From contig JAJPHB010000077.1 of the NCBI GenBank assembly GCA_021325525.1, positions 1 through 64,000 of the forward strand: 64,000 nucleotides of DNA. The letters are read 5' to 3'. How positions within the stretch are numbered: the first letter of the stretch is position 1; each line of letters starts with the position of its first letter. This DNA comes from Alphaproteobacteria bacterium (GTDB lineage: Bacteria; Pseudomonadota; Alphaproteobacteria; ATCC43930; CGMCC-115725). The position numbers and the translations under genes are program-made. Below, one piece after another: positions 1 through 64,000 of the stretch. The notes under the pieces are model-generated. The model ran no database searches. It worked only from the letters and a program-made list of their open reading frames with translations, and was not told the origin of the DNA.

Positions 1-4
1 AAAA

Positions 5-27
5 CCCTCTCCCCTCCGGGGAGAGGG
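5..27. repeat. REP-like palindrome, copy 1
   Basis: A perfect 10-bp stem (CCCTCTCCCC at 5-14, GGGGAGAGGG at 18-27) with a 3-base loop lies 20 bases beyond the stop of the minus-strand thiolase. It belongs to the same family as the stems near 26057, 32556, 38301 and 51537. It may act as a transcript end for the thiolase, but there is no U-run, so that is inference. Confidence 0.75.
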
Positions 28-47
28 GAATGTTCTTTGAGGGACGC

Positions 48-1247
48 TCACATCCGCTCGAAGATCGCGGCGATGCCTTGGCCGACGCCGATGCACATGC
101 TGACGAGGGCGTAGCGGCCGCGGCTGCGCTGGAGCTGGCGGATAGCGGTGAGGGCGAGGCGGGCGCCCGAGGCGCCGAGCGGGTGGCCGATGGCGATGGC
201 GCCGCCATTGGGGTTGACGCGGCTGTCGGCGAAATCGAGGCCGAGCTGCTTCAGGCAGCCGAGGACCTGCGTCGCGAAGGCCTCGTTGATCTCGATCACA
301 TCCATGTCGGAAAGGCCGAGCCTGGCGCGCGCCAGTGCCTTGCGCGACGCCGGTACGGGGCCGAGCCCCATGACCCTGGGCTCGACGCCGGCGATGGCGG
401 CGGCGACGAGGCGCGCCAGCGGCTTGGCGCCCGCCGCCTCGCCAGCCCGGGCGGTGCCGATGATGAGCGCGGCGGCGCCGTCATTGATGCCCGAGGCGTT
501 GCCGGCGGTGACGACGCCCTCGGAGAAGAGCGGCTTCAGCGCGGCGAGGCGTTCGAGGGTGGTGTCGGGGCGCGGGTGCTCGTCGGCAGCGACCACCGTC
601 TCGGCGCCCTTGCGGCCGGCGATCGCGACCGGCGTCAGCTCGCCGTCGTAAAAGCCCTCGGCCTTGGCCTTCGCATAGTTCCGCTGCGAGGCGAGGGCGA
701 AGCGGTCGCTCTCGGCCCGGCCGATGCCGAGGTCGCGGCCGACATTGTCGGCGGTCTGCGGCATCGTGTCCTCGCCGAAGGCCTTGGCGATGCGCGGATT
801 GGGGAAGCGGGCGCCGATGGTCGAATCGAAGATGCGCGCCTCGCGGCCATAGGCGCTCTCGCTTTTGGCCATGACGAAAGGAGCCCGGCTCATGCTCTCG
901 ACGCCGCCGGCGATGAAGAGCTCGCCCTCGCCGCAGCGCGCGGCGCGTCCGGCGTCGATGATTGCGGCGAGGCCGCTGCCGCAGAGGCGGTTGACGGTGA
1001 TGCCGCCGATCGCGGTCGGCAGGCCCGCGAGGAGCGCCGCATGGCGCGCGACATTGCGCGCGTCCTCGCCGGCCTGGTTGGTGCAGCCGACGACCGCGTC
1101 CTCGAAAGCCTCGGGCTTGAAGGGCGAGCGGGCGACGAGCGCCTTCACCACGCCGGCGAGGAGGTCGTCGGGGCGCACCGGCGCCAGGGCTCCGGCATGG
1201 CGGCCGAAGGGCGTGCGCAGCCCAGCGTAAATATACACATCCTGCAT
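48..1247 (-). CDS. Thiolase family acetyl-CoA acyltransferase
   Basis: Degradative thiolase that cleaves a 3-oxoacyl-CoA with CoA, giving acetyl-CoA and a shortened acyl-CoA. The 399-residue product has all family marks: RTPFGR near the N-terminus, the acylated cysteine in NRLCGSG (Cys89), NEAFA, the [10 protein letters not shown] loop (His355) and the second catalytic cysteine in SMCIGVGQG (Cys385). The ATG at 1247 is preferred over an upstream ATG at 1277 because thiolases start just before the RTP motif, and AAGGA lies about 9 bases upstream of it. Overall it looks closest to 3-oxoadipyl-CoA (PcaF-like) thiolases, but the substrate cannot be fixed from sequence. It is divergent from the gamma-glutamyltransferase-like gene and not in an obvious operon; with the acyl-CoA dehydrogenases in this window it fits a beta-oxidation-type role. 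Confidence 0.9.
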
Positions 1248-1443
1248 GGCCGCTATCCTTTTCCGGAAGGGGTGCATTCGCGCTCGGCTCGGCGGCGAAG
1301 CTCCGAATCAAAATCGCGTCATTATTGTCTTCCATCAAGTTGACCCGCAAGGCGAGCCGATGCGAGAGTGCGCGGCCAGCGGTCAGTCCAGCGGAAATCC
1401 GGGAGATTCCTCTCCGGGCGCGGCGCTGCAGAGAGGAGTTTCG

Positions 1444-3027
1444 ATGCGCGATTTCTTCGTTCCCGGGCACTCGCCGGCGGTCGCCGAGCATGGCATGGCG
1501 GCGACCTCGCTGCCGCTCGCCAGCCTGACCGCCATCGACGTGCTGCGCGCCGGCGGCAATGCCGTCGATGCGGCGATCGCCGCGGCGGCGCTGCTCTGCG
1601 TCGCCGAGCCGGCGATGACCGGGATCGGCGGCGATTGCTTCGTCCTCTACTCGCCGAAAGGCGGGCGTCCGCTCGCCCTCAACGGCTCCGGCCGGGCGCC
1701 GGCGAAGGCGACGGCGGAGTGGTATCAGGAGCGCGGAATGACGGCGATTCCGCCGACCTCGCCGCATGCGGTCACCGTGCCCGGCGCGATCGATGCCTGG
1801 TTCCGCCTCCACGAGGCGCATGGCAGCAAGGAGATGGCGGAGCTGCTGCGGCCGGCGATCAAGGCGGCGGAAGAGGGATTCCGCGTGACGCCGCGCGTCG
1901 CCTATGACTGGGCGGATCAGCGCGAGCGCCTCGGCCATGATCCCGATGCGGCGGCGCAATACTGGCCGGGAGGGGCGGCGCCGGCCGCCGGCGACCTCTT
2001 CCGCCAGCCGGCTCTCGGCGCCACCCTGCGCCGCATCGCCCGCAAGGGGCCCACAGCCTTCTACGAGGGCGAGATCGCCGCCGAGATCGTCGCCCATCTC
2101 AACGCGCGCGGCGGCCTCCATACGATCGAGGATTTCGCGGCGCAGCGCAGCGAATGGGTCGAGCCGATCTCCGCCGCGTATCGCGGCCACGAGATCGTCG
2201 AATGCCCGCCCAACGGCCAGGGCCTCGCCGCGCTCATCATGCTCCGCATCTTGGCCGGCTACGATCTCGCCGGCGCGCAGTGGAGCGAGGCCGACCGCAT
2301 CCACCTTCTCGCCGAGGCGACAAAGGCCGCCTACCGGCTGCGCGACGATTATATCGGCGATCCTGCGCACCACCCCGTCGATGTCGCGGGGCTCCTCTCC
2401 GAGGCCCGCGCCGAGGCGATCCGCGGCGCCATCCGTCTCGACCGCGCGCTTCCCGATTCGCATTGGTCCGCGGCCGAGCACAAGGACACGACTTATCTCT
2501 GCGTCGTCGATCGCGACCGCAACGCCGTCTCCTTCATCAACTCGCTCTTCAACGCCTTCGGCAGCGGCCTCTATGCGGCGAAATCCGGCGTCCTGCTGCA
2601 CAATCGCGGCATGTGCTTCCGCACGATTTCAGGTCATCCCAATGCGATCGCGCCCGGCAAGCGGCCGATGCACACCATCATCCCGGGCATGGTGATGAAG
2701 GACGGCCGCGCGGCGATGGCTTTCGGCGTCATGGGCGGCCACTACCAGGCGGTCGGGCACGCGCAGATCGTCTCCGAGATGCTGGACCGCGGCCGCGATC
2801 CGCAGGCGGCGGCGAACGCGCCGCGCAGCCACGCGACCGAAGGCGTGCTGCGCCTTGAACGCACGATCCCGGACTCGGTCGCCGCCGATCTCGCGCGCCG
2901 CGGCCACAAGATCGAATGGGCGCCGAAGCCTCTCGGCGGCGGCCAGGTCATCGCCATCGACTGGGAACGCGGCGTCCTCATCGGCGGCACCGAGCCGCGC
3001 AAGGACGGAATCGCGCTCGGCTATTGA
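1444..3027 (+). CDS. Gamma-glutamyltransferase-like Ntn hydrolase
   Basis: Member of the gamma-glutamyltransferase family (527 residues), which self-cleaves to expose an N-terminal threonine and then hydrolyses or transfers gamma-glutamyl groups. The likely cleavage site and nucleophile is the first Thr of KDTTYL (Thr349). [10 protein letters not shown], the GIGGDCF segment and a C-terminal VMGGHYQ segment are family-like. No signal peptide is visible, unlike periplasmic Ggt, so this is probably a cytoplasmic YwrD-like paralogue with an uncertain substrate. The start is set by GAGAGGAG a few bases before the ATG at 1444; the longer open frame overlaps the divergent thiolase. The following SDR starts 38 bases later on the same strand, so the two may be co-transcribed. 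Confidence 0.85.
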
Positions 3028-3065
3028 GGGGCGAGGCGGCGATTCGGCCGGAGAGAGGGGGCACC

Positions 3066-3824
3066 ATGATCACCGCGGATCTAACCGGCAAGGCCGCGCT
3101 CGTCACCGGCGGCGCCTCGGGCATCGGGCTCGCGATCGTCGAGCTCTTCGCGCGCTGCGGCGCCGCCGTGGCGCTCAATCATCTCGCCGACGACCCGCGA
3201 GGGCCGGCCGAGGTGGCGCGCCTCGTCGCGGCGGGGCATCGCGTCATCGCCGCGCCGGGCGATGTCTCGAAAGCGGGCGAGGCCGAGGCGATGGTCGAGC
3301 GTGCGGTCGCGGCGCTGGGCCGGCTCGACATCCTCGTCAACAATGCCGGGACGCCGGCGACGAGCGCGCCCATCGACTTCAAGGACCTCGCGCAGATGAC
3401 CGAGGCGTTCTGGTCGGCGATCATCGAGACCAACCTTCTCGGCCCCTTCCGCTGCGCCCATGCCGCGGCGCCCGCGCTCAAGGCGGCGAAAGGCGCCATC
3501 GTCTCGACGGCGTCCGTCGCCGGTCTCGGCGCCGTCGGCAGCTCGATCGCCTATGGCGCCAGCAAGGCGGCGCTCATCAACATGACGCGAAACCTCGCGC
3601 GGGCGCTGGCGCCCGAGGTGCGCGTCAACGCCGTGGCGCCGGGCCTCGTCGATTCGCCGTGGACGAAGGCTTGGCCCGAGGAGAAGAAGCGCGGCATCGT
3701 CGAGAAGACACTGATGGCGCGCATGTGCACGCCCGCTGACATCGCCGAGGCGATGCTATTTCTCGCCACCGCCGCGATGGTGACAGGCCAGACGCTCGCG
3801 GTCGATGGCGGGATGAGCTGGTAG
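3066..3824 (+). CDS. SDR family oxidoreductase
   Basis: Classical short-chain dehydrogenase/reductase of 252 residues. It has the Rossmann glycine motif TGGASGIG (residues 14-21), NNAG, a catalytic serine region (TASVAG) and YGASK (Tyr163, Lys167), and ends with the usual GQTLAVDGGMSW. The ATG at 3066 follows GGAGAGAGGGG and is chosen over an upstream frame extension that lacks SDR features. It may form a transcript with the gamma-glutamyltransferase-like gene. It ends only 7 bases from the convergent acyl-CoA dehydrogenase. The substrate is unknown; NAD(H) or NADP(H) use cannot be decided safely, and this looks like a 3-oxoacyl-ACP/CoA reductase-type (FabG-like) enzyme. Confidence 0.88.
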   Translation: MITADLTGKAALVTGGASGIGLAIVELFARCGAAVALNHLADDPRGPAEVARLVAAGHRVIAAPGDVSKAGEAEAMVERAVAALGRLDILVNNAGTPATSAPIDFKDLAQMTEAFWSAIIETNLLGPFRCAHAAAPALKAAKGAIVSTASVAGLGAVGSSIAYGASKAALINMTRNLARALAPEVRVNAVAPGLVDSPWTKAWPEEKKRGIVEKTLMARMCTPADIAEAMLFLATAAMVTGQTLAVDGGMSW

Positions 3825-3831
3825 CGGCGGC

Positions 3832-5622
3832 TCAGAGCCGCTCCAGCGGAAAATCCAGGACCGCGCCGCCGCCGAACACGGCGGGAAGAAGCCCGGCCGT
3901 GCGCGGCAGGATGTGCTCGGCGTAAAAGCGCGCGGTGGCGATCTTGGCGCGGTTGAAATCGGGATCGCCCTTCCGCTGCCGCAGGCGCGCGGCCGCGGCG
4001 AGCGCTGCCTTCGCCATGAGCCAGCCACCCGCCGCGGTGCCGAAGAGTTCGAGATAAGGAACAGCGCCGGCGATGGTCAGCGCCGGATCGGCGGGCCAGC
4101 GCGCGACGATCCACGCCGTGGCTTCAGAGAGCGCATCGAGAGCAGCGCCGAGGCGCGCGCGCATCGCCGGGAAGGCGTCCAGCGCCTCGGCGGCGAGCGC
4201 GCCATCGAGGGCGCGCATCGTCTCGATGAAGCGCCGCGCCGTCTCGCCGCCGTCGCGCATCACCTTGCGGCCGAGAAGGTCGTTCGCCTGGATGCCGTTC
4301 GTCCCTTCATAGATGGGCGTGATGCGAGCGTCGCGCAGGTGCTGCGCCGCGCCCGTCTCCTCGATGAAGCCCATGCCGCCATGGATTTGGATGCCGATCG
4401 AGGCGGTCTCGACGCCGCGATCGGTCGACCAGGCCTTGACGATCGGAATGAGGAGATCGACGAGGCGCTGCTGCTCCTCGCGGGTGGCGGCATCGGGGTG
4501 GTGGCGCGCGCGGTCGATGGCGCCGGCGGCGAAATAGGCCAAAGCGCGCGTCGCCTCGGTCAGCGCCTTCATCATCAGCAGCATGCGGCGGATGTCGGGA
4601 TGATGGAGGATCGGCAGCGCCGCCGTTCCGGCGGCGCCGATCGGCCGGCCCTGAACGCGCTGGCGGGCGAAGCTCGATGCCTGCTGATAGGCGCGCTCGG
4701 CGATGGCGACGCCCTGCAGCCCGACATTGAGGCGCGCGTTGTTCATCATCGTGAACATGTATTCGATGCCGCGATTCTCCTCGCCGACGAGATCGCCGAT
4801 CGCGCCGCCATTGTCGCCATAGGCCATGACGCAGGTCGGGCTCGCATGGATGCCGAGCTTGTGCTCGAGGCTGACGGGCCGAAGATCGTTGCGCTCGCCG
4901 GGGCCGCCATCCTCGCGCGGCAGGAATTTTGGCACGATGAAGAGCGAGATGCCCTTGGTTCCGGGCGGCGCCTCGGGCGTGCGCGCCAGCACCATGTGCA
5001 CGATGTTCTCGGCGAGATCGTGGTCGCCATAGGTGATGAAGATCTTCTGCCCGGTGATGCGGTAGTGGTCGCCCTCGCGCACCGCCCGCGTCGTGAGCGC
5101 GCCCAGATCCGAGCCCGCCTGCGGCTCCGTCAGGTTCATCGTCCCGGTCCACTCGCCGGAGACGAGCTTTTCGAGATAGAGCCGCTGCTGCCGGGGCGAG
5201 CCATGCGCGGCCAGCAGCTCGACGGCGCCGACGGTCAGGATGGGGCAGAGCGCGAAGGAGAGATTGGCCGCGTTCCACATTTCGAGCACGGCGGTCGAGA
5301 GGGCGATCGGCAATCCCTGGCCGCCATGCTCGGGCGCAAAGGGAAGCGCGTTCCACCCGCCCTCGACATAGCGCCGATAGGCTTCGCGAAAGCCGGTCGG
5401 CGTGCGGACGACCCCGTTCTCGAGGCGCGACCGCTCGCGGTCGCCGCTCGCATTCAAGGGCGCCAGCACGTCCCGGGCGAGCTTGCCGGCTTCCTCCAGC
5501 ACGGCGCCGACGAGGTCGGGTGTCGCCTGCTCGCCGCCGGGCAGCCGCGCGATCTCTGGGAGCATGGTGACTTCGTCGAGGACGAAGCGCATCTCGTCGA
5601 TGGGGGCGTCGTAACCTGTCAC
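3832..5622 (-). CDS. Long acyl-CoA dehydrogenase (DmdC-like subfamily)
   Basis: FAD-dependent acyl-CoA dehydrogenase that would make an enoyl-CoA and pass electrons to ETF. At 596 residues it is much longer than ordinary ACADs (about 380) and carries the N-terminal segment and C-terminal extension typical of the DmdC/3-methylmercaptopropionyl-CoA dehydrogenase-like branch. Visible motifs include TGTMNLTEPQAGSDLG (FAD/substrate loop), ITGQKIFIT, and GGMGFIEETGAAQ followed by RITPIYEGTNGIQ near the expected active-site region. Translation starts at GTG 5622 with GGGGAGGAG about 8 bases upstream. The actual acyl-CoA is unknown; the subfamily also covers medium- and long-chain substrates. It lies 27 bases downstream of the FAD-linked dehydrogenase, so the two probably form an operon. 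Confidence 0.9.
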   Translation of the reverse strand: MTGYDAPIDEMRFVLDEVTMLPEIARLPGGEQATPDLVGAVLEEAGKLARDVLAPLNASGDRERSRLENGVVRTPTGFREAYRRYVEGGWNALPFAPEHGGQGLPIALSTAVLEMWNAANLSFALCPILTVGAVELLAAHGSPRQQRLYLEKLVSGEWTGTMNLTEPQAGSDLGALTTRAVREGDHYRITGQKIFITYGDHDLAENIVHMVLARTPEAPPGTKGISLFIVPKFLPREDGGPGERNDLRPVSLEHKLGIHASPTCVMAYGDNGGAIGDLVGEENRGIEYMFTMMNNARLNVGLQGVAIAERAYQQASSFARQRVQGRPIGAAGTAALPILHHPDIRRMLLMMKALTEATRALAYFAAGAIDRARHHPDAATREEQQRLVDLLIPIVKAWSTDRGVETASIGIQIHGGMGFIEETGAAQHLRDARITPIYEGTNGIQANDLLGRKVMRDGGETARRFIETMRALDGALAAEALDAFPAMRARLGAALDALSEATAWIVARWPADPALTIAGAVPYLELFGTAAGGWLMAKAALAAAARLRQRKGDPDFNRAKIATARFYAEHILPRTAGLLPAVFGGGAVLDFPLERL

Positions 5623-5649
5623 AGCGGCTCCTCCCCTCGCTCCCTCGTC

Positions 5650-7083
5650 TCAGCGCGGCTCCGGGATCACCTTGCCGGGATTCATGATCCCGTCGGGATC
5701 GAGAGCGCGCTTCATCTTCCGCATGAGATCGAGCTCGAGCGGCGATTTGTACCGCGCGATCTCGTCGCGCTTCAGGCGGCCGAGCCCGTGCTCGGCGCTG
5801 ATCGAGCCGCCGAGAGCGGCGGCGATGCCGTGGACGATCTCGTTGAATTCGTGCCAGCGGGCGAGGAAGGCCGCGCGGTCGGCGCCGGGCGGCTGGCTCA
5901 GATTGAAATGGATGTTGCCGTCGCCGACATGGCCGAAGGCGACGGGACGGATGCCGGGCAGCCGCGCTTCCGATGCGGCCGTCGCGCGCCGCACGAATTC
6001 GGCGACGCGGCTCACCGGCACCGAGACGTCGTGCTTGATGCTGCCGCCTTCCGGGATCTGGCCTTCGACGACGCCTTCGCGGATGCGCCAGAGGTCTTTC
6101 GCCTGGCCGGCGCTTGCGGCGACGACGCCGTCCTGGACGAGGCCCGCCTCCATCGCCGCGGCGAGGAACTCTTCGAGAGCGGCGCGCAACCCCGAACCGG
6201 GCTGGCTCGATGAGACTTCGAGGAGGGCGTAGAAGGGGTAGGGGCGAGCGATCGGATCGAGGATGCCGGGAACGTGGCGGATGCCGAATTCGAGGCCGAT
6301 GCGCGGGATGAGCTCGAAGGCGGTGAGCTGATCGCCGCTGGCGGCGCGCGCCCGCGAGAAGACCTCCATCACATCGTCGATGCGCTCGAGCGCGATGAAG
6401 GCCGTCTCGATCTCGCGCGGCCGCGGGAACAGCTTCAGGCAGGCCGCCGTGATGATGCCGAGCGTCCCCTCGCCGCCGATGAAGAGCTGCTTCAGATCGT
6501 AGCCGGTATTGTCCTTGCGCAGGCCCCGGAGGCCATCCCAGACCTGCCCGTCGGCGAGGACGACTTCGAGGCCGAGGGCAAGATCGCGGGCATTGCCATA
6601 GCGCAGCACGCCGACGCCGCCGGCATTCGTCGAAAGGTTGCCGCCGATCCGGCAGGAGCCTTCGGCGCCGAGGCTCAAGGGAAAGAGCCGCCCCGCCTCT
6701 TCGGCCGCCTTCTGCAGATCGGCGAGGACGACGCCGGCCTCGGCGGTGACGGTGTAGTTGAGCGGGTCGATGGCGCGGATGCGGTTCATGCGCTGCAGGG
6801 CGAGGACGATGTTGTCGCCGTCTTCGGGCGGGACGCCGCCGCCGACGAGCCCGGTGTTGCCGCCCTGCGGCACGATCGGCAGCTTCGCCGCGGCGCAGAT
6901 CCTGACCACGGCGGCGACCTCCTCGGTCGCGGCGGGCCGCACGACCATGCGCGTCGCGCCGCGATAGAGCCCGCGCTGCTCGACAAGATAGGGCTCGACC
7001 TCGTGGGGATCGGTCGTCCAGCCCTTGGGCCCGACCACCTCCTTGATGCGCGCCAGGACCGCGTCGCGTGCCAATGTCGTCAT
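5650..7083 (-). CDS. FAD-linked 2-hydroxyacid dehydrogenase (GlcD/D2HGDH-like)
   Basis: Flavoprotein of the VAO/PCMH family that oxidises a D-2-hydroxyacid such as D-lactate, glycolate or D-2-hydroxyglutarate to the 2-oxoacid. The 477-residue protein has an N-terminal FAD-binding domain with PQGGNTGLVGGG (about residue 75-90) and GGNLSTNAGG, then a C-terminal FAD-oxidase domain with the metal/substrate histidine segments GHVGDGNIHFN and SAEHGLGRLK. There is no cysteine-rich iron-sulfur domain. The architecture is closest to D-2-hydroxyglutarate dehydrogenases, but the substrate is inference. It starts with ATG at 7083 and precedes the long acyl-CoA dehydrogenase on the same strand. A long inverted repeat separates it from sua5. 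Confidence 0.87.
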   Translation of the reverse strand: MTTLARDAVLARIKEVVGPKGWTTDPHEVEPYLVEQRGLYRGATRMVVRPAATEEVAAVVRICAAAKLPIVPQGGNTGLVGGGVPPEDGDNIVLALQRMNRIRAIDPLNYTVTAEAGVVLADLQKAAEEAGRLFPLSLGAEGSCRIGGNLSTNAGGVGVLRYGNARDLALGLEVVLADGQVWDGLRGLRKDNTGYDLKQLFIGGEGTLGIITAACLKLFPRPREIETAFIALERIDDVMEVFSRARAASGDQLTAFELIPRIGLEFGIRHVPGILDPIARPYPFYALLEVSSSQPGSGLRAALEEFLAAAMEAGLVQDGVVAASAGQAKDLWRIREGVVEGQIPEGGSIKHDVSVPVSRVAEFVRRATAASEARLPGIRPVAFGHVGDGNIHFNLSQPPGADRAAFLARWHEFNEIVHGIAAALGGSISAEHGLGRLKRDEIARYKSPLELDLMRKMKRALDPDGIMNPGKVIPEPR

Positions 7084-7117
7084 TCCATCCCAGCCGGTGC
7101 TGCGTCCTCGGCGCTAA

Positions 7118-7187
7118 TTAACCACCAACGACGCCAAGAACACCAAAGGAATTGAACCCTGGTGTTCTTGGCGTCCTTGGCGGTCAA
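7118..7187. repeat. 28-bp imperfect inverted repeat (ACGCCAAGAACACCA type)
   Basis: Arms at 7118-7145 and 7160-7187 are reverse complements in 25 of 28 positions around a 14-base loop. The arm core reads ACGCCAAGAACACCA. The element starts 5 bases after the sua5 stop and ends about 35 bases before the next gene on the same strand, so it could form an RNA hairpin attenuating read-through. Similar CGCCAAG-rich palindromes occur between genes of many unrelated bacteria (recollection, not checked). No open reading frame is inside. Confidence 0.75.
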
Positions 7188-7191
7188 AGTC

Positions 7192-8154
7192 TTAAGGGCG
7201 CGGCGCGGCGGCGCGGCGCAGGCGGTCGTTGATGGCGCGGCCGAGCCCGCGCTCGGGAATGGGCATCACCGCGATGCCGGAGAAGTCCGGCCGGTCGAGC
7301 GCCCGCAGCGCGGCGAAGAGATTGGCGGCCGCCTCGGCGAGGTCGCCCGAGCGGCTGAGCCAGCGGATCTCCGCGAATCCGGGGGGCGGATCGCCGCCGA
7401 AAGCGAGCACCGCTTCGCCGGGTAGCGCCTCGCCGATTTCGAGCCGGAGCGGCAAATTCGGCGCGTAATGGCTCGCCAGCATTCCCGGCGCGCGCGGCGC
7501 AACGCCGGCTTCCGAACGCGGCTCGTCGATCGGCCCCAACGACGCCGTCAGCGCTTCGACCGTGACGCCGCCCGGACGCAGCAGCAAGGGCCGCTCGCCG
7601 CTCAGATCGAGAACCGTCGATTCGACGCCGATCGCCGCGGCGCCGCCATCGACAATGGCGGCGATGCGGTCGCCGAGCTCGGAGGCGACGTGCTCCGCCG
7701 CGGTCGGGCTGATCCGGCCGGAGCGGTTGGCGCTCGGCGCCGCGATCGGCCGGTCGGCGGCGGCGAGGAGCGCCTGCGCCACCGGATGCGCCGGCACGCG
7801 CAGCGCCACCGTGTCGAGGCCGGCGCTGGCAAGGAGCGAGATCGGGCAATCGGCGCGGCGCCTCAGGACGAGCGTCAGCGGACCCGGCCAGAAGCGCCGG
7901 GCAACGCCGCGGCTGCGCTCGTCGAGCAGGGCGAGATCGGCTGCCGCCTCCGGCGCGGCGAGATGGCTGATGAGGGGGTTGAAGCGCGGCCGGCCCTTTG
8001 CCGCGAAGATCGCGGCGACGGCCCGGTCGTTTGTGGCGTCGCCGCCGAGGCCGTAAACGGTCTCGGTCGGAAAGGCGATGACCTCGCCGCGGCGCAACAG
8101 CCGCGCCGCTTCGGCGATATCGGCGGAGCTAGAGGAGAGGGCGCGGGCGGGCAC
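7192..8154 (-). CDS. L-threonylcarbamoyladenylate synthase (Sua5 type)
   Basis: Makes threonylcarbamoyl-AMP from threonine, bicarbonate and ATP for the t6A37 modification of ANN-decoding tRNAs. The 320-residue protein has the YrdC core (about residues 10-190) with GEVIAFPTETVYGLGGDA, KGRPRFNPL, WPGPLTLVL, APSANRSGRISPT and the VESTVLD/LLRPGG segment, then a separate C-terminal Sua5 domain, so it is the long Sua5 form and not short TsaC/YrdC. The start is GTG 8154. It diverges from parA across about 127 bases where I see no confident promoter. A housekeeping gene; its neighbours do not share its pathway. Confidence 0.94.
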   Translation of the reverse strand: MPARALSSSSADIAEAARLLRRGEVIAFPTETVYGLGGDATNDRAVAAIFAAKGRPRFNPLISHLAAPEAAADLALLDERSRGVARRFWPGPLTLVLRRRADCPISLLASAGLDTVALRVPAHPVAQALLAAADRPIAAPSANRSGRISPTAAEHVASELGDRIAAIVDGGAAAIGVESTVLDLSGERPLLLRPGGVTVEALTASLGPIDEPRSEAGVAPRAPGMLASHYAPNLPLRLEIGEALPGEAVLAFGGDPPPGFAEIRWLSRSGDLAEAAANLFAALRALDRPDFSGIAVMPIPERGLGRAINDRLRRAAAPRP

Positions 8155-8281
8155 TCGTCGGGTTCCGGGAAAGCGTCGCCACGACTATATCACTGCGCTG
8201 CGGCACCGTCGCCGCTTGCGGGTTGCAAGCGTGTCCGGCACACTCTTGTGCAGCGCAATATCGCGCAGGGGGGCCGCGAGC

Positions 8282-8920
8282 ATGGCCGGACGCGTCATCA
8301 CCATCGCGCAACAGAAGGGCGGTGCGGGCAAGACGACGCTGGCGGCGCATCTCGCCGTCGCCTGGGCGGGGGACGGCAAGCGCGTCGCCCTCGTCGACAT
8401 CGACCCGCAGGCGAGCCTTGCCGCCTGGCATGCGCTGCGCGAAGCCCGCTTCGGGCGGAACGGCACCGGGCTCGACTTCGCCGCCGTCTCGGGCTGGCGC
8501 GTCGGGACGGAGATCGCGCGCCGCGCCCGCGACCACGACATCGTTCTTGTCGACAGCCCGCCTCATGCCGAGACCGAGGCCCGCCTCGTCGTGCGCGCGG
8601 CCAACCTCCTCCTCGTTCCGGTGCAGCCCTCGCCCATGGATTTGTGGGCGACGCGGCCCACCCTCGATTTGGCGCGGCAGGAGAAGACGCGGGCGCTCCT
8701 CGTCCTCAATCGCGTGCCCTCGCGCGCCAATCTCGCCGAGGCGATGGCGGCGAAGCTGGACGAGTTCGGCGCCGCGGTCGCCGCGTCGCGAATCGGCAAC
8801 CGCGTCGCCCTCGCGAGCGCCATGGCCGATGGCCGCGGCATCACCGAGGCGGCGCCGGGCGGGAGAGCGGCCGAGGAGGTGCGCGCCGTCGCGGCCGAGA
8901 TTCTAGCGCAGCTCCGGTGA
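8282..8920 (+). CDS. Orphan ParA-family ATPase
   Basis: Deviant-Walker ATPase of the ParA/MinD family, 212 residues. It has QQKGGAGKTT (deviant Walker A with the signature lysine), VDIDPQ (switch I-like A' motif) and VDSPPHAE (Walker B). No parB, centromere-like repeat or plasmid replication gene is nearby, so it is not evidently a plasmid partition system; family members position chromosomes, chemotaxis arrays or other cargo. The ATG at 8282 is chosen because the motif starts right after it, while the longer frame has no homology-like content. Its 3' end overlaps the convergent cysQ by 18 bases. Confidence 0.85.
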   Translation: MAGRVITIAQQKGGAGKTTLAAHLAVAWAGDGKRVALVDIDPQASLAAWHALREARFGRNGTGLDFAAVSGWRVGTEIARRARDHDIVLVDSPPHAETEARLVVRAANLLLVPVQPSPMDLWATRPTLDLARQEKTRALLVLNRVPSRANLAEAMAAKLDEFGAAVAASRIGNRVALASAMADGRGITEAAPGGRAAEEVRAVAAEILAQLR

Positions 8921-9706
8921 CCCCGGCCGGCGCGGCGGCAATCCGCGCGCAATGAAGCCGGGATTGCGGAACCCCGGCTTGCCGTAGCGCAGCGCCGCGC
9001 CGTCCTCGGTCGTCACCGTGCCGCCCGCCGCGGCGAGGATGGCGTGGCCGGCGGCCGTGTCCCATTCCATCGTCGGGCCGAAGCGCGGATAGAGGTCGGC
9101 CTCCCCGGCGGCGACCAGGCAGAATTTGACCGAGCTGCCGCAGACGCGCATCTCGGCGACGGGATGGTCGCGGGTGAAGGCGGCGAGCGCGTCGTTGCGC
9201 TCGTGCGAGCGGCTGTGGACGAGAACGGCGCCGGCGTCCGGCTGGGGTCGCGCCGCGATCGGCTCCGCGGGTCCGAGGGCGCGGCGGCGCGTGGCGGTGC
9301 CGGAGCCGCGCGCGGCGTAGAGGACATCCTGCACCGGGACCTGGACGACGCCGAGGATCGGCGCGCCGTTCTCGATGAGGGCGATGTTGACCGTGAACTC
9401 GCCGTTGCGGCCGACGAATTCCTTGGTGCCGTCGAGCGGATCGACGAGCCAGAAGCGCGGCGGCGCCGTGGCGGGCAAGCCATGCGTCGCCGCCTCCTCC
9501 TCGGCGATAATGGGAATGTCCGGGGCGTGGCGGCGCAGCGCCGCGAGGATCAGCGCCTCGGAGCGCTGGTCCGCCAGCGTCACCGGCGAGGCGTCGTCCT
9601 TGCGGCGGATGGCGAAATCCGACGCGTAGATCTCCATGATCGCCACGGCGGCCCGCCGCGCCGCATCGGAGGCGATCGCGAGGAGCCTCTCCAGCTCGCC
9701 TGCCAC
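8903..9706 (-). CDS. cysQ: 3'(2'),5'-bisphosphate nucleotidase CysQ
   Basis: Inositol-monophosphatase-fold phosphatase that hydrolyses 3'-phosphoadenosine 5'-phosphate (PAP) to AMP, removing an inhibitory by-product of sulfate assimilation. Motifs are [30 protein letters not shown] (metal-binding DPLDGT plus the CysQ-typical KEF) and [14 protein letters not shown]. The most likely start is GTG 9706 (267 residues, a usual CysQ length), 8 bases after the stop of the upstream molybdenum hydroxylase; the longer frame only reads antisense into that gene. The two genes are therefore tightly linked, although no shared function is evident. Confidence 0.87.
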
Positions 9707-9714
9707 GCCGGCCG

Positions 9715-12054
9715 CTATTCCGCCGCCGCCGCCGGCCGCGCGCGCTGGATGGCGCTCCACACGCGCTCGGGGGTGGCCGGCATCTCGATATGCTCGATGC
9801 CGTATTCGGCGAGCGCGTCGACGATGGCGTTGATGACGGCGGGCGGCGCGCCGATCGCCCCCGCTTCGCCCGCCCCCTTGACGCCGAGCGGGTTCGTCGT
9901 GCACGGGACGACATTGTAGGAGAATTCGATGGGCGGAAGATTGTCGGCGCGCGGCATGCAGTAATCCATAAGCGAGCCGGTGACGAGCTGGCCGGAATCG
10001 GGATCGTAGACGCAGCCTTCGAGCAGTGCCTGCCCGACGCCCTGGCCGATGCCGCCATGGATCTGGCCCGCGAGCAGCAGCGGGTTGACGACCGTGCCGA
10101 AATCGTCGACGACGACGAAGCGCAGGATGCGCACGATCCCGGTCTCGGGATCGACCTCGACCTCGCAGGCATGGCAGCCATTGGGGAAGGTCGCCGCCTT
10201 GTGCATGTAGCGTGCCGTCGCATCGAGGCCGGTTTCCATCCCGGGCGGGAGGTTGCCGGGCTCGAAGGACTCCTTGACGATGGTCGTGAAGGCGACGCTG
10301 CGGTCGGTGCCGGCGATGCGGAACCTCCCATCGACGAATTCAAGATCGGCCTCGGCGGCTTCGAGCTTGTGCGCGGCGATTTTCTTCGCCTTGGCGATGA
10401 CCTTGTCGACGGCGTTCCTTACCGCATTGCCGCCGACTGGCAGCGAGCGCGAGCCGCCGGTGCCGCGGCCGAAGGCGACGGCATCGGTGTCGCCCTGCTG
10501 GAAGCGGATCGATTCGGGCGGGATGCCGAGTCCGTCGGCGACGAACTGCGCGTAAGCCGTGTGGTGTCCCTGCCCCGAGGATTGCGTGCCGATGAGGAGC
10601 GTCACATTCCCCGACGGGTCGAAGCGCAGCTCCGCCATCTCGTCGCCGCCGGTGCCGCACTGCTCGACATATGTGGAGAGGCCAAAGCCGCGCAGCTTGC
10701 CGGCGGCGCGCGCCGCCGCCTTGCGCTGCGCGAAGCCGGCGTGATCGGCGATGCGCAGCGCATCCTCCATGTTGCGGACGAAATCGCCGCTGTCATAGGT
10801 GAGGCCGAGCGCCGTCGCATAGGGCATCTGCTCGCGCTTGACGAAATTGCGGCGCCGCAGCTCGTCCGCCGGAATGCCGAGGCGCCGCGCTGCCGTGTCG
10901 ACGAGGCGCTCGACGACGAAGGCCGCTTCCGGCCGTCCGGCGCCGCGATAGGCGTCGACCGGGACGGTGTGCGTGAAGACGCATTTGACGCCGACATGGG
11001 CGGCGCCGAAATCGTAAAGCCCAGTCAGCATCTGCGTCCCGGCGAGCGTCGGGATGAAGGTGCTGAAATTGGAAAGATAAGCGCCCATGGCGGCGATCGT
11101 GGCGCAGCGTATCGCGAGAAAGCGGCCATTGCCGTCGAGCGCGAGCTCGGCCTCGGTGACGTTGTCGCGCCCCTGCATATCGGTGAGGAAGGCGTCCGAA
11201 CGCTCGCCGGTCCATTTGACCGGACGCCCGAGCTTGCGCGCCGCGTAGAGCACGAGGATGTGCTCGCGATAGAGGAAGAGCTTCATGCCGAAGCCGCCGC
11301 CGACATCGGGCGTGACGACGCGGACGCGGTTCTCGGGCACGCCGAGGACGCCGGCCGCGGTCTGGCGCACGAAATGCGAGCCCTGGGTCGAGGAATAGAG
11401 CGTGAAACGCTCCTCGCCCGGGTCCCACTGTCCGATGGCGCCGCGCGGCTCCATCGAATTGGCGACGAGACGGTTGTTGCCGAGGCGCAGCTTGACGACG
11501 TGGCGGGCGCGGGCGAAGGCGGCATCGGTCGCGGCCTTGTCGCCGATCTCCCAATCGAGATGGAGATTGCCGGGCGCCTCCTCCCAGACGAGGGGGCGCC
11601 CGGGCTCGATCGCCGCAGCGGTGTCGGTGACGGCCGGCAAAGGCTCGTAATCGACGACGACCTGCTCGGCGGCGTCGCGCGCCTTGGCCAGCGTCTCGGC
11701 AATGACGACGGCGACCGAATCGCCGACATGGCGCACGCGGTCGCGGGCGAGCACGGGAAAGGGCGGCGTCTTGCAGGGGCTGCCGTCGCGATTGGGGAGC
11801 GGCGTCAGCAGCGGAATGGTGCCGATATGGTCGCGCTCGAGATCGGCGGCGGTGTAGATGGCGAGGACGCCGGGCGCCGCGGCGGCCGCTTCCCTATCGA
11901 TGCCGCGGATCCGCGCATGCGCGTGCGGCGAGCGCAGAATGACGGCATAGGCTTGGCGCGGCAGGGTGATGTCATCGGTGTAGCGGCCATGGCCGGTGAC
12001 GAGCCGCTGATCTTCGAGGCGGCGCACCGGCTGGCCCATTCCGAACTGTCCCAT
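9715..12054 (-). CDS. Xanthine dehydrogenase family molybdopterin subunit (form II CoxL-like)
   Basis: Large, molybdopterin-cytosine-dinucleotide-binding subunit of a molybdenum hydroxylase, 779 residues. It has the N-terminal a/b hammerhead domain (about 20-130), the Mo-binding domains, GGGFGMK, and a [12 protein letters not shown] segment carrying the base-catalyst glutamate. The active-site loop reads [10 protein letters not shown], which is the form II signature; true CO dehydrogenase (form I) has AYxCSFR, so CO oxidation is not supported. The FAD (CoxM) and 2Fe-2S (CoxS) subunits expected as neighbours are absent here and would have to be encoded elsewhere. Substrate unknown, possibly an aldehyde or N-heterocycle. 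The start is ATG 12054; cysQ follows 8 bases downstream. Confidence 0.88.
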
Positions 12055-12186
12055 GGGGCGGCTCTTCCTCTGGCTTCATCGCGCGGGGCCGATAAGATAA
12101 GGGCCGGCGGCCGACCGGGCCAACCGCTTTTTGACGCCGCCCGGCGCGGCGCGCGGCGCCCCGAGGGTGAGGCGCCTGCGCGCGGG

Positions 12187-12600
12187 TCACTTGCCGGCGG
12201 AGCGGAGAATCGCGAGCTCGCGCGCCGCAGCCGGGCGGTAGAAGAGGCCGAGCTTCAGGCTTTCGGCGACCCGTCCGGCCTTGAGGCGGAAGAGGGCGGC
12301 GCCCGGCTCCGTGAAGAGCTCGCCCGCGGTTTCGCCGAAAAGGGCGAGCCAGCGCTCGAACATCGGCTCGGCGATGCCCGGCACGGCCATATGGACGGCC
12401 ATGGGGTTGCCCTTGTAGCGGCCGGTCGTCAGCATGAGCGAGGACCAGAAGGCGTACATTTTGTCGAGATGCGCGGGCCAGCCATCCGTGCCGATGGCGG
12501 TTTCAAAAACAGGGCCCAGCACCGGGTCGCGCCGCACCTTCTCGTAAAAGGCGTCGACGAGGCGCTGAATCGTCTCCTCGGTCACGGATTGGAACGGCAC
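12187..12600 (-). CDS. Group III truncated hemoglobin
   Basis: Small 2/2-fold globin of 137 residues, haem-binding, family members of which are linked to NO or peroxide chemistry. FYEKVRRDPVLGPVFETAI, the WPAHLDKMYAFWSSLML segment and the VHMAVPGIAEPMFERWLALF helix containing the likely proximal histidine match the group III pattern. The product starts at ATG 12600. An NsrR-like palindrome lies 63-85 bases upstream, in the region shared with the divergent DUF488 gene, which supports a nitrosative-stress role. The gene stands alone; its nearest minus-strand neighbour (the CoxL-like gene) starts 132 bases further on. Confidence 0.88.
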   Translation of the reverse strand: MPFQSVTEETIQRLVDAFYEKVRRDPVLGPVFETAIGTDGWPAHLDKMYAFWSSLMLTTGRYKGNPMAVHMAVPGIAEPMFERWLALFGETAGELFTEPGAALFRLKAGRVAESLKLGLFYRPAAARELAILRSAGK

Positions 12601-12662
12601 GCGGGAACTCCTTGCTGCAATAGCCTGGGAGGGCAGCGATGATGTTTGCCTGGTGAGCCGGG

Positions 12663-12685
12663 AAGCAATATGTAAAATATATCTT
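12663..12685. promoter_or_regulatory. Candidate NsrR-type operator
   Basis: A 23-base imperfect palindrome, AAG-NN-ATAT-NTNAN-ATAT-NN-CTT, in which 8 of 11 symmetric pairs match. Its right half (AAATATATCTT) differs from the NsrR half-site AAATGCATCTT at two positions, and the 11-1-11 layout is the same. It sits 63-85 bases upstream of the truncated-globin start in an AT-rich patch that stands out in this GC-rich genome. Another Rrf2-family regulator, or simply an AT-rich promoter, would also explain it. Confidence 0.45.
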
Positions 12686-12754
12686 TAAGCGGCGTTGCCA
12701 TTGTCGCGGATCGTGACGTGCGGCGACGTCCGGCGTTCTCCTGGCGAGGGTCGC

Positions 12755-13309
12755 ATGGCGCAACGGAAGAAGGGCGCGGCCGGCCGCGCCGGCGCTCAGG
12801 GGCGCGGTGCCGCCGCCGGAGCCGAAACCATCGAACGGGAATCCGCCGCGAGCTTTCCGGCGAGCGATCCGCCGGCCTGGACGCCGGTGACGCGGATCGG
12901 CGCCCCGGCGCCGCGCTCGGCCAGGAGCGCATCGGCGTCCGCGCCACGGCGCCGCTCGCGTGCGCTCGACCTGCGCCTGAAGCGCGTCTATGAACCGGCG
13001 GCGGCCGATGACGGCATCCGCATTCTCGTCGACCGGCTATGGCCGCGCGGCCTCACCAAGGCCGAGGCGGCGGTCGATCGCTGGCTGCGCGATCTCGCGC
13101 CGAGCACCGAGCTGCGGCGATGGTTCGGCCACGACCCGGCGCGCTGGGAGAAGTTCCAGCGCGACTACGCGGAGGAACTGAAAGGGCGCCAGGATCTCCT
13201 CGACAGCGTGCGGAGCCTGGCGCGGCGGGGGCGGGTGACCCTGCTCTTCGCCGCGCGCGACGAGCGGCACAATGACGCGGTGGCGTTGCGCCAAATCCTC
13301 CTCGCGTGA
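12755..13309 (+). CDS. DUF488 (YeaO-like) protein with disordered N-terminal extension
   Basis: 184 residues. From about residue 75 to the end it is a DUF488/YeaO-like domain: LKRVYEP, IRILVDRLWPRGLTK, FGHDPARWEKFQRDYAEEL and LLFAARDERHNDAVALRQIL. The biochemical role of DUF488 is not established. The first 70 residues are Arg/Ala/Gly-rich and carry SFPASDPPAWTP, a motif I know from separate small proteins of proteobacteria, so this looks like a fusion. The ATG at 12755 is preferred (GCGAGGG just upstream) over an earlier start at 12695 that would overlap the AT-rich promoter patch. It is divergent from the globin gene and convergent with haaO. Confidence 0.8.
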   Translation: MAQRKKGAAGRAGAQGRGAAAGAETIERESAASFPASDPPAWTPVTRIGAPAPRSARSASASAPRRRSRALDLRLKRVYEPAAADDGIRILVDRLWPRGLTKAEAAVDRWLRDLAPSTELRRWFGHDPARWEKFQRDYAEELKGRQDLLDSVRSLARRGRVTLLFAARDERHNDAVALRQILLA

Positions 13310-13311
13310 GA

Positions 13312-13330
13312 GCCGCCGCCCCCCGGCGGC
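13312..13330. terminator. Hairpin between convergent DUF488 and haaO genes
   Basis: Perfect 7-bp GC stem (GCCGCCG at 13312-13318, CGGCGGC at 13324-13330) with a five-C loop, filling the 26-base gap between two convergent stops. No T-run follows on either strand, so a terminator role is inferred from position only. Confidence 0.4.
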
Positions 13331-13335
13331 CCCGA

Positions 13336-13905
13336 TCATCGCGCAGCGCCGGCCGGCGCCGCCTCGTCGCCTCCCGGTCCCCAGGGATCGAGCGTCGTCG
13401 GATCGGGCAGCACCGTGCCGCATTTGCCGCAGGTGCGGAGCGCGAGGTCGGCGTTGAACGCGGCGATGATGTCCTTGAGGCCCTTCTCGATGTCGTCGCA
13501 CCAGAAATCGACCTGGTGCAGGCGGTTGCCGCAGGAAGGGCAGAACCAGGCGATGCCGTCGAGCTCGTTCGGCTGCCGCGGCCGCTCGATGACGAGCCCG
13601 ACGCTGCCCGGCGGCCGGCGCGGCGAGTGGTAGACCTGCTTCGGCAGGATGAAGACCTCGCCTTCCTCGATGCGCAGGCGCTTCTCGCGCCCCTCCTCGA
13701 TGAAATGGACGAAGATGTGGCCCTTGAGCTGGTAGAAGATCTCGTCCCAGGGGTCGATGTGGAAGTCGTTGCGCGCGTTCGGCCCCTTGATGATCTGGAA
13801 GATGAAATCCGAGCCCTTGAAGACCTCCTTGTTGCCGATCGCGCCCAAGGCCTGCGGCAGATGCTTGTCGATCCAGGCTTGCAGGCCGAAGGGGGCGGCG
13901 ATCAT
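13336..13905 (-). CDS. nbaC: 3-hydroxyanthranilate 3,4-dioxygenase
   Basis: Extradiol cupin dioxygenase that opens 3-hydroxyanthranilate to 2-amino-3-carboxymuconate semialdehyde, used in tryptophan/kynurenine and 2-nitrobenzoate degradation. The 189-residue product has the iron ligands His49 and Glu55 (FHIDPWDEIFYQ) and His93 (QVYHSP), plus the second, rubredoxin-like metal site typical of bacterial enzymes: FCPSCG (Cys122, Cys125) and CGKCG (Cys159, Cys162). It starts at ATG 13905 after GGAGAGGAG; the much longer frame upstream is antisense-like. It is the last gene of the apparent aromatic operon, 20 bases after an ABC permease. No semialdehyde decarboxylase or dehydrogenase is nearby, so the product's fate is not encoded here. 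Confidence 0.93.
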   Translation of the reverse strand: MIAAPFGLQAWIDKHLPQALGAIGNKEVFKGSDFIFQIIKGPNARNDFHIDPWDEIFYQLKGHIFVHFIEEGREKRLRIEEGEVFILPKQVYHSPRRPPGSVGLVIERPRQPNELDGIAWFCPSCGNRLHQVDFWCDDIEKGLKDIIAAFNADLALRTCGKCGTVLPDPTTLDPWGPGGDEAAPAGAAR

Positions 13906-13925
13906 GGGAAAGGCTCCTCTCCGCG

Positions 13926-14693
13926 TCAGGGATTGGGGACGAGCCGGGCGAGGCGGTCGATGACGAGCTTCTCGCCGGCGATGAAGATGAGGACGATGGC
14001 AAGGCAGGTGGCGAAGACAGTCGCCGAATCCGACGACACCTCCGCCCGCAGCATGAGATAGCCGAGGCCGCGATCGGCGCCGAAGAGCTCGGAGACGAGC
14101 GCCACCTTCCAGGCGATGCCATAGGAGATGCGAATGGCGGCGATGAGGTAGGGGCAGAGCAGCGGCAGCAGGACTTTCAGGAAGAGCCGGCCGCGCGAGC
14201 GCGTGAAGCTGCGCCCCATCTCGATCGCCTCGCGGTCGAGCGCGCGCCAGCCCTCGCCGAGATTGACGAGGCAGAAGGGCAGCAGGATCAGCACTTGCAC
14301 GAGGACGACGCCGAGATCGCCGGGCGGCAGCCAGATGGCGACGAGGATCGCCCAGCCGATCGCCGGGAAGGAATTGAGGACCGGCAGGAGGCGCCGCTCG
14401 ATGATGGCCGAGAGCGCCGCGCTGTGCTCGGCGCCCGCCGCGAGGACGAGCGCGAGCGCGGCCGCGATGAGCACCGAGGCGACGACGCGAACGGTGCTCG
14501 CCGCGGTGTGGATCAGAAAATCGCGCGCCGCGAAGAGGCGAAGGAGGGCGAGGCCGACATCCATCGGGCTCGGCAGGACGAAGCTCGGCAGGCCGCGCGC
14601 CGCGAACCACCAGGCGGCGAGGATGGCAAGAACGAGGCCGTCGGCGAAGAGGCGCTCCAAGGCGCGTCCGGCAAGCGCCCTAGGCCGCGCCAT
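13926..14693 (-). CDS. ABC transporter permease (SsuC/TauC-like), second of two
   Basis: Inner-membrane permease of 255 residues with about six hydrophobic segments and the EAA-loop-like stretch GEGWRALDREAIEMGRSF that contacts the ATPase. It belongs to the nitrate/sulfonate/taurine-type BPD permease family. It overlaps the upstream permease by 14 bases and is related to it, so the importer probably uses a heterodimeric channel. The order in the operon (ATPase, substrate-binding protein, permease, permease, then the dioxygenase) suggests import of an aromatic acid such as anthranilate, 3-hydroxyanthranilate or kynurenine; that is inferred from neighbours. Confidence 0.87.
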   Translation of the reverse strand: MARPRALAGRALERLFADGLVLAILAAWWFAARGLPSFVLPSPMDVGLALLRLFAARDFLIHTAASTVRVVASVLIAAALALVLAAGAEHSAALSAIIERRLLPVLNSFPAIGWAILVAIWLPPGDLGVVLVQVLILLPFCLVNLGEGWRALDREAIEMGRSFTRSRGRLFLKVLLPLLCPYLIAAIRISYGIAWKVALVSELFGADRGLGYLMLRAEVSSDSATVFATCLAIVLIFIAGEKLVIDRLARLVPNP

Positions 14694-15438
14694 AATGCCG
14701 TCCGAGCCGCGCCTGCAGCGGCGCCAGCAGCTGGCGGTCGACGAGGTAGACGATCGCCATCATGAGCAGGATAACGACGAGGATGAGCGGCGTGTTGTAG
14801 TCCTGCCGCGCGATGTTGACGAGGTAGCCGAGGCCGGCATTGCCGCCGAAGAGCTCGGCCGTCAGCGCGACCTTCCAGGCGACGCCGAAGCCTGTCCGCA
14901 GCGTCGCGAAGACATAGGGGTAGAGGGCGGGCAGGACGATTCGCCGGAACTCGGCGCCGCGGCGGCGGCCGAAGCTGCGCCCCATCTCCACCAGCTCGCG
15001 GTCGAGCCCGTCGAGCCCGGCGCCGATATTGACGATGGCGAAGGGCACGAGGAGGACGGCGATGGCGAAGATCACCGTCGCATCGGAAAGCCCGAACCAG
15101 AGAATCGCGACGAAGGTCCAGCCGACGCCGGAGAAGGCGTTGAGGAAGGGGCCGATGCGGCCATGCACCATGAGCCGGCAGGCGGGCGCGTAATGGGCGA
15201 GGAGCGCGAGGCCGGAGCCGAGGAGGAAAGAGAAGAAGAGCGCCGCCGCGACATGGCCGAGCGACAGGGCGAGGTGCAGCAGCATCGGCGGCGCGAGGAG
15301 AAAGCGGACGAGGCCGCGCGCGACCTCGGCGGGACCCGGCAGAACGTAGGCGGGCAGGAAGGCCGCGAGCGCCGCCCAGAGGGCGATGACGGCGGCGGTG
15401 AAGAGGTGGAGCGGCAACTGCCGGCGCGCGCTCGTCAC
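14680..15438 (-). CDS. ABC transporter permease (SsuC/TauC-like), first of two
   Basis: 252-residue inner-membrane permease with about six hydrophobic segments, including LFTAAVIALWAALAAFLPAY near the start. The cytoplasmic coupling region reads GAGLDGLDRELVEMGRSFG, parallel to the one in the partner permease. The start is GTG 15438, placed 7 bases after the stop of the substrate-binding protein; the longer frame reads across that gene antisense and is rejected. Two different permeases in a TauABC-type system are less common than a homodimer but known. Confidence 0.86.
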   Translation of the reverse strand: MTSARRQLPLHLFTAAVIALWAALAAFLPAYVLPGPAEVARGLVRFLLAPPMLLHLALSLGHVAAALFFSFLLGSGLALLAHYAPACRLMVHGRIGPFLNAFSGVGWTFVAILWFGLSDATVIFAIAVLLVPFAIVNIGAGLDGLDRELVEMGRSFGRRRGAEFRRIVLPALYPYVFATLRTGFGVAWKVALTAELFGGNAGLGYLVNIARQDYNTPLILVVILLMMAIVYLVDRQLLAPLQARLGRHYGAA

Positions 15439-15445
15439 CGCGCCT

Positions 15446-16429
15446 TCACCGCTCAACGGCGCGGTCCCAGACGGCGTCCGCCGCCCTCGGATAGCTGTCG
15501 AGGACGCCGAGCTCCTTGCACAGCTCCCATTCGCGCTGGATGACGGCGATGTCCTTCGGCGCGATGGTGACCGGAACCTCGCTATAAGTAGCGAACCAGG
15601 CGCGGAAGAATTGCGGATCGACATGCGTCGCCGCACCGACGGCGGCGAAGACCTCGTCCTGATGGGCCATGGTGTAATCGACCGAGGCGCGCAGCAATTT
15701 GACGAAGGCGGCATAGGCCTCGGGCCTCTCTTCGAGGCGCTCGGGGAAGGCGACGAAGACGGCCGAGATCGACTGCCCGCCGACCGCCTTGTCGGCGAGA
15801 GGCGAGGTCTCGAGGAGGACGCGGAAATCGCCGCTCTTGCCGGCGGCATAGGCCTGCGAGTGGATGAGCGTCGCGGCATCGACCTTGCCGGCGAGGAGGG
15901 CGCCCGGCAGCGCCGGCGCCGGCAGCTCGACCCAACGCATGTCGCCGCCGTTCAAGGCGACGTTCATGCCGAAGCTCTTCCACAGGGCGATGCGGATGAG
16001 GGTGATGCCGGCCGAGGGCAGCGAATAGACGCCGATCGTCTTGCCCTTGAGGTCGGCGACGCTCTTGATGGGGCTCGACGCCTTCACCCAGATCGCGGCG
16101 CCGCCGCCCGCGGGGCTGGAGCGCAGGCCGATGCCGACGATCTTGAGCGCGAGCCCCCGCGCCGCCGCCTTCGGCACGCCGACGACGGCCGTCATGATGA
16201 CGTCGTAGGCCTTCGTCGCCGTCGCCTGCAGCAGCGCCGGAATATCGAGCGGCTTCGCCTCGATCGCGACTTGATCGGAGGCGACTTTGCCGTTGCGGAT
16301 CGGCCACAGCACGGTCTCGTAGACAGGATCGAGGAGATAGGCGAAGGTCAGCGTCTCCGCCGCCCGCGCCGGGGTTCGAGCGGCTATGCCGGCCAGGATC
16401 GCCAGGCCGAGCAGCATCGCCTTCATCAT
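15446..16429 (-). CDS. ABC substrate-binding protein (NMT1/SsuA-like)
   Basis: Periplasmic binding protein of 327 residues with a signal peptide: MMKAMLLGLAILAGIAAR followed by an ARA-A cleavage site around residue 24. The mature part is of the NMT1/THI5/TauA family (SVADLKGKTIGVYSLPSAG, then VELPAPALPGALLAGKVDAA). The start is ATG 16429 with GGGAGGAGG upstream; a second ATG follows immediately. Members bind small sulfonates, nitrate, pyrimidine precursors or aromatic acids. The operon partners point to an aromatic amino-acid-like substrate, but nothing in the sequence proves it. Confidence 0.88.
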   Translation of the reverse strand: MMKAMLLGLAILAGIAARTPARAAETLTFAYLLDPVYETVLWPIRNGKVASDQVAIEAKPLDIPALLQATATKAYDVIMTAVVGVPKAAARGLALKIVGIGLRSSPAGGGAAIWVKASSPIKSVADLKGKTIGVYSLPSAGITLIRIALWKSFGMNVALNGGDMRWVELPAPALPGALLAGKVDAATLIHSQAYAAGKSGDFRVLLETSPLADKAVGGQSISAVFVAFPERLEERPEAYAAFVKLLRASVDYTMAHQDEVFAAVGAATHVDPQFFRAWFATYSEVPVTIAPKDIAVIQREWELCKELGVLDSYPRAADAVWDRAVER

Positions 16430-16451
16430 CACCGCCTCCTCCCTTTGGCTA

Positions 16452-17255
16452 TCATCGTTGCTCCGGCGCCGCGGCGTCCGCAAAACGCCCGAGCAGCCGG
16501 TCGCGCCGAGCGGCGAGCGCCGGGTTGTCCTCGATCCGGCGCGGGCGCGGCGCCGTGATCGCCAGAGTCTCGGCCACCCGGGTCGGCTTCGGCGACAGGA
16601 GCACGATGCGGTCGGCGAGGAGCAGCGCCTCCTCGACGTCGTGCGTCACGAAGACGATCGTCTTGCCCGTCGCTTGCCAGATCCGCACGATCTCCTCGCG
16701 CAGATGCCGCCGCGTCTTGGGGTCGAGCGCCGAGAACGGCTCGTCCATGAGGATGATCCGCGGCTCTACGGCGAGCGCCCGGGCGATGGCGACGCGCTGT
16801 CTCTCGCCGCCCGAGAGCATGCGCGGGTATTTGCCGCCGTCGCGCGCGAGTCCGACGAGATCGAGAAGCCGGTCGGCGCGTTCGCGCATCGCCCGCTTGG
16901 GAAGATCGCCGCGGCGCAGTTCGAGGCCGAGGCAGATATTGTCCCGCGCGCTCCGCCAGGGCAGCAGGCGCGGCGACTGGAAGACGAAGGCGATGTCGCG
17001 CCAGGTCTCGCGCGGCGGTTTCCCGTCGACGAGGATGCTGCCGGCATCGGCCGCGAGGAGGTCGCCGATGATGCGCAGCAAGGTCGATTTGCCGCAGCCC
17101 GAGGGCCCCAGAATGCAAAGGAACTCGCCGTCCTCGACGGTGAGGTCGAGCCCGTCGAAGATCGTCTGACCGCCGAAGGCGAGGCGGAGACCGCGCATTT
17201 CGATGAGCGCGGAGGCGGCGGGCGCGGCGCGGTCGGCAGGCTGCGATATCGCCAT
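16452..17255 (-). CDS. ABC transporter ATP-binding protein (SsuB/TauB-like)
   Basis: Cytoplasmic ATPase of the importer, 267 residues. Walker A GPSGCGKSTLL, Q-loop FVFQSPRLLPW, signature LSGGERQRVAIARAL, Walker B RIILMDEPFSALD and H-loop VFVTHDVEEAL are all intact. The family is the nitrate/sulfonate/taurine group. It lies 20 bases after the carboxylesterase and 22 bases before the binding-protein gene, so it is probably part of the same long transcript as the anthranilate catabolic genes. Confidence 0.92.
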   Translation of the reverse strand: MAISQPADRAAPAASALIEMRGLRLAFGGQTIFDGLDLTVEDGEFLCILGPSGCGKSTLLRIIGDLLAADAGSILVDGKPPRETWRDIAFVFQSPRLLPWRSARDNICLGLELRRGDLPKRAMRERADRLLDLVGLARDGGKYPRMLSGGERQRVAIARALAVEPRIILMDEPFSALDPKTRRHLREEIVRIWQATGKTIVFVTHDVEEALLLADRIVLLSPKPTRVAETLAITAPRPRRIEDNPALAARRDRLLGRFADAAAPEQR

Positions 17256-17275
17256 CCGCGACCCCTAGGCGGCGC

Positions 17276-18784
17276 TCAGGCGTAGGGCCGCGGGCGCCAG
17301 GCGGCGCCGGCGGGATCGCCGACCGGCCCGATGACATCGGCAAAGCGCATCACCTGCCGTCCGGCACGGTCATAGGCGGGCCAGGGCATGGTCTCGTGCG
17401 CGGGATCGCCGTCGCGGATGAACGCGATCCAGGCGCGCCGCACGGCGGCCGAGAGCGCCGCCATTTGCGCGGGGTCGCCGCCGGCCAGCATTTGCGCGCC
17501 GGGCCAGGCGCCGAGCGTGCCGAAGACGAAGGGCAGCTCGATGCAGTGGCACGCCTTGAAGCGCGATCCCGCCGGCGCCCAGTCGAATTGATAAGCCCAT
17601 ACCCGCCGGCCCCGCTCGGCCACGGCTTCGGCGAGGTCGAGCGACGGCAGCAGGAAGACGGAATCGGTGACGAGGTCGGCGAGGAGGTCGCGGAGCGTGC
17701 CGCCGGGGCGGCGCTGCCGGTAGAGCTCGATCCGCCCGGCATCGCCGGCGAGCGCGGCGAAGCGCTCGGCGACGGCAGCCGGATCGGGATCATCCATCGC
17801 CGGGTCGGCGGCGAAGAAGGCGTGCATCTCCTCGCGCGTCGCGCCGATCATCAGCTCGCGTCCCGCGAACGCTGGCGCCGTCTCGGCGATGAAGGCCTTG
17901 GCGCTGTCGAAGCGGCCGATCACCGGCTGGAAGGGCGGCGTCATATCGGCGAAGCGCGCATTGGCGCGCGCCACCTTGGCCTGCGCCGCGACGAAGGCGG
18001 CGGGCGGCAGCTCGCGCAGCCGCGCCGGCGCATCGGCGCGGTCCCCGTCGATGCCGAGCTCGGCCAGGATCTGGGCCGCGATACGCTCGGCGCGCTCTGC
18101 CGTGAAGGGCGGGCGGCCGAGGCCGGCGCTCTGCATGATGGCGCGCCGGAAGAGCGGCCGCGCCGCCGGCTCCATGAGCAGGAAGGCGATCGAGGAGGCG
18201 CCCGCCGACTGTCCGGCCAGCGTCACCCCGCCGGGGTCGCCTCCGAAGGCGGCGATGTGGTCCCGGACCCAGGCGAGCGCCGCCTGCTGGTCGAGAAGGC
18301 CGAGATTGCCGGGGCTGACGCCCTCGCGGCGGAGATACCCCAGCGCGCCGAGGCGGTAGTTGACGCCGACGACGACGAGATCGCCCTCGCGCGCCAAGCG
18401 GCCGCCATCATACCATTCGAGCGAGCCGGCGCCGCTGAGATAGGCGCCGCCATGGAGAAAGACGAGAACCGGCCGGCGCTTTGCGTCGGGCGCCGGCGTC
18501 CAGATGGTCAGGGTGAGGCAGTCCTCGTCCTGCGGCCGCGCATAGTCCCCCATCGCAAGGCGCAGACGCGAAGGGCCTTGCGGCGCGATCGGCCCGTGCT
18601 CCGTCGCTGGGCGAAGGCCCGGCCAGGGGCGCGGCGGCTGCGGCGGCAGGAAGCGCCGCTCGCCCGTCGGCGGCAGGGCGTAGGGCACGCCGCGGAAGAC
18701 GGCGATTCCGTCTTGCCGCAGTCCGGCGAGGTCGCCGAGGGCGGTGTGCGCCGTTGCGCCGCCATCCATAGCGGGGGGCGTCAT
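17276..18784 (-). CDS. Type B carboxylesterase
   Basis: Alpha/beta-hydrolase of the carboxylesterase B family, 502 residues. It has the oxyanion-hole segment FLHGGAYLSGAGS, the early EDCLTLTIWTP signature, the nucleophile elbow AGQSAGASS and a C-terminal HCIELPFVFG segment with the catalytic histidine. No signal peptide is visible. It overlaps the ligase stop by 4 bases (ATGA) and lies inside the aromatic operon, so it may hydrolyse an ester or amide precursor (for example an alkyl or N-acyl anthranilate) before CoA activation. That role is speculation from context. Confidence 0.85.
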   Translation of the reverse strand: MTPPAMDGGATAHTALGDLAGLRQDGIAVFRGVPYALPPTGERRFLPPQPPRPWPGLRPATEHGPIAPQGPSRLRLAMGDYARPQDEDCLTLTIWTPAPDAKRRPVLVFLHGGAYLSGAGSLEWYDGGRLAREGDLVVVGVNYRLGALGYLRREGVSPGNLGLLDQQAALAWVRDHIAAFGGDPGGVTLAGQSAGASSIAFLLMEPAARPLFRRAIMQSAGLGRPPFTAERAERIAAQILAELGIDGDRADAPARLRELPPAAFVAAQAKVARANARFADMTPPFQPVIGRFDSAKAFIAETAPAFAGRELMIGATREEMHAFFAADPAMDDPDPAAVAERFAALAGDAGRIELYRQRRPGGTLRDLLADLVTDSVFLLPSLDLAEAVAERGRRVWAYQFDWAPAGSRFKACHCIELPFVFGTLGAWPGAQMLAGGDPAQMAALSAAVRRAWIAFIRDGDPAHETMPWPAYDRAGRQVMRFADVIGPVGDPAGAAWRPRPYA

Positions 18785-20460
18785 CCCGTGCGCGCGGCCT
18801 GCAAGGCGGCCGCCGGCTCCGGCGCGGCCGGGCCCTCGGCGATCTCGCGCAGGCGGAAGCGCTGAACCTTGCCGGTCTCGGTGCGCGGCAGGGCGCCGAG
18901 ATAGGCGATGGCGCGCGGGTATTTATAGGGCGCGACCTGCCGCTTGACGAAATCCTGGAGCTCGCGCGTCGTCGCGACGCCGGCCTCTGTCGGGTCATGG
19001 AGGACGATGAAAGCCTTGACGATCTGGCCGCGCTGCGGATCGGGGACGCCGATGACGGCGCATTCGCGGACCTTCGGATGCTCCAGGAGCACCGCCTCGA
19101 TCTCGGGTCCCGAGATGTTGTAGCCGGCCGAGATGATCATGTCGTCCGTGCGCGCCTGGTACCAGAGGTAGCCATCCTCATCCATCTTGTAGGCATCGCC
19201 CGTCAAATTCCAGCCGTCCCGTACATAGCGCTTCTGGCGCTCGGCATCGTCGAGATAGCGGCACCCCGTGGGTCCGCGCACGGCGAGGTGGCCGATGGTG
19301 CCCGGCGGGACCGGGCGCATCTCCCCATCGACAACGATGGCGCTGTAGCCCGGGATCGCCTTTCCGGTGGCGCCGGGGCGGATCTCCGCGCCTGCCGCCG
19401 CCACGAAGATATGCAGCATCTCGGTCGAGCCGAGCCCGTCGATGGTGGCGATCCCGCTCGCCTTTCGCCAGCCCTCGAAGACCGGCGCCGGCAGGTGCTC
19501 GCCGGCCGAGACGCAGGCCCTGAGGCTCTCCAGGTCGAATCGCGGTGCCAGCTCGGTCATGGCGCGATACATGGTGGGCGCGGTGAAGACCGTCGTCGCC
19601 CGGTGGTCCTCGATCGCCTGGAGCAGGATTTCCGGCGTCGTCTTTTCGAGAAGGAGCGTCGAGGCGCCGAAGCGCATCGGGAAGAGGAGCAGCCCGCCGA
19701 GGCCGAAGGTGAAGGCGAGCGGCGGGCTGCCGCAGAAGATGTCGGCGGCCGAGGGCCGCAGAGTCGAGCGCGGAAAGCAGTCGCAGATCGCCAGCACGTC
19801 GCAGTGGAAATGGACGGTCGCCTTGGCCGGTCCCGTCGTCCCCGAGGTGAAGGCGATGAGCGCCACATCGTCACGGGAGGGGATGACATTGTCGAAGCTG
19901 GGGCTCTGCCGCGCCATTCGCGCTTCGAGGCCCTCGGCGCCGGCGCCGTTGAAATAGAGAATGCGCCGCAGGGCTTCGCTCTTCCCGCGCGCGGCTTCGA
20001 GCTCTGCCGAAAGTCCCGCATCGCAGAGGGCGAAGGCGACCTTCGCCTTGTCGATGACGTAGGCGAGCTCGCGCGCCCGCAGCAGCGGCATCGTCGCCAC
20101 GGCGATGCCGCCCGCCTTCAGCACGGCGAACCAGGCCGCGGCCAGCATCGGCGCGTTGGCGGCGCGAAGCAGAACGCGGTTCCCCGGTCGCAGCCCCATC
20201 TCGGCAACAAGGATCCCGGCGATGCGGTTGGCCTTGTCGAGGAGCGCCGCATAGCTCCAGATCTCCCCGTCGGCCGCGCGGATGCAGGGGCGGTCGCCGA
20301 ATCCCGCCTCGACCATGCGGTCGAGGAGCTCGACCGCCGCGTTCATCCGTTTCGGATAGGCGAGCTCCGGCAGGCCGGCACCGTCCATCACCGGCCAGAG
20401 CGCGGGCGGCGGCAGGTGGTCGCGGGCGAAGCTGTCGGGATAGGCGCTCGGATCTAGCAT
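18781..20460 (-). CDS. abmG: 2-aminobenzoate-CoA ligase (benzoate-CoA ligase family)
   Basis: Acyl-adenylate-forming ligase of 559 residues that would activate anthranilate with ATP and CoA. The P-loop is FTSGTTGPAKATVHF; other family motifs are YLWYQARTDDMIISAGYNI (hinge) and PRTETGKVQRFRL with the catalytic lysine. The N-terminal region resembles the benzoate/2-aminobenzoate ligase clade. The specific substrate is inferred from the adjacent fused monooxygenase/reductase of the Azoarcus-type 2-aminobenzoyl-CoA pathway. Translation begins at ATG 20460 after GGGAGGTG. A related aryl acid could be the true substrate. Confidence 0.86.
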   Translation of the reverse strand: MLDPSAYPDSFARDHLPPPALWPVMDGAGLPELAYPKRMNAAVELLDRMVEAGFGDRPCIRAADGEIWSYAALLDKANRIAGILVAEMGLRPGNRVLLRAANAPMLAAAWFAVLKAGGIAVATMPLLRARELAYVIDKAKVAFALCDAGLSAELEAARGKSEALRRILYFNGAGAEGLEARMARQSPSFDNVIPSRDDVALIAFTSGTTGPAKATVHFHCDVLAICDCFPRSTLRPSAADIFCGSPPLAFTFGLGGLLLFPMRFGASTLLLEKTTPEILLQAIEDHRATTVFTAPTMYRAMTELAPRFDLESLRACVSAGEHLPAPVFEGWRKASGIATIDGLGSTEMLHIFVAAAGAEIRPGATGKAIPGYSAIVVDGEMRPVPPGTIGHLAVRGPTGCRYLDDAERQKRYVRDGWNLTGDAYKMDEDGYLWYQARTDDMIISAGYNISGPEIEAVLLEHPKVRECAVIGVPDPQRGQIVKAFIVLHDPTEAGVATTRELQDFVKRQVAPYKYPRAIAYLGALPRTETGKVQRFRLREIAEGPAAPEPAAALQAARTG

Positions 20461-20472
20461 GTGTCACCTCCC

Positions 20473-21642
20473 CTATGCCGTTGCCGACAGAAGCTGCGCG
20501 GCGATCACGAGCTTCTGGATCTCGGTCGTACCTTCGTAGATGCGGAGCGCCCGGATCTCGCGGTAGAGGCGCTCCACGGGAACGCCGCGGACGACGCCCA
20601 TGCCACCCCAGAGCTGGACCGCCGCATCGATGACGCGCTGCGCCGCCTCGGTCGCATACAGCTTGGCCATCGCCGCCTCGCGGGTGACGCGCCCGCCGAG
20701 GCGATCCTTGGCCCAGGCGGCGCGGTAGACGAGGAGCGCCGCGGCATCGATCTCGGTCGCCATCTCGGCGAGGCGGAGCTGCGTTGCCTGGAACTCGGCG
20801 AGCGTCTTGCCGAAGGCCTCGCGCTTGCGGGATCGCGCCAGCGCCTCTTCGAGCGCGCGGCGGGCGAAACCCAACGCCGCCGCGCCGACAGTGGCGCGGA
20901 AGATGTCGAGCGTCGCCATCGCGATCTTGAAGCCGTCGCCCGGCCGACCCAGCAGACGGTCGGCGGGAACGCGGCAACCTTCGAAAGCAAGCGTCGCCAG
21001 CGGGTGCGGCGCGATGACGCCGATGCGCTCGGCGATGGCGAGGCCGGGCGTCTCGGCATCGACGATGAAGGCCGAGAGCCCCTTCGCGCCGGGCGCCTCG
21101 CCCGTGCGCGCGAAGACGATGTAGTGGTCGGCGATGCCGCCATTCGAAATCCAGGTCTTGCGACCGTCGAGAACATAATGCTCGCCCGCGCGGCGGGCGG
21201 TCATGCGCAAGCCGGCAACGTCGGAGCCGCCTTCCGGTTCCGAGAGGGCGAAGGCCGCGATCTGCCGACCGGCGCGGACCAGCGGCAGGTAGCGCTCTTT
21301 GAGCGCGGGCGTGCCGAAGAGGGCGATGGGCGCGCTCCCCAGTCCCTGCATGGCGAAGGCCGTGTCGGCGAGCGCCGAGACGCGGGCGAGGCTCTCGCGG
21401 ATGAGGCAGAGGCTGCGCAGATCGAGCCCCGCATGAGCGCCGCCGAATTCCGCCGGGACGACATAGCGCAGCCAGCCGGCTTCGCCGAGCGCCGCGACGA
21501 AGCGGCGCGTCAGCCCGTCGACATCCTCCTCCGCCCCCTCGTGCGGCGCGATCGTCGCCGCGGTCCAGGCCGCGATCTCGGCCGCGAGGGCGCGGTGGTG
21601 GTCCTCGAAGAAGGGCCAGGCGAGGAAGCTGCGCTCGCTCAT
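20473..21642 (-). CDS. Acyl-CoA dehydrogenase (ring-product oxidation)
   Basis: Standard-length FAD-dependent acyl-CoA dehydrogenase of 389 residues. It has the [11 protein letters not shown] flavin loop, [14 protein letters not shown], and a C-terminal [21 protein letters not shown] followed by [10 protein letters not shown]. It is the fifth gene of the operon, one base from the enoyl-CoA hydratase stop. In the 2-aminobenzoyl-CoA route, the alicyclic CoA thioester left by the monooxygenase/reductase is thought to be broken down by beta-oxidation-like steps, and this enzyme would perform a dehydrogenation there. Which intermediate it uses cannot be read from sequence. Confidence 0.91.
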
Positions 21643-21643
21643 C

Positions 21644-22453
21644 TCAATTGCCCTCGAAGCGTGGCGTTTCCTTGGCGATGAAGGCGCGGTAGGCGCGCTT
21701 GAAATCCTCGGTCTGCATGCAGATCGCCTGCGCCTGCGCCTCGGCCTCGATCGCCCGCTCGATGCTCATATCCCATTCCTCGTGCAGCATGCGCTTCGTC
21801 ATGGCATGGGCGAAGGTCGGGCCGTCGGCCAGGCTCTGCGCCATCGCCCGCGCCTCGGCGAGGAGCGATGCCGGCTCGACCAGCCTGTTGAAGAAGCCGC
21901 AGCGCTCGGCTTCCTCGCCCGGCATCGCCCGGCCGGTGAAGAGAAGCTCGGCCGCGCGGCCCTGGCCGATGATGCGGGGCAGCATGGCGCAAGCGCCCAT
22001 GTCGCAGCCGGCGAGGCCGACGCGCGAGAAAAGGAAGGCGACCTTGCTGCGCGCCGTGCCGAAGCGCAGATCGGAGGCCATGGCGAGGATGGCGCCGGCG
22101 CCGGCGCAGACGCCGTCGATGGCGGCGATGATCGGTTGCGGGCAGAGCCGCATCGCCTTGACGAGATCGCCCGTCATGCGCGTGAAGGCGAGAAGGCCGC
22201 CCATCTCCATCGTCGTCAGCGGGCCGATGATGTCGCGAACGTCGCCGCCCGAGCAGAAATTGTCGCCGGCGCCGGCGAGGATGACGGCCTTCACCTCGGG
22301 CGCGGCGGCGAGACGGCGGAAGAGGTCGCGCAGCTCGGCATAGCTCTCGAAGGTGAGAGGGTTCTTCCGCTCCGGCCGATCGAGGGTGATGGTGGCGACC
22401 TTGCCGTCGCGCTGCCAGCGGACATGCCGCGTCGTGATCTCCGCCTCGCTCAT
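21644..22453 (-). CDS. Enoyl-CoA hydratase/isomerase family protein
   Basis: Crotonase-fold protein of 269 residues. It has [19 protein letters not shown] (oxyanion-hole region) and the second motif [22 protein letters not shown], where the usual catalytic glutamates of hydratases are not both evident; the [11 protein letters not shown] segment places Asp/Gly-type residues there. It may therefore be a hydratase, isomerase or ring hydrolase acting on the alicyclic CoA intermediates. Its start overlaps the MarR stop by 4 bases, so translation is probably coupled. Confidence 0.88.
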
Positions 22454-22947
22454 CGCGCGCCTCCCGTCTGCCGCACGGAATCCTTGAGCCGCCCCAGGAG
22501 CCGCAGCAGCTCCGTCATCTCGGCGCGGCCCATCCCGGCCATCATCGCGTCGATCCAGCGCTCATGCACCGGCGCCATCTTGGCGAAGGCGCGCCGTCCC
22601 TTGGCGGTGAGGCGGATGACGCGGCTGCGGCGGTCGCGCGCATGGGGGGCGCGCTCGACGAGCCCTTCCGCCGCCAGCGCGTCGACGAGGCCGGTGATAT
22701 TGCCGCCGGTCACCATCAGGCGCGAGCCGAGCTCGCCCATGGTGAGGCCGTCTCCGGCGCGGTCGAGCTGCGCCAGGAGATCGAAGCGCGGCAAGGTGGT
22801 GTCGAAGCTGCTGCGCAGACGCGAGCGGACCTCGGCCTCGATGAGGCTGGTGCAGGTGAGAAGGCGCAGCCAGACTTTGAGCTCGATCTTGTCGTCGCGG
22901 TGGCTCGCCGATTCGCGATCGGGCAGGCGGGCCAGATTCTCCCTCAT
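22450..22947 (-). CDS. MarR family transcriptional regulator
   Basis: 165-residue winged-helix regulator. The recognition region [32 protein letters not shown] and the [17 protein letters not shown] wing are typical of MarR proteins, which often bind aromatic acids or their CoA thioesters as inducers. It is encoded third in the aromatic operon, with ATGA overlaps on both sides, so it is likely autoregulatory. A candidate palindromic operator lies at 26148-26163 in the divergent promoter region. The start is ATG 22947; the longer frame is antisense to the SDR gene. Confidence 0.9.
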
Positions 22948-23765
22948 GGCATGATCTCTCCACCGGCAATGACAATGGACTGGCCGGTCACGGCGGCGGC
23001 GGCGGGCGTGCAGAGCCAGCCGACCGCCGCAGCCACCTCGTCCGGCGTCATGAGGCGCCGCATCGGGTTGCTGGCGGCGAGCGCCGCCCGCGCCGCTTCC
23101 GCGCTCTTTCCGGTCTTGGCGGCGATCGTGGCGGCGGCGCGGTCGACGAGCGGCGTCTCGGTGTAGCCCGGGCAGACGGCGTTGACGGTGATCCCGCGCG
23201 CGGCGAGCTCGCGCGCGAGGGCGCGGGTGAGGCCGATGAGGGCGTGCTTCGCCGCGCAATAAGCGGCGACATAGGCATAGCCTGTCAGGCCCGCGGTCGA
23301 GGCGATGTTGACGATGCGACCCATCCGGCCCGCCAGCATTGCCGGCAGCGCCGCCTGGGTGCAGATAAAGGCGCCGCGGAGATTGACCGCGAGCATGCGC
23401 TCCAGCATGGCGAGGTCGGTCTTGAGGAAGGGCGCGCTCTCGGCGGCGCCGGCATTGTTGACGAGAAGGTCGATCGGACCGCCCCAATCCGCGGCCGCGG
23501 CGAAGGCGGCGGCAATCGAGGCGGCATCGGTCACGTCGGCGGTGTCGTGGCGGCACTCGCCGCCGAAGGCCTCGAAGATGGTGGCGCATTGCTGGGCGAG
23601 CGGGCCGGGGCGGCGGCCGATCAGCGTCAGCCGCGCCCCGAGGCGCGCCAGCTCGGCGGCGATGGCGGCGCCGATGCCCGAGCCGGCGCCGGTGACGAGC
23701 GCATGGCGCCCGGCGAGAGGCTTCGCCGCATCGATCGGCGCCGCGACGCGGGGGCGCGCAGTCAT
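22944..23765 (-). CDS. SDR family oxidoreductase (beta-hydroxyacyl-CoA dehydrogenase candidate)
   Basis: Classical SDR of 273 residues with [15 protein letters not shown], an IASTAG serine and YCAAK catalytic pair, and the C-terminal [14 protein letters not shown]. It starts at ATG 23765, overlapping the monooxygenase/reductase stop by 4 bases. The 2-aminobenzoyl-CoA gene cluster of Azoarcus is reported to contain a beta-hydroxyacyl-CoA dehydrogenase-type protein, and this gene is the likely counterpart. Oxidation of a ring hydroxyl or of a 3-hydroxyacyl-CoA are both possible. Confidence 0.88.
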
Positions 23766-26017
23766 GGCCCGCGCGGCTGGTAGCGCCGCATCGCGCAATA
23801 GGGATCGGGCCAGGCGAGCTCGTAGCCCTGCGCGGCGGCGGCATGGCGCGTCCAGTACGGGTCGAAGAGGTGGACGCGGGCGAGGACGCAGAGATCGGCC
23901 CGGCCGGCGACGAGGATCGAGTTGACGTCGGCATAGGTCGAGATGTTGCCGACCGCCATCGTCGGCATGGCCGCCTCGTGGCGGATGCGGTCGGCGAAGG
24001 GCGTCTGGAACAGCCTGCCGTAGACGGGCTGCGTCTCCGCCACGGTCTGCCCGGCCGAGACATCGATGATGTCGCAGCCATGAGCCTTCAGCCGCCGCGC
24101 CACCGCGACGGCATCGCCGGCATCGAAGCCTCCGGGCACCCAATCGGTCGCCGAGATGCGGACGCTGATCGGCTTCGCCGGCGGCCAGGCGGCGCGCACC
24201 GCGTCGAAGACTTCGAGCGGAAAGCGCATGCGGTTCTCGAGGCTGCCGCCATAGGCGTCGGCGCGCCGATTGGCGAGCGGCGTCAGGAAGCTCGACAGCA
24301 GGTAGCCATGCGCGAAATGGATTTCGAGGAGATCGAAGCCGGCCGTCTCGGCGAGGCGCGCGGCGCGCACGAAATCATCGCGCACCTTCTCCATATCGGC
24401 GCGGTCCATCGGCTTCGGCACCTGGCTGTGCGCGAGATAGGGAATGGGCGAGGGGGCGATGAGCGGCCAGTTGCCGTCATCGAGCGGCTCGTCGATTCCC
24501 TCCCACATGCGCCGAGTCGACCCCTTGCGTCCGGCATGGGCGAGCTGGATGCCGATCTTCGCCGCGGTCCGGTCGTGGACGAAATCGACGATGCGCTTCC
24601 AGGCGCGCGCCTGCTCGTCGTTCCAAAGGCCGGCGCATCCCGGCGTGATGCGGGCGTCGGCCGCAATGTCGGTCATCTCGGTCATGACGAGTCCGGCGCC
24701 GCCGACGGCCCGGCTGCCGAGATGGACGAGATGCCAGTCATTGGGCAGCCCCTCCTCGGCCGAATACATGCACATGGGCGAGACGACGACGCGGTTGCCG
24801 AGCACGAGGCCGCGCAGGCGGAACGGAGTGAACATCGGCGGCGGAGCCGGCTCTGCCGGGACGTCGCGGCCGCTCTGGCGGGCGGCGCCGGCGGCGAACC
24901 AGCGGTCGAGGCGGCGCGTGAAGCGCGGGTCGCGGCGGGCGAGATCGGCATGGGTGAGGCGGAGTGAGCGGGTGAGGAGGCTCGCCGCGAACTGGATCGG
25001 CTCCAGCCGGCCGAAATAGCGCTCGGTCTCCTCGAACCAGCGGAGGCTGGCCTCCGCCGCGCGCTGCGTCGATTCGACCTGCGGTCGACGCTCCGCCTCG
25101 TAGGCGGCGAGCGCCGCGGGAACGCCGGCTTCCGCGCCGAGCGCGTGCGCCAGCGCCGCCGCGTCCTCCATCGCGAGCTTGGTGCCGGAGCCGATCGAGA
25201 AATGCGCCGTATGCGCCGCATCGCCGAGGAGGACGATGTTGCCATGCGACCACCGCGCATTCCGGACGGTCGGGAAGCGGCGCCAGATCGAGCGGTTCTT
25301 CAGCAGCTTGTGCCCGTCGAGCTCGGCCGCGAAGAGGCGTTCGCAATAAGCGACGGATCGATCCTCATCCGCCCCGTCCAGCCCGGCGCGCCGCCAGCTC
25401 GCCTCCGTCGTCTCGACGATGAAGGTCGAGTGCGCCTCGTCGAAGCGGTAGGCGTGGACGCGCCAGAGCCCGTGCTCGTTCTCCTTGAAGAGGAAGGTGA
25501 AGGCCGAGAACCGCCGCGTCGTGCCGAGCCAGATGAAGCGGTTCGGCCGCCAATCGATCTCGGGCGCGAAGGCGGCGGCGTGGAGATCGCGCATGCGGCT
25601 GTTGACGCCGTCGGCGGCGATGACGAGGTCAGCGTCGCGGAACTCGTCGAGGCTCGTCGCCTCGTGCTCGAAGCGGAGCTCGACGCCGAGCGCGGCGGCG
25701 CGGCGCTGGAGAATGCCGAGGAGCCTCTTGCGCGCGAGGCCGGAGAAGCCGTGCCCCGTCGAGCTCACGACCTCGCCGCAGTAATGGATGTCGATATCCG
25801 TCCAATGCGCGAAGGCGCGCGTGATCTCGGCATAGGTCGGCGGATCGGCCTCGGCGATGTTGCCGAGCGTCTCGTCGGAGAAGACGACGCCCCAGCCGAA
25901 AGTGTCGTCCGGACGGTTGCGCTCGACGACGCGAATGCGGTGCGCCGGGTCCCGACGCTTCATCAGGATGGCGAAGAAGAGTCCGGCGGGGCCGCCGCCG
26001 ATGACGGCGATTCTCAT
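23762..26017 (-). CDS. abmA: 2-aminobenzoyl-CoA monooxygenase/reductase (fused FAD/FMN flavoenzyme)
   Basis: 751-residue fusion of two flavoproteins. Residues 1 to about 380 form a group A FAD monooxygenase ([10 protein letters not shown] dinucleotide motif at the very N-terminus, [35 protein letters not shown]). After a Pro/Ala linker, residues from about 400 form an Old-Yellow-Enzyme-type FMN reductase ([49 protein letters not shown]). This architecture is that of 2-aminobenzoyl-CoA monooxygenase/reductase and salicylyl-CoA 5-hydroxylase, which hydroxylate and then dearomatise the ring. The anthranilate assignment rests on the ligase and RidA neighbours. The ATG at 26017 starts directly on the FAD motif; an upstream in-frame start reads through a REP palindrome and is rejected. 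First gene of the operon. Confidence 0.9.
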
Positions 26018-26056
26018 CGGTGACGCAGCGGTCCGGCGAGGGATGCGGTCGCCGGT

Positions 26057-26086
26057 ACCCTCTCCCCGTTCGGGCGGGGAGAGGGT
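26057..26086. repeat. REP-like palindrome, copy 2
   Basis: Perfect 12-bp stem: ACCCTCTCCCCG at 26057-26068 and CGGGGAGAGGGT at 26075-26086, 6-base loop. It lies in the 200-base divergent region between the abm operon and ridA, within the expected abm leader, so it could fold in that transcript. Confidence 0.75.
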
Positions 26087-26147
26087 GGCGCCCAATTGCG
26101 CTGCCGAGATTGATTCACCCTCGGCCCTCTCGCTTGCATCGCAAGTT

Positions 26148-26163
26148 AGTTTAGATATAAATT
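26148..26163. promoter_or_regulatory. Candidate operator/promoter of abm and ridA genes
   Basis: AGTTTAGATATAAATT is an imperfect palindrome (6 of 8 pairs symmetric) in the only AT-rich patch of the divergent abm/ridA region. MarR proteins usually bind 16-20-bp palindromes overlapping promoters, and the operon encodes a MarR regulator. No second copy was found to confirm it, and the AT-rich stretch may simply be a -10 region. Confidence 0.3.
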
Positions 26164-26217
26164 ATCGAGGTGTAAAGAGTTGCCCGCGCAGCCGTCGCGA
26201 GAGAACGGAGCCGGCAC

Positions 26218-26625
26218 ATGAGCGAGCTCGACATCATCACGCCCGCGGGCTGGCCGCGCGCGCCGGGCTACAGCCATGCGGTCGCCGGACGCGGACGGCT
26301 GGTCTTCGTCGCGGGCCAAATCGGCTGGACGCCGGATCAGCGCTGGGAGACCGACGATCTCGTGGGACAGCTCCGCCAGGCGCTTGCCAACACGCTGGCG
26401 ATTCTCGCCGCCGCGGGCGCGCGGCCCCAGCACATCGCGCGCATGACCTGGTACGTGCTCGACCGGCAGGAGTATCTGGCGCGGCGGCCGGAGATCGGCC
26501 GCTGCTGGCGCAAGCTCATGGGCCGGCATTTCCCGGCGATGGCGCTGGTCGAGGTGTCGGCTCTCGTCGAGGCGCGGGCGAAGCTCGAAATCGAGACGAC
26601 GGCGCTCATCCCTGACGAAGCGTGA
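26218..26625 (+). CDS. RidA/YjgF family enamine/imine deaminase
   Basis: 135-residue RidA-fold protein. Members hydrolyse reactive enamine/imine intermediates to ketones and ammonia, acting as trimers. Features are YSHAVAGRGRLVFVAGQIGW near the start, ARMTWYVLD, and the C-terminal MALVEVSALVEARAKLEIET strand; the usual C-terminal EIE motif is recognisable as LEIE. It diverges from the abm operon and precedes the OYE-type reductase by 18 bases. A likely job is release of ammonia from the 2-amino-enone or imine formed after ring reduction of 2-aminobenzoyl-CoA, which would otherwise be slow; this is inference. Confidence 0.88.
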   Translation: MSELDIITPAGWPRAPGYSHAVAGRGRLVFVAGQIGWTPDQRWETDDLVGQLRQALANTLAILAAAGARPQHIARMTWYVLDRQEYLARRPEIGRCWRKLMGRHFPAMALVEVSALVEARAKLEIETTALIPDEA

Positions 26626-26643
26626 CCCTGACGCGAGAGCGCG

Positions 26644-28107
26644 ATGTGGAAGCCGCCCCAGCGCATCAAATTCGCAGCACGCCTCGGCCGCGTGCCGAGC
26701 AGGGAGGAAGCCGCGGCATCGCGCCTCTTCTCCCCGATTCGCCTCGGTCCGATCACGCTCGAGCAGCGAAGCTGGGTCCCCGCCATGGTGCCGTGGCGCG
26801 CGACGGAGGCGGGCTTCGTCACCGACGAGGTCGTCGATTGGTATCGGCGCTTCGCCCGCGGTCGGCCCGGCGCCATAGTCGTCGAGGCGACCGGCATCCG
26901 CGACGTGCCGAGCGGCCCCTTGCTGCGCATCGGCCACGATCGCTTCCTTCCGGGCCTGCGCCGCCTCGTCGAAACCGTCCGACAAGAAAGCCGCGGCCAT
27001 ACGCGCCTTCTCATCCAGCTCATCGATTTCCTCGTCATCCGCCGCCGGCCCGATCCCGGCGCTTTCTTCCGGCGCTTTCTCGTCCTCACCGACCGCCACC
27101 GCGAGGCTCTGGGCGGCGGGCTCGATGACGAGATTCGCGAGCGCCTGGCGATGCTGCCCGAGGCCGAGCTGCCCCGCATCCTCGCCCCGCGCGAGCTCGA
27201 AGCGCTGCGCTTCGGCTATCGCGAGCGCGTCACCGACATGAAGCGGGAGCACATCCGCCGTCTGCCGGAGACGCTTCCCGATCTCTTCGCGGCGGCGGCG
27301 GCGCGGGCGCGCGAGGCCGGGTTCGACGGCGTCGAGCTCCATTACGCGCATGCCTATACGATGGCCTCCTTCCTCTCGGCCACCAACACGCGCCCGGACG
27401 GCTATGGCGGCAGCCGCGAGCACCGCGTGCGCCTGCCGCTCGAAGTCTATCACCGCGTGCGGCGGCGCGTCGGCGGCGATTTCGCCATCGGCTGCCGGTT
27501 CCTTGCCGAGGAGTGCGTCGCCGGCGGCAGCACGCGCGAGGATGCCGTCTATTTCGGCCGCGAATTCGCCAGCGCCGGGATGGATTTCCTCTCGACCTCG
27601 CGCGGCGGCAAGTTCGACGATGCGAAGCAGCCGGCGATCGGCGCCGCGGCCTACCCCTATACGGGTCCCAGCGGCTATGAGTGCATGCCGCAATATCTCT
27701 CCGACGAGACAGGTCCGTTCGGGCGGAACGCGGCGGCGACGGCGGAAATTCGCGCGGCCATTCGCGCCGCCGGCTTCGCGACGCCGGTCGTCTGCAGCGG
27801 CGGCGTCCACAATTTCGAGATGGCCGAAGCGATGCTGGCGCAAGGCGTCTGCGATATCATCGGCGCCGCCCGGCAGTCGCTTGCCGATCCCGACTGGTTC
27901 CGGAAGCTGGCGCTCGGGGAAGGGCGGATGATCCGCCTTTGCCAATACACCAACTACTGCGAGGGGCTCGACCAGAATCACAAGCCGGTGACCTGCCAGC
28001 TCTGGGACCGCACCGGGCTCGACGCGCCGGGCGTGCGGCTGACGGCGGACGGCAAGCGCCGGCTCGTTGCGCCGGACTGGGAGCCGGCCGGCGAGGAAAG
28101 CTGTTGA
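26644..28107 (+). CDS. OYE-family NADH:flavin oxidoreductase
   Basis: 487-residue protein of the Old Yellow Enzyme/enoate reductase superfamily. The barrel starts at about residue 27 (LFSPIRLGPITLEQRSWVPA), and the active-site region reads GFDGVELHYAHAYTMASFLS followed by NTRPDGYGG. Near the C-terminus, CQYTNYCEGLDQNHKPVTC may be a degenerate form of the 4Fe-4S motif of 2,4-dienoyl-CoA reductases (spacing C-x5-C-x11-C, one cysteine fewer than the usual four), so cluster binding is doubtful. The NAD(P)H/FAD domain of the large reductases is missing. Next to ridA and the abm operon, it may reduce a C=C bond in the alicyclic intermediate. Start ATG 26644. Confidence 0.83.
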   Translation: MWKPPQRIKFAARLGRVPSREEAAASRLFSPIRLGPITLEQRSWVPAMVPWRATEAGFVTDEVVDWYRRFARGRPGAIVVEATGIRDVPSGPLLRIGHDRFLPGLRRLVETVRQESRGHTRLLIQLIDFLVIRRRPDPGAFFRRFLVLTDRHREALGGGLDDEIRERLAMLPEAELPRILAPRELEALRFGYRERVTDMKREHIRRLPETLPDLFAAAAARAREAGFDGVELHYAHAYTMASFLSATNTRPDGYGGSREHRVRLPLEVYHRVRRRVGGDFAIGCRFLAEECVAGGSTREDAVYFGREFASAGMDFLSTSRGGKFDDAKQPAIGAAAYPYTGPSGYECMPQYLSDETGPFGRNAAATAEIRAAIRAAGFATPVVCSGGVHNFEMAEAMLAQGVCDIIGAARQSLADPDWFRKLALGEGRMIRLCQYTNYCEGLDQNHKPVTCQLWDRTGLDAPGVRLTADGKRRLVAPDWEPAGEESC

Positions 28108-28126
28108 GGCGGCCGCGGCCGACATG

Positions 28127-28142
28127 GTATCAAAAATAGGAC
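28127..28142 (+). promoter_or_regulatory. Shared operator motif, site A
   Basis: The core GTATCAAAAATAGGAC is followed by GATAATAAGATAG (28143-28155), which probably holds a -10 element. Site A and site B (39316) agree at 25 of 35 positions over their extended length. The right half-site TAGGAC is identical to that of the perfect palindrome at site C (42666). It lies 66 bases upstream of the PLP-enzyme gene. The natural candidate regulator is the GntR/UTRA protein at 41208. Confidence 0.6.
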
Positions 28143-28207
28143 GATAATAAGATAGGCCCACCCGAGCGGGTGGTTGGTTTCAGGCAAATGAAGGGAATCG
28201 GCCGGCG

Positions 28208-29707
<1,500 letters not shown>

Positions 29708-29720
29708 ACGGAGGAGAGGG

Positions 29721-30674
29721 GTGAGCGAGGCTTATCTGGAGCTGCGCCGCAGGACCGCCGAGCGCGACCGCAGCCTGCGCGAGAAGGTGATGTCGCTCGA
29801 AGAGGCGGCGGCGCTCGTCAAGGACGGCGACAAGGTCGGGATCGGCGGAAGCACGCTGTCGCGGACGCCCATGGCGATGATCTGGGCCCTGATCCGTGCC
29901 GGGAAGAAGCGCCTGTCCTGCTCGCGCAGCATCATGTCGAGCGAAGGCGAGCTGCTCTTCGGCTCCGGCGCCTCGGAGCATGTGCTGACGAGCTGGTTCA
30001 GCCAGGGCATCGTCTGGGGGGTCTCCAAGGTGATGCGCCTCTATACGGAATCGAAGCGGGCGCGGTTCGAGGAATGGAGCCATATGGCCGTCGGCATGCG
30101 CTTCAAGGCCGGCGCCATGGGCGTACCCTTCCTGCCGATGCGCTCGATGATGGGATCGGGGGTCCTGGCACGCCTTCCCGATGCGCGTCAGATCGACTGC
30201 CCCTTCACGGGCGAGAAGCTGGTGCTCGTGCCGGCGCTCAACCCCGATGTCGCGCTCATCCATGTCCAGCGCTGCGATGCGTTCGGCAACGCGCAGATGG
30301 ACGGGCTGCAATTCATGGACATCGACCTCGCGATGGCGGCGAACCGTGTCATCCTGACGACGGAGCGCATCGTCTCCAACGACCAGATCCGCCGAGCGCC
30401 CGACCAGACGAAGATCCCGTTCATGGCGGTCGACGCCGTCGTCGAGGTGCCGTTCGGCTGCGCGCCGCACGAGTGCTATGGCGTCTACGAGCCTTTCTTC
30501 AAGCATCTCGACATGTATGCCGAGCTCATCCGCAAGGACCCGGCAAAGGGCATCGCGCATTATCTCGACCGCTATGTCTACGGCCCGAAGAGCTGGACCG
30601 AATACCTGTCCCTGATCGGGGTCGAGGAGATGTTGGACGCGGCACGCCGCGGGAGGCGCATTCATGACGACTGA
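29721..30674 (+). CDS. CoA-transferase subunit A (GctA-like)
   Basis: Family I CoA-transferase alpha subunit, 317 residues, resembling glutaconate CoA-transferase subunit A. It begins with the common SLEEAAALVKDGDKVGIGGS segment and has PDVALIHVQRCDAFGNAQMDG, where family members bind CoA. The GTG start at 29721 is preceded by GGAGGAGAGG; a longer frame runs antisense-like through the PLP gene. It overlaps subunit B by 11 bases. It would move CoA from acetyl- or succinyl-CoA to a carboxylic acid produced by the pathway, priming it for beta-oxidation; the acid is unknown. Confidence 0.88.
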   Translation: MSEAYLELRRRTAERDRSLREKVMSLEEAAALVKDGDKVGIGGSTLSRTPMAMIWALIRAGKKRLSCSRSIMSSEGELLFGSGASEHVLTSWFSQGIVWGVSKVMRLYTESKRARFEEWSHMAVGMRFKAGAMGVPFLPMRSMMGSGVLARLPDARQIDCPFTGEKLVLVPALNPDVALIHVQRCDAFGNAQMDGLQFMDIDLAMAANRVILTTERIVSNDQIRRAPDQTKIPFMAVDAVVEVPFGCAPHECYGVYEPFFKHLDMYAELIRKDPAKGIAHYLDRYVYGPKSWTEYLSLIGVEEMLDAARRGRRIHDD

Positions 30675-31455
30675 GACCATGACCCGCGCCCGGCAGCGCG
30701 ACTACACCGCGAGCGAGCTGCTGGCGGTGATGGCGGGACGCCTCCTCGAGGACGGGCAGGTCGTCTTCGCCGGCGTCGGCATTCCGCTCCTCGCCGCGAC
30801 GCTGGCGCAGCGCCTCCACGGGCCCGGCCTCACCATCCTCTTCGAAGGCGGCACCATCGGCGCCTTCGTCGAGCCGGGACAGCTCCCGCCCTCGACCAAC
30901 GAGCAGCGCTGCACGCGCCGCGCCAATATGGTGCTGAGCAGCACCGACGTGCTGCTGCTTCTCCAACGCGGCTATGTCGATATCGGCTTCATGGGCGGCG
31001 CGCAGATCGACCAGTACGGGAATCTCAACAGCTCCTTCATCGGCGATCCCGAAAATCCGACGACGCGCCTTCCCGGCACCGGCGGCGGCAACGACATTTC
31101 GAGCCTGACGCAGATGATCGTCGCGATGAAGCACGAGAAGCGCCGCTTCGTCGAGAAAGTCGATTTCATCACCAGCCCCGGCTTCATCCGCGGCGGCACC
31201 AGCCGGCGCGATGCCGGGCTTCCCGCCGGCGGCATGTACCGCGTCGTCACCGACCTCACGGTCATGGGGTTCGACGAGCAGACGAAGCGCATGAAGGTGC
31301 TGGCGCTCCATCCCGGCGTCAGCCTCGAAGAGGTGCGCGACAACACCGGCTTCCCGCTGCTCGCCGCCGACCGGATCGAGACGACGGAGCCGCCGAGCGA
31401 GCGCGAGCTCCAGGTGCTGCGCCATCTCGATCCCGACAAGCTCTATATCGCGTGA
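30664..31455 (+). CDS. CoA-transferase subunit B (GctB-like)
   Basis: Beta subunit of the same family I CoA-transferase, 263 residues. FAGVGIPLLAATLAQRLHGP and the LFEGGTIGAF segment carry the glutamate that forms the glutamyl-CoA thioester in GctB-type subunits (Glu within EGG). ALLAADRIETTEPPSERELQVLRHLDP closes the protein. The 11-base overlap with subunit A shows coupled translation. A 124-base gap with a long inverted repeat separates it from the LLM oxidoreductase. Confidence 0.88.
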   Translation: MTTETMTRARQRDYTASELLAVMAGRLLEDGQVVFAGVGIPLLAATLAQRLHGPGLTILFEGGTIGAFVEPGQLPPSTNEQRCTRRANMVLSSTDVLLLLQRGYVDIGFMGGAQIDQYGNLNSSFIGDPENPTTRLPGTGGGNDISSLTQMIVAMKHEKRRFVEKVDFITSPGFIRGGTSRRDAGLPAGGMYRVVTDLTVMGFDEQTKRMKVLALHPGVSLEEVRDNTGFPLLAADRIETTEPPSERELQVLRHLDPDKLYIA

Positions 31456-31468
31456 GGCAAGGCAAGCT

Positions 31469-31551
31469 CGTCATTGCGAGCCGCAGGCGAAGCAATCCAG
31501 CAACGCTCAGCGACACTGGATCGCGTCGTCGCCCCGCTCCTCGCGATGACG
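31469..31551. repeat. Long intergenic inverted repeat (CGTCATTGCGAG type)
   Basis: Arm 1 (31469-31500) starts CGTCATTGCGAGC and ends GCAATCCAG; arm 2 (31516-31551) starts CTGGATCGCGTCG and ends CTCGCGATGACG. The arms are imperfect reverse complements over about 32 bases. The element lies between the CoA-transferase and LLM genes. Very similar palindromes are scattered between genes in Bradyrhizobium and Rhodopseudomonas (from memory). Origin unknown; no ORF inside. Confidence 0.75.
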
Positions 31552-31579
31552 AATTAACGGAACGATCTCATCGGGGAAC

Positions 31580-32536
31580 ATGATGGCTGGATTGTCGAAC
31601 ACCTTCGGAATCGCGATGCGGAACTTCACCGCCTTCCCGCAGATGCCGGACGCGCAGGAGCTCGTCGAATACGGCGTCCGGATGGAGCAGCTCGGCTTCG
31701 ATTCGCTGTGGGTGTGGGACCATATCCTGCTCGGCGTCGATCCGCATTTCCCGATCATCGATTCGCTGTCGCTGCTGACGGCGGTCGGCGCCCGCACGAA
31801 GCGCATCAAGCTCGGCACCGGCATTCTCATCCTGCCGCTGCGCAACCCGCTGCTGCTGGCAAAGCAGCTCTCTGGCATGGACCAGCTGACGCAGGGGCGC
31901 CTTCTCCTCGGCATGGCCTCGGGCTGGTACAAGCGCGAATTCGATTCGGTCGGCGTGCCGTTCGAGAAGCGCGGCAAGATCATGGACGAGAACCTGACGA
32001 TCATGACGCGCCTGTGGACCGAGGATCTCGTCGTCGGCGACTACCCGCCCTATCACATGAAGGGCGCGGTGATGTTCCCGAAGCCCTATCAGCGCCCGCG
32101 CCCGCCCATCCTCATCGGCGGCTATGTCGACCGCGTGCTGAAGCGCGCCGGCGTCGCGGGCGATGGCTGGCTCACCTACTTCTACACGCCGGAGAGCTTC
32201 ACCAAATCCTGGAAGAAGGTCTGCGATTTCGCCGCCGAGGCCGGCAAGGATCCGAAAACCCTCCTCAACGCCAATCAGCTGCCGATCATGGTCGGCAAAT
32301 CGCGCGCCGCCGTCGAAGCGCCGATGATGGAATGGCTCTCGAAGGAATGGGACTACGCCTCCTGGAGCGAGTCGACCAAGGATTCGGCGATCATGGGCAC
32401 CGTCGATGAGTGCGTTGAGCAGCTTCAGGCGCATCTCGATGTCGGCGTCCAGAAGCTGATCTTCGTCCCCTACCAGTACCGTGCCGACCAGGTCGAGGTG
32501 ATCGCCAAGGAGATCATTCCGCGGCTGCGCAAGTAG
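31580..32536 (+). CDS. LLM class oxidoreductase, probably F420-dependent
   Basis: Luciferase-like monooxygenase-fold barrel of 318 residues. GFDSLWVWDHILLG, GARTKRIKLGTGILILPLRNP, GRLLLGMASGWYKREFDSVGVPFEKRG and PPILIGGY are the signature of the F420-dependent LLM group; FMN-dependent two-component monooxygenases differ in the loop after GWY. F420 use is further supported by the complete F420 biosynthetic set beginning right next to it on the opposite strand. It would oxidise or reduce a substrate of the upstream PLP/CoA-transferase pathway by hydride transfer. Start ATG 31580 after CGGGGAA. Substrate unknown. Confidence 0.84.
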   Translation: MMAGLSNTFGIAMRNFTAFPQMPDAQELVEYGVRMEQLGFDSLWVWDHILLGVDPHFPIIDSLSLLTAVGARTKRIKLGTGILILPLRNPLLLAKQLSGMDQLTQGRLLLGMASGWYKREFDSVGVPFEKRGKIMDENLTIMTRLWTEDLVVGDYPPYHMKGAVMFPKPYQRPRPPILIGGYVDRVLKRAGVAGDGWLTYFYTPESFTKSWKKVCDFAAEAGKDPKTLLNANQLPIMVGKSRAAVEAPMMEWLSKEWDYASWSESTKDSAIMGTVDECVEQLQAHLDVGVQKLIFVPYQYRADQVEVIAKEIIPRLRK

Positions 32537-32555
32537 GGGGCCAGCTCACGAACGT

Positions 32556-32619
32556 CCCTCTCCCGCAAGGGGAGAGGGAGGGGCCCTCACTCTAACGCTC
32601 TCCCGCAAGCGGGCGAGGG
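32556..32619. repeat. REP-like palindromes, copies 3 and 4
   Basis: Two stems in tandem between the convergent LLM and fbiC genes: CCCTCTCCC/GGGAGAGGG at 32556-32578 (9 bp, 5-base loop) and an imperfect CTCTCCCGC/GCGGGCGAG stem at about 32598-32617. The second stem overlaps the last codons and stop of fbiC. Position suggests a bidirectional terminator. Confidence 0.7.
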
Positions 32620-35048
32620 AATTCTGGCGAGCGCTGATACTTCCGCGCCGGCGTGTTGACTACCGCGGCGAGCGGCGCCGCGGCGAAGGCGGCGCGGCGG
32701 CGCTCGTCGGCGGCGGGCTCGTAGAGCGTCGTGCGGAGGAAAGGCCGGCGGCCCGAGGATTCGATCATCGCCTCCATGCGCTGCGGCGACATCTCCTCGC
32801 CGTGGATGGCGCCCGCCGAGCGGGTGATCGTCTCGTTCATGAGGGTGCCGCCGAGGTCGTTGACGCCGGCATCGAGGCAGGCCGCGACGCCCCGCGGTCC
32901 GAGCTTGACCCAAGAGGCCTGGATGTTGGCGACATGCGGATGGAGCGCGAGGCGCGCCACCGCATGCATCAGTACGCATTCGCGGAAACTGGGCCCGCGG
33001 CGGGCGCGTCCCTTCAGATAGATCGGCGCCTCCATATGGACGAAGGGCAGCGGGATGAACTCCGTAAAGCCGCCTGTCTTCATCTGAAGCGCGCGGATGC
33101 GGAGGAGGTGGCGCGCCCAATGCACCGGCCGCTCGACATGGCCGAACATGATGGTCGCCGTGCTGCGCAGGCCGAGCGCATGCGCCGCTTCCATGACGGC
33201 GAACCATTCCGCCGTCGTGATCTTGTCGGGGCAGATGATGCGCCTTACCTCGTCGTCGAGAATCTCGGCCGCGGTGCCGGGCAGCGTCCCGAGGCCCGCC
33301 TCGCGCAGCGCCAGCAGGAAATCCGAAACGCTCAGGCCGATCGTCGCCGCGCCCTGCGAGACTTCGAGGGCGGTGAAGGCATGGACATGGATGTCGGGTG
33401 CGGCCGCCTTCACGGCGCGGCAGACCTCGAGATATGTCCGGCCGGTATAGTCCGGATGGATGCCGCCCTGCATGCAGACTTCGGTGGCGCCGCGCGCCCA
33501 GGCTTCGCGCGTCCGCCGCTTCACCTCCTCGAGGTCGAGCGCATAGGGCCGGCCGCGCAGGTTCTCGCTGAGCTTGCCCTTGGAAAAAGCGCAGAACTGG
33601 CAGCGGTAGTAGCAGACATTGGTGTAGTTGATGTTGCGCGTGACGACATAGCTGACGCGGTCGCCCTTGACGGCGGCGCGCAGCTCGTCGGCGGCGGCGC
33701 AGACCGCGGTGAAGTCCGGCCCGCGCGCGGCGAAGAGGCCGACGATCGCGGCCTCGTCCAGCGTCTCGCCGCGCTGCGCCCGCGCGAGGATCGCGCCGAG
33801 CGTCCCGTCGATGCGGCTCGGGCGCGGCGCGGCGATGAGGGCGAGCTCGCGCTCGGGCACGGGATCGGAGGCGCCGGGCGACCACGGATCGGGGCGGGCG
33901 AGGCCATCGGCGTCGATCGCGCGCAGCACTGCCGGGCGAAGCGCCGGGGCGAGCCAGCGCTCGGGGGCGAGGGCGTAGGCAGGATAGATCGCGAGGCGCT
34001 GCTCGAGCTCCTTGCCGGCCGCATTGGTCGCGCGCTCCAGCGCAGCGAGCTGCGGCCAGGGCGCTTCGGGATTGACATGGTCGGGCGTCACCGGCGAGAC
34101 GCCGCCCCAATCATTGATGCCGGCCGCGATCAGCGAGGCGAGGGCGCCCGGCTGAAGATTGGGCGGCGCCTGGATGTTCATGGCGCCGCCGAGGACGAGC
34201 CGGGCCACGGCAATCGTCCAGAGATGATCGTCGAGGCCGGGCTCCGCCGCGTCCGCCATGCGCGTCCCAGGCTTTGCGCGGAAATTCTGGATGATGATTT
34301 CCTGGAGATGCGCGTGCTCGTCGTGGAGGGCGCGCAGCGCCAGCAGCGCCTCGATGCGCTCGCGCCGCGTCTCGCCGATGCCGATGAGGATGCCGGAGGT
34401 GAAGGGCACCGCGGCTTCGCCCGCGAGGCGGATCGTCTCGAGGCGCCGCGCCGGGCACTTGTCGGGCGAGCCGAAATGCGGGCCGCCGCGCTCCGAGAGC
34501 CGCTCGGCGCTCGTCTCCAGCATCAGCCCTTGCGACACCGAGACGGCGCGGAGCGCCGCGATGTCGGCGGCGGCGAGCACGCCCGGATTGGCATGCGGCA
34601 GCAGCCCGGTTTCGGTGAAGACGAGCTGCGCCATCGCCGCGAGATAGGCGATGGTGCTCGGATGGCCCAACGCTTCGAGCTCGCGCCGCGCCGCCGCGTA
34701 GCGCAGCTCCGGCTTGTCGCCCAAGGTGAAGAGCGCCTCGCGGCAGCCGGCGGCGGCGCCGGCGCGCGCGATCGCCACCACCTCCTCGGGCGTCATGTAG
34801 ACGCGCTCGCCGCGCCGCGGCGGATGGGCAAAGGTGCAATAGTGGCAAACGTCGCGACAGAGCTGGGTCAGCGGGATGAAGACCTTGCGCGAATAGGTGA
34901 CGATTCGGCCGTGATGCGCATCGCGCCGCGCCGCCGCCGCCGCCATGAGGGCGGGGAGGTCGTCGCTCTCGGCAAGGCGCAGCGCCTCTTCGGCCGAGAG
35001 CGGACGGCGCTCCGCGGCGCGCAAGAGGTCCAGCAGAGCACCTGTCAT
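32592..35048 (-). CDS. fbiC: FO synthase, fused CofG-CofH (FbiC)
   Basis: Bifunctional radical-SAM enzyme (818 residues) that makes the deazaflavin FO, the chromophore of coenzyme F420, from tyrosine and 5-amino-6-ribitylaminouracil. The N-terminal CofG domain has the 4Fe-4S motif CRDVCHYC (Cys64, 68, 71); the C-terminal CofH domain has CYYRCQFC (Cys479, 483, 486). The fused form is that of actinobacterial FbiC; archaea use two proteins. Translation starts at ATG 35048, following GGAGAGGG. The last residues (PRPLAGER) are encoded by a REP palindrome, suggesting that an element landed at the 3' end. It is the last gene of the F420 operon, 25 bases after cofC. Confidence 0.94.
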   Translation of the reverse strand: MTGALLDLLRAAERRPLSAEEALRLAESDDLPALMAAAAARRDAHHGRIVTYSRKVFIPLTQLCRDVCHYCTFAHPPRRGERVYMTPEEVVAIARAGAAAGCREALFTLGDKPELRYAAARRELEALGHPSTIAYLAAMAQLVFTETGLLPHANPGVLAAADIAALRAVSVSQGLMLETSAERLSERGGPHFGSPDKCPARRLETIRLAGEAAVPFTSGILIGIGETRRERIEALLALRALHDEHAHLQEIIIQNFRAKPGTRMADAAEPGLDDHLWTIAVARLVLGGAMNIQAPPNLQPGALASLIAAGINDWGGVSPVTPDHVNPEAPWPQLAALERATNAAGKELEQRLAIYPAYALAPERWLAPALRPAVLRAIDADGLARPDPWSPGASDPVPERELALIAAPRPSRIDGTLGAILARAQRGETLDEAAIVGLFAARGPDFTAVCAAADELRAAVKGDRVSYVVTRNINYTNVCYYRCQFCAFSKGKLSENLRGRPYALDLEEVKRRTREAWARGATEVCMQGGIHPDYTGRTYLEVCRAVKAAAPDIHVHAFTALEVSQGAATIGLSVSDFLLALREAGLGTLPGTAAEILDDEVRRIICPDKITTAEWFAVMEAAHALGLRSTATIMFGHVERPVHWARHLLRIRALQMKTGGFTEFIPLPFVHMEAPIYLKGRARRGPSFRECVLMHAVARLALHPHVANIQASWVKLGPRGVAACLDAGVNDLGGTLMNETITRSAGAIHGEEMSPQRMEAMIESSGRRPFLRTTLYEPAADERRRAAFAAAPLAAVVNTPARKYQRSPEFPRPLAGER

Positions 35049-35073
35049 CCTATGCACCCTCTCCGCTTCGCGT

Positions 35074-35769
35074 TCAGGAGGCGTGGCCGGGCGCGGCCAG
35101 GCGAGCCTTCGCAAGCCGCGCGGCAACGCCGCAGTCTTGGAGAAAGACGTAGCTCCGCGCCGGCGATGGACGAGTGAGGAACGCGGCGATGTCTTCGGGC
35201 CGGTCGAGATCGAGCCCGATGCCGGGAAGGCGGAGGATCAGAGGCTCGATGCCGCGACGGAGGGCCGCCTCCTGGTGACGGAAGAAGCTGCGCGTTCCGA
35301 AGGCGAGCGGGATCGCACCGACGGGAGCCAATGCCACGGCGTTCGAGCCCATATCCGCAAGCGCTGGCGCCAGGGTGACAGAGGGGGCGGGCCGCATCGC
35401 CGTCAGGACCTCGGCGAATTCCGCGGCGCTTGCCAAAGGAATGTCGGCGGGGACCGCGAGCATGCCTTCGGCGCCGGCCGCCGCGAGTTGCGCCGCAGCG
35501 GCCGTCACCGCCGCGGTCGGTCCGTCATGCCGCAGATCGGTCATGAGCCGGGCGTCGAGGCGCCGCGCCGTCGCCGCCAGCTCGGCGTCGCGAGTGACGA
35601 CGAGGAGGCCGGCCAACCCCGGCACGGCGGCAAGCGCGCCGAGCACGTCCTCGAGCATGGCGCAGGCAAGGGCCTGCCGCTCGGCAAGGCTCAAGAGACC
35701 GGCGAGGCGCTGCTTTGCCGCCGAGAGATCCTTCGCCGGCACGACGGCCCAGATGCCTCGCCCTGTCAT
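35074..35769 (-). CDS. cofC: CofC/FbiD guanylyltransferase of F420 synthesis
   Basis: 231-residue nucleotidyltransferase that activates a three-carbon phospho-acid (2-phospholactate, phosphoenolpyruvate or 3-phosphoglycerate, depending on the organism) with GTP for transfer to FO. VPAKDLSAAKQRLAGLLSLAER is the hallmark N-terminus; VPADIPLASAAEF and LDRPEDIAAF follow the family pattern. Which substrate is used cannot be read by eye; proteobacterial-type F420 with 3-phosphoglycerate is known, so this is worth testing. It overlaps cofD by 4 bases. Confidence 0.92.
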   Translation of the reverse strand: MTGRGIWAVVPAKDLSAAKQRLAGLLSLAERQALACAMLEDVLGALAAVPGLAGLLVVTRDAELAATARRLDARLMTDLRHDGPTAAVTAAAAQLAAAGAEGMLAVPADIPLASAAEFAEVLTAMRPAPSVTLAPALADMGSNAVALAPVGAIPLAFGTRSFFRHQEAALRRGIEPLILRLPGIGLDLDRPEDIAAFLTRPSPARSYVFLQDCGVAARLAKARLAAPGHAS

Positions 35770-36761
35770 CGAGCGCCGCCTTTCCGCGCGTCCAGCCGGA
35801 TGCCGAACTCGAGCACGCGGCGGGCGAGCGCCACGCGGTCATCGAGGCTCTGCATCAGCGTCCGCGTGACCGCGACCGGAATGGGGAGGTTCCGTGCCTC
35901 GGCGGCATCGGCTTCGTCGAGGACGAGGCCGTCGATGAGGCCGTCGTAATGGCGGGCGATCGCCGCCTGCGTCTGCGGAATGCCGAGTTCGGCCATGATC
36001 TTCGCGGCCGGTCCCTTGACCGCCTTTCCGGCGATGAGCGGCGAGACCGCGACGACCGGCGCGGCGCAGTCCGCGAGCGCGGCGCGCAATCCCGGGAGGG
36101 CGAGGATGGGATCGATGCTGAGATAGGGGTTCGAGGGGCAGATGACGACGAGGGCGAGGTCGGCCGCGGCGAGCGCCGACAGCAGCGCCGGATTGGGGGG
36201 CGCGCTCTCGGCGCCGTCGAAGCGGATCCGCCGCACGGCGGGGCCGCAGCGCAGGCGCACGAAATAGTGCTGGAAGGGGAGGGTGCCCTCGGAGGTCTCA
36301 ACCATCGTCCGCACCGGCGCGTCGCTCATCGGCAGGAGCGCCGAAGCAAGGCCGAGGCGGCGCGCGAAATGCGCCGTTATCGCCGTCAGGCTCTCGCCGG
36401 CACCCAGGCGCCGCGTGCGCTCGACATGCGTCGCGAGGTCGCCGTCGCCGAGGCGGAACCAGCTCTCGCCGCCGAGCGCTTCAAGGGCGCGCATGAACGC
36501 CCAGCTCTCATCGCGGCGGCCCCAGCCGGTCTCGGGGTTGGCGAGCCCGGCGAGGGTGTACATCACCGTGTCGAGGTCGGGCGAGACGTGGAGGCCCAGA
36601 TGCTCGAAATCATCGCCGGTGTTGCAGACGAGGAGGAGATCGCCCGCCGGCAGCACCCGGTCGAGGCCGAGGGCGAGCTTCGCGCCGCCGACGCCGCCGC
36701 AGAGCGCGACAACCTTGCCGCGGCGCGCCTCCGGCGACGATTTCCGTCGCCGTTCCGACAC
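35766..36761 (-). CDS. cofD: CofD/FbiA transferase of F420 synthesis
   Basis: Transfers the activated phospho-acid from the GDP intermediate to FO, giving F420-0 or its dehydro form; 331 residues. VVALCGGVGGAKLALGLDRVL is the diagnostic nucleotide-binding N-terminus, followed by LLVCNTGDDFEHLGLHVSPDLDT and PSNPYLSIDPILALPG. The start is GTG 36761 with GGAGGG about 8 bases upstream; the annotated longer frame would overlap cofE and has no family sequence. It is followed by cofC with an ATGA overlap. Confidence 0.93.
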   Translation of the reverse strand: MSERRRKSSPEARRGKVVALCGGVGGAKLALGLDRVLPAGDLLLVCNTGDDFEHLGLHVSPDLDTVMYTLAGLANPETGWGRRDESWAFMRALEALGGESWFRLGDGDLATHVERTRRLGAGESLTAITAHFARRLGLASALLPMSDAPVRTMVETSEGTLPFQHYFVRLRCGPAVRRIRFDGAESAPPNPALLSALAAADLALVVICPSNPYLSIDPILALPGLRAALADCAAPVVAVSPLIAGKAVKGPAAKIMAELGIPQTQAAIARHYDGLIDGLVLDEADAAEARNLPIPVAVTRTLMQSLDDRVALARRVLEFGIRLDARKGGAR

Positions 36762-36784
36762 CGCGCTCCCTCCGCCCTCGGCGC

Positions 36785-37558
36785 TCACCGGAAGAGGTCG
36801 GTCTCTTTGGGGCGGATGAGGGCGCGCGCCGGGCGCTCGGGCCTTGCGCCCCAATCGACGCCGCGCACGAGCACGGCCGGCCGGCCCTCCGCCGCCTGGC
36901 CCATGACGAGCGAAGCGGCGGCGGCGATCTCGTCGGCGAGCGCGATCTGCGTCACGCGGAGAGGACGGCCGAAGAGATCGGGCTCGCCCACCATATCGGC
37001 GAGCGCCGGCAGGCCGGAGGCGCCGAGCGCGACGCCGACGACGCCGTTCCGCCAGGCGCGGCCGAAGCTGTCATTGATGAGGACGGCGAGCGCGACGCCG
37101 AAATGCGCTTCGAGGCGCTGCCGCAGCTGGGCGCAGGTTCCGTCCGGGTCGCGCGGCAGCAGCAGCACGCGGCCGTCGCCCGAGGGATGCTCGATATTCG
37201 ACTGGTCGACGCCGGCATTCGCCATGACGAAGCCGAGGCGATGCGCGGCGATCAGGATGTCGCGGCGATAGCGCACGATCTCATCGGATTCGCCGAGGAT
37301 GATCTCGACGAGGCGCGGATCCTTTCCCGTCTCCTCGGCGAGCCGGCGGGCGCGGGGCGAGGGGCTGACATCGGCGAGATCGACATAGCGACCCTCCGCC
37401 TTCGAGACGATCTTCTGCGCCAGGACGAGCACGTCGCGCTCGCGCAAGGCGAGGTCGGCGGCCGCGATCGCCGCGATCAGAATCGCCGCGAGATCGTCGC
37501 CGGGGCGGATGAGCGGCACGCCCGGCACGGCGATCAGGCTGACCGTTGTTGCCGCCAT
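36785..37558 (-). CDS. cofE: Coenzyme F420-0:L-glutamate ligase (CofE)
   Basis: GTP-dependent ligase adding one or more gamma-linked glutamates to F420-0; 257 residues. VLVLAQKIVSKAEGRYVDL, the VMANAGVDQSN segment, VLINDSFGRAWRNGVVGVALG and the metal-binding acidic residues in this region are CofE hallmarks. It is the single-domain form: the nitroreductase-like C-terminal domain present in mycobacterial FbiB is absent, but a gene for that domain alone lies at 41947-42651. It sits 15 bases after the F420 reductase gene. Confidence 0.93.
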   Translation of the reverse strand: MAATTVSLIAVPGVPLIRPGDDLAAILIAAIAAADLALRERDVLVLAQKIVSKAEGRYVDLADVSPSPRARRLAEETGKDPRLVEIILGESDEIVRYRRDILIAAHRLGFVMANAGVDQSNIEHPSGDGRVLLLPRDPDGTCAQLRQRLEAHFGVALAVLINDSFGRAWRNGVVGVALGASGLPALADMVGEPDLFGRPLRVTQIALADEIAAAASLVMGQAAEGRPAVLVRGVDWGARPERPARALIRPKETDLFR

Positions 37559-37573
37559 CGCAAACTCCGACCG

Positions 37574-38236
37574 TCACTCGGCCGCGGCGCCGAAGGACCC
37601 CGTGATGCGAATGCCGGCGCCCTCGACCTTGTAGCGCCTGTTAATGCCGATCAGCACCGAGGTCAACGCCTCGGCGGCGACGGAATTCGCCAGCGGCCCG
37701 GCATCGATGCCGCGCAGACCGATGGCGCGGGCGAGGGCGATGACCTGCTCGCACGCCGCCCGGTCATTGCCGCAGACGAGCACGTCGCAATCGATGGGGC
37801 TGCCCGTCCGCAGCTTCTGCGCCGCCACGTTGTGAAAGGCGGAGACGACGCGCACGCCGTCGCCGAGGAGGCGCTGCGCCGCCACCGCCGCCGAGCCTTC
37901 GGGCGGAAGCTGAACCGTCGCCACCTTGGGCGGGACAAGCGGCACGGTCGTGTCGACGACGATCTTTCCGGCAACGGCGGCGCGGATCGCTGCGAGCGTC
38001 GCGCTGTGGCTGGCGAAAGGCACCGTCAGGATGACGACGTCGCCGGCGCGCGCCGCCGCCGCGTTGTCGAGACCCGTCACCGTCGCCGCGATCGCCGCGG
38101 CGGCGGCCTCGGCCTTCGCGGCCTCGCGCGAGCCGATGATCGTCGGATAGCCGGCCGCCGCAAAGCGCGTCGCGAGGCCGGTGCCGAGCGCGCCGGTGCC
38201 GCCGATTACGGCGATGCTCGGAAGGCAAGGGGTCAT
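37574..38236 (-). CDS. npdG: NADPH-dependent F420 reductase (Fno/NpdG)
   Basis: 220-residue F420H2:NADP+ oxidoreductase that supplies reduced F420 from NADPH. The N-terminal Rossmann motif is IAVIGGTGALGTGLATRFA, with the NADP-phosphate-contacting IIGSREAAKAEA; VVSAFHNVAAQKL and AGPLANSVAAEALT complete the family pattern. It is the first gene of the operon npdG-cofE-cofD-cofC-fbiC, so reduction and synthesis of the cofactor are encoded together. A REP doublet separates it from pxpA on the same strand, so it may be read from the pxpA promoter or from its own unseen one. Confidence 0.92.
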   Translation of the reverse strand: MTPCLPSIAVIGGTGALGTGLATRFAAAGYPTIIGSREAAKAEAAAAAIAATVTGLDNAAAARAGDVVILTVPFASHSATLAAIRAAVAGKIVVDTTVPLVPPKVATVQLPPEGSAAVAAQRLLGDGVRVVSAFHNVAAQKLRTGSPIDCDVLVCGNDRAACEQVIALARAIGLRGIDAGPLANSVAAEALTSVLIGINRRYKVEGAGIRITGSFGAAAE

Positions 38237-38300
38237 GGGAAGGGGTCTCGTGTCCGCAACAATGATGCTGCATCTCCTCGTTGCCCGACCGTCGCAATCT

Positions 38301-38415
38301 CCCTCTCCCGCTTGCGGGAGAGGGTAGGGGTGAGGGCCGAGTCACTGTGGTGCGGAGGTTTGAATCCTGCTGCGGCGCCCCTCACCCTGCCCTCTCGCCG
38401 CAGGCGGGGAGAGGG
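38301..38415. repeat. REP doublet in inverted orientation (REPIN-like), copies 5 and 6
   Basis: Unit 1 has an 11-bp stem CCCTCTCCCGC/GCGGGAGAGGG (38301-38324) followed by TAGGGGTGAGGG. Unit 2, inverted, has a stem at 38390-38415 with one mismatch, preceded by CCCCTCACCCTG. The two units share the stem and the flanking GGGTGAGGG tail and face each other across about 65 bases, as in REPIN/BIME elements. It fills the pxpA-npdG gap. Confidence 0.75.
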
Positions 38416-38464
38416 TTCTGTGAAGGCGCATGCGGGAGAAGGAATTTTGAGGACCGCCAGCATC

Positions 38465-39241
38465 CTAGCCGAGCTTCATCTTCGGCAGCGGCAGCACCTC
38501 GACGCCGGCGGCTTCGAGACCTTGCCGCACGGCGCGCGCCGCCAGCACCGCGGTCGGCTCGTCGCCATGGACGCAGAGGCTGTCGATCTTGCGCGGCAGG
38601 CGCTTGCCGTGGCGCGAGACGATCTCCTCCTCGACGATCATGTGGACGACGCGGTTCTTGATCTCCTCGGGATCGTGCAGCACGGCGCCCGGGATCTTGC
38701 GCGAGGTGAGATTGCCGTCATCGTCGTAGAGGCGGTCGCAGAAGCCCTCGCGCGCCAGCGGCAGGTCGAGCTTCACCGCCGCCGCCTCCATCTGCGAGCC
38801 GGCGAGGGCGACGTAGATGATCGAGCGATCGACAGTCTTGATGGCGCGGCCGATGGCAAGGGCGATCTCGATCTCCTCCGCCGCGATGTTGTTGAGCGCG
38901 CCATGCGGCTTCAGATGCGTCACCCTCTCGCCGGCATAGGCCGCCATCCCCTGCAGGGCTCCGATCTGGTAGGCCACCATATATTCGAGATCGCGCGGAT
39001 TCATGTCGATGCGCCGGCGGCCGAAGCCCCAGAGATCGTTGAAGCCGGGATGGGCGCCGATGCTGACGCCCTTCTCCTTGGCGCGCGTCACCAGATGGTG
39101 CATGACGTTGGGGTCGCCGGCATGGAAGCCGCAGGCGATGCTGGCCGAGCCGATGATGTCGAGCAGGGCATCGTCATTGCCGATCTTCCAGGCGCCGAAG
39201 CCCTCGCCCATATCCGCGTTGAGATTGACCTGCCGCGCCAT
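38465..39241 (-). CDS. pxpA: 5-oxoprolinase subunit A (LamB/YcsF family)
   Basis: 258-residue subunit of the prokaryotic ATP-dependent 5-oxoprolinase PxpABC, which opens 5-oxoproline (pyroglutamate) to glutamate. NLNADMGEGFGAWKIGNDDALL is the family N-terminus; ASIACGFHAGDPNVM, GVSIGAHPGFNDLWGFGRR and SLCVHGDEPTAV follow. It starts at ATG 39241 after GGGAGGCGGGAAGG and diverges from pxpB/pxpC; operator site B lies between them. Some LamB/YcsF proteins act on other lactams or carboxylate substrates, so a different cyclic amide is possible in this context. Confidence 0.9.
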   Translation of the reverse strand: MARQVNLNADMGEGFGAWKIGNDDALLDIIGSASIACGFHAGDPNVMHHLVTRAKEKGVSIGAHPGFNDLWGFGRRRIDMNPRDLEYMVAYQIGALQGMAAYAGERVTHLKPHGALNNIAAEEIEIALAIGRAIKTVDRSIIYVALAGSQMEAAAVKLDLPLAREGFCDRLYDDDGNLTSRKIPGAVLHDPEEIKNRVVHMIVEEEIVSRHGKRLPRKIDSLCVHGDEPTAVLAARAVRQGLEAAGVEVLPLPKMKLG

Positions 39242-39315
39242 CCTTCCCGCCTCCCGCCGGCGCCGAACCCGCGCAAACCCCTGTTCCGCGCGCTGGTTTC
39301 CGGGCCGTCCATATG

Positions 39316-39331
39316 GTACTAAGTTCCAGAC
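39316..39331 (+). promoter_or_regulatory. Shared operator motif, site B
   Basis: Core GTACTAAGTTCCAGAC, followed by GATGATAAGATAG (39332-39344), nearly identical to the segment after site A. It lies 74 bases upstream of pxpA and about 85-115 bases upstream of pxpB in the divergent region, so one regulator could control both directions, including gntR at the end of the pxpBC-gntR run (autoregulation). Confidence 0.6.
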
Positions 39332-39430
39332 GATGATAAGATAGTCCTGCTCGGCGCGGCAACTGGTTTGTCGGTCCCTCCACCGGCCCTCCGTCCGCCG
39401 CGCCGTGGTCCACAGAATCGAGGTCCGGGC

Positions 39431-40153
39431 TTGCGGGTCAGGTTTCTCCCGAGCGCAGACAGCGCGATCGCGGTCGAGTTCTCCGACCGGATCGACCGGG
39501 CCGTGAGCGAGCAGGTGCTGGCCCTCGCCGCCCGTGTCGACCGGGCGCAGCTTGCCGGCGTGGTCGAGACGGTGCCGACCTTCCGCTCGCTCATGATTCA
39601 CTACGATCCGCTGCGCATCGCAGCGAGCGAACTCGTCGCCGCGGTGGAGACCCTGCTTGCCGGTGCGGCCGAGCGCGCGCCGTCGCGGCGGCTCTGGCAC
39701 GTGCCGGTCTGCTACGAAGGGGAACTCGCCCCGGATCTCGCCGAGGTGGCGGCGCGGACGGGGCTCGCACCCGACGAGGTCATCCGCCTCCATGCTGGCC
39801 GACGCTACCACGTCTATATGATCGGCTTCCTGCCGGGTTATCCCTATATGGGTGATCTGCCGGAGGCGCTGGTGCTGCCGCGCCGCGTCGATCCGCGCCT
39901 GCGCGTCCCGCCGGGCTCGGTCGCCATCGCGACGAGCATGACGGCGATCTATCCGCATGAGAGCCCGGGCGGGTGGCATCTCATCGGCGCGACGCCGATC
40001 CGTCTTTTCGACGACGCCTGGCCGCAGCCGGCGCTTCTGGCGCCGGGCGATGCGGTGCAGTTCGAGCCGATCGACCGGGCCGCCTTCGCCGAGCTGGCGG
40101 CGGCGGTGACGCGCGGCGACTACGAGGTGCCCCACGAAAGGCTCGCCGCATGA
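39431..40153 (+). CDS. pxpB: 5-oxoprolinase subunit B (KipI family)
   Basis: 240-residue KipI-like subunit of PxpABC. VRFLPSADSAIAVEFSDRID starts the domain and HVYMIGFLPGYPYMGDLPE plus RVPPGSVAIATSMTAIYPHESPGGW form the conserved C-terminal block. No ATG fits; a TTG at 39431 begins at the family N-terminus with GAGG 8 bases upstream, and an earlier TTG at 39368 is less likely. The stop overlaps the pxpC start (ATGA), so translation is coupled. Confidence 0.87.
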   Translation: MRVRFLPSADSAIAVEFSDRIDRAVSEQVLALAARVDRAQLAGVVETVPTFRSLMIHYDPLRIAASELVAAVETLLAGAAERAPSRRLWHVPVCYEGELAPDLAEVAARTGLAPDEVIRLHAGRRYHVYMIGFLPGYPYMGDLPEALVLPRRVDPRLRVPPGSVAIATSMTAIYPHESPGGWHLIGATPIRLFDDAWPQPALLAPGDAVQFEPIDRAAFAELAAAVTRGDYEVPHERLAA

Positions 40154-41181
40154 GGCGGGCGCTCAAAGTCGTGGCGCCCGGCCTCCACACGACGGTTCAG
40201 GATCTCGGCCGCTACGGCTACCAAGCGGCAGGCGTGCCGGTATCGGGCGCTCTCGACGCCGAGTGCTTTCGCCTGGCGAACCGGCTCGTCGGCAATCCCG
40301 ACAACACCGCCGCCCTCGAAATCCTCTATCAGGGCCCGACCCTCGAAGTCGCGGCCGACCGCGTTCTCGTCGGCCTCGCCGGCGGCGATGCCGAGATCGA
40401 GCGGCTGGGAGACCGGCGCCGCGTGCTCGGCGGCTGGCGCAGCGTCGAACTGCGCCGCGGCGACAGGTTCCGCATCGGCCGGCTCGGCACCGCCGCCTGC
40501 TGCTACCTGGCGGTGGCGGGCGGCATTGCCGTCGAGCCCTGTCTCGGCAGCGCCTCGACCTTCGTCCGCGGCGGCTTCGGCGGCTTCGCCGGGCGGGCGC
40601 TGCGCGAAGGCGACCTCCTGCCGCTCGCCGAGGATGCGGAGGCGATGGCGGAGCTGCGCCTCAAATCACCGCCGGATCCGGGGCTCGACCGGATCATCCG
40701 AATCGTTCTCGGGCCGCAGCAGGATCACTTCACCGAGGGCGCCATCGAGACGCTGCTCGGCGCCGAATTCGCCGTCTCAAAGAGCGCCGACCGCATGGGG
40801 CTGCGGCTCGACGGGCCGCGCCTCCAGCATCGCGACGGCTACAACATTGTCTCGGACGGCATCGCCACCGGCGCCATCCAGGTGCCGGGGTCGGGTCAGC
40901 CGATCCTGCTGCTCGCCGACCATCAGACGACGGGCGGCTATCCGAAGATCGCGACGGTCGTCTCGGCGGATCTCCCGGTCGTCGGCCGGCGCCGTCCCGG
41001 CGATCGCATCCGCTTCCGCGCGGTCGAGGTGGCCGAGGCCGAGCAATTGCGCCGCGACAGCGAGGCGGCGCTCGCGGCCTTGACGGCAGCGATGAGCGCC
41101 GCGGCCGCGGCAGAGGAGATCGATCACGACCTCCTCCACCAGCTCAACCTTATCAGCGGCGTCGTCGCCGGAGACGAATAG
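40150..41181 (+). CDS. pxpC: 5-oxoprolinase subunit C (KipA family, biotin-dependent carboxylase-like)
   Basis: 343-residue KipA/AHS2-domain subunit of PxpABC. KVVAPGLHTTVQDLGRYGYQ, GVPVSGALDAECFRLANRLVGN, YLAVAGGI, RMGLRLDGP and SDGIATGAIQVPGSGQPILLLADHQTTGGYPKIA are all classical. The ATG at 40150 overlaps the pxpB stop; the longer frame is out of register with the family. gntR begins 26 bases downstream, so pxpB, pxpC and the regulator appear to share a transcript. Confidence 0.9.
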   Translation: MRRALKVVAPGLHTTVQDLGRYGYQAAGVPVSGALDAECFRLANRLVGNPDNTAALEILYQGPTLEVAADRVLVGLAGGDAEIERLGDRRRVLGGWRSVELRRGDRFRIGRLGTAACCYLAVAGGIAVEPCLGSASTFVRGGFGGFAGRALREGDLLPLAEDAEAMAELRLKSPPDPGLDRIIRIVLGPQQDHFTEGAIETLLGAEFAVSKSADRMGLRLDGPRLQHRDGYNIVSDGIATGAIQVPGSGQPILLLADHQTTGGYPKIATVVSADLPVVGRRRPGDRIRFRAVEVAEAEQLRRDSEAALAALTAAMSAAAAAEEIDHDLLHQLNLISGVVAGDE

Positions 41182-41207
41182 GCGGCAGAAGCAGGGAACG
41201 GGCAGGC

Positions 41208-41942
41208 ATGACGAAATTGGCGAAGACCTTCCGCTTGAGCCAGATTCCGCTCTACATCCAGGTCGCGACGATGCTGCGCCGGCGCATCGAGGAAGGGCAG
41301 TGGGCGCCGGGCGACAAGATCTCGACGATCGAGGAGCTGCAGGAGGAGTTCGGGGTAGCGCGGGTCACGATCCGGCAGGCGGTCGAGCTCCTCGAGAAGG
41401 AGCAGCTCGTCTCGCGCCAGCAGGGCAAGGGCACCTTCGTCGCGCAGACGCTCGAAGACCGGCGCTGGCTCAAGCTCGATACGAGCTGGGCCTCGCTCGT
41501 CGGCACGATCAAGGACAATGTCCCGAAATTCCTGCCGGTCGGCGCGCCGCCGCGGCCGCCGCGCCTGCGGCCGGGGGAGGGGCGGCCGGCGGCGGACTAC
41601 GTCTATCTCCGCAGCGTGCAATCGCGCGGCAATCGCGCCTATTCCGTCGTCGGCTGCCATCTCGCCAAGGCGATCTACGACCGCGACCCGGCGGCCTTCC
41701 GCAAGCATCCGGCCCTGCCGATCGTCGCCGCGATGAAGGACGTGGCGATCGCCTCGGCGCATCAGACGCTGGTCATCGGCAGCGCCGATCCCGAGACGGC
41801 GCGGCTCCTCAAACTGCCGCTCAACGCGCCGACGGCGGAAGCGCATTGCGTCGTCATCGACCGCGAGGGCGTCGCGCTCTACGTCGCCGACATCATCTAC
41901 CGCGGCGACTGCATCGCCTTCGAATTCGACATGAAGATCTGA
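41208..41942 (+). CDS. GntR family regulator, HutC/UTRA subgroup
   Basis: 244-residue transcription factor. Residues about 14-80 form the winged helix (IPLYIQVATMLRRRIEEGQW, FGVARVTIRQAVELLEKEQLVSRQQGKGTFVA); the remainder is a UTRA ligand-binding domain ending YVADIIYRGDCIAFEFDMKI. HutC-type repressors release DNA when they bind a pathway metabolite. The start is ATG 41208, 26 bases after pxpC. Its likely operators are sites A, B and C, found near 28127, 39316 and 42666; their palindromic core GTCCTAA-N2-TTAGGAC fits the dimeric binding of this family. It is convergent with the FbiB-C-like gene, 4 bases apart. Confidence 0.9.
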   Translation: MTKLAKTFRLSQIPLYIQVATMLRRRIEEGQWAPGDKISTIEELQEEFGVARVTIRQAVELLEKEQLVSRQQGKGTFVAQTLEDRRWLKLDTSWASLVGTIKDNVPKFLPVGAPPRPPRLRPGEGRPAADYVYLRSVQSRGNRAYSVVGCHLAKAIYDRDPAAFRKHPALPIVAAMKDVAIASAHQTLVIGSADPETARLLKLPLNAPTAEAHCVVIDREGVALYVADIIYRGDCIAFEFDMKI

Positions 41943-41946
41943 GCGC

Positions 41947-42651
41947 TCACCCGCGATCCGGTCTCCACAAGACGTTTTCGAGGGCGCGGCGGCTCGGCGG
42001 CTTGCCCGGCTCCGCGGGCGCGCCGAGCGTGACGAGCGCCTGCGGCTGCCACCCTTTCGGCAGGTCGAGCGCCTCCGCGACCGTCTGCGGGCAGAAGAGC
42101 GGGGCGCACATCCAGCAGGCGCCGAGGCCCTCCGCATGGGCGGCGAGCAGCAGGTTCTGCGTCGCCATCGCCGTGCTCTGCACCGCCATCATGTGCTCGG
42201 CGCGCTGGCGCTTGTCGGGGTAGCGGTCCATATCCGCCATATCGAGGGCGATGATGATGACGCAGGGCGCCTCGGTGATGCGGGCGTAGGAGCGCGCCAC
42301 GTCACGCTCGACGGCCTCGCGCGGATCGCCGTCCGCGAGGCGGTCGGCGCGCAGCCTCTCGCCCATGGCTCGCGACAGGCGGTCCTTCTCGGCAAAGGCG
42401 GTGAGCACCGCGAAGCGCCAGGGCTGCCGGTTATGCGCGGAGGGCGCCCAGCAGGCCGCCGTCAGGATGCGGCGCAGCACCGCCGCCGGAACGGGAGCCG
42501 GACCGTAGCGCCGGATCGAGCGGCGTCCCGACACCAGCTCGTACCAGGGCCGCGCCCGCGCCGGTTCCTCCTCTTCCGTGCCGTCCAGGCTCCCCTGCCG
42601 ATCCGGCGTGCCGCCCGCGCCGGGCGTGCTGCTCGTTGACGCTGTGATCAT
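41947..42651 (-). CDS. Stand-alone FbiB C-terminal-domain homologue (putative dehydro-F420-0 reductase)
   Basis: 234-residue FMN-dependent nitroreductase-fold protein. It looks specifically like the C-terminal domain of mycobacterial FbiB: RRSIRRYGPAPVPAAVLRRI, then DRYPDKRQRAEHMMAVQST (FbiB has a D/YPD..R..AEH.M pattern), EGLGACWMCAPLFCPQTV, LDLPKGWQPQALVTLG and EPGKP before the C-terminus. In mycobacteria that domain reduces dehydro-F420-0 with FMNH2. CofE here lacks it, so the two proteins together would equal FbiB. The start at ATG 42651 excludes an N-terminal extension that would read through operator site C; the gene may be leaderless. A generic nitroreductase is the alternative. Confidence 0.78.
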   Translation of the reverse strand: MITASTSSTPGAGGTPDRQGSLDGTEEEEPARARPWYELVSGRRSIRRYGPAPVPAAVLRRILTAACWAPSAHNRQPWRFAVLTAFAEKDRLSRAMGERLRADRLADGDPREAVERDVARSYARITEAPCVIIIALDMADMDRYPDKRQRAEHMMAVQSTAMATQNLLLAAHAEGLGACWMCAPLFCPQTVAEALDLPKGWQPQALVTLGAPAEPGKPPSRRALENVLWRPDRG

Positions 42652-42665
42652 CCGCTTATATCGTC

Positions 42666-42681
42666 GTCCTAAAGTTAGGAC
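42666..42681 (-). promoter_or_regulatory. Shared operator motif, site C (perfect palindrome)
   Basis: GTCCTAAAGTTAGGAC is a perfect 7-bp inverted repeat with a 2-base spacer. Read on the minus strand it is followed by GACGATATAAGCG, matching the segments after sites A and B and likely containing the -10 box for the FbiB-C-like gene, whose ATG lies only 15 bases away. The plus-strand ABC transporter operon begins 153 bases to the other side, so both could be controlled. Confidence 0.62.
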
Positions 42682-42833
42682 ATCCCGCGCTACGCGGCGT
42701 CGCCCGCGGGCGGAGGATGCGAGGGGAAGCGACGGGCCGCAACCGATTTCGGACGATTGTTCGGCCCGGGCTGCCGTTTCGGATGGAGGCTTGCGCGATC
42801 CGCGAGTCCGGCACCGAGAGAGGGAGGAAGGCA

Positions 42834-43868
42834 ATGACGAGATGGCGATTGACGGCGTTTGCCGCGGCCGCGCTGCTGGCCGTAGCGGCCGTTCCGGCCC
42901 GCGCCCAGGACAAGCTGGTCGTCGATATCTGGGGCGGCAATTGGCGCGACGGCGCCAACGAGGCGATCGCCAAGGAATTCACGAAACGCACCGGGATGCC
43001 GGTCGAGTTCATCACCGGCGGCACGATCGACCGCCTGACCAAGGCGAAGATCAATAAGGGCCATCCCGAGTCCGATGTCACGATCACGACGAGCCATGTC
43101 GGCTACCTCTATTTCTCGGACGGCTTGTTCGAGAAGCTCGACATGAGCAAGATCCCGAACGCCAAGGACCTGTTCCCAGTCGCGATCCGCAGCCCCTACA
43201 CGATCGGACTCTATTCCTACGTCTATACGCCCGCCTTCCGCACCGATTTGATGCCGAAGGGCTACAAGATCACCTCCTGGCGCGATCTGTGGGCGCCCGA
43301 GGTCAAAGGCAAGCTCGGCCTACCGGATTTCGATCCGAGCCATATCATCATCGTCTCGGCGATCCTGTCCGGCGGCAGCGCCGCCAATTGGAAGGTCGGC
43401 ATCCCGCTCCTTGAAAAGCTGAAGCCCAACATCAAGACCTTCTACCAGTCCGATGCGACGAGCCAGGACCTGATGAAGAGCGGCGAGACGCCGGTCCAGG
43501 TCCTGCTTTCGATCAACGGTTTCCACCAGATCTCGCAGGGGATCCCGATCACCATCGCCATTCCCAAGGAAGGCGCCGTCGTCGGCATCGACGCCATCGG
43601 CATCACGCAGGGAACCAAGCACAGCGCCGCCGCGCACGAATTCATCAACGTCGCGCTCGACGCGGCGGTCCAGGCGAAGCTCTGCGATCTCTACCGCTGC
43701 GGGCCGATGAACATGCATGCGAAGATCGACCCGGCGCTGGCGAAGCTGCCCGGCGTCTTCACGACGCCCGAGCAGTGGAAGTCGGAGGCGATCGTCGTCG
43801 ATGACGAGACGCGGGCGAAGCTCCTGCCGGTCTGGAAGGACTGGTTCACCGAGAACATGATGCATTGA
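42834..43868 (+). CDS. ABC substrate-binding protein (PotD/spermidine-putrescine type)
   Basis: Periplasmic binding protein of 344 residues with a clear signal peptide (WRLTAFAAAALLAVAAVPARA, cleavage before QDKL). Mature sequence starts VVDIWGGNWRDGANEAIAKEF, typical of the extracellular solute-binding family 1 group that includes polyamine, opine and thiamine binders. The GAGGGAGGAAGG before ATG 42834 fixes the start. It heads a four-gene importer operon. The substrate is unknown; the neighbours (oxoprolinase, amidase remnant, PLP enzyme) suggest a nitrogenous organic compound. Confidence 0.88.
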   Translation: MTRWRLTAFAAAALLAVAAVPARAQDKLVVDIWGGNWRDGANEAIAKEFTKRTGMPVEFITGGTIDRLTKAKINKGHPESDVTITTSHVGYLYFSDGLFEKLDMSKIPNAKDLFPVAIRSPYTIGLYSYVYTPAFRTDLMPKGYKITSWRDLWAPEVKGKLGLPDFDPSHIIIVSAILSGGSAANWKVGIPLLEKLKPNIKTFYQSDATSQDLMKSGETPVQVLLSINGFHQISQGIPITIAIPKEGAVVGIDAIGITQGTKHSAAAHEFINVALDAAVQAKLCDLYRCGPMNMHAKIDPALAKLPGVFTTPEQWKSEAIVVDDETRAKLLPVWKDWFTENMMH

Positions 43869-43914
43869 CCGCGGCGACGCGAGGGCGCGGGACGAGGCGG
43901 GCAGAGGCGCGATC

Positions 43915-44784
43915 TTGAAGCACAGAGTGCCGCGGCGGCGTCCGTTCTTCCTCGCCTTCCTGCTGCCCTCGCTGCTCGCCGCGGGGCTCTTCCTCGCCGC
44001 CCTCGGCGACGTGCTGCAATACAGCTTCCGCACCTTCATCCCGGGCTCGCTCGATGTCGGCGGCTTCACTCTCGAGAACTTCCTGCGCATCGGCCGCCCG
44101 ATCTATCTCTCGGTGCTGCTCGACACCGTCACCATCAGCGTTCTCACCGCACTCTTCACGCTGCTTCTCAGCTATCCCGTGGCCTATGCCCTCGTCCGCG
44201 CGCGCCGCGATTGGGTCCGCACCCTTCTCATCATCCTCGCGATCACGCCGCTCTTCACCGGCGAGATCGTGCGGACCTATGCCTGGATCCTGGTGCTTGG
44301 CTCGAACGGCTTCGTCAACAGCCTCCTCAAGGATGCGGGCCTCATCACGGCGCCGCTGTCGCTGCTCTATACCCGCTTCGGAGTGACGGTCGCGCTCGTC
44401 CAGTTCTCGATGCCGGTCATGATCATCCTGCTGGCGACCGCGATCAGCCATGTCGACCGCAACTGCGAGCGCGCGGCGGCCAATCTCGGGGCGCCGCCGC
44501 TCATGGTGTTCTGGCGGGTGACGCTGCCGCTGACCATGCCGGGCGTCATCTCCGGCACCATCGTCATCTTCGCCTGGACGATGAGCGCCTTCTCGACGCC
44601 GCAGCTCATCGGCGGCGGCAAGGTGCTGATGATCTCGAACCTCGTCTATCTGCAAGGGCTGTCGACCTTCAACTTCCCCTTCGCCGCCGTTCTCAGCCTG
44701 CTGGCCCTCCTCGTCGCCATGGGATCCCTCGGCCTCATCCGTCCGGCGATCCGGCGGCTCGAACGGCGGGTGGCGCTCCATTGA
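43915..44784 (+). CDS. ABC transporter permease (PotB-like)
   Basis: 289-residue inner-membrane permease with about six hydrophobic segments and the coupling motif NCERAAANLGAPPLMVFWRVTLPLTMPG (EAA-loop type). TTG at 43915 is the only suitable start, after AGAGG. It follows the binding protein by 46 bases and overlaps the second permease by 4 bases. PotB/PotC pairs form a heterodimeric channel. Confidence 0.86.
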   Translation: MKHRVPRRRPFFLAFLLPSLLAAGLFLAALGDVLQYSFRTFIPGSLDVGGFTLENFLRIGRPIYLSVLLDTVTISVLTALFTLLLSYPVAYALVRARRDWVRTLLIILAITPLFTGEIVRTYAWILVLGSNGFVNSLLKDAGLITAPLSLLYTRFGVTVALVQFSMPVMIILLATAISHVDRNCERAAANLGAPPLMVFWRVTLPLTMPGVISGTIVIFAWTMSAFSTPQLIGGGKVLMISNLVYLQGLSTFNFPFAAVLSLLALLVAMGSLGLIRPAIRRLERRVALH

Positions 44785-45596
44785 GCCCGCGCCTCGCAGC
44801 GCGGCTCGGCAGCGGGCTCTTCTGGGCCGCCGTCGCCCTCATCCTCGCCTATATGACGATCCCCGCGCTCGTCGTCCTCATGACGTCGCTCAGCCCGTCG
44901 GAGCTCCTCGAATTCCCGCCTTCGGGCCTCTCCCTCAAATGGTATGCGCGGGCGGTCTCCTACCCCGACTTCCAGGCCGCCTTCGCCAACGGCCTCATCG
45001 TCACCGCCTTCGCCTCCACATGCGCGCTCGCGGTCGGCTCGGCCTTCGCCTATCTCATCGACCGCTACGTGTTTCCGGGGCGCGCGGCGCTCGAAGCGGT
45101 TCTGTCCTCGCCGCTCATCGTCCCGCATTTCACGACCGGCTTCGGCTTCCTCCTGCTCGGAGCCGGCCTCGGCATCGGGCGGAGCTACCTCCTCGTCATC
45201 CTCGCCCATGTCATGCTGGTTCTGCCTTTCGTCATCCGCAGCGTCTATGTGAGCCTCCGCAACCTCGATCCCCATCTCGAACGGGCCGCGGCCAATCTCG
45301 GAGCGTCGCCCTGGCGGGTCCTGAGCCGCGTCACCTTGCCGCTGCTGCTGCCCGGCATGGCGGGCGGCTGGCTTGTCGCCGCCATCCTCTCGCTGACGGA
45401 ATTCACCGCCTCGCTCTACGTCACGGCGGAGCGGACGCAGACCCTGCCCGTCGCCATGTACACCTACATCCGCGAATATACGGATCCGACGATTGCCGCC
45501 ATTGCGGCGCTCCTCATCCTCGGCACGACGGCGCTCATCTTCGTCGCGAACCGCTATCTCGGCCTTCGCCGCATTCTGTCGATCGATGCGCACTGA
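44781..45596 (+). CDS. ABC transporter permease (PotC-like)
   Basis: 271-residue partner permease with about six hydrophobic segments and the coupling motif HLERAAANLGASPWRVLSRVTLPLLLPG. It probably starts at TTG 44781 inside the TTGA overlap with the first permease; a much longer frame is antisense-like and rejected. Together with the PotB-like and PotA-like proteins it completes the importer. Confidence 0.86.
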   Translation: MSPRLAARLGSGLFWAAVALILAYMTIPALVVLMTSLSPSELLEFPPSGLSLKWYARAVSYPDFQAAFANGLIVTAFASTCALAVGSAFAYLIDRYVFPGRAALEAVLSSPLIVPHFTTGFGFLLLGAGLGIGRSYLLVILAHVMLVLPFVIRSVYVSLRNLDPHLERAAANLGASPWRVLSRVTLPLLLPGMAGGWLVAAILSLTEFTASLYVTAERTQTLPVAMYTYIREYTDPTIAAIAALLILGTTALIFVANRYLGLRRILSIDAH

Positions 45597-45606
45597 GGAC
45601 GAGGCA

Positions 45607-46725
45607 ATGGGGCAGGGAGCGGCGGCCGGCACGCCGCCCTTCGCTGCCGAAACCGCGGTCGAGCTCGTCGGCGTCGGCAAGAGCTTCGGGCCGGTCACGG
45701 CGGTGCGCGAGCTCAGCCTCGCCATCCGCCGCGGCGAGGTCCTGACGCTGCTGGGACCGAGCGGCTGCGGCAAGACGACGCTCCTCAACATGATCGCCGG
45801 ATTCGAGGAGCCGAGCGCCGGCCGGATCCTCATCGACGGCCGCGACGTGACCGAGGTGCCGCCTTATCTGCGCGACACCGGCATGGTCTTTCAGAGCTAC
45901 GCGCTCTTTCCGCATATGGACGTCTTCGAGAACGTCGCCTTCGGCCTGCGCATGCGCAAGCTGCCGAAGGCGAAGATCGCGGCCGAGGTCATGCGCGCCC
46001 TCGAGATGGTGAAGCTCGGAGGCCTCGAACGGCGGCGCGTCCGCCAGCTTTCGGGCGGGCAGCAGCAGCGCGTCGCTCTGGCGCGCGCCATCGTCCTCCG
46101 CCCGAAGGTGCTGCTTCTCGACGAGCCGCTCTCCGCCCTCGACAAGAACCTCCGCGCGCAGATGCAGGTCGAGCTCAAGGAGCTGCACGAGCGGACGCGC
46201 CTCACTACGCTCTTCGTCACCCATGATCAGGGCGAGGCGCTCAGCCTCTCCGACCGCATCGTCGTCATGAGCCGCGGCGAGATTCAGCAGATCGCCGCGC
46301 CCATCGAGCTCTACCGCCATCCCGCCAACAGCTTCGTCGCCTCCTTCATCGGCGAGATCAACCGCCTGCCACCGGCGCGCTGCCGGCTCAGCGGCGGCGA
46401 GATCGTCTTTTCGCTGGCGGGGATCGAATTGACCGCGGCGCGACGCGACGACCTCGCCCTCGGCGACGGTCAGCAGGTGCATCTCTTCGTCCGTCCGGAG
46501 CATCTCGCCGTCGCCGCGGAGGCGGCTGGCGGGCGTAACCGGATCGCCTGCCGGGTCGTCACGCATGTCTATCAGGGGACGCACACGCTGACGCGGGTCG
46601 AGGCTGGGGCGTTGGGCGTGCTCCAGCTCCGCGTTCCGGGCGGCGCTGTCATCGAGCGCGCGCCGCCCGGCAGCGAGATAGGGGTGGAGATCAATCTCGA
46701 CGAGGCGGTGGCGCTGCCCGACTGA
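45607..46725 (+). CDS. ABC transporter ATP-binding protein (PotA-like)
   Basis: 372-residue ATPase. Walker A GPSGCGKTTLLNMIAGFE, Q-loop MVFQSYALFPHMDVFENV, signature LSGGQQQRVALARAIV, Walker B VLLLDEPLSALD and H-loop LFVTHDQGEALSLSD are complete, and the C-terminal about 100 residues form a TOBE domain (VRPEHLAVAAEA). The start ATG 45607 lies 10 bases after the second permease. It energises the polyamine/opine-type importer; substrate unknown. Confidence 0.92.
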   Translation: MGQGAAAGTPPFAAETAVELVGVGKSFGPVTAVRELSLAIRRGEVLTLLGPSGCGKTTLLNMIAGFEEPSAGRILIDGRDVTEVPPYLRDTGMVFQSYALFPHMDVFENVAFGLRMRKLPKAKIAAEVMRALEMVKLGGLERRRVRQLSGGQQQRVALARAIVLRPKVLLLDEPLSALDKNLRAQMQVELKELHERTRLTTLFVTHDQGEALSLSDRIVVMSRGEIQQIAAPIELYRHPANSFVASFIGEINRLPPARCRLSGGEIVFSLAGIELTAARRDDLALGDGQQVHLFVRPEHLAVAAEAAGGRNRIACRVVTHVYQGTHTLTRVEAGALGVLQLRVPGGAVIERAPPGSEIGVEINLDEAVALPD

Positions 46726-46796
46726 GAGGGGTCGAGCCTCGCGCGCTGGCCGCCGATGAGGCAATCTGCAGAGCAGCATCGCCAAGGAGCCGCAAG

Positions 46797-48521
46797 ATGG
46801 GACGGAAATCGGTTCGGGTGGAGAGCGTCGCCGAAGCCTATCTGAGGCTGCTGGCCGCGCGCGGCGTTGACTATCTCTTCGCCAATGCCGGCACCGATTT
46901 CGCTCCGATCGTCGAAGCCTTGGCGAAGGCGGAGGCGAACGGCACCCCGGCGCCGAAGCCGATGCTGGCGGTCCACGAGAACCTGGCGATGTCGATGGCG
47001 CATGGTTACGCGATGGTCTCGGGCCGCACGCCGGCGGTGATGGTCCATGTCAGCGTCGGCACGGCCAATGCTCTGTGCGGCGCGGTCAACGCGGCGCGCG
47101 AGAACGTCCCCATTCTCTTCACCGCGGGCCGCACGCCGCTGACGGAGGAGGGCCTCGTCGGCGCACGCGACGCCTACATCCACTGGGGCCAGGAGATGTA
47201 CGACCAGGCGGCGATGGTGCGCGAGCTCGTCAAATGGGATTACGAGCTGCGCAATGCCGAGCAGCTCGAAACCGTGATCGACCGCGCGCTCGGCCTCGCC
47301 CGCAGCGAGCCGCAGGGCCCCGTCTATCTGACCCTGCCGCGCGAAGTGCTGGCGGCGCCGATGGGCGAGCTGCGCTATGACGACCCCTCGCGCCGGATCG
47401 CGGCGACGGCGCCCTGCGCCGACCGCGCCGCGCTCGCCGAGGCGGCGGACATCCTGGCGGGCGCCGAGAATCCGCTCATCGTCACGACGAGCGTCGGCCG
47501 CGATCCCGCCGCCGTGCCTCTGCTCGCCGCCATCGCCGAGCGCTTCGCCTTACCGGTCGCACAGCTCTCGCCGCGCCACCTTTCGATTCCGTCCGACCAT
47601 CCGATGCAGCTCGGCTTCGATCCCAACGCGCTCGTCGCCGAAGCCGATGCCATCCTCGCGCTCGAATCGGACGTACCGTGGATTCCGAGCCGAGTCTCGC
47701 CGCGCGAGGCGGCGAAGGTCATTCATCTCGGCCTCGACCCGCTCTTTCAGAGATACCCCATCCGCGGCTTCCGCTGCGACCTCGCCATCACCGCGGCGGC
47801 GGGGAGCGCGCTGGACGAGCTCGCCGGCCTCCTCGCCGAGCGTGCCGATCCGGCGCGCATCGCGGCGCGCCGCGCGCGCATCGCCAGCCGCCGCGCGGCG
47901 CAGCGCAACGAGTGGCAAAGCCTGCTCCAACGGGTGCGCGGGGCACGGCCGATTCACCCCGCCTGGGTCAGCCATTGCGTCGGCGAGGCGAAGAGCGAAG
48001 ACGCGATCGTCGTCAACGAATATACGCTGATGCCGCAGCACTGCGCCTTCACGCGGCCCGGCACCTATTTCGGCTCGAGCGCGGCCTCCGGGCTCGGCTG
48101 GGGCTTCGGCGCCGCGCTCGGCGCCAAATTGGCGGCGCCCGACCGCCTCGTCATCGCGACGTTGGGCGACGGCGCCTACCTCTTCGCCAATCCCGTCGCC
48201 GGACATCACGCGGCGCGGCTGCACGACCTGCCGATCCTCGTCGTCGTCTTCAACAACGCCATGTGGAACGCCGTCCGCCGCGCGACGCTGACCATGTATC
48301 CCGACGGCGGAACGGCGCGCAGCAACCGGCCGCCCTTCATCCGCCTCGACGAGCTCCCCGCCTTCGAGCAGGTCTGCGCCGCCGCCGGCGGTTATGGCGA
48401 GCGGGTCGAGGACCCGGCCGAGCTGCCGGCGGCCCTGACGCGAGCGCTCGCGGCCGTGACGCAGGAGCGCCGCCAGGCGCTCCTCAACGTCGTTTGCGAA
48501 GCGCCCGGCGGTCCGCTCTGA
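46797..48521 (+). CDS. Thiamine diphosphate-dependent enzyme (acetolactate synthase/benzoylformate decarboxylase superfamily)
   Basis: 574-residue ThDP enzyme with the three usual domains: N-terminal Pyr domain (FANAGTDFAPIVEAL, LAVHENLAMSMAHGYAMVSG with the cofactor-activating glutamate), a middle domain, and the C-terminal PP domain (GDGAYLFANPVAGHHAA...VVFNNAMWNAV, the GDG-N motif binding Mg and ThDP). The substrate is unknown; such proteins decarboxylate 2-oxoacids or condense them. It follows the importer by 71 bases and a truncated amidase follows it, so it probably belongs to the same catabolic unit. Confidence 0.86.
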   Translation: MGRKSVRVESVAEAYLRLLAARGVDYLFANAGTDFAPIVEALAKAEANGTPAPKPMLAVHENLAMSMAHGYAMVSGRTPAVMVHVSVGTANALCGAVNAARENVPILFTAGRTPLTEEGLVGARDAYIHWGQEMYDQAAMVRELVKWDYELRNAEQLETVIDRALGLARSEPQGPVYLTLPREVLAAPMGELRYDDPSRRIAATAPCADRAALAEAADILAGAENPLIVTTSVGRDPAAVPLLAAIAERFALPVAQLSPRHLSIPSDHPMQLGFDPNALVAEADAILALESDVPWIPSRVSPREAAKVIHLGLDPLFQRYPIRGFRCDLAITAAAGSALDELAGLLAERADPARIAARRARIASRRAAQRNEWQSLLQRVRGARPIHPAWVSHCVGEAKSEDAIVVNEYTLMPQHCAFTRPGTYFGSSAASGLGWGFGAALGAKLAAPDRLVIATLGDGAYLFANPVAGHHAARLHDLPILVVVFNNAMWNAVRRATLTMYPDGGTARSNRPPFIRLDELPAFEQVCAAAGGYGERVEDPAELPAALTRALAAVTQERRQALLNVVCEAPGGPL

Positions 48522-48958
48522 GGCGCGCTGACACGCCCACGAGCCAGCCTTGCGATCTCAGCGCGACGGAAGCGCGCCGCCTCATCGGCGCCCGCCAGCT
48601 CTCGCCGGTGGAGCTCCTCGATTCCTGCATCGAGCGGGTCGAGGCCATAAACCCTGCGGTCAACGCGATCGTGACGAAATCCTACGAGCGCGCCCGCCTC
48701 GAGGTCCGGGCCGCCGAGCGCGCCGTCATGCGCGGCGATCAGCTCGGCTTGCTGCACGGCCTTCCAGCCGCGATCAAGGACCTGAACAAGACGGCCGGCA
48801 TCCGCACGACCTTCGGCTCGAGCTTGTACCGCGACCACGTTCCGCTCGCCGATGAGGGCGTGGTTCAGCGCATGCGCCAACAGGGCGCAATCATCCTCGG
48901 CAAGACGACACCGGCGGTTTATTGCCGCCGACCTTTCTGCCATTGCCGAGTTTGTTAA
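48518..48958 (+). pseudogene. Amidase remnant (N-terminal fragment)
   Basis: From about 48539 the frame encodes an amidase-signature N-terminus: SATEARRLIGARQLSPVELL, INPAVNAIVTKSYERA, then HGLPAAIKDLNKTAGIRTTFGS with the catalytic lysine, and GAIILGKTTP. Intact enzymes continue with the GGSSGG block that carries the two catalytic serines; here the sequence changes abruptly near 48912 to CRRPFCHCRVC and stops. No good start codon is present, and the M23 peptidase follows at once. It is therefore a broken gene, probably after a deletion. It looks like the former last gene of the importer/ThDP unit. Confidence 0.82.
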
Positions 48959-49017
48959 CTGTCTCGCCCTAAGCTCCCCCAACCCTGTCGTCACGACCCG
49001 AGTGCGGGGAGCATTTC

Positions 49018-50229
49018 TTGCCCGGACCAAGCATTCCGTCGGCCCACGCACGCCGCCGCAGCGGATGGCTCTTCTTGGGGTCAGCCTTCGGCAGACGGCC
49101 TCGCCGCTGGCTTCCGGACCGGCAGCTCATCCTTTGCGAGGCCGAAGGCGCCCGCACCATCCGCGTCTCCTTCCGCGCTCAGCTCCTCGTCCTTTGCGGC
49201 GGCGCCATCGCCGCGCTATCGACGATGGCGACCACGGGAACCTATCTCGCCCAGTACCTGCCGGCTCGCTCGGGCCCGGTGCGCCCGCTCCTCGAGGCGG
49301 CGGCGGACGCGCCGCTGATCCTTCCCGACGATGTCCCGGCCGAATCTGCGCCGTCGGCGGCGCCCGCCGCGCCGGCACCGGGCGAGCAGGCAGCGCCACC
49401 CGTCGCGGCGGTATCGCCGGACCGCGTCGCGAACTTAGAACGGGCCCTCCGCGAGGCCCAGCGGCAGCTCGGCGAAGCCGAGGCGGCGCAGCACGCGGCG
49501 CTTCGCGAGCGCGACAGCCTCGCCCTCCGCCTCGCCGACACGGAGCGACGGATGCGGCTGGCGGCGGCGCAGCATGAGGCGGCTTTGAGCCGCCTCACGC
49601 AAGAGACGCGCCGCTCGATCGACGAGGTGGAACGCATCATCGCCGCGGCCGGCCTCAGCCCCACGCGCCTGCGCAGCGAGGGCGCCGGCGAGGGGCGCGG
49701 CGGCCCCTTCGTGCCGTGGCGCAAGCATGCGGCCGCCGAGACGCCAGCCCGCGGCGACGAGGCCGTCGGTTCGGGCATCGCCCGGCTCGACGAGCTCGTG
49801 CCGCTGCTGCGCGCCATGCCGCTTTCGGCGCCGCTCCCGGATTTCGCGATCACCAGCCCGTTCGGGCCGCGCATAGATCCCTTCAACGGCCTCCGGGCGA
49901 TGCATGAGGGGCTCGACATGCAGGCGTCGCTGCATACGCCGGTGGCGGCGACGGCGACGGGGCGGGTCGTCTTCGCCGGGCGGCGCCGCGATTACGGGCT
50001 GATGATCGAGATCGATCACGGCCTCGGCATCCACACGCGCTATGCGCATCTCGACCGTATCCTCGTGACCCGCGGCCAGGCGATCGCCGCGCACCAGAAG
50101 ATCGGCCTGCTCGGCAGCACCGGCCGAGCGTCCGGGCCGCATCTTCATTACGAGGTCCTGGTCGACGGCGAGCCGCGCGACCCCGTCAACTTCCTGGAGG
50201 CAATGTCTCATGTTCGGAAAAGGTCATAA
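49018..50229 (+). CDS. M23 family metallopeptidase (membrane-anchored LytM)
   Basis: 403-residue protein: cytoplasmic N-terminus, one transmembrane segment (about 52-75, LLVLCGGAIAALSTMATTG), a Pro/Ala-rich linker, a coiled coil (about 135-205, ERALREAQRQLGEAEA...), and a C-terminal LytM/M23 endopeptidase domain. Zinc ligands are visible in MHEGLDMQA (H-x3-D) and GPHLHYEV (H-x-H). Such enzymes cut peptidoglycan cross-links. The start TTG 49018 is the only suitable one and lies just after the amidase remnant. Its 3' end overlaps the bactofilin gene by 20 bases; M23-bactofilin pairs control local wall growth, curvature or stalks. Confidence 0.9.
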   Translation: MPGPSIPSAHARRRSGWLFLGSAFGRRPRRWLPDRQLILCEAEGARTIRVSFRAQLLVLCGGAIAALSTMATTGTYLAQYLPARSGPVRPLLEAAADAPLILPDDVPAESAPSAAPAAPAPGEQAAPPVAAVSPDRVANLERALREAQRQLGEAEAAQHAALRERDSLALRLADTERRMRLAAAQHEAALSRLTQETRRSIDEVERIIAAAGLSPTRLRSEGAGEGRGGPFVPWRKHAAAETPARGDEAVGSGIARLDELVPLLRAMPLSAPLPDFAITSPFGPRIDPFNGLRAMHEGLDMQASLHTPVAATATGRVVFAGRRRDYGLMIEIDHGLGIHTRYAHLDRILVTRGQAIAAHQKIGLLGSTGRASGPHLHYEVLVDGEPRDPVNFLEAMSHVRKRS

Positions 50230-50704
50230 GCGATCCCCGACATCCGAAGGCGGCCAGGCGAACGTGCCGTCGATCATCGGCGCCGGAATGGTGATTCATG
50301 GCGATTTCAAGAGCGGCGGCGCGCTCCATGTCGACGGGACCGTCCAGGGCGACATCCATGTCCAGTCGCTCACCGTCGGCAAGGAAGCGACGATCCGCGG
50401 CGAGATTTCGGCCGAGCAGGTCAAGGTGCACGGCACCGTCGCCGGCTGCATCCGTGCGCGCGAAGTCGTGCTCGCCGCCAGCGCCAAGGTGCAGGGGGAT
50501 GTGCATCACGACGTGCTGTCGATCGAGGCCGGCGCGACGCTCGAAGGACATTGCCGGCGCCGCGACGGCGGCAAACCCGATGGCGGCCGCGATGCGGCGT
50601 CCGGCGCCGGCGCGAACGAGCCCGTTCGCCTCACCCCGAAGGCGCCGGCCGAGCCGCCACCCCTCGCTCTTGCCGGAGGCTCGCGCGCCGCGGCAAAGGC
50701 TTGA
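50210..50704 (+). CDS. Bactofilin (polymer-forming cytoskeletal protein)
   Basis: 164-residue bactofilin. The central right-handed beta-helix (about 25-120) shows the usual periodic glycine/hydrophobic repeats: IIGAGMVIHGDFKSGGALHVDGTVQGDIH and TIRGEISAEQVKVHGTVAGCIRA. The C-terminal 40 residues are Ala/Pro-rich and disordered-looking. Bactofilins self-assemble without nucleotides into membrane-associated filaments that recruit wall enzymes. The 20-base overlap with the M23 gene argues for a shared complex. Confidence 0.92.
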   Translation: MFGKGHKRSPTSEGGQANVPSIIGAGMVIHGDFKSGGALHVDGTVQGDIHVQSLTVGKEATIRGEISAEQVKVHGTVAGCIRAREVVLAASAKVQGDVHHDVLSIEAGATLEGHCRRRDGGKPDGGRDAASGAGANEPVRLTPKAPAEPPPLALAGGSRAAAKA

Positions 50705-50815
50705 GCCGGGTCCTCTCGGAAGAGAGCGGCCACGGGCCGCGGCGTCGGTGATGCGAAAGCGCGGGCGACCCGCTAAGGTCATCCTTCGCGTTTCCTTCTC
50801 GACAGCGAGGACGGC

Positions 50816-51484
50816 ATGACCTTCGGGTTTCGCATTCATCCGGCGCCGCCGCGGCCGGCCGCGGAGCTGCTGGCCCAGCTCCGCGAGGTGGTGACACCGC
50901 ATCTCAGCGACAATATGAGCCGGTCCTCGGGGACGGTCGGGCTTCGCCGCTACAATCGCGCCGGCAAGCTCGTCGGCGTCGCCCTCACCGTGAAGACGCG
51001 GCCCGGCGACAACCTCATGATCCACAAGGCGCTCGACCTGGCGCAGCCGGGCGACGTCCTCGTCGTCGATGGCGGCGGCGAGGTCGGACACGCCCTGGTC
51101 GGCGAGCTGATGAAGGCCTATGCCGAAACGCGCGGCGTCGTCGGCTTCGTCATCGACGGCGCCATCCGCGACGTCGCCGCCTTCACGGCCTCGGACTTCC
51201 CGTGCTACGCCCGCGGCGAGACGCATAAGGGACCCTACAAGGACGGTCCCGGCGAGATCCACGTTCCGGTCGCCGTCGGCGGCCTCATCGTCAATCCCGG
51301 CGATATCGTCGTCGGCGACGAGGACGGCGTCGTCGCCCTGACGCCGGCGGCGGCGCCCGAGATTCTCGCGGCGGCGCGGCGGCAGGCCGAGCGCGAGGCG
51401 AAGGCGCTGCAAGACATCCGCGCCGGGCGCTACGACCGCAGCTGGGTCGATGCGGCGCTGCGCGGGAAGGGCGTCCTGCCCTAG
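50816..51484 (+). CDS. RraA-like protein (4-hydroxy-4-methyl-2-oxoglutarate aldolase family)
   Basis: 222-residue member of the RraA/HMG-aldolase family. GALTVKTRPGD-like VALTVKTRPGDNLMIHKAL and the RGVVGFVIDGAIRDVAAF block, with the DGAIRD metal/substrate motif, are visible. Some relatives are aldolases/decarboxylases acting on 4-hydroxy-2-oxo-dicarboxylates from aromatic breakdown, others inhibit RNase E; the long form with this motif is more like the enzymes. Start ATG 50816. Not clearly in an operon with bactofilin (112 bases away). Confidence 0.83.
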   Translation: MTFGFRIHPAPPRPAAELLAQLREVVTPHLSDNMSRSSGTVGLRRYNRAGKLVGVALTVKTRPGDNLMIHKALDLAQPGDVLVVDGGGEVGHALVGELMKAYAETRGVVGFVIDGAIRDVAAFTASDFPCYARGETHKGPYKDGPGEIHVPVAVGGLIVNPGDIVVGDEDGVVALTPAAAPEILAAARRQAEREAKALQDIRAGRYDRSWVDAALRGKGVLP

Positions 51485-51536
51485 CGCTCGCCCAAGCGCG
51501 CGGCTCCCCCCCTCCCTAACCCTCCCCCCTCCATAA

Positions 51537-51560
51537 CCCTCCCCCGCGAGCGGGGGAGGG
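51537..51560. repeat. REP-like palindrome, copy 7
   Basis: Stem CCCTCCCCCG/CGGGGGAGGG (51537-51546, 51551-51560), followed by CAGGGTGGGGGTGG, the same tail type as at 38301. It lies in the 228-base region between the RraA-like gene and cydA, which otherwise shows no feature I can support apart from the adjacent C-rich tract at 51507-51535. Confidence 0.7.
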
Positions 51561-51712
51561 CAGGGTGGGGGTGGCGGCTGCGGCAAGCCGCCGCTCGGCG
51601 CGTTCGGTTGCCGTCGAGGCTCGGCGGCCTAATTCTCTCCTTCGTCGTGCCGGCGCGCAGACCCGTGGCGCCGGCACGGCCTCGGCCGCGCTCGTAGGGA
51701 AGCCGGAACGCG

Positions 51713-53128
51713 ATGAGCCTCGACCCCGTCCTGCTGTCGCGCCTGCAATTCGTCTGGGTGATCGCCTGGCACATTCTGCTCCCGGCCTTCACCGTCGGCA
51801 GCGCGTCCTACATCGCCGTTCTCGAAGGGCTGAGCCTCGTCACCGGCCGCGAAATCTATTTCCGCCTCTCCAGCTTCTGGATCCGGATCTTCGCCGTCTC
51901 CTTCGGGATGGGCGTCGTCTCGGGCATCGTCATGCCCTTCCAGTTCGGCACCAATTGGAGCCGCTTCTCCGACGCGACAGCGAACGTCATCTCGCCGCTT
52001 CTCGCCTATGAAGGCCTCACCGCCTTCTTCCTCGAATCGGCCTTCCTCGGCGTCCTCCTCTTCGGGCGCAAGCTGGTGCCGCGCTGGGCGCATTTCATCG
52101 CAGCGCTGATGGTGGCGGCGGGGACGCTCCTCTCCTCCTTCTGGATCCTCGCCACCAACAGCTGGATGCAGACTCCCGTCGGCTACGAGATCCTAGACGG
52201 CCGGTTCTTCCCTAAGGACTGGACGCAGATCGTCTTCAACCCCTCCTTTCCCTACCGACTCGCCCATACGGTCGTCGCCTTCTACGTGACGACCGGCTTC
52301 GTGGTGCTGGGCGTCGCCGCCTATTACCTGCGCCGCCGCCGCTTCCTCGAAGAAGGGCGGCTCATGGTGTCGATGACGCTGTGGCTGCTGACGATCCTGG
52401 TGCCGGGGCAAATCCTTCTCGGTGACCTGCACGGCCTCAACACCCTCGAATACCAGCCGGCGAAGCTCGCCGCGATCGAGGCGCATTGGCAGACGGGAAG
52501 CCGCGTTCCCCTCATCCTCTTCGCCATTCCGGACGAGGCGCGGGCGACCAATCGCGACGTCTTGGAGATTCCCGTTCTCGGCAGCCTCGTCCTGACCCAC
52601 GATCCGAACGGCACCGTGCGCGGCTTGAAGGACTGGCCTGCCGATCAATGGCCGCCGGTCGCCATTCCCTTCTTCGCCTTCCGCGTCATGGTCGGAATCG
52701 GCTTGCTGATGCTGGCCCTGATCGCGGCGAGCTGGTGGCTGCGCCTGCACGACCGCCTCTTCGCCGCGGGCTGGTTCCTGCGCTGCTGCGAGCTAGCCTC
52801 GCCCCTCGGCTTCATCGCCGTGCTGGCGGGATGGGTGACGACCGAGGTCGGACGGCAGCCCTGGACGGTCTACGGGCTCATGCGCACGGCGGCTTCGGTG
52901 TCGCCCTCGCTCACCGGCGCCGACGTGCTCGCCTCGTTCATCGGCTACGGCGTCGTCTATCTCGTCATGTTCTCGGCCGGCCTCTTCTTCATGGCGCGTC
53001 TCGTCCGGCAAGGGCCGGCCGAGACGGGCGAGGGCGAGGCGCCGATCGAGAGCGGGCGCCCCGACCGCCCGGTCCGCGCCCTGCCGTCGGAGGCCGAGCC
53101 GGAGGTCGAGTCAGGGAGGGCCTCATGA
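51713..53128 (+). CDS. cydA: Cytochrome bd-type quinol oxidase subunit I (CIO type)
   Basis: 471-residue, roughly nine-helix subunit of a quinol oxidase that holds the haems and quinol site. The N-terminal SRLQFVWVIAWHILLPAFTVG contains an axial histidine; FGTNWSRFSDATANVISPLLAYEG, the WILATNSWMQTPVGYEI stretch and GRQPWTVYG near residue 380 are diagnostic. The quinol (Q) loop is short, which places it with cyanide-insensitive (CIO) oxidases. The Glu/Pro-rich tail after about residue 440 is extra. Start ATG 51713. cydB overlaps by 4 bases. Works under low oxygen or respiratory inhibition. Confidence 0.93.
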   Translation: MSLDPVLLSRLQFVWVIAWHILLPAFTVGSASYIAVLEGLSLVTGREIYFRLSSFWIRIFAVSFGMGVVSGIVMPFQFGTNWSRFSDATANVISPLLAYEGLTAFFLESAFLGVLLFGRKLVPRWAHFIAALMVAAGTLLSSFWILATNSWMQTPVGYEILDGRFFPKDWTQIVFNPSFPYRLAHTVVAFYVTTGFVVLGVAAYYLRRRRFLEEGRLMVSMTLWLLTILVPGQILLGDLHGLNTLEYQPAKLAAIEAHWQTGSRVPLILFAIPDEARATNRDVLEIPVLGSLVLTHDPNGTVRGLKDWPADQWPPVAIPFFAFRVMVGIGLLMLALIAASWWLRLHDRLFAAGWFLRCCELASPLGFIAVLAGWVTTEVGRQPWTVYGLMRTAASVSPSLTGADVLASFIGYGVVYLVMFSAGLFFMARLVRQGPAETGEGEAPIESGRPDRPVRALPSEAEPEVESGRAS

Positions 53129-54138
53129 CGCAGACGGTCATCGATTTCGTGCCGATCTGGATGCTCATCCTCGGCTTCGGCGTCTTCTACTACGTCTTGT
53201 TCGACGGCTTCGATCTCGGCGTCGGGATCCTTTACGGCTTCGCGCCGGGGCTCGAGGCGCGCAACCTCGTCATGAACTCGATCGCGCCAATCTGGGACGG
53301 CAACGAGACCTGGCTCGTGCTGGGCGGGGTCGGCCTCTTCGCAGCCTTTCCGCTCGCCTTCGCCATCATCATTCCGGCCGTCTATTTCCCGATCCTCGTC
53401 ATGCTGCTGGCCCTCGTCTTCCGCGGCGTTGCCTTCGAATTCCGCTACCGCGACGTCGCCCACATGACCTTCTGGGACCATGCCTTCTGCTACGGCTCGG
53501 CGATCGCGACCTTCGCGCAGGGCATCGTGCTCGGCGCGTTCATCCAGGGCTTTGAGGTCGATGGCCGGCAGTTCAGCGGCGGCTCCCTCGACTGCTTCAC
53601 GCCCTTTTCGATCTTCACGGGCGTCGCGCTGCTCTTCGGCTACGGCCTCTTGGGCGCCGGCTGGCTCGTCCTGAAGACGCAAGGCGCGCTGCAGGACTGG
53701 GCGCGCCGGCACGGGCGCTGGTGCTTCATCGGCGTCATCGTCGCCATCGCTGTCGTCAGCGTCTGGACGCCGCTCATGCGCGCCGAGATCGCCCGGCGCT
53801 GGTTCACCTGGCCGAATATCGCCTTCCTCTCGCCCGTCCCGATCCTGACGCTGCTGCTCGCCTATTGGGAGTGGCGCTCGCTCAACAACCGCTCGGAGGT
53901 GGCGCCCTTCATCGGCGGGATGTGTCTCTTTCTCCTCGCCTATATCGGCATCGCCATCAGCCTCTGGCCGATGATCGTGCCCTACCGCTTCACGCTCTGG
54001 GAGGCCGCCTCCTCGCCAAGCACCCAGGCCTTCCTTCTCGTCGGCACGCTTTTCCTGCTGCCGATCATCCTGATGTATACCGGCTGGTCCTACTGGGTCT
54101 TCCGCGGCAAGGTGCGCGCCGAGCTCGGCTATCATTGA
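53125..54138 (+). CDS. cydB: Cytochrome bd-type quinol oxidase subunit II
   Basis: 337-residue integral membrane partner of CydA with about eight hydrophobic segments. FYYVLFDGFDLGVGILYGFAPG, NSIAPIWDGNETWLVLGGVGLFAAFPLAFA and LVFRGVAFEFRYR are characteristic. The ATG at 53125 overlaps the cydA stop. No CydX-like small ORF follows in the 38 bases before the hairpin, and no cydCD transporter is nearby, which is common for CIO-type oxidases. Confidence 0.93.
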   Translation: MTQTVIDFVPIWMLILGFGVFYYVLFDGFDLGVGILYGFAPGLEARNLVMNSIAPIWDGNETWLVLGGVGLFAAFPLAFAIIIPAVYFPILVMLLALVFRGVAFEFRYRDVAHMTFWDHAFCYGSAIATFAQGIVLGAFIQGFEVDGRQFSGGSLDCFTPFSIFTGVALLFGYGLLGAGWLVLKTQGALQDWARRHGRWCFIGVIVAIAVVSVWTPLMRAEIARRWFTWPNIAFLSPVPILTLLLAYWEWRSLNNRSEVAPFIGGMCLFLLAYIGIAISLWPMIVPYRFTLWEAASSPSTQAFLLVGTLFLLPIILMYTGWSYWVFRGKVRAELGYH

Positions 54139-54141
54139 GGG

Positions 54142-54168
54142 GCCTGGCGGAGCGGCGCTCCACCAGGC
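54142..54168. terminator. Hairpin between convergent cydB and hsp20 genes
   Basis: GCCTGGCGGAGC (54142-54153) pairs with GCTCCACCAGGC (54157-54168): 11 pairs, one mismatch, 3-base loop. It fills the 38-base gap between convergent genes. No U-run; terminator role inferred from position. Confidence 0.45.
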
Positions 54169-54176
54169 ATGAGGTG

Positions 54177-54767
54177 TCAGCTCGAGGCGCCGCCCGAGGG
54201 TTGCGCCTCGCCGGTTTCGCCCGCACCGGCAGCGGGTTTGTCGCCCGCGGCGGCGCGGTCGATGCGGCGGCCGCCGCCGGCGCCCTGGATCGCGATTTTC
54301 TGCGTCCGCTGCTGCGCCGCGTCCTTGGGCAGGGTGAGGGTGAGGACCCCGTCCTCGAAGGAGGCGCGGACACTCTCGGGCTTCACCGCGTAGGGCAGCT
54401 CGATCGAGCGCGAGAAGGCGCCATAGGAGCGCTCCATTAGATGGTAGTTCTCGCGCTCGTCCTTCTTCTCCTCCTTTCGCTCGCCGCGGATCGTCAAGAC
54501 GTCGCCCGAGAGCGTGACCTCGACGTCCTTCTCGGCGACGCCGGGCATCTCGGCGATGATGCAGATTTCCTTGTCGTTCTCCTTGATGTCCATGCGCGGC
54601 GCCATCGCGGCGCGCGACATCTCTCCCGCGCCGAACGGGCCGAAGCCGCGCAGCGCCTCGTCGAACAGCCGGTTCATTTCCCGGTACATGGCGAGGAACG
54701 GATGCTCGACGCCGCGGTCGAGCGCGGATCCGCCGAAGACGCGCGGCAACAGGGATCGTGCCATCAT
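54177..54767 (-). CDS. Small heat-shock protein, Hsp20/alpha-crystallin family
   Basis: 196-residue ATP-independent holdase chaperone. The alpha-crystallin domain spans about residues 55-150: MDIKENDKEICIIAEMPGV, VEVTLSGDVLTIRGERKEEKKDERENYHL, RSYGAFSRSIELP and ASFEDGVLTLTLPK. After it comes a disordered Gly/Ala tail of about 30 residues, and no classical C-terminal I-x-I tail is obvious apart from KIAIQ. Two possible ATG starts (54767, 54764). No sigma-32 or ROSE-like element was recognised upstream. Confidence 0.9.
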   Translation of the reverse strand: MMARSLLPRVFGGSALDRGVEHPFLAMYREMNRLFDEALRGFGPFGAGEMSRAAMAPRMDIKENDKEICIIAEMPGVAEKDVEVTLSGDVLTIRGERKEEKKDERENYHLMERSYGAFSRSIELPYAVKPESVRASFEDGVLTLTLPKDAAQQRTQKIAIQGAGGGRRIDRAAAGDKPAAGAGETGEAQPSGGASS

Positions 54768-54895
54768 TGCCTCCTTCTCGATTGGACAATCGGGTAACAG
54801 CGCACGCGACCCAGCGATCCCCGCTGCGCCTCGGCGGCGACGATTTCATCTCCGCAGCGTCTGCGGCGCCGCCCTGGGCGCCGGCGGCGACGCCG

Positions 54896-56029
54896 TCACG
54901 CCCCCCGCGCGCGCCCGAGCGTGTCCGCCATTCTGGCGCCCCGCTGTCCCATCGGCTTCGGCCGACCCTCGGTGCTGTCGCGCGCCGTCTGGTGCTCGAT
55001 CTCGGCGTTGAGCTCGGCGCCGACCAGCACGACGAAGGCGCTGAGATAGAGCCAAATCAACAGCACGACCACCGCGCCGAGCGAGCCGTAGGTCTTGTCG
55101 TAGGAGGCGAACTGCCCGACATAGACCGAGAACAGCCCCGAGGCGATGATCCAGAGAACGGTGGCGATGACGGCGCCCCAGCTCACCCAGCGCCATTTCG
55201 GCTCGCGGCGCGACGGGGCGAAGCGGTAGGTCACGGCCAGCCCGATCATCACGAGGGCGATGAGAATGGGCCAGCGCAGCACTGCGGCCAGCGTCTTGCC
55301 GAAATCGCCGAGCGGAAGCAGACCGATGATGGCCGGCAGCACGGCGATGAGCGCCAGCGCGACGAGGGCGAAGGCCACGGCGCCGACGGTGAGGCCGAGA
55401 GCGATGAGCTGGAAGCGGATGATGCTGCGCTTCTCCTCCTCCTCATAGGCGGTATTGAGGGCGCTCACCATCGACGCGGTGCCCGAGCGCGCGCTCCAGA
55501 GGGCGATCAGCAGGCTGATGACGAGGCCGATGCCGAGCGAGGAGGAGGAGCGCGAGGTGAGGCTCTGGAGCTGCGCCGAAAACAGGCCGATGGCTTCCTT
55601 GGGCAGCACCCCGCGCATGCCTTCGACTTGGCGGGCGACATCGCTCGGATCGAAGACGAGACCATAGAGCGAGACGAGGGCGGTGAACGCCGAAGGAATG
55701 GCGAGGAAGGCGTAGAAGGCGACGCCCGCCGCGAGCAGCGAGGCGTTGGTTCGCGAAATGTCGTTCATGACGCGCATCGCGATGTCCCACCAGCCGAGGC
55801 GCGGAATCTCGCTCGGCCATGCGGCGCGCCGGCCGTGGAGGTCGGGCTTCTGCCCGCTGAGGGTCGCGGCGGTCCGACGGCGCGCGGCGCGCTTGGCGAG
55901 AATGCCATAAAGCGTCAGCCCGCCGGCGATGCAGCCGCCGAGGATGGGCGAGCTCGGCGGCCCGCTTGACGTCCTGCTCATCGAACTTCGCTCCGCGAGG
56001 CCATCGATCTCCGCCGCAGAATGCGTCAT
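54896..56029 (-). CDS. YihY/BrkB family inner-membrane protein
   Basis: 377-residue polytopic membrane protein with about six hydrophobic segments. The domain begins around residue 80 (GWWDIAMRVMNDISRTNASLLAAGVAFYAFLAIPS), and ALWSARSGTASMVSALNTAYEEEEKR and GVIATVLWIIASGLFSVYV-like stretches are hallmarks of the YihY family. Function is not established (older RNase BN name is not supported). Start ATG 56029; an ATG at 55981 with better GGAG spacing is a real alternative. The first 75 residues are low-complexity. Confidence 0.85.
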   Translation of the reverse strand: MTHSAAEIDGLAERSSMSRTSSGPPSSPILGGCIAGGLTLYGILAKRAARRRTAATLSGQKPDLHGRRAAWPSEIPRLGWWDIAMRVMNDISRTNASLLAAGVAFYAFLAIPSAFTALVSLYGLVFDPSDVARQVEGMRGVLPKEAIGLFSAQLQSLTSRSSSSLGIGLVISLLIALWSARSGTASMVSALNTAYEEEEKRSIIRFQLIALGLTVGAVAFALVALALIAVLPAIIGLLPLGDFGKTLAAVLRWPILIALVMIGLAVTYRFAPSRREPKWRWVSWGAVIATVLWIIASGLFSVYVGQFASYDKTYGSLGAVVVLLIWLYLSAFVVLVGAELNAEIEHQTARDSTEGRPKPMGQRGARMADTLGRARGA

Positions 56030-56223
56030 CTCGGCAACACGTTCTCGCGCGGAGGGTTCCCGCGGCGAGGCGCACGGGCCGGCGAATGCTTGCTGAACGG
56101 CCGTCCGCTACCGCGTTGAAAGACGCCTTTCGAAGCCTCCGCCCGCCATCACCCGGAAGTGGGGCAGCCTCCCTCCTCGTTCGCCTGGACTGGCGGTCCT
56201 GCGGACGATAACGTCGATCGATC

Positions 56224-59200
56224 ATGGCCGCCGGCGAACAAGGCTCTCCAGGCACGCTGCCCGGCAATCATCCGCTTCGCTCGGTTGATCCCCTCACCGT
56301 GCTCGAATGCACGATGGACAACGTGCTCGTCCTCGACCGCAACTGGGCCTTCGTCTACCTGAACGGCGCCGCGCAGAACCTCTTCGCCGAAGGCCGCGAT
56401 CTCCTCGGCAAGAACATCTGGGCGGAATTCCCGCATGCTCCCGAAAGCGCGTTCTTCCGCACGTGCCACAAGGTGATGAGCGAGCGCGAGGCGGCGCGCT
56501 GCCTCGACTTCAACGCCCGCCTCGGGCGCCATCTGGAGAGCAGCATCTATCCCTGGTCGGACGGCATCGTCGTCTATTTCCGCGACGTCTCCGACCGCAA
56601 GCAGCAGGAGGAGCGCCTGCGCGACAGCGAGGTGCGCGCCCGGCGGCACCTCGCGGAGCTCGAAGCCATCTACGCGACGGCGCCGGTCGGCCTCGCCGTC
56701 GTCGATACCGAGACGCGATTTCTGCGGCTGAATGAGCGCTTCGCCGCCATCGGCGGGCACCCGATCGTGTGGCATCTCGGCAAGTCGATGCGCGAAGTGG
56801 TGCCGGATCTCGCCGATATGGCCGAGGCGACCGCCCGCCGCATCGCCGAAACCGGCGAACCCGTGCTCGATCTGGAACTCAGCGGCGAGACGGCGGCGCG
56901 GCCCGGCGAGAAAAGGAGCTGGGTCGCAAGCTGGCTGCCGCTGAAGGATGCGGACGGGCGCGTCGCCAGCATCAACATCGTCGCCGAGGAGGTGACCCAG
57001 CGCAAGCGCGCGGAAAGCGCCCTCAGAGCCGCTCACGGCGAGCTGCGGGACATCCTCGAAAGCATCACGGATGCTTTCTACGCTCTCGATCGCGATCTCC
57101 GCGTCGCCTATGTCAACCAGCGGGCCGAGGCGCTGTGGAACAAGCGCGCCTCGGAAATGCTGGGCCGGCCCTTCGCCGAGGTGTTTCCGCAAGTCGTCGG
57201 CACCGAGACCTGGGCGGCGCATTGCCGCGTCAATGAAACGCGCGAGCCGGTCTATCTCGAAGGCGTCTCGAGGATCAGCGGCAGGTGGGTGGCGCGGCAC
57301 ATCAATCCGCGGCCCGGCGGCGGCATCGCCGTGTTCTTCCGCGACATCAGCGAGCGCAAGCGCGCCGAGGAGCAGTTGCAGGCCGCGCATCGCGAGCAGC
57401 GCGACATCCTCGAGAGCATCAGCGACGCCTTCTATGCGCTCGATGGCGAGCTGCGCTTCATCTACGCCAATGAGCAGGCCTTGGCGATGTGGGGGAAGCC
57501 GGCTGCGGACATTCTCGGCAAGACCATGCTGGAGGCGTTTCCCGGACTCGAGAAGGAAGAATCCTGGCTGGCGCAGCTCCGCGTCAACGAAACCCGCGAG
57601 CCGGCGCATCTCGAGGTCCTCTCGCCGGTGCTGAAGCGGTGGATCGGCGCGAACATCTACCCGCGCGGACCGGGCGGCGTCGTCGTCTATTTCCGCGACA
57701 TCACCGAGCGCAAGCAATCCGACGCCGCCCTGCGGGCGAGCGAGCAGCGATGGCGGACGCTGACGGAAGCGATGCCGCAGCTTGCCTGGAGCTGCACCGG
57801 CGACGGCCGCAACGATTACGTGAGCCGCCAATGGCTCGAATTCACCGGCGTGCCGGAAGAGCGCCAGCACGGCTTCGGCTGGCTCCACGCGCTGCATCCC
57901 GACGACCGCAAGCCGGCGATCAAGGCCTGGATGGACGCCGTCGCGGCGCAGACGCCCTACGATGCCGAGTATCGCCTGCGGCGGTTCGACGGGGCTTACC
58001 GCTGGTTCAAGATGCGGGCGGTGCCCGAGCGCGACGCCGAGGGGAACACGGTGCGCTGGTTCGGAACCTGCACCGATATCAGCGAAATCGTCGAGGCGCG
58101 CGAGGCCCTTGCCCGCAGCCGCGACCAGCTCGAACGGCTCGTCGCCGAGCAGACGCGCCGGCTCGTTGCCGCCAACGATCGCCTTCGCGCCGAGATGGCC
58201 GAACGCGCGCGCGCCGAGGACGAGCTCCGGCAGGCGCAGAAAATGGACGCGGTGGGGCAGCTCACGAGCGGGGTCGCCCACGATTTCAACAATCTGTTGG
58301 CGGCAGTGCTCGGCAATCTCGAATTGTTGCAGAGCGAGGTGGCGACGCCACGCGGGAAAAGGCTGCTCGCCGGCGCCAGCCGCGCGGCCGAGCGCGGCGC
58401 CAAGCTCACCGAGCAGCTCCTCGTCTTCTCGCGCAAGCGCCAGATCCAGGCGCGCCCCTTCGACGCCAATGCGCTGGTCGCCGGAATGGAGGAGATGCTG
58501 TCGCGCACGATCGGCCCCGGCCATCGCATCAAGAAGGATCTCGCCGAGGGGCTGTGGCCGGCCTTGGCCGATCCGGGCCAAGTCGAGATCGCCATATTGA
58601 ACCTCGCGCTCAATGCGCGCGACGCCATGCCCGCGGGCGGCACCTTGACGATCACGACGGCGAACGTTCCGGCAGGGGAGGCGAGCCTGCCGAAGAAACT
58701 GGAGGGCGACTTTGTCCTCATCGCCGTCGCCGATACCGGCGTCGGCATGAGCGAAGAGGTCATCGCCCGGGCCTTCGAGCCCTTCTTCACGACGAAGGAG
58801 GTCGGCAAGGGCACCGGGCTCGGCCTCTCGACCGTTTACGGCGTCGCGCGGCAGTCCGGCGGGATGGCCGTCCTCAGCAGCCGGGTCGGCGTCGGGACCA
58901 CCGTCACGATCTACCTGCCGCGCGCGGCGGCTGCCGAGGATGCGGGTCAAACGAGGTCGGCAGCGGCCGCGGTCGGAAAGCCGGGGGCGGCGCGCGGCCG
59001 GCGTGTCTGGGTCGTCGATGACGACCCCGACGTGCGCGACTTCGCCGCCGATTCGCTGCGCCAAGCGGGCTACGAGGTCGTCGATGCCGAGTCGGGCGTC
59101 GCGGTGCTGGGCGCCATCGAGCGCGGTCTCGCGGTCGACGCCGTCATCGTCGATTATGCGATGCCGGCCATGAACGGCGCCGAGCTCGCGCGCCGGCTGC

Positions 59201-59427
59201 GCGACCTCGTCCCGCAGCTTCCGATCATCCTCATCACCGGCTATGCCGAGGCCGATATCGCCGATTTCCCGTCGGGCATCGCGGTGCTGAAGAAGCCGTT
59301 CCGCATCGACGACCTCATCGCCGCGGTCGGCCTTGTCCTTCACGACGGAAGCGGAGCCGAGTCCGAGCCGCGTCGCGCGGGGCGGCGGGCGCCGCGGCGC
59401 CTTTCCACCCGAGCCGGAAGCGGTTGA
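56224..59427 (+). CDS. Hybrid sensor histidine kinase with five PAS domains and a receiver
   Basis: 1067-residue soluble sensor kinase: PAS domains at about 25-127, 145-265, 274-378, 392-495 and 506-625, a coiled linker, HisKA with the phospho-accepting His686 (SGVAHDFNNLLAAVLGNLELL), HATPase with NALNARDAMPAGG, DTGVGMSEEV and KGTGLGLSTVYG, and a C-terminal receiver with Asp977 in VDYAMPAMNG. No transmembrane segment, so it senses something inside the cell. PAS3 and PAS4 are near-copies sharing long strings, so one arose by internal duplication. No response regulator gene is adjacent; TetR follows 120 bases later but is not a phosphorelay partner. Ligand unknown. Confidence 0.9.
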   Translation: MAAGEQGSPGTLPGNHPLRSVDPLTVLECTMDNVLVLDRNWAFVYLNGAAQNLFAEGRDLLGKNIWAEFPHAPESAFFRTCHKVMSEREAARCLDFNARLGRHLESSIYPWSDGIVVYFRDVSDRKQQEERLRDSEVRARRHLAELEAIYATAPVGLAVVDTETRFLRLNERFAAIGGHPIVWHLGKSMREVVPDLADMAEATARRIAETGEPVLDLELSGETAARPGEKRSWVASWLPLKDADGRVASINIVAEEVTQRKRAESALRAAHGELRDILESITDAFYALDRDLRVAYVNQRAEALWNKRASEMLGRPFAEVFPQVVGTETWAAHCRVNETREPVYLEGVSRISGRWVARHINPRPGGGIAVFFRDISERKRAEEQLQAAHREQRDILESISDAFYALDGELRFIYANEQALAMWGKPAADILGKTMLEAFPGLEKEESWLAQLRVNETREPAHLEVLSPVLKRWIGANIYPRGPGGVVVYFRDITERKQSDAALRASEQRWRTLTEAMPQLAWSCTGDGRNDYVSRQWLEFTGVPEERQHGFGWLHALHPDDRKPAIKAWMDAVAAQTPYDAEYRLRRFDGAYRWFKMRAVPERDAEGNTVRWFGTCTDISEIVEAREALARSRDQLERLVAEQTRRLVAANDRLRAEMAERARAEDELRQAQKMDAVGQLTSGVAHDFNNLLAAVLGNLELLQSEVATPRGKRLLAGASRAAERGAKLTEQLLVFSRKRQIQARPFDANALVAGMEEMLSRTIGPGHRIKKDLAEGLWPALADPGQVEIAILNLALNARDAMPAGGTLTITTANVPAGEASLPKKLEGDFVLIAVADTGVGMSEEVIARAFEPFFTTKEVGKGTGLGLSTVYGVARQSGGMAVLSSRVGVGTTVTIYLPRAAAAEDAGQTRSAAAAVGKPGAARGRRVWVVDDDPDVRDFAADSLRQAGYEVVDAESGVAVLGAIERGLAVDAVIVDYAMPAMNGAELARRLRDLVPQLPIILITGYAEADIADFPSGIAVLKKPFRIDDLIAAVGLVLHDGSGAESEPRRAGRRAPRRLSTRAGSG

Positions 59428-59547
59428 ACTCCCCGCCCCGGACTTGTCGTTCCGGTCGCGTCCGCATAGGGTTCGGGGCGCCAATGCGGCGGCGGCCGTC
59501 CCGACCGGCGGTGACGATCCTGTCGCGCGAGCGGGAGTGAAGACGGG

Positions 59548-60210
59548 TTGACGATTGCAGCGCGGCGGCGGAGCGGGCGTCCGTCCCGGTTCGAGGCCGC
59601 CTTGCTGCAGGACAGGATCCTGCAGATCGCGACCGAGCTGTTCCTGACGCAAGGCTTCGCGGCGACCAGCATCGAGGCGGTGGCGGCGCGCTCGCGCATT
59701 TCCAAGCGCACCTTCTATCGCCGCTTCAAGGACAAGGCGGCGCTGTTCGAGGCGGTGGTCCGGCACCTCGTCGCGCGCTGGACGCCGCCGGTCGAGGCGC
59801 GGCTGCACGGCGCGGAGCCGCTCGCAGACGTGCTCCGCCATGCGGCCGAGCAGATCCTGGCCATTGCGCTGTCGCCGGAGGCGATCGCCTTGCACCGCGT
59901 CGTCATGGCCGAGGCGCCCCGCTTTCCGGCGCTCGCGCAGGTGATGTACGAGACCGGCACGAAGGAGGGAGTGGCACGAATCGGACGCCTGCTCGATCGC
60001 GCCGCCGCGGCCGGCGAGATCGCGATCAGCGATGCCCGGTTTGCCGCCGAGCAGTTTCTCAGCATGGTCGTGGCCGTGCCGCAGCGCCGCGCCCTCGGTT
60101 TCGGCCCGGCGCTTGCCGAGACCGAGCTGCGCCTCTGGGCCGCCCGCACCGTCGGCCTGTTTCTCCACGGCTGCCGGGCGCCAGCCGAGCATGGCGGCGA
60201 ATCGCGATAG
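59548..60210 (+). CDS. TetR family transcriptional regulator
   Basis: 220-residue TetR protein. The N-terminal helix-turn-helix (about 20-66) is RILQIATELFLTQGFAATSIEAVAARSRISKRTFYRRFKDKAALF; the C-terminal ligand domain is of the common AefR-like/TetR_C type and ends in a short Arg/Glu tail. The start TTG 59548 is the only good candidate in frame. It lies 74 bases upstream of an SDR gene on the same strand, which is its most likely target or operon partner. Ligand unknown. Confidence 0.87.
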   Translation: MTIAARRRSGRPSRFEAALLQDRILQIATELFLTQGFAATSIEAVAARSRISKRTFYRRFKDKAALFEAVVRHLVARWTPPVEARLHGAEPLADVLRHAAEQILAIALSPEAIALHRVVMAEAPRFPALAQVMYETGTKEGVARIGRLLDRAAAAGEIAISDARFAAEQFLSMVVAVPQRRALGFGPALAETELRLWAARTVGLFLHGCRAPAEHGGESR

Positions 60211-60284
60211 GCCGGGGGGAACGCCTGCGCTAGGATTGGCGCCGCCGATAAGACAAAGTCGGGCGTTGCAATGGAGGGTTGCCC

Positions 60285-61040
60285 ATGAGCGCGGAGGGGA
60301 AGGTCGCCATCGTCACCGGTGCCGGTAGCGGCATCGGCAAGGCCTCGGCCTTGGCGCTGATGAAGATCGGCTACGCGGTGGTCTTTGCCGGCCGCCGCAA
60401 GGAGGCGCTCGATGCCGCCCTCGCCGAGGGGAAGGCGTTCGGCCGCGGCCTCGCGGTTCCGACCAATGTCGGCGATCCGGCCTCGGTGAAGGCGCTGTTC
60501 GCGGCGACCAAGGAAGCCTTCGGCCGTCTCGATCTGCTGTTCAACAATGCCGGCATCGGCGCGCCCGCGGTGCCCCTCGAGGATCTGCCCTTCGAGCAGT
60601 GGAAGGCGGTGCTCGACACCAATCTCACCGGCGCCTTCCTCTGCACGCAGGAGGCGATCAAGATGATGAAGAGCCAGCAGCCGCGCGGCGGGCGCATCAT
60701 CAACAACGGCTCGATCTCCGCTCACGCGCCGCGACCGAACTCGGTCGCTTACACGGCGACGAAGCACGCCATCACCGGCCTCACCAAATCGACCGCGCTC
60801 GACTGCCGCAAATACGACATCGCCTGCGGCCAGATCGATATCGGCAACGCCGCGACCGAGATGACGGAGCGCATGAAGAAGGGGGTCATGCAGGCGAACG
60901 GCACGATCGAGGTCGAGCCGACGATGAACGTGCAGAACGTGGCCGACGCCATCGTCTACATGGCGACCCGGTCGGAGGATGCGAACGTCCAGTTCCTCAC
61001 CGTGATGGCGACCAAGATGCCGTTCATTGGCCGCGGTTAG
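60285..61040 (+). CDS. SDR family oxidoreductase
   Basis: 251-residue short-chain dehydrogenase with [20 protein letters not shown] at the N-terminus, NNAGIGAPA, the serine of [14 protein letters not shown] and the YTATK catalytic pair (Tyr156, Lys160). The C-terminus ([14 protein letters not shown]) lacks the usual VDGG ending, seen in a distinct SDR subgroup. Start ATG 60285 is preceded by GGAGGG; a TTG two codons earlier is less likely. TetR sits directly upstream. Substrate unknown. Confidence 0.88.
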
Positions 61041-61080
61041 ACCTGAGAGTCCGTTTTCAAGTGGGACCGACCATTGTGCC

Positions 61081-61188
61081 TCCTTCGCGACGCGCCTTTC
61101 AGGCGCTCCTCAGGATGAGGTCTTTTCTTTCTGCCACATCCATTCAGTCCTCATCCTGAGGAGCTCACGAAGTGGGCGTCGCGAAGGA
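61081..61188. repeat. 40-bp intergenic inverted repeat (TCCTTCGCGACGC/CCTCATCCTGAGG type)
   Basis: Arm 1 (61081-61120) begins TCCTTCGCGACGC and ends CTCCTCAGGATGAGG; arm 2 (61149-61188) begins CCTCATCCTGAGGAG and ends GCGTCGCGAAGGA. The outer 13 and inner 15 bases pair perfectly; the middle is imperfect. The loop is 28 bases. Palindromes with these ends are abundant in Bradyrhizobiaceae and related genomes (from memory), which supports the alphaproteobacterial guess. It fills most of the 61041-61273 gap. Confidence 0.8.
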
Positions 61189-61273
61189 CGCCACGCGCCG
61201 ATGCAAATAACAAAACATGCGTGAGGTGGGGGAGGGGGTGGGGGCACCGTCCGGAACAGGAGACGAACCCCTT

Positions 61274-61600
61274 ATGGATCTTGACGGCTTCAAGAGAACG
61301 ACGAGCGCCGCGGCGCCGCCGGAGACCAGCGCAGCGCTGCATGCGCTCTGGTGGGACGCCAAGGGCGACTGGAAAAAGGCGCATGCATGCGCGCAGGCCG
61401 CGCCTGATGCGGACGGCGCCTGGGTCCACGCCTACCTTCACCGCAAGGAAGGCGATCTCGACAATGCCGCTTATTGGTACCGTCGCGCCGGCAGGACGCC
61501 GGAATCGGGCGCGCTCGAAGCGGAATGGGAGGCGATCGCGCGGGCGCTGCTGAGCCGGGCCGAGGCGTCTCACGCCTCCACGACGACGAGGCTGCCGTAG
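61274..61600 (+). CDS. Small conserved hypothetical protein
   Basis: 108 residues, acidic-to-neutral and Ala/Trp-rich, no signal peptide or membrane segment. ALWWDAKGDWKKAHACAQAA, then WVHAYLHRKEGDLDNAAYWYRRAGR looks like two TPR-like helical hairpins. I recognise this as a small family seen in many alphaproteobacteria but know no function. The ATG at 61274 is preferred over an upstream start at 61217 because the first 19 residues there are low-complexity. Its 3' end overlaps the convergent hyuA by 31 bases. Confidence 0.72.
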   Translation: MDLDGFKRTTSAAAPPETSAALHALWWDAKGDWKKAHACAQAAPDADGAWVHAYLHRKEGDLDNAAYWYRRAGRTPESGALEAEWEAIARALLSRAEASHASTTTRLP

Positions 61601-63630
61601 CGCTCGACCTCGGCGATCTGGCCGGGGAAGAGCAGAGTCGTCGTGTCGAGCTGACGGATGATCGCCGGCCCCCGCAGCTTCGCTCCGGCGCCGAGCCGGG
61701 CGCGGTCGTAGACGGGGCAGCTTCGAAGCGTGCCGTCGAGATCGGCCTCCTGGCGGCCGATGACGGCGTCCGCGGCGGCGCCGCCCCTCGGCCACTCGCG
61801 AATGGCGGGGCGCGGCAGCGTCCCCGTCGCGCTGACGCGCAAGGTGACGATCTCGACGGGCGTGTCCTCCTGACTGAAGGTGTAGAGGCGCTCGTGGAGG
61901 CGGTGAAAAGCGGCGATTGTCGCTTCCGCCGCCTCCGCCGTCGCCGCCTCGCCGGCCCAAGGCACGGTCAGCTCGAAACCCTGGTGGAGATAGCGGAGGC
62001 TCGCCTGCCAGCGGATGGCGCAGCCGCCCTCGGGCACGCCTTCATGCTCGAGCCACTGCGCCGCCTGCTCCTGCAGCTCGGCGAAGATCCTGCCCATGGC
62101 GGCGAGGTCGTAATGCGGCGGGCGCTGCAGCGCGGTGCGCGCGAACTCGGCCTTGAGGCTCGAGACGAGAAGGCCGAGCGCCGACAGCACGCCCGGCGCC
62201 GGCGGCACCAGCATCGTCTTGATGCCGAGAAGGCGCGCCAGCGAGGCGCCGTGCAGCGGTCCCGCCCCGCCGAAGGGCAGCAGCACGTAATCGCGCGGAT
62301 CATGGCCGCGTTCGACCGAAACGACGCGGATCGCCCCCACCATGTTGCTGTCGAGGATGGCGAGAATGCCGCGCGCCGCCTCCGCCGGCGTCAGACCCAG
62401 CGGCCGGGCGACGCGCTCGGCCACGGCGCGCTTGGCCGCGGCCGCGTCGAGCGCCATGCGCCCGTCGAGAAGCGCCGGGGTCAGGCGGCCGAGCGCGAGA
62501 TTGGCGTCGGTCGCCGTCGGCTCCGTCCCGCCGCGCCCGTAGCAGGCGGGGCCGGGCACGGCGCCGGCGCTGTCGGGACCGACGGTGAGCGCGCCCGCCT
62601 CGCTCACCCGCGCGATCGAGCCGCCGCCGGCGCCGATCGTGTTGATGTCGATCATCGGCACCTGCAGCGGCCAGTCGCCGATGCGGCCCTCATTGGTCAT
62701 GCCGGGCTCGCCGTCCTTGACGAGGCAGATATCGGCCGAGGTGCCGCCGATATCGATGGTGATGAGATTGCGGAAGCCGGCGAGCTCGCCGGCGAAGACT
62801 GCGCCCATGACGCCGGCCGCCGGCCCGGAGAGCGCCGTCTGCACCGGCTGCGTGCGGATGGTGTCGGCGCCGGTGACGCCGCCATTCGACTTCATGAGCA
62901 GGAGGCGTCCCGGAATCCGGCGCTCCGCCAAGCGCCCCTCGAGCCGTCCCACATATGTGGAGACCTTGGGCATGACATAGACGTTGAGGATCGTCGCCAT
63001 GCTGCGCTCGTATTCGCGGAAGACGGGCAGCACCTCGGAGGAGAGCGAGACGGGGATGTGCGGCAGGCTCTCCTGCAGGATTTCGCGGGCGCGGCGCTCA
63101 TGCCGCGGATCGGCATAGGCGTGGAGGAAGCAGATGGCGACGGCCTCGACGCCCTCGGCGGCGACGGCGGCCGCCGCGGCGCGCACCGCCGCCTCGTCGA
63201 GCGGGGTGACTTCGCCGCCATCGGGATCGAGGCGGCCGGCGATCTCGTAGATGCGCTCGGGCGGCACCGGGCGCTTCGGCTTCACCCAGGAATACATATT
63301 GGCCTTGCGCGGGATGTCGTGCCGGCCGATTTCGAGGACGTGGCGGAAGCCCTCCGTCGTCAGCAGCGCCGCCTTCGCGCCCTTGCCTTCGAGAATGAGG
63401 TTGGTCGCGACGGTCGTGCCGTGGAAGACATAGCCGAGCGCGTCCGGCGCGAGGCCGGCGAGCGCGAGCGCCTGCTCGATCCCGGCCATGAATCCGTCCG
63501 ACGGATCGTCCGGCGTCGACGGCGTCTTCGCGTTCCACACCCTGCCCGTGCGGCGGTCGAGCAGGGTGACGTCGGTGAAGGTGCCGCCGATATCGATAGC
63601 GACGGCGTCGGCGATCCTGTTCTGGTCCAT
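61570..63630 (-). CDS. hyuA: Hydantoinase/oxoprolinase family protein, subunit A
   Basis: 686-residue ATP-dependent HyuA: N-terminal actin-like domain with AVAIDIGGTFTDVTLLD, HGTTVATNLILEGKG, then SGPAAGVMGAVF, NLITIDIGGTSADICLVKDG and VPMIDINTIGAGGGSIARV, ending in the C-terminal hydantoinase domain. Partners of this type hydrolyse N-methylhydantoins, 5-oxoproline or carboxylate ketones such as acetone or acetophenone; the substrate cannot be assigned. It is 11 bases after the stop of a HyuB-like gene, the other required subunit. Start ATG 63630. Confidence 0.92.
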   Translation of the reverse strand: MDQNRIADAVAIDIGGTFTDVTLLDRRTGRVWNAKTPSTPDDPSDGFMAGIEQALALAGLAPDALGYVFHGTTVATNLILEGKGAKAALLTTEGFRHVLEIGRHDIPRKANMYSWVKPKRPVPPERIYEIAGRLDPDGGEVTPLDEAAVRAAAAAVAAEGVEAVAICFLHAYADPRHERRAREILQESLPHIPVSLSSEVLPVFREYERSMATILNVYVMPKVSTYVGRLEGRLAERRIPGRLLLMKSNGGVTGADTIRTQPVQTALSGPAAGVMGAVFAGELAGFRNLITIDIGGTSADICLVKDGEPGMTNEGRIGDWPLQVPMIDINTIGAGGGSIARVSEAGALTVGPDSAGAVPGPACYGRGGTEPTATDANLALGRLTPALLDGRMALDAAAAKRAVAERVARPLGLTPAEAARGILAILDSNMVGAIRVVSVERGHDPRDYVLLPFGGAGPLHGASLARLLGIKTMLVPPAPGVLSALGLLVSSLKAEFARTALQRPPHYDLAAMGRIFAELQEQAAQWLEHEGVPEGGCAIRWQASLRYLHQGFELTVPWAGEAATAEAAEATIAAFHRLHERLYTFSQEDTPVEIVTLRVSATGTLPRPAIREWPRGGAAADAVIGRQEADLDGTLRSCPVYDRARLGAGAKLRGPAIIRQLDTTTLLFPGQIAEVERYGSLVVVEA

Positions 63631-63641
63631 GCGATATCCGT

Positions 63642-64000
63642 TCAGCTCATGGCGTCGCGGTAGCGGCCGCGATGGAAAAGTTTCGTCGGGAAGCGCCGGG
63701 CGCGCCGGCGGCGCGTCGCCTCGCGGTCGATCGTCCTGCCGTCATCGGACAGGACGACGCCGTATTCGCCGCGCGCCTCCGCCGGCGAGACGAAGCCGGC
63801 CAGCACGTCTTGCCGGACGCGCTCGGCCTCGCGGTCGAAGGGGTGGCCGAAGCCGCCGCCGCCCGTGGTCTCGATGCGAAGGATGTCGCCCTTCCTGACG
63901 CGCACGCCGTCCCCCAGCGGCGCCAGGACGCGCTCATCCGCACGTCCGGGGTTGAGGAGAATGCGGCCCGGACGCCCCGCCTTGCCGCCAGCGACGCCCC
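63642..64000 (-). CDS. hyuB: Hydantoinase B/oxoprolinase family protein, C-terminal part
   Basis: The frame is open to the window edge, so only the last 119 codons are present. VRVRKGDILRIETTGGGGFGHPFDREAERV is the conserved C-terminal block of HyuB subunits, and PAEARGEYGVVL follows. HyuA and HyuB form a large ATP-dependent complex. The rest lies outside the window. Confidence 0.88.
   Translation of the reverse strand, partial: GVAGGKAGRPGRILLNPGRADERVLAPLGDGVRVRKGDILRIETTGGGGFGHPFDREAERVRQDVLAGFVSPAEARGEYGVVLSDDGRTIDREATRRRRARRFPTKLFHRGRYRDAMS

Follow-up and report, generated by a model that had tools for sequence, protein, structure and literature searches.

The window, a 64-kb stretch of alphaproteobacterial DNA, carries an ORF at 41947-42651 for a 234-aa protein with a nitroreductase fold. 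On the basis of homology, fold, and tree position, we designate it FbiE, a putative stand-alone dehydro-F420-0 reductase. The preliminary description of this DNA had located the ORF correctly, and we add its strand, minus. Also on the minus strand is a run of F420 genes, npdG-cofE-cofD-cofC-fbiC, which spans 38236 to 32592. It consists of npdG/fno, encoding NADPH-dependent F420 reductase (37574-38236; 208 bits, cut-off 150); cofE, encoding a 257-aa F420-0:glutamate ligase (36785-37558; TIGR01916, 289 bits, cut-off 181); cofD (35766-36767, start approximate); cofC (35074-35769); and fbiC, a CofG-CofH fusion for FO synthase (32592-35126; 1150 bits, cut-off 1018). The first gene on this strand, ahead of the run, is pxpA, for a 5-oxoprolinase subunit (38465-39241, start approximate). 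On the plus strand lie pxpB (39368-40153), a pxpC-like gene of the 5-oxoprolinase/urea amidolyase family (40150-41181), and a gene for a GntR-family regulator with a UTRA domain (41208-41942), which is convergent with fbiE. Beyond fbiE, also on the plus strand, is an ABC transporter (42834-46725) with a substrate-binding protein, two permeases, and an ATPase. A search for known RNA families in 37000-47000 of the window found none. An extragenic palindrome, CCCTCTCCCGC..GCGGGAGAGGG, occupies 38301-38324 between pxpA and npdG; a similar one lies near 32555, downstream of a gene for a luciferase-like (LLM) oxidoreductase, and the two are probably copies of a dispersed repeat.

The interval from cofE to fbiE contains npdG and pxpA on the minus strand and then pxpB, pxpC, and gntR on the plus strand. 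Since these genes intervene, fbiE cannot be part of the cofE operon. It had been proposed that the reductase gene is transcribed separately, and the opposite-strand genes bear this out: the gene order soundly predicts a transcription unit consisting of fbiE alone, with gntR converging on it and the ABC transporter reading away from it. As had also been noted, CofE ends without a nitroreductase domain; in a profile search it is a complete single-domain ligase.

Identity of the nitroreductase-fold protein

The product of 41947-42651 consists of the nitroreductase domain only, with no CofE domain. All of the motifs quoted in the preliminary description, YPDKRQRAEHMM, GLGACW, and LDLPKGWQP, were found in it. 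Among solved sequences, the FbiB C-terminal domain of Mycobacterium tuberculosis (Mtb) comes closest to it, with an E value of 8.8e-28, ten orders better than the next. We then modeled the protein with AlphaFold2 (mean pLDDT 90, with low confidence for residues 1-15) and compared the model with the PDB. The best eleven fold matches are all FbiB C-terminal chains, with TM scores on the target of 0.88 to 0.91, and generic nitroreductases and BluB rank behind them. In a tree, one branch (99/95) separates the query, 23 FbiE proteins, and 5 FbiB domains from 8 BluB and other nitroreductases, the outgroup being drawn from the same family and class as the window organism. The long-branch sequences 3gfa, L003, and L073/L075 were left out of the final tree, because their mutual attraction had made a first tree unstable. 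A tree of this kind had been suggested as a check, and it places the protein with FbiE/FbiB, away from BluB, and not among ordinary nitroreductases.

The Mtb domain (PDB 4xom, 4xoo, and 4xoq) shares with window FbiE the fold and the motifs YPD..R..AEH.M and GLG.CW. Docking placed R337 and M372 of the Mtb protein against the enolpyruvyl group (PMC6450877); their equivalents are kept as R and M in the alignment of window FbiE. Unlike the Mtb domain, window FbiE has no CofE fusion, is about 33% identical to it, and has alanine at the P289 position, as do most of the FbiE proteins compared. We rejected FbiB proper as a description, since the protein misses both of the relevant cut-offs (139.9 bits against 249.55 for the FbiB equivalog domain TIGR03553 and 138.4 of 304 bits for PRK13294) and CofE is encoded by a separate gene.

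Stand-alone FbiE has been named in the literature, with homologs noted in several predicted F420 producers, and actinobacterial fbiB is a fusion of cofE with fbiE (PMC8498797). According to that paper, which cites Braga et al. (2020), Thermomicrobium roseum uses a stand-alone FbiE. The preliminary description spoke of a split FbiB, which has the direction wrong; it is better to say that FbiE was never fused here, stand-alone versions being already known outside Actinobacteria. For comparison, we took WP_012643075 to be the T. roseum FbiE. It is 50% identical to window FbiE over the domain and is likewise a stand-alone nitroreductase-fold protein with a gene linked to cofC/cofD. That gene is two genes after cofC, within the cofD-cofC gene run, whereas window fbiE has gntR and the ABC transporter as neighbors and is separated from cofE by 4.4 kb. 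The T. roseum protein also scores under the TIGR03553 cut-off (163.7 against 249.55), and the cut-off thus marks the fused actinobacterial versus the stand-alone form, not function. A gene for a thiamine-pyrophosphate-requiring protein is near fbiE both in the window (46797-48521) and in T. roseum (L161, 6470-8239). By all of the sequence tests run, the product of 41947-42651 is very probably FbiE, a dehydro-F420-0 reductase.

Linkage of FbiE to F420 biosynthesis in other genomes

We examined the nearest 80 FbiE relatives in GTDB genomes, which come from Anaerolineae, other Chloroflexota, Betaproteobacteria, and Alphaproteobacteria. The fetched locus contains cofE and/or cofD in 59 of the 80, most commonly in the order npdG-cofE-fbiE-cofD-cofC, and each of the remaining 21 genomes (21/21) carries cofE above the family cut-off. 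Where Anaerolineae and Betaproteobacteria have the ortholog in an F420 operon, it is a stand-alone protein 55 to 72% identical to window FbiE; unlike window fbiE, its gene mostly sits between cofE and cofD in one operon. In the window's own family, a genus represented by two genomes (G006 and G026) has fbiE as the first gene of fbiE-fbiC-npdG-cofE-cofD-cofC. The other FbiE genomes found in this family carry fbiE either within the F420 operon or elsewhere, and in none of them does it have the GntR/transporter neighborhood. In the genomes G305/G384, the ortholog is just upstream of cofD. In two alphaproteobacterial relatives, the opposite strand carries a glycine riboswitch upstream of fbiE (L106, 9774-9860, 66.6 bits; L126, 9704-9791, 69.4 bits); it probably serves glycine cleavage genes reading away from fbiE.

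FbiE was found only together with F420 biosynthesis. Among 385 alphaproteobacteria, 59 of which have cofD, FbiE is present in 3, all of them cofD positive (3/59 versus 0/326; Fisher P of about 0.003, computed by hand, or about 0.02 without the window genome). Taken together, the linkage of the orthologs is strong support for a role of FbiE in F420 maturation.

The linked catabolic genes on the plus strand at 28208-32536, which encode a PLP-fold enzyme, a CoA-transferase pair, and the F420-type LLM oxidoreductase, probably use F420. The same genes recur with an F420 operon, GntR, and FbiE in Cupriavidus yeoncheonensis, in Burkholderiaceae PBA, in a Xanthobacteraceae MAG, and in a Hyphomicrobiales MAG; these loci were reached through FbiE, so its presence in them is selected. 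In the unselected class sample, the LLM gene occurs in six genomes, all cofD positive, and FbiE in only one of these, the window's. The module therefore goes with F420 and does not require FbiE, and we rejected FbiE as a regular companion of the linked LLM gene. What is common to Alpha- and Betaproteobacteria is a supercluster (28208-41942 in the window; L225-L234) of the PLP-fold enzyme, CoA-transferase pair, LLM, GntR, sometimes pxpABC, the genes npdG-cofE-cofD-cofC-fbiC, and FbiE. A literature search found no paper joining F420, 5-oxoprolinase, and luciferase-like enzymes.

Candidate control of fbiE and the F420 genes

Between fbiE and the ABC transporter, at 42666-42681, is the perfect palindrome GTCCTAAAGTTAGGAC, made of two inverted GTCCTAA half-sites and ending 14 nt before the fbiE ATG. 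We consider it a candidate GntR operator. The window has many perfect palindromes with 7-bp arms (135 when loops of 0 to 6 are allowed), but few that are AT-rich (five entries). There is no second copy within the 64 kb at up to 3 mismatches and no exact second copy in the genome, which has one imperfect site at 1 mismatch; a shared perfect operator was rejected on these grounds.

The half-site is a different matter. The pattern T(A/C)CTAA occurs three times in the 64 kb, twice in the palindrome and once in the pxpA/pxpB gap, as GTACTAA at 39316-39322 on the plus strand. Equally strong sharing of rare patterns was seen in only 1 of 587 composition-matched region pairs; the motif GT(A/C)CTAA was chosen after looking, and the statistic therefore counts as moderate support. 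To that extent, one regulator, most simply the GntR protein, may act on both regions.

A sigma-70-like promoter, TTGACG-17-TATCGT, faces the ABC transporter at 42636-42664 (plus strand). This consensus match is the sole one found in the fbiE/transporter gap (1 found, 0.0 expected), and the palindrome begins 2 nt after it. A site right after a promoter is a usual position for a repressor, and as judged from the layout the palindrome suits the divergent transporter no less well than fbiE. A second consensus match, TTGCCG-18-TATCAT at 39333-39362 on the minus strand, faces pxpA and the F420 genes. For fbiE itself, we read a −10-like hexamer, TATAAG, at 42655-42660 on the minus strand, 3 nt upstream of the ATG. 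No Shine-Dalgarno sequence was found at normal spacing upstream of this ATG, and there is no other in-frame ATG, GTG, or TTG before codon 40. With TATAAG so close to the only early in-frame start, a leaderless fbiE mRNA is plausible. Standard spacing from TATAAG would put the start point at or just past the ATG, however, so this promoter assignment may be wrong.

The preliminary description had the palindrome as an operator through which fbiE is induced with the catabolic genes, so that the supply of mature F420 responds to substrate. The half-site shared with the pxpA/pxpB promoter region gives this proposal partial support. However, the divergent transporter promoter probably begins right next to the palindrome, the pxpA promoter has the F420 operon on its downstream side, and nothing singles out fbiE. 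Since npdG-cofE-cofD-cofC-fbiC follows pxpA on one strand, the F420 pathway as a whole may share a regulon with fbiE, and regulated supply, if real, probably concerns the whole pathway.

An extension of the FbiE assignment would be that GntR represses fbiE, the transporter, and the pxp/F420 genes, and that a catabolic substrate or product relieves this repression and mature F420 rises. In addition to the confinement of T(A/C)CTAA and the 1/587 comparison, three features of other genomes argue for such a switch: in Cupriavidus and Burkholderiaceae PBA, pxpC has a gntR ortholog as its neighbor, the pxpA/pxpB gaps of both contain TTAG..CTAA repeats, and a gntR ortholog adjoins fbiE in the locus L144. 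Against it, besides the post hoc choice of motif and the good fit of the palindrome to the transporter promoter, the half-sites are convergent at window fbiE and divergent in the betaproteobacteria, and the half-site is absent from the upstream regions of L126 and L144. GntR binding here is a prediction, and we regard the switch as a real possibility that falls somewhat short of being probable.

Rarity of FbiE and the lineage of CofC

An FbiE-scale match is present in 5 of 61 relatives, all 5 of them among the 24 with cofE. In the larger alphaproteobacterial sample, 56 of the 59 cofD-positive genomes are without an FbiE-scale protein; most alphaproteobacterial F420 producers are thus without a recognizable dehydro-F420-0 reductase. 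We then turned to CofC. The residue equivalent to Mtb L92 contacts phosphoenolpyruvate (PMC8764529). Of 58 CofC sequences from FbiE-positive genomes, 54 have leucine at this position and none has His, Gln, or Tyr, which are found in 21 of 41 sequences from FbiE-negative genomes; these counts are inflated by shared descent. As a two-way marker of FbiE the residue was rejected, since leucine is also found in 19 of the 41 FbiE-less CofC sequences. Window CofC has proline here, and a tree places it among 16 FbiE-less sequences (SH-aLRT 89). Although the 3-PG enzyme 7p97 is the solved structure that it matches best, it has glycine, not Ser/Thr, at the position of Mrhiz S162, and glycine at this 3-PG-diagnostic position argues against 3PG-F420.

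The closest relative of window FbiE is an Anaerolineales protein with 72% identity. With a CofC from an FbiE-less lineage and an FbiE nearest to Anaerolineales, the simplest reading is that FbiE probably joined the window's F420 pathway secondarily, by transfer; the alternative is loss of FbiE in many relatives. A broader version, in which most alphaproteobacterial producers make F420 without FbiE, about half of them via a His/Gln/Tyr CofC, and the window lineage secondarily gained a GntR-controlled FbiE, is doubtful when taken as a whole.

The same observations could be read to mean that the neighboring catabolic cluster has recruited the protein, as a flavin nitroreductase, for a different reduction and that it no longer, or not chiefly, acts on dehydro-F420-0. 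Its gene has catabolic and transport genes as neighbors, most F420-making relatives do without FbiE, and the CofC comes from a lineage otherwise without it. Yet orthologs at 55 to 72% identity are located in F420 operons, all tested carrier genomes encode CofE, the active-site residues are kept, and five of the six class-sample genomes with the LLM gene have no FbiE, which means that the catabolic genes can do without it; we find such recruitment quite improbable. That the protein is BluB (5,6-dimethylbenzimidazole synthase) or an ordinary NfnB/RutE/YdjA-type nitroreductase has next to nothing in its favor beyond the shared superfamily and BluB being the best curated family outside FbiB (TIGR02476, 92.9 bits), for this score is under the cut-off (150), the genome has genes at other places for a true BluB, which scores 262 bits against the same cut-off, and for a YdjA-like protein, and the 99/95 branch contradicts it.

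Proposed role of FbiE

For FbiE, the analysis shows homology, the predicted fold, the clade, an arginine and a methionine conserved in the active site, and a link with F420 synthesis at both the operon and the genome level. We infer that it would act as a stand-alone FMN-dependent reductase converting dehydro-F420-0 into F420-0. CofC and CofD would supply dehydro-F420-0 from phosphoenolpyruvate and FO, and the separate CofE would add the glutamates. Transcription of fbiE would be separate from that of the F420 operon and would start in the intergenic region that it shares with the ABC transporter, where the candidate GntR operator lies. Formation of dehydro-F420-0 in the window organism is not assured, because its CofC groups with lineages that have no FbiE and carries proline at a position that is leucine in FbiE-positive genomes.

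What the locus presents is a clear FbiE added to an alphaproteobacterium, in contrast to the 56 of 59 sampled producers with no recognizable dehydro-F420-0 reductase. If FbiE is indeed a secondary, GntR-controlled acquisition, dehydro-F420-0 reduction would be an optional, regulated step of the pathway, not a fixed one. The FbiE-less alphaproteobacterial producers would either start from 2-phospholactate or another acid or use an unrecognized reductase. The window organism, which combines FbiE with a CofC of the FbiE-less lineage, would be a good place to separate these options.
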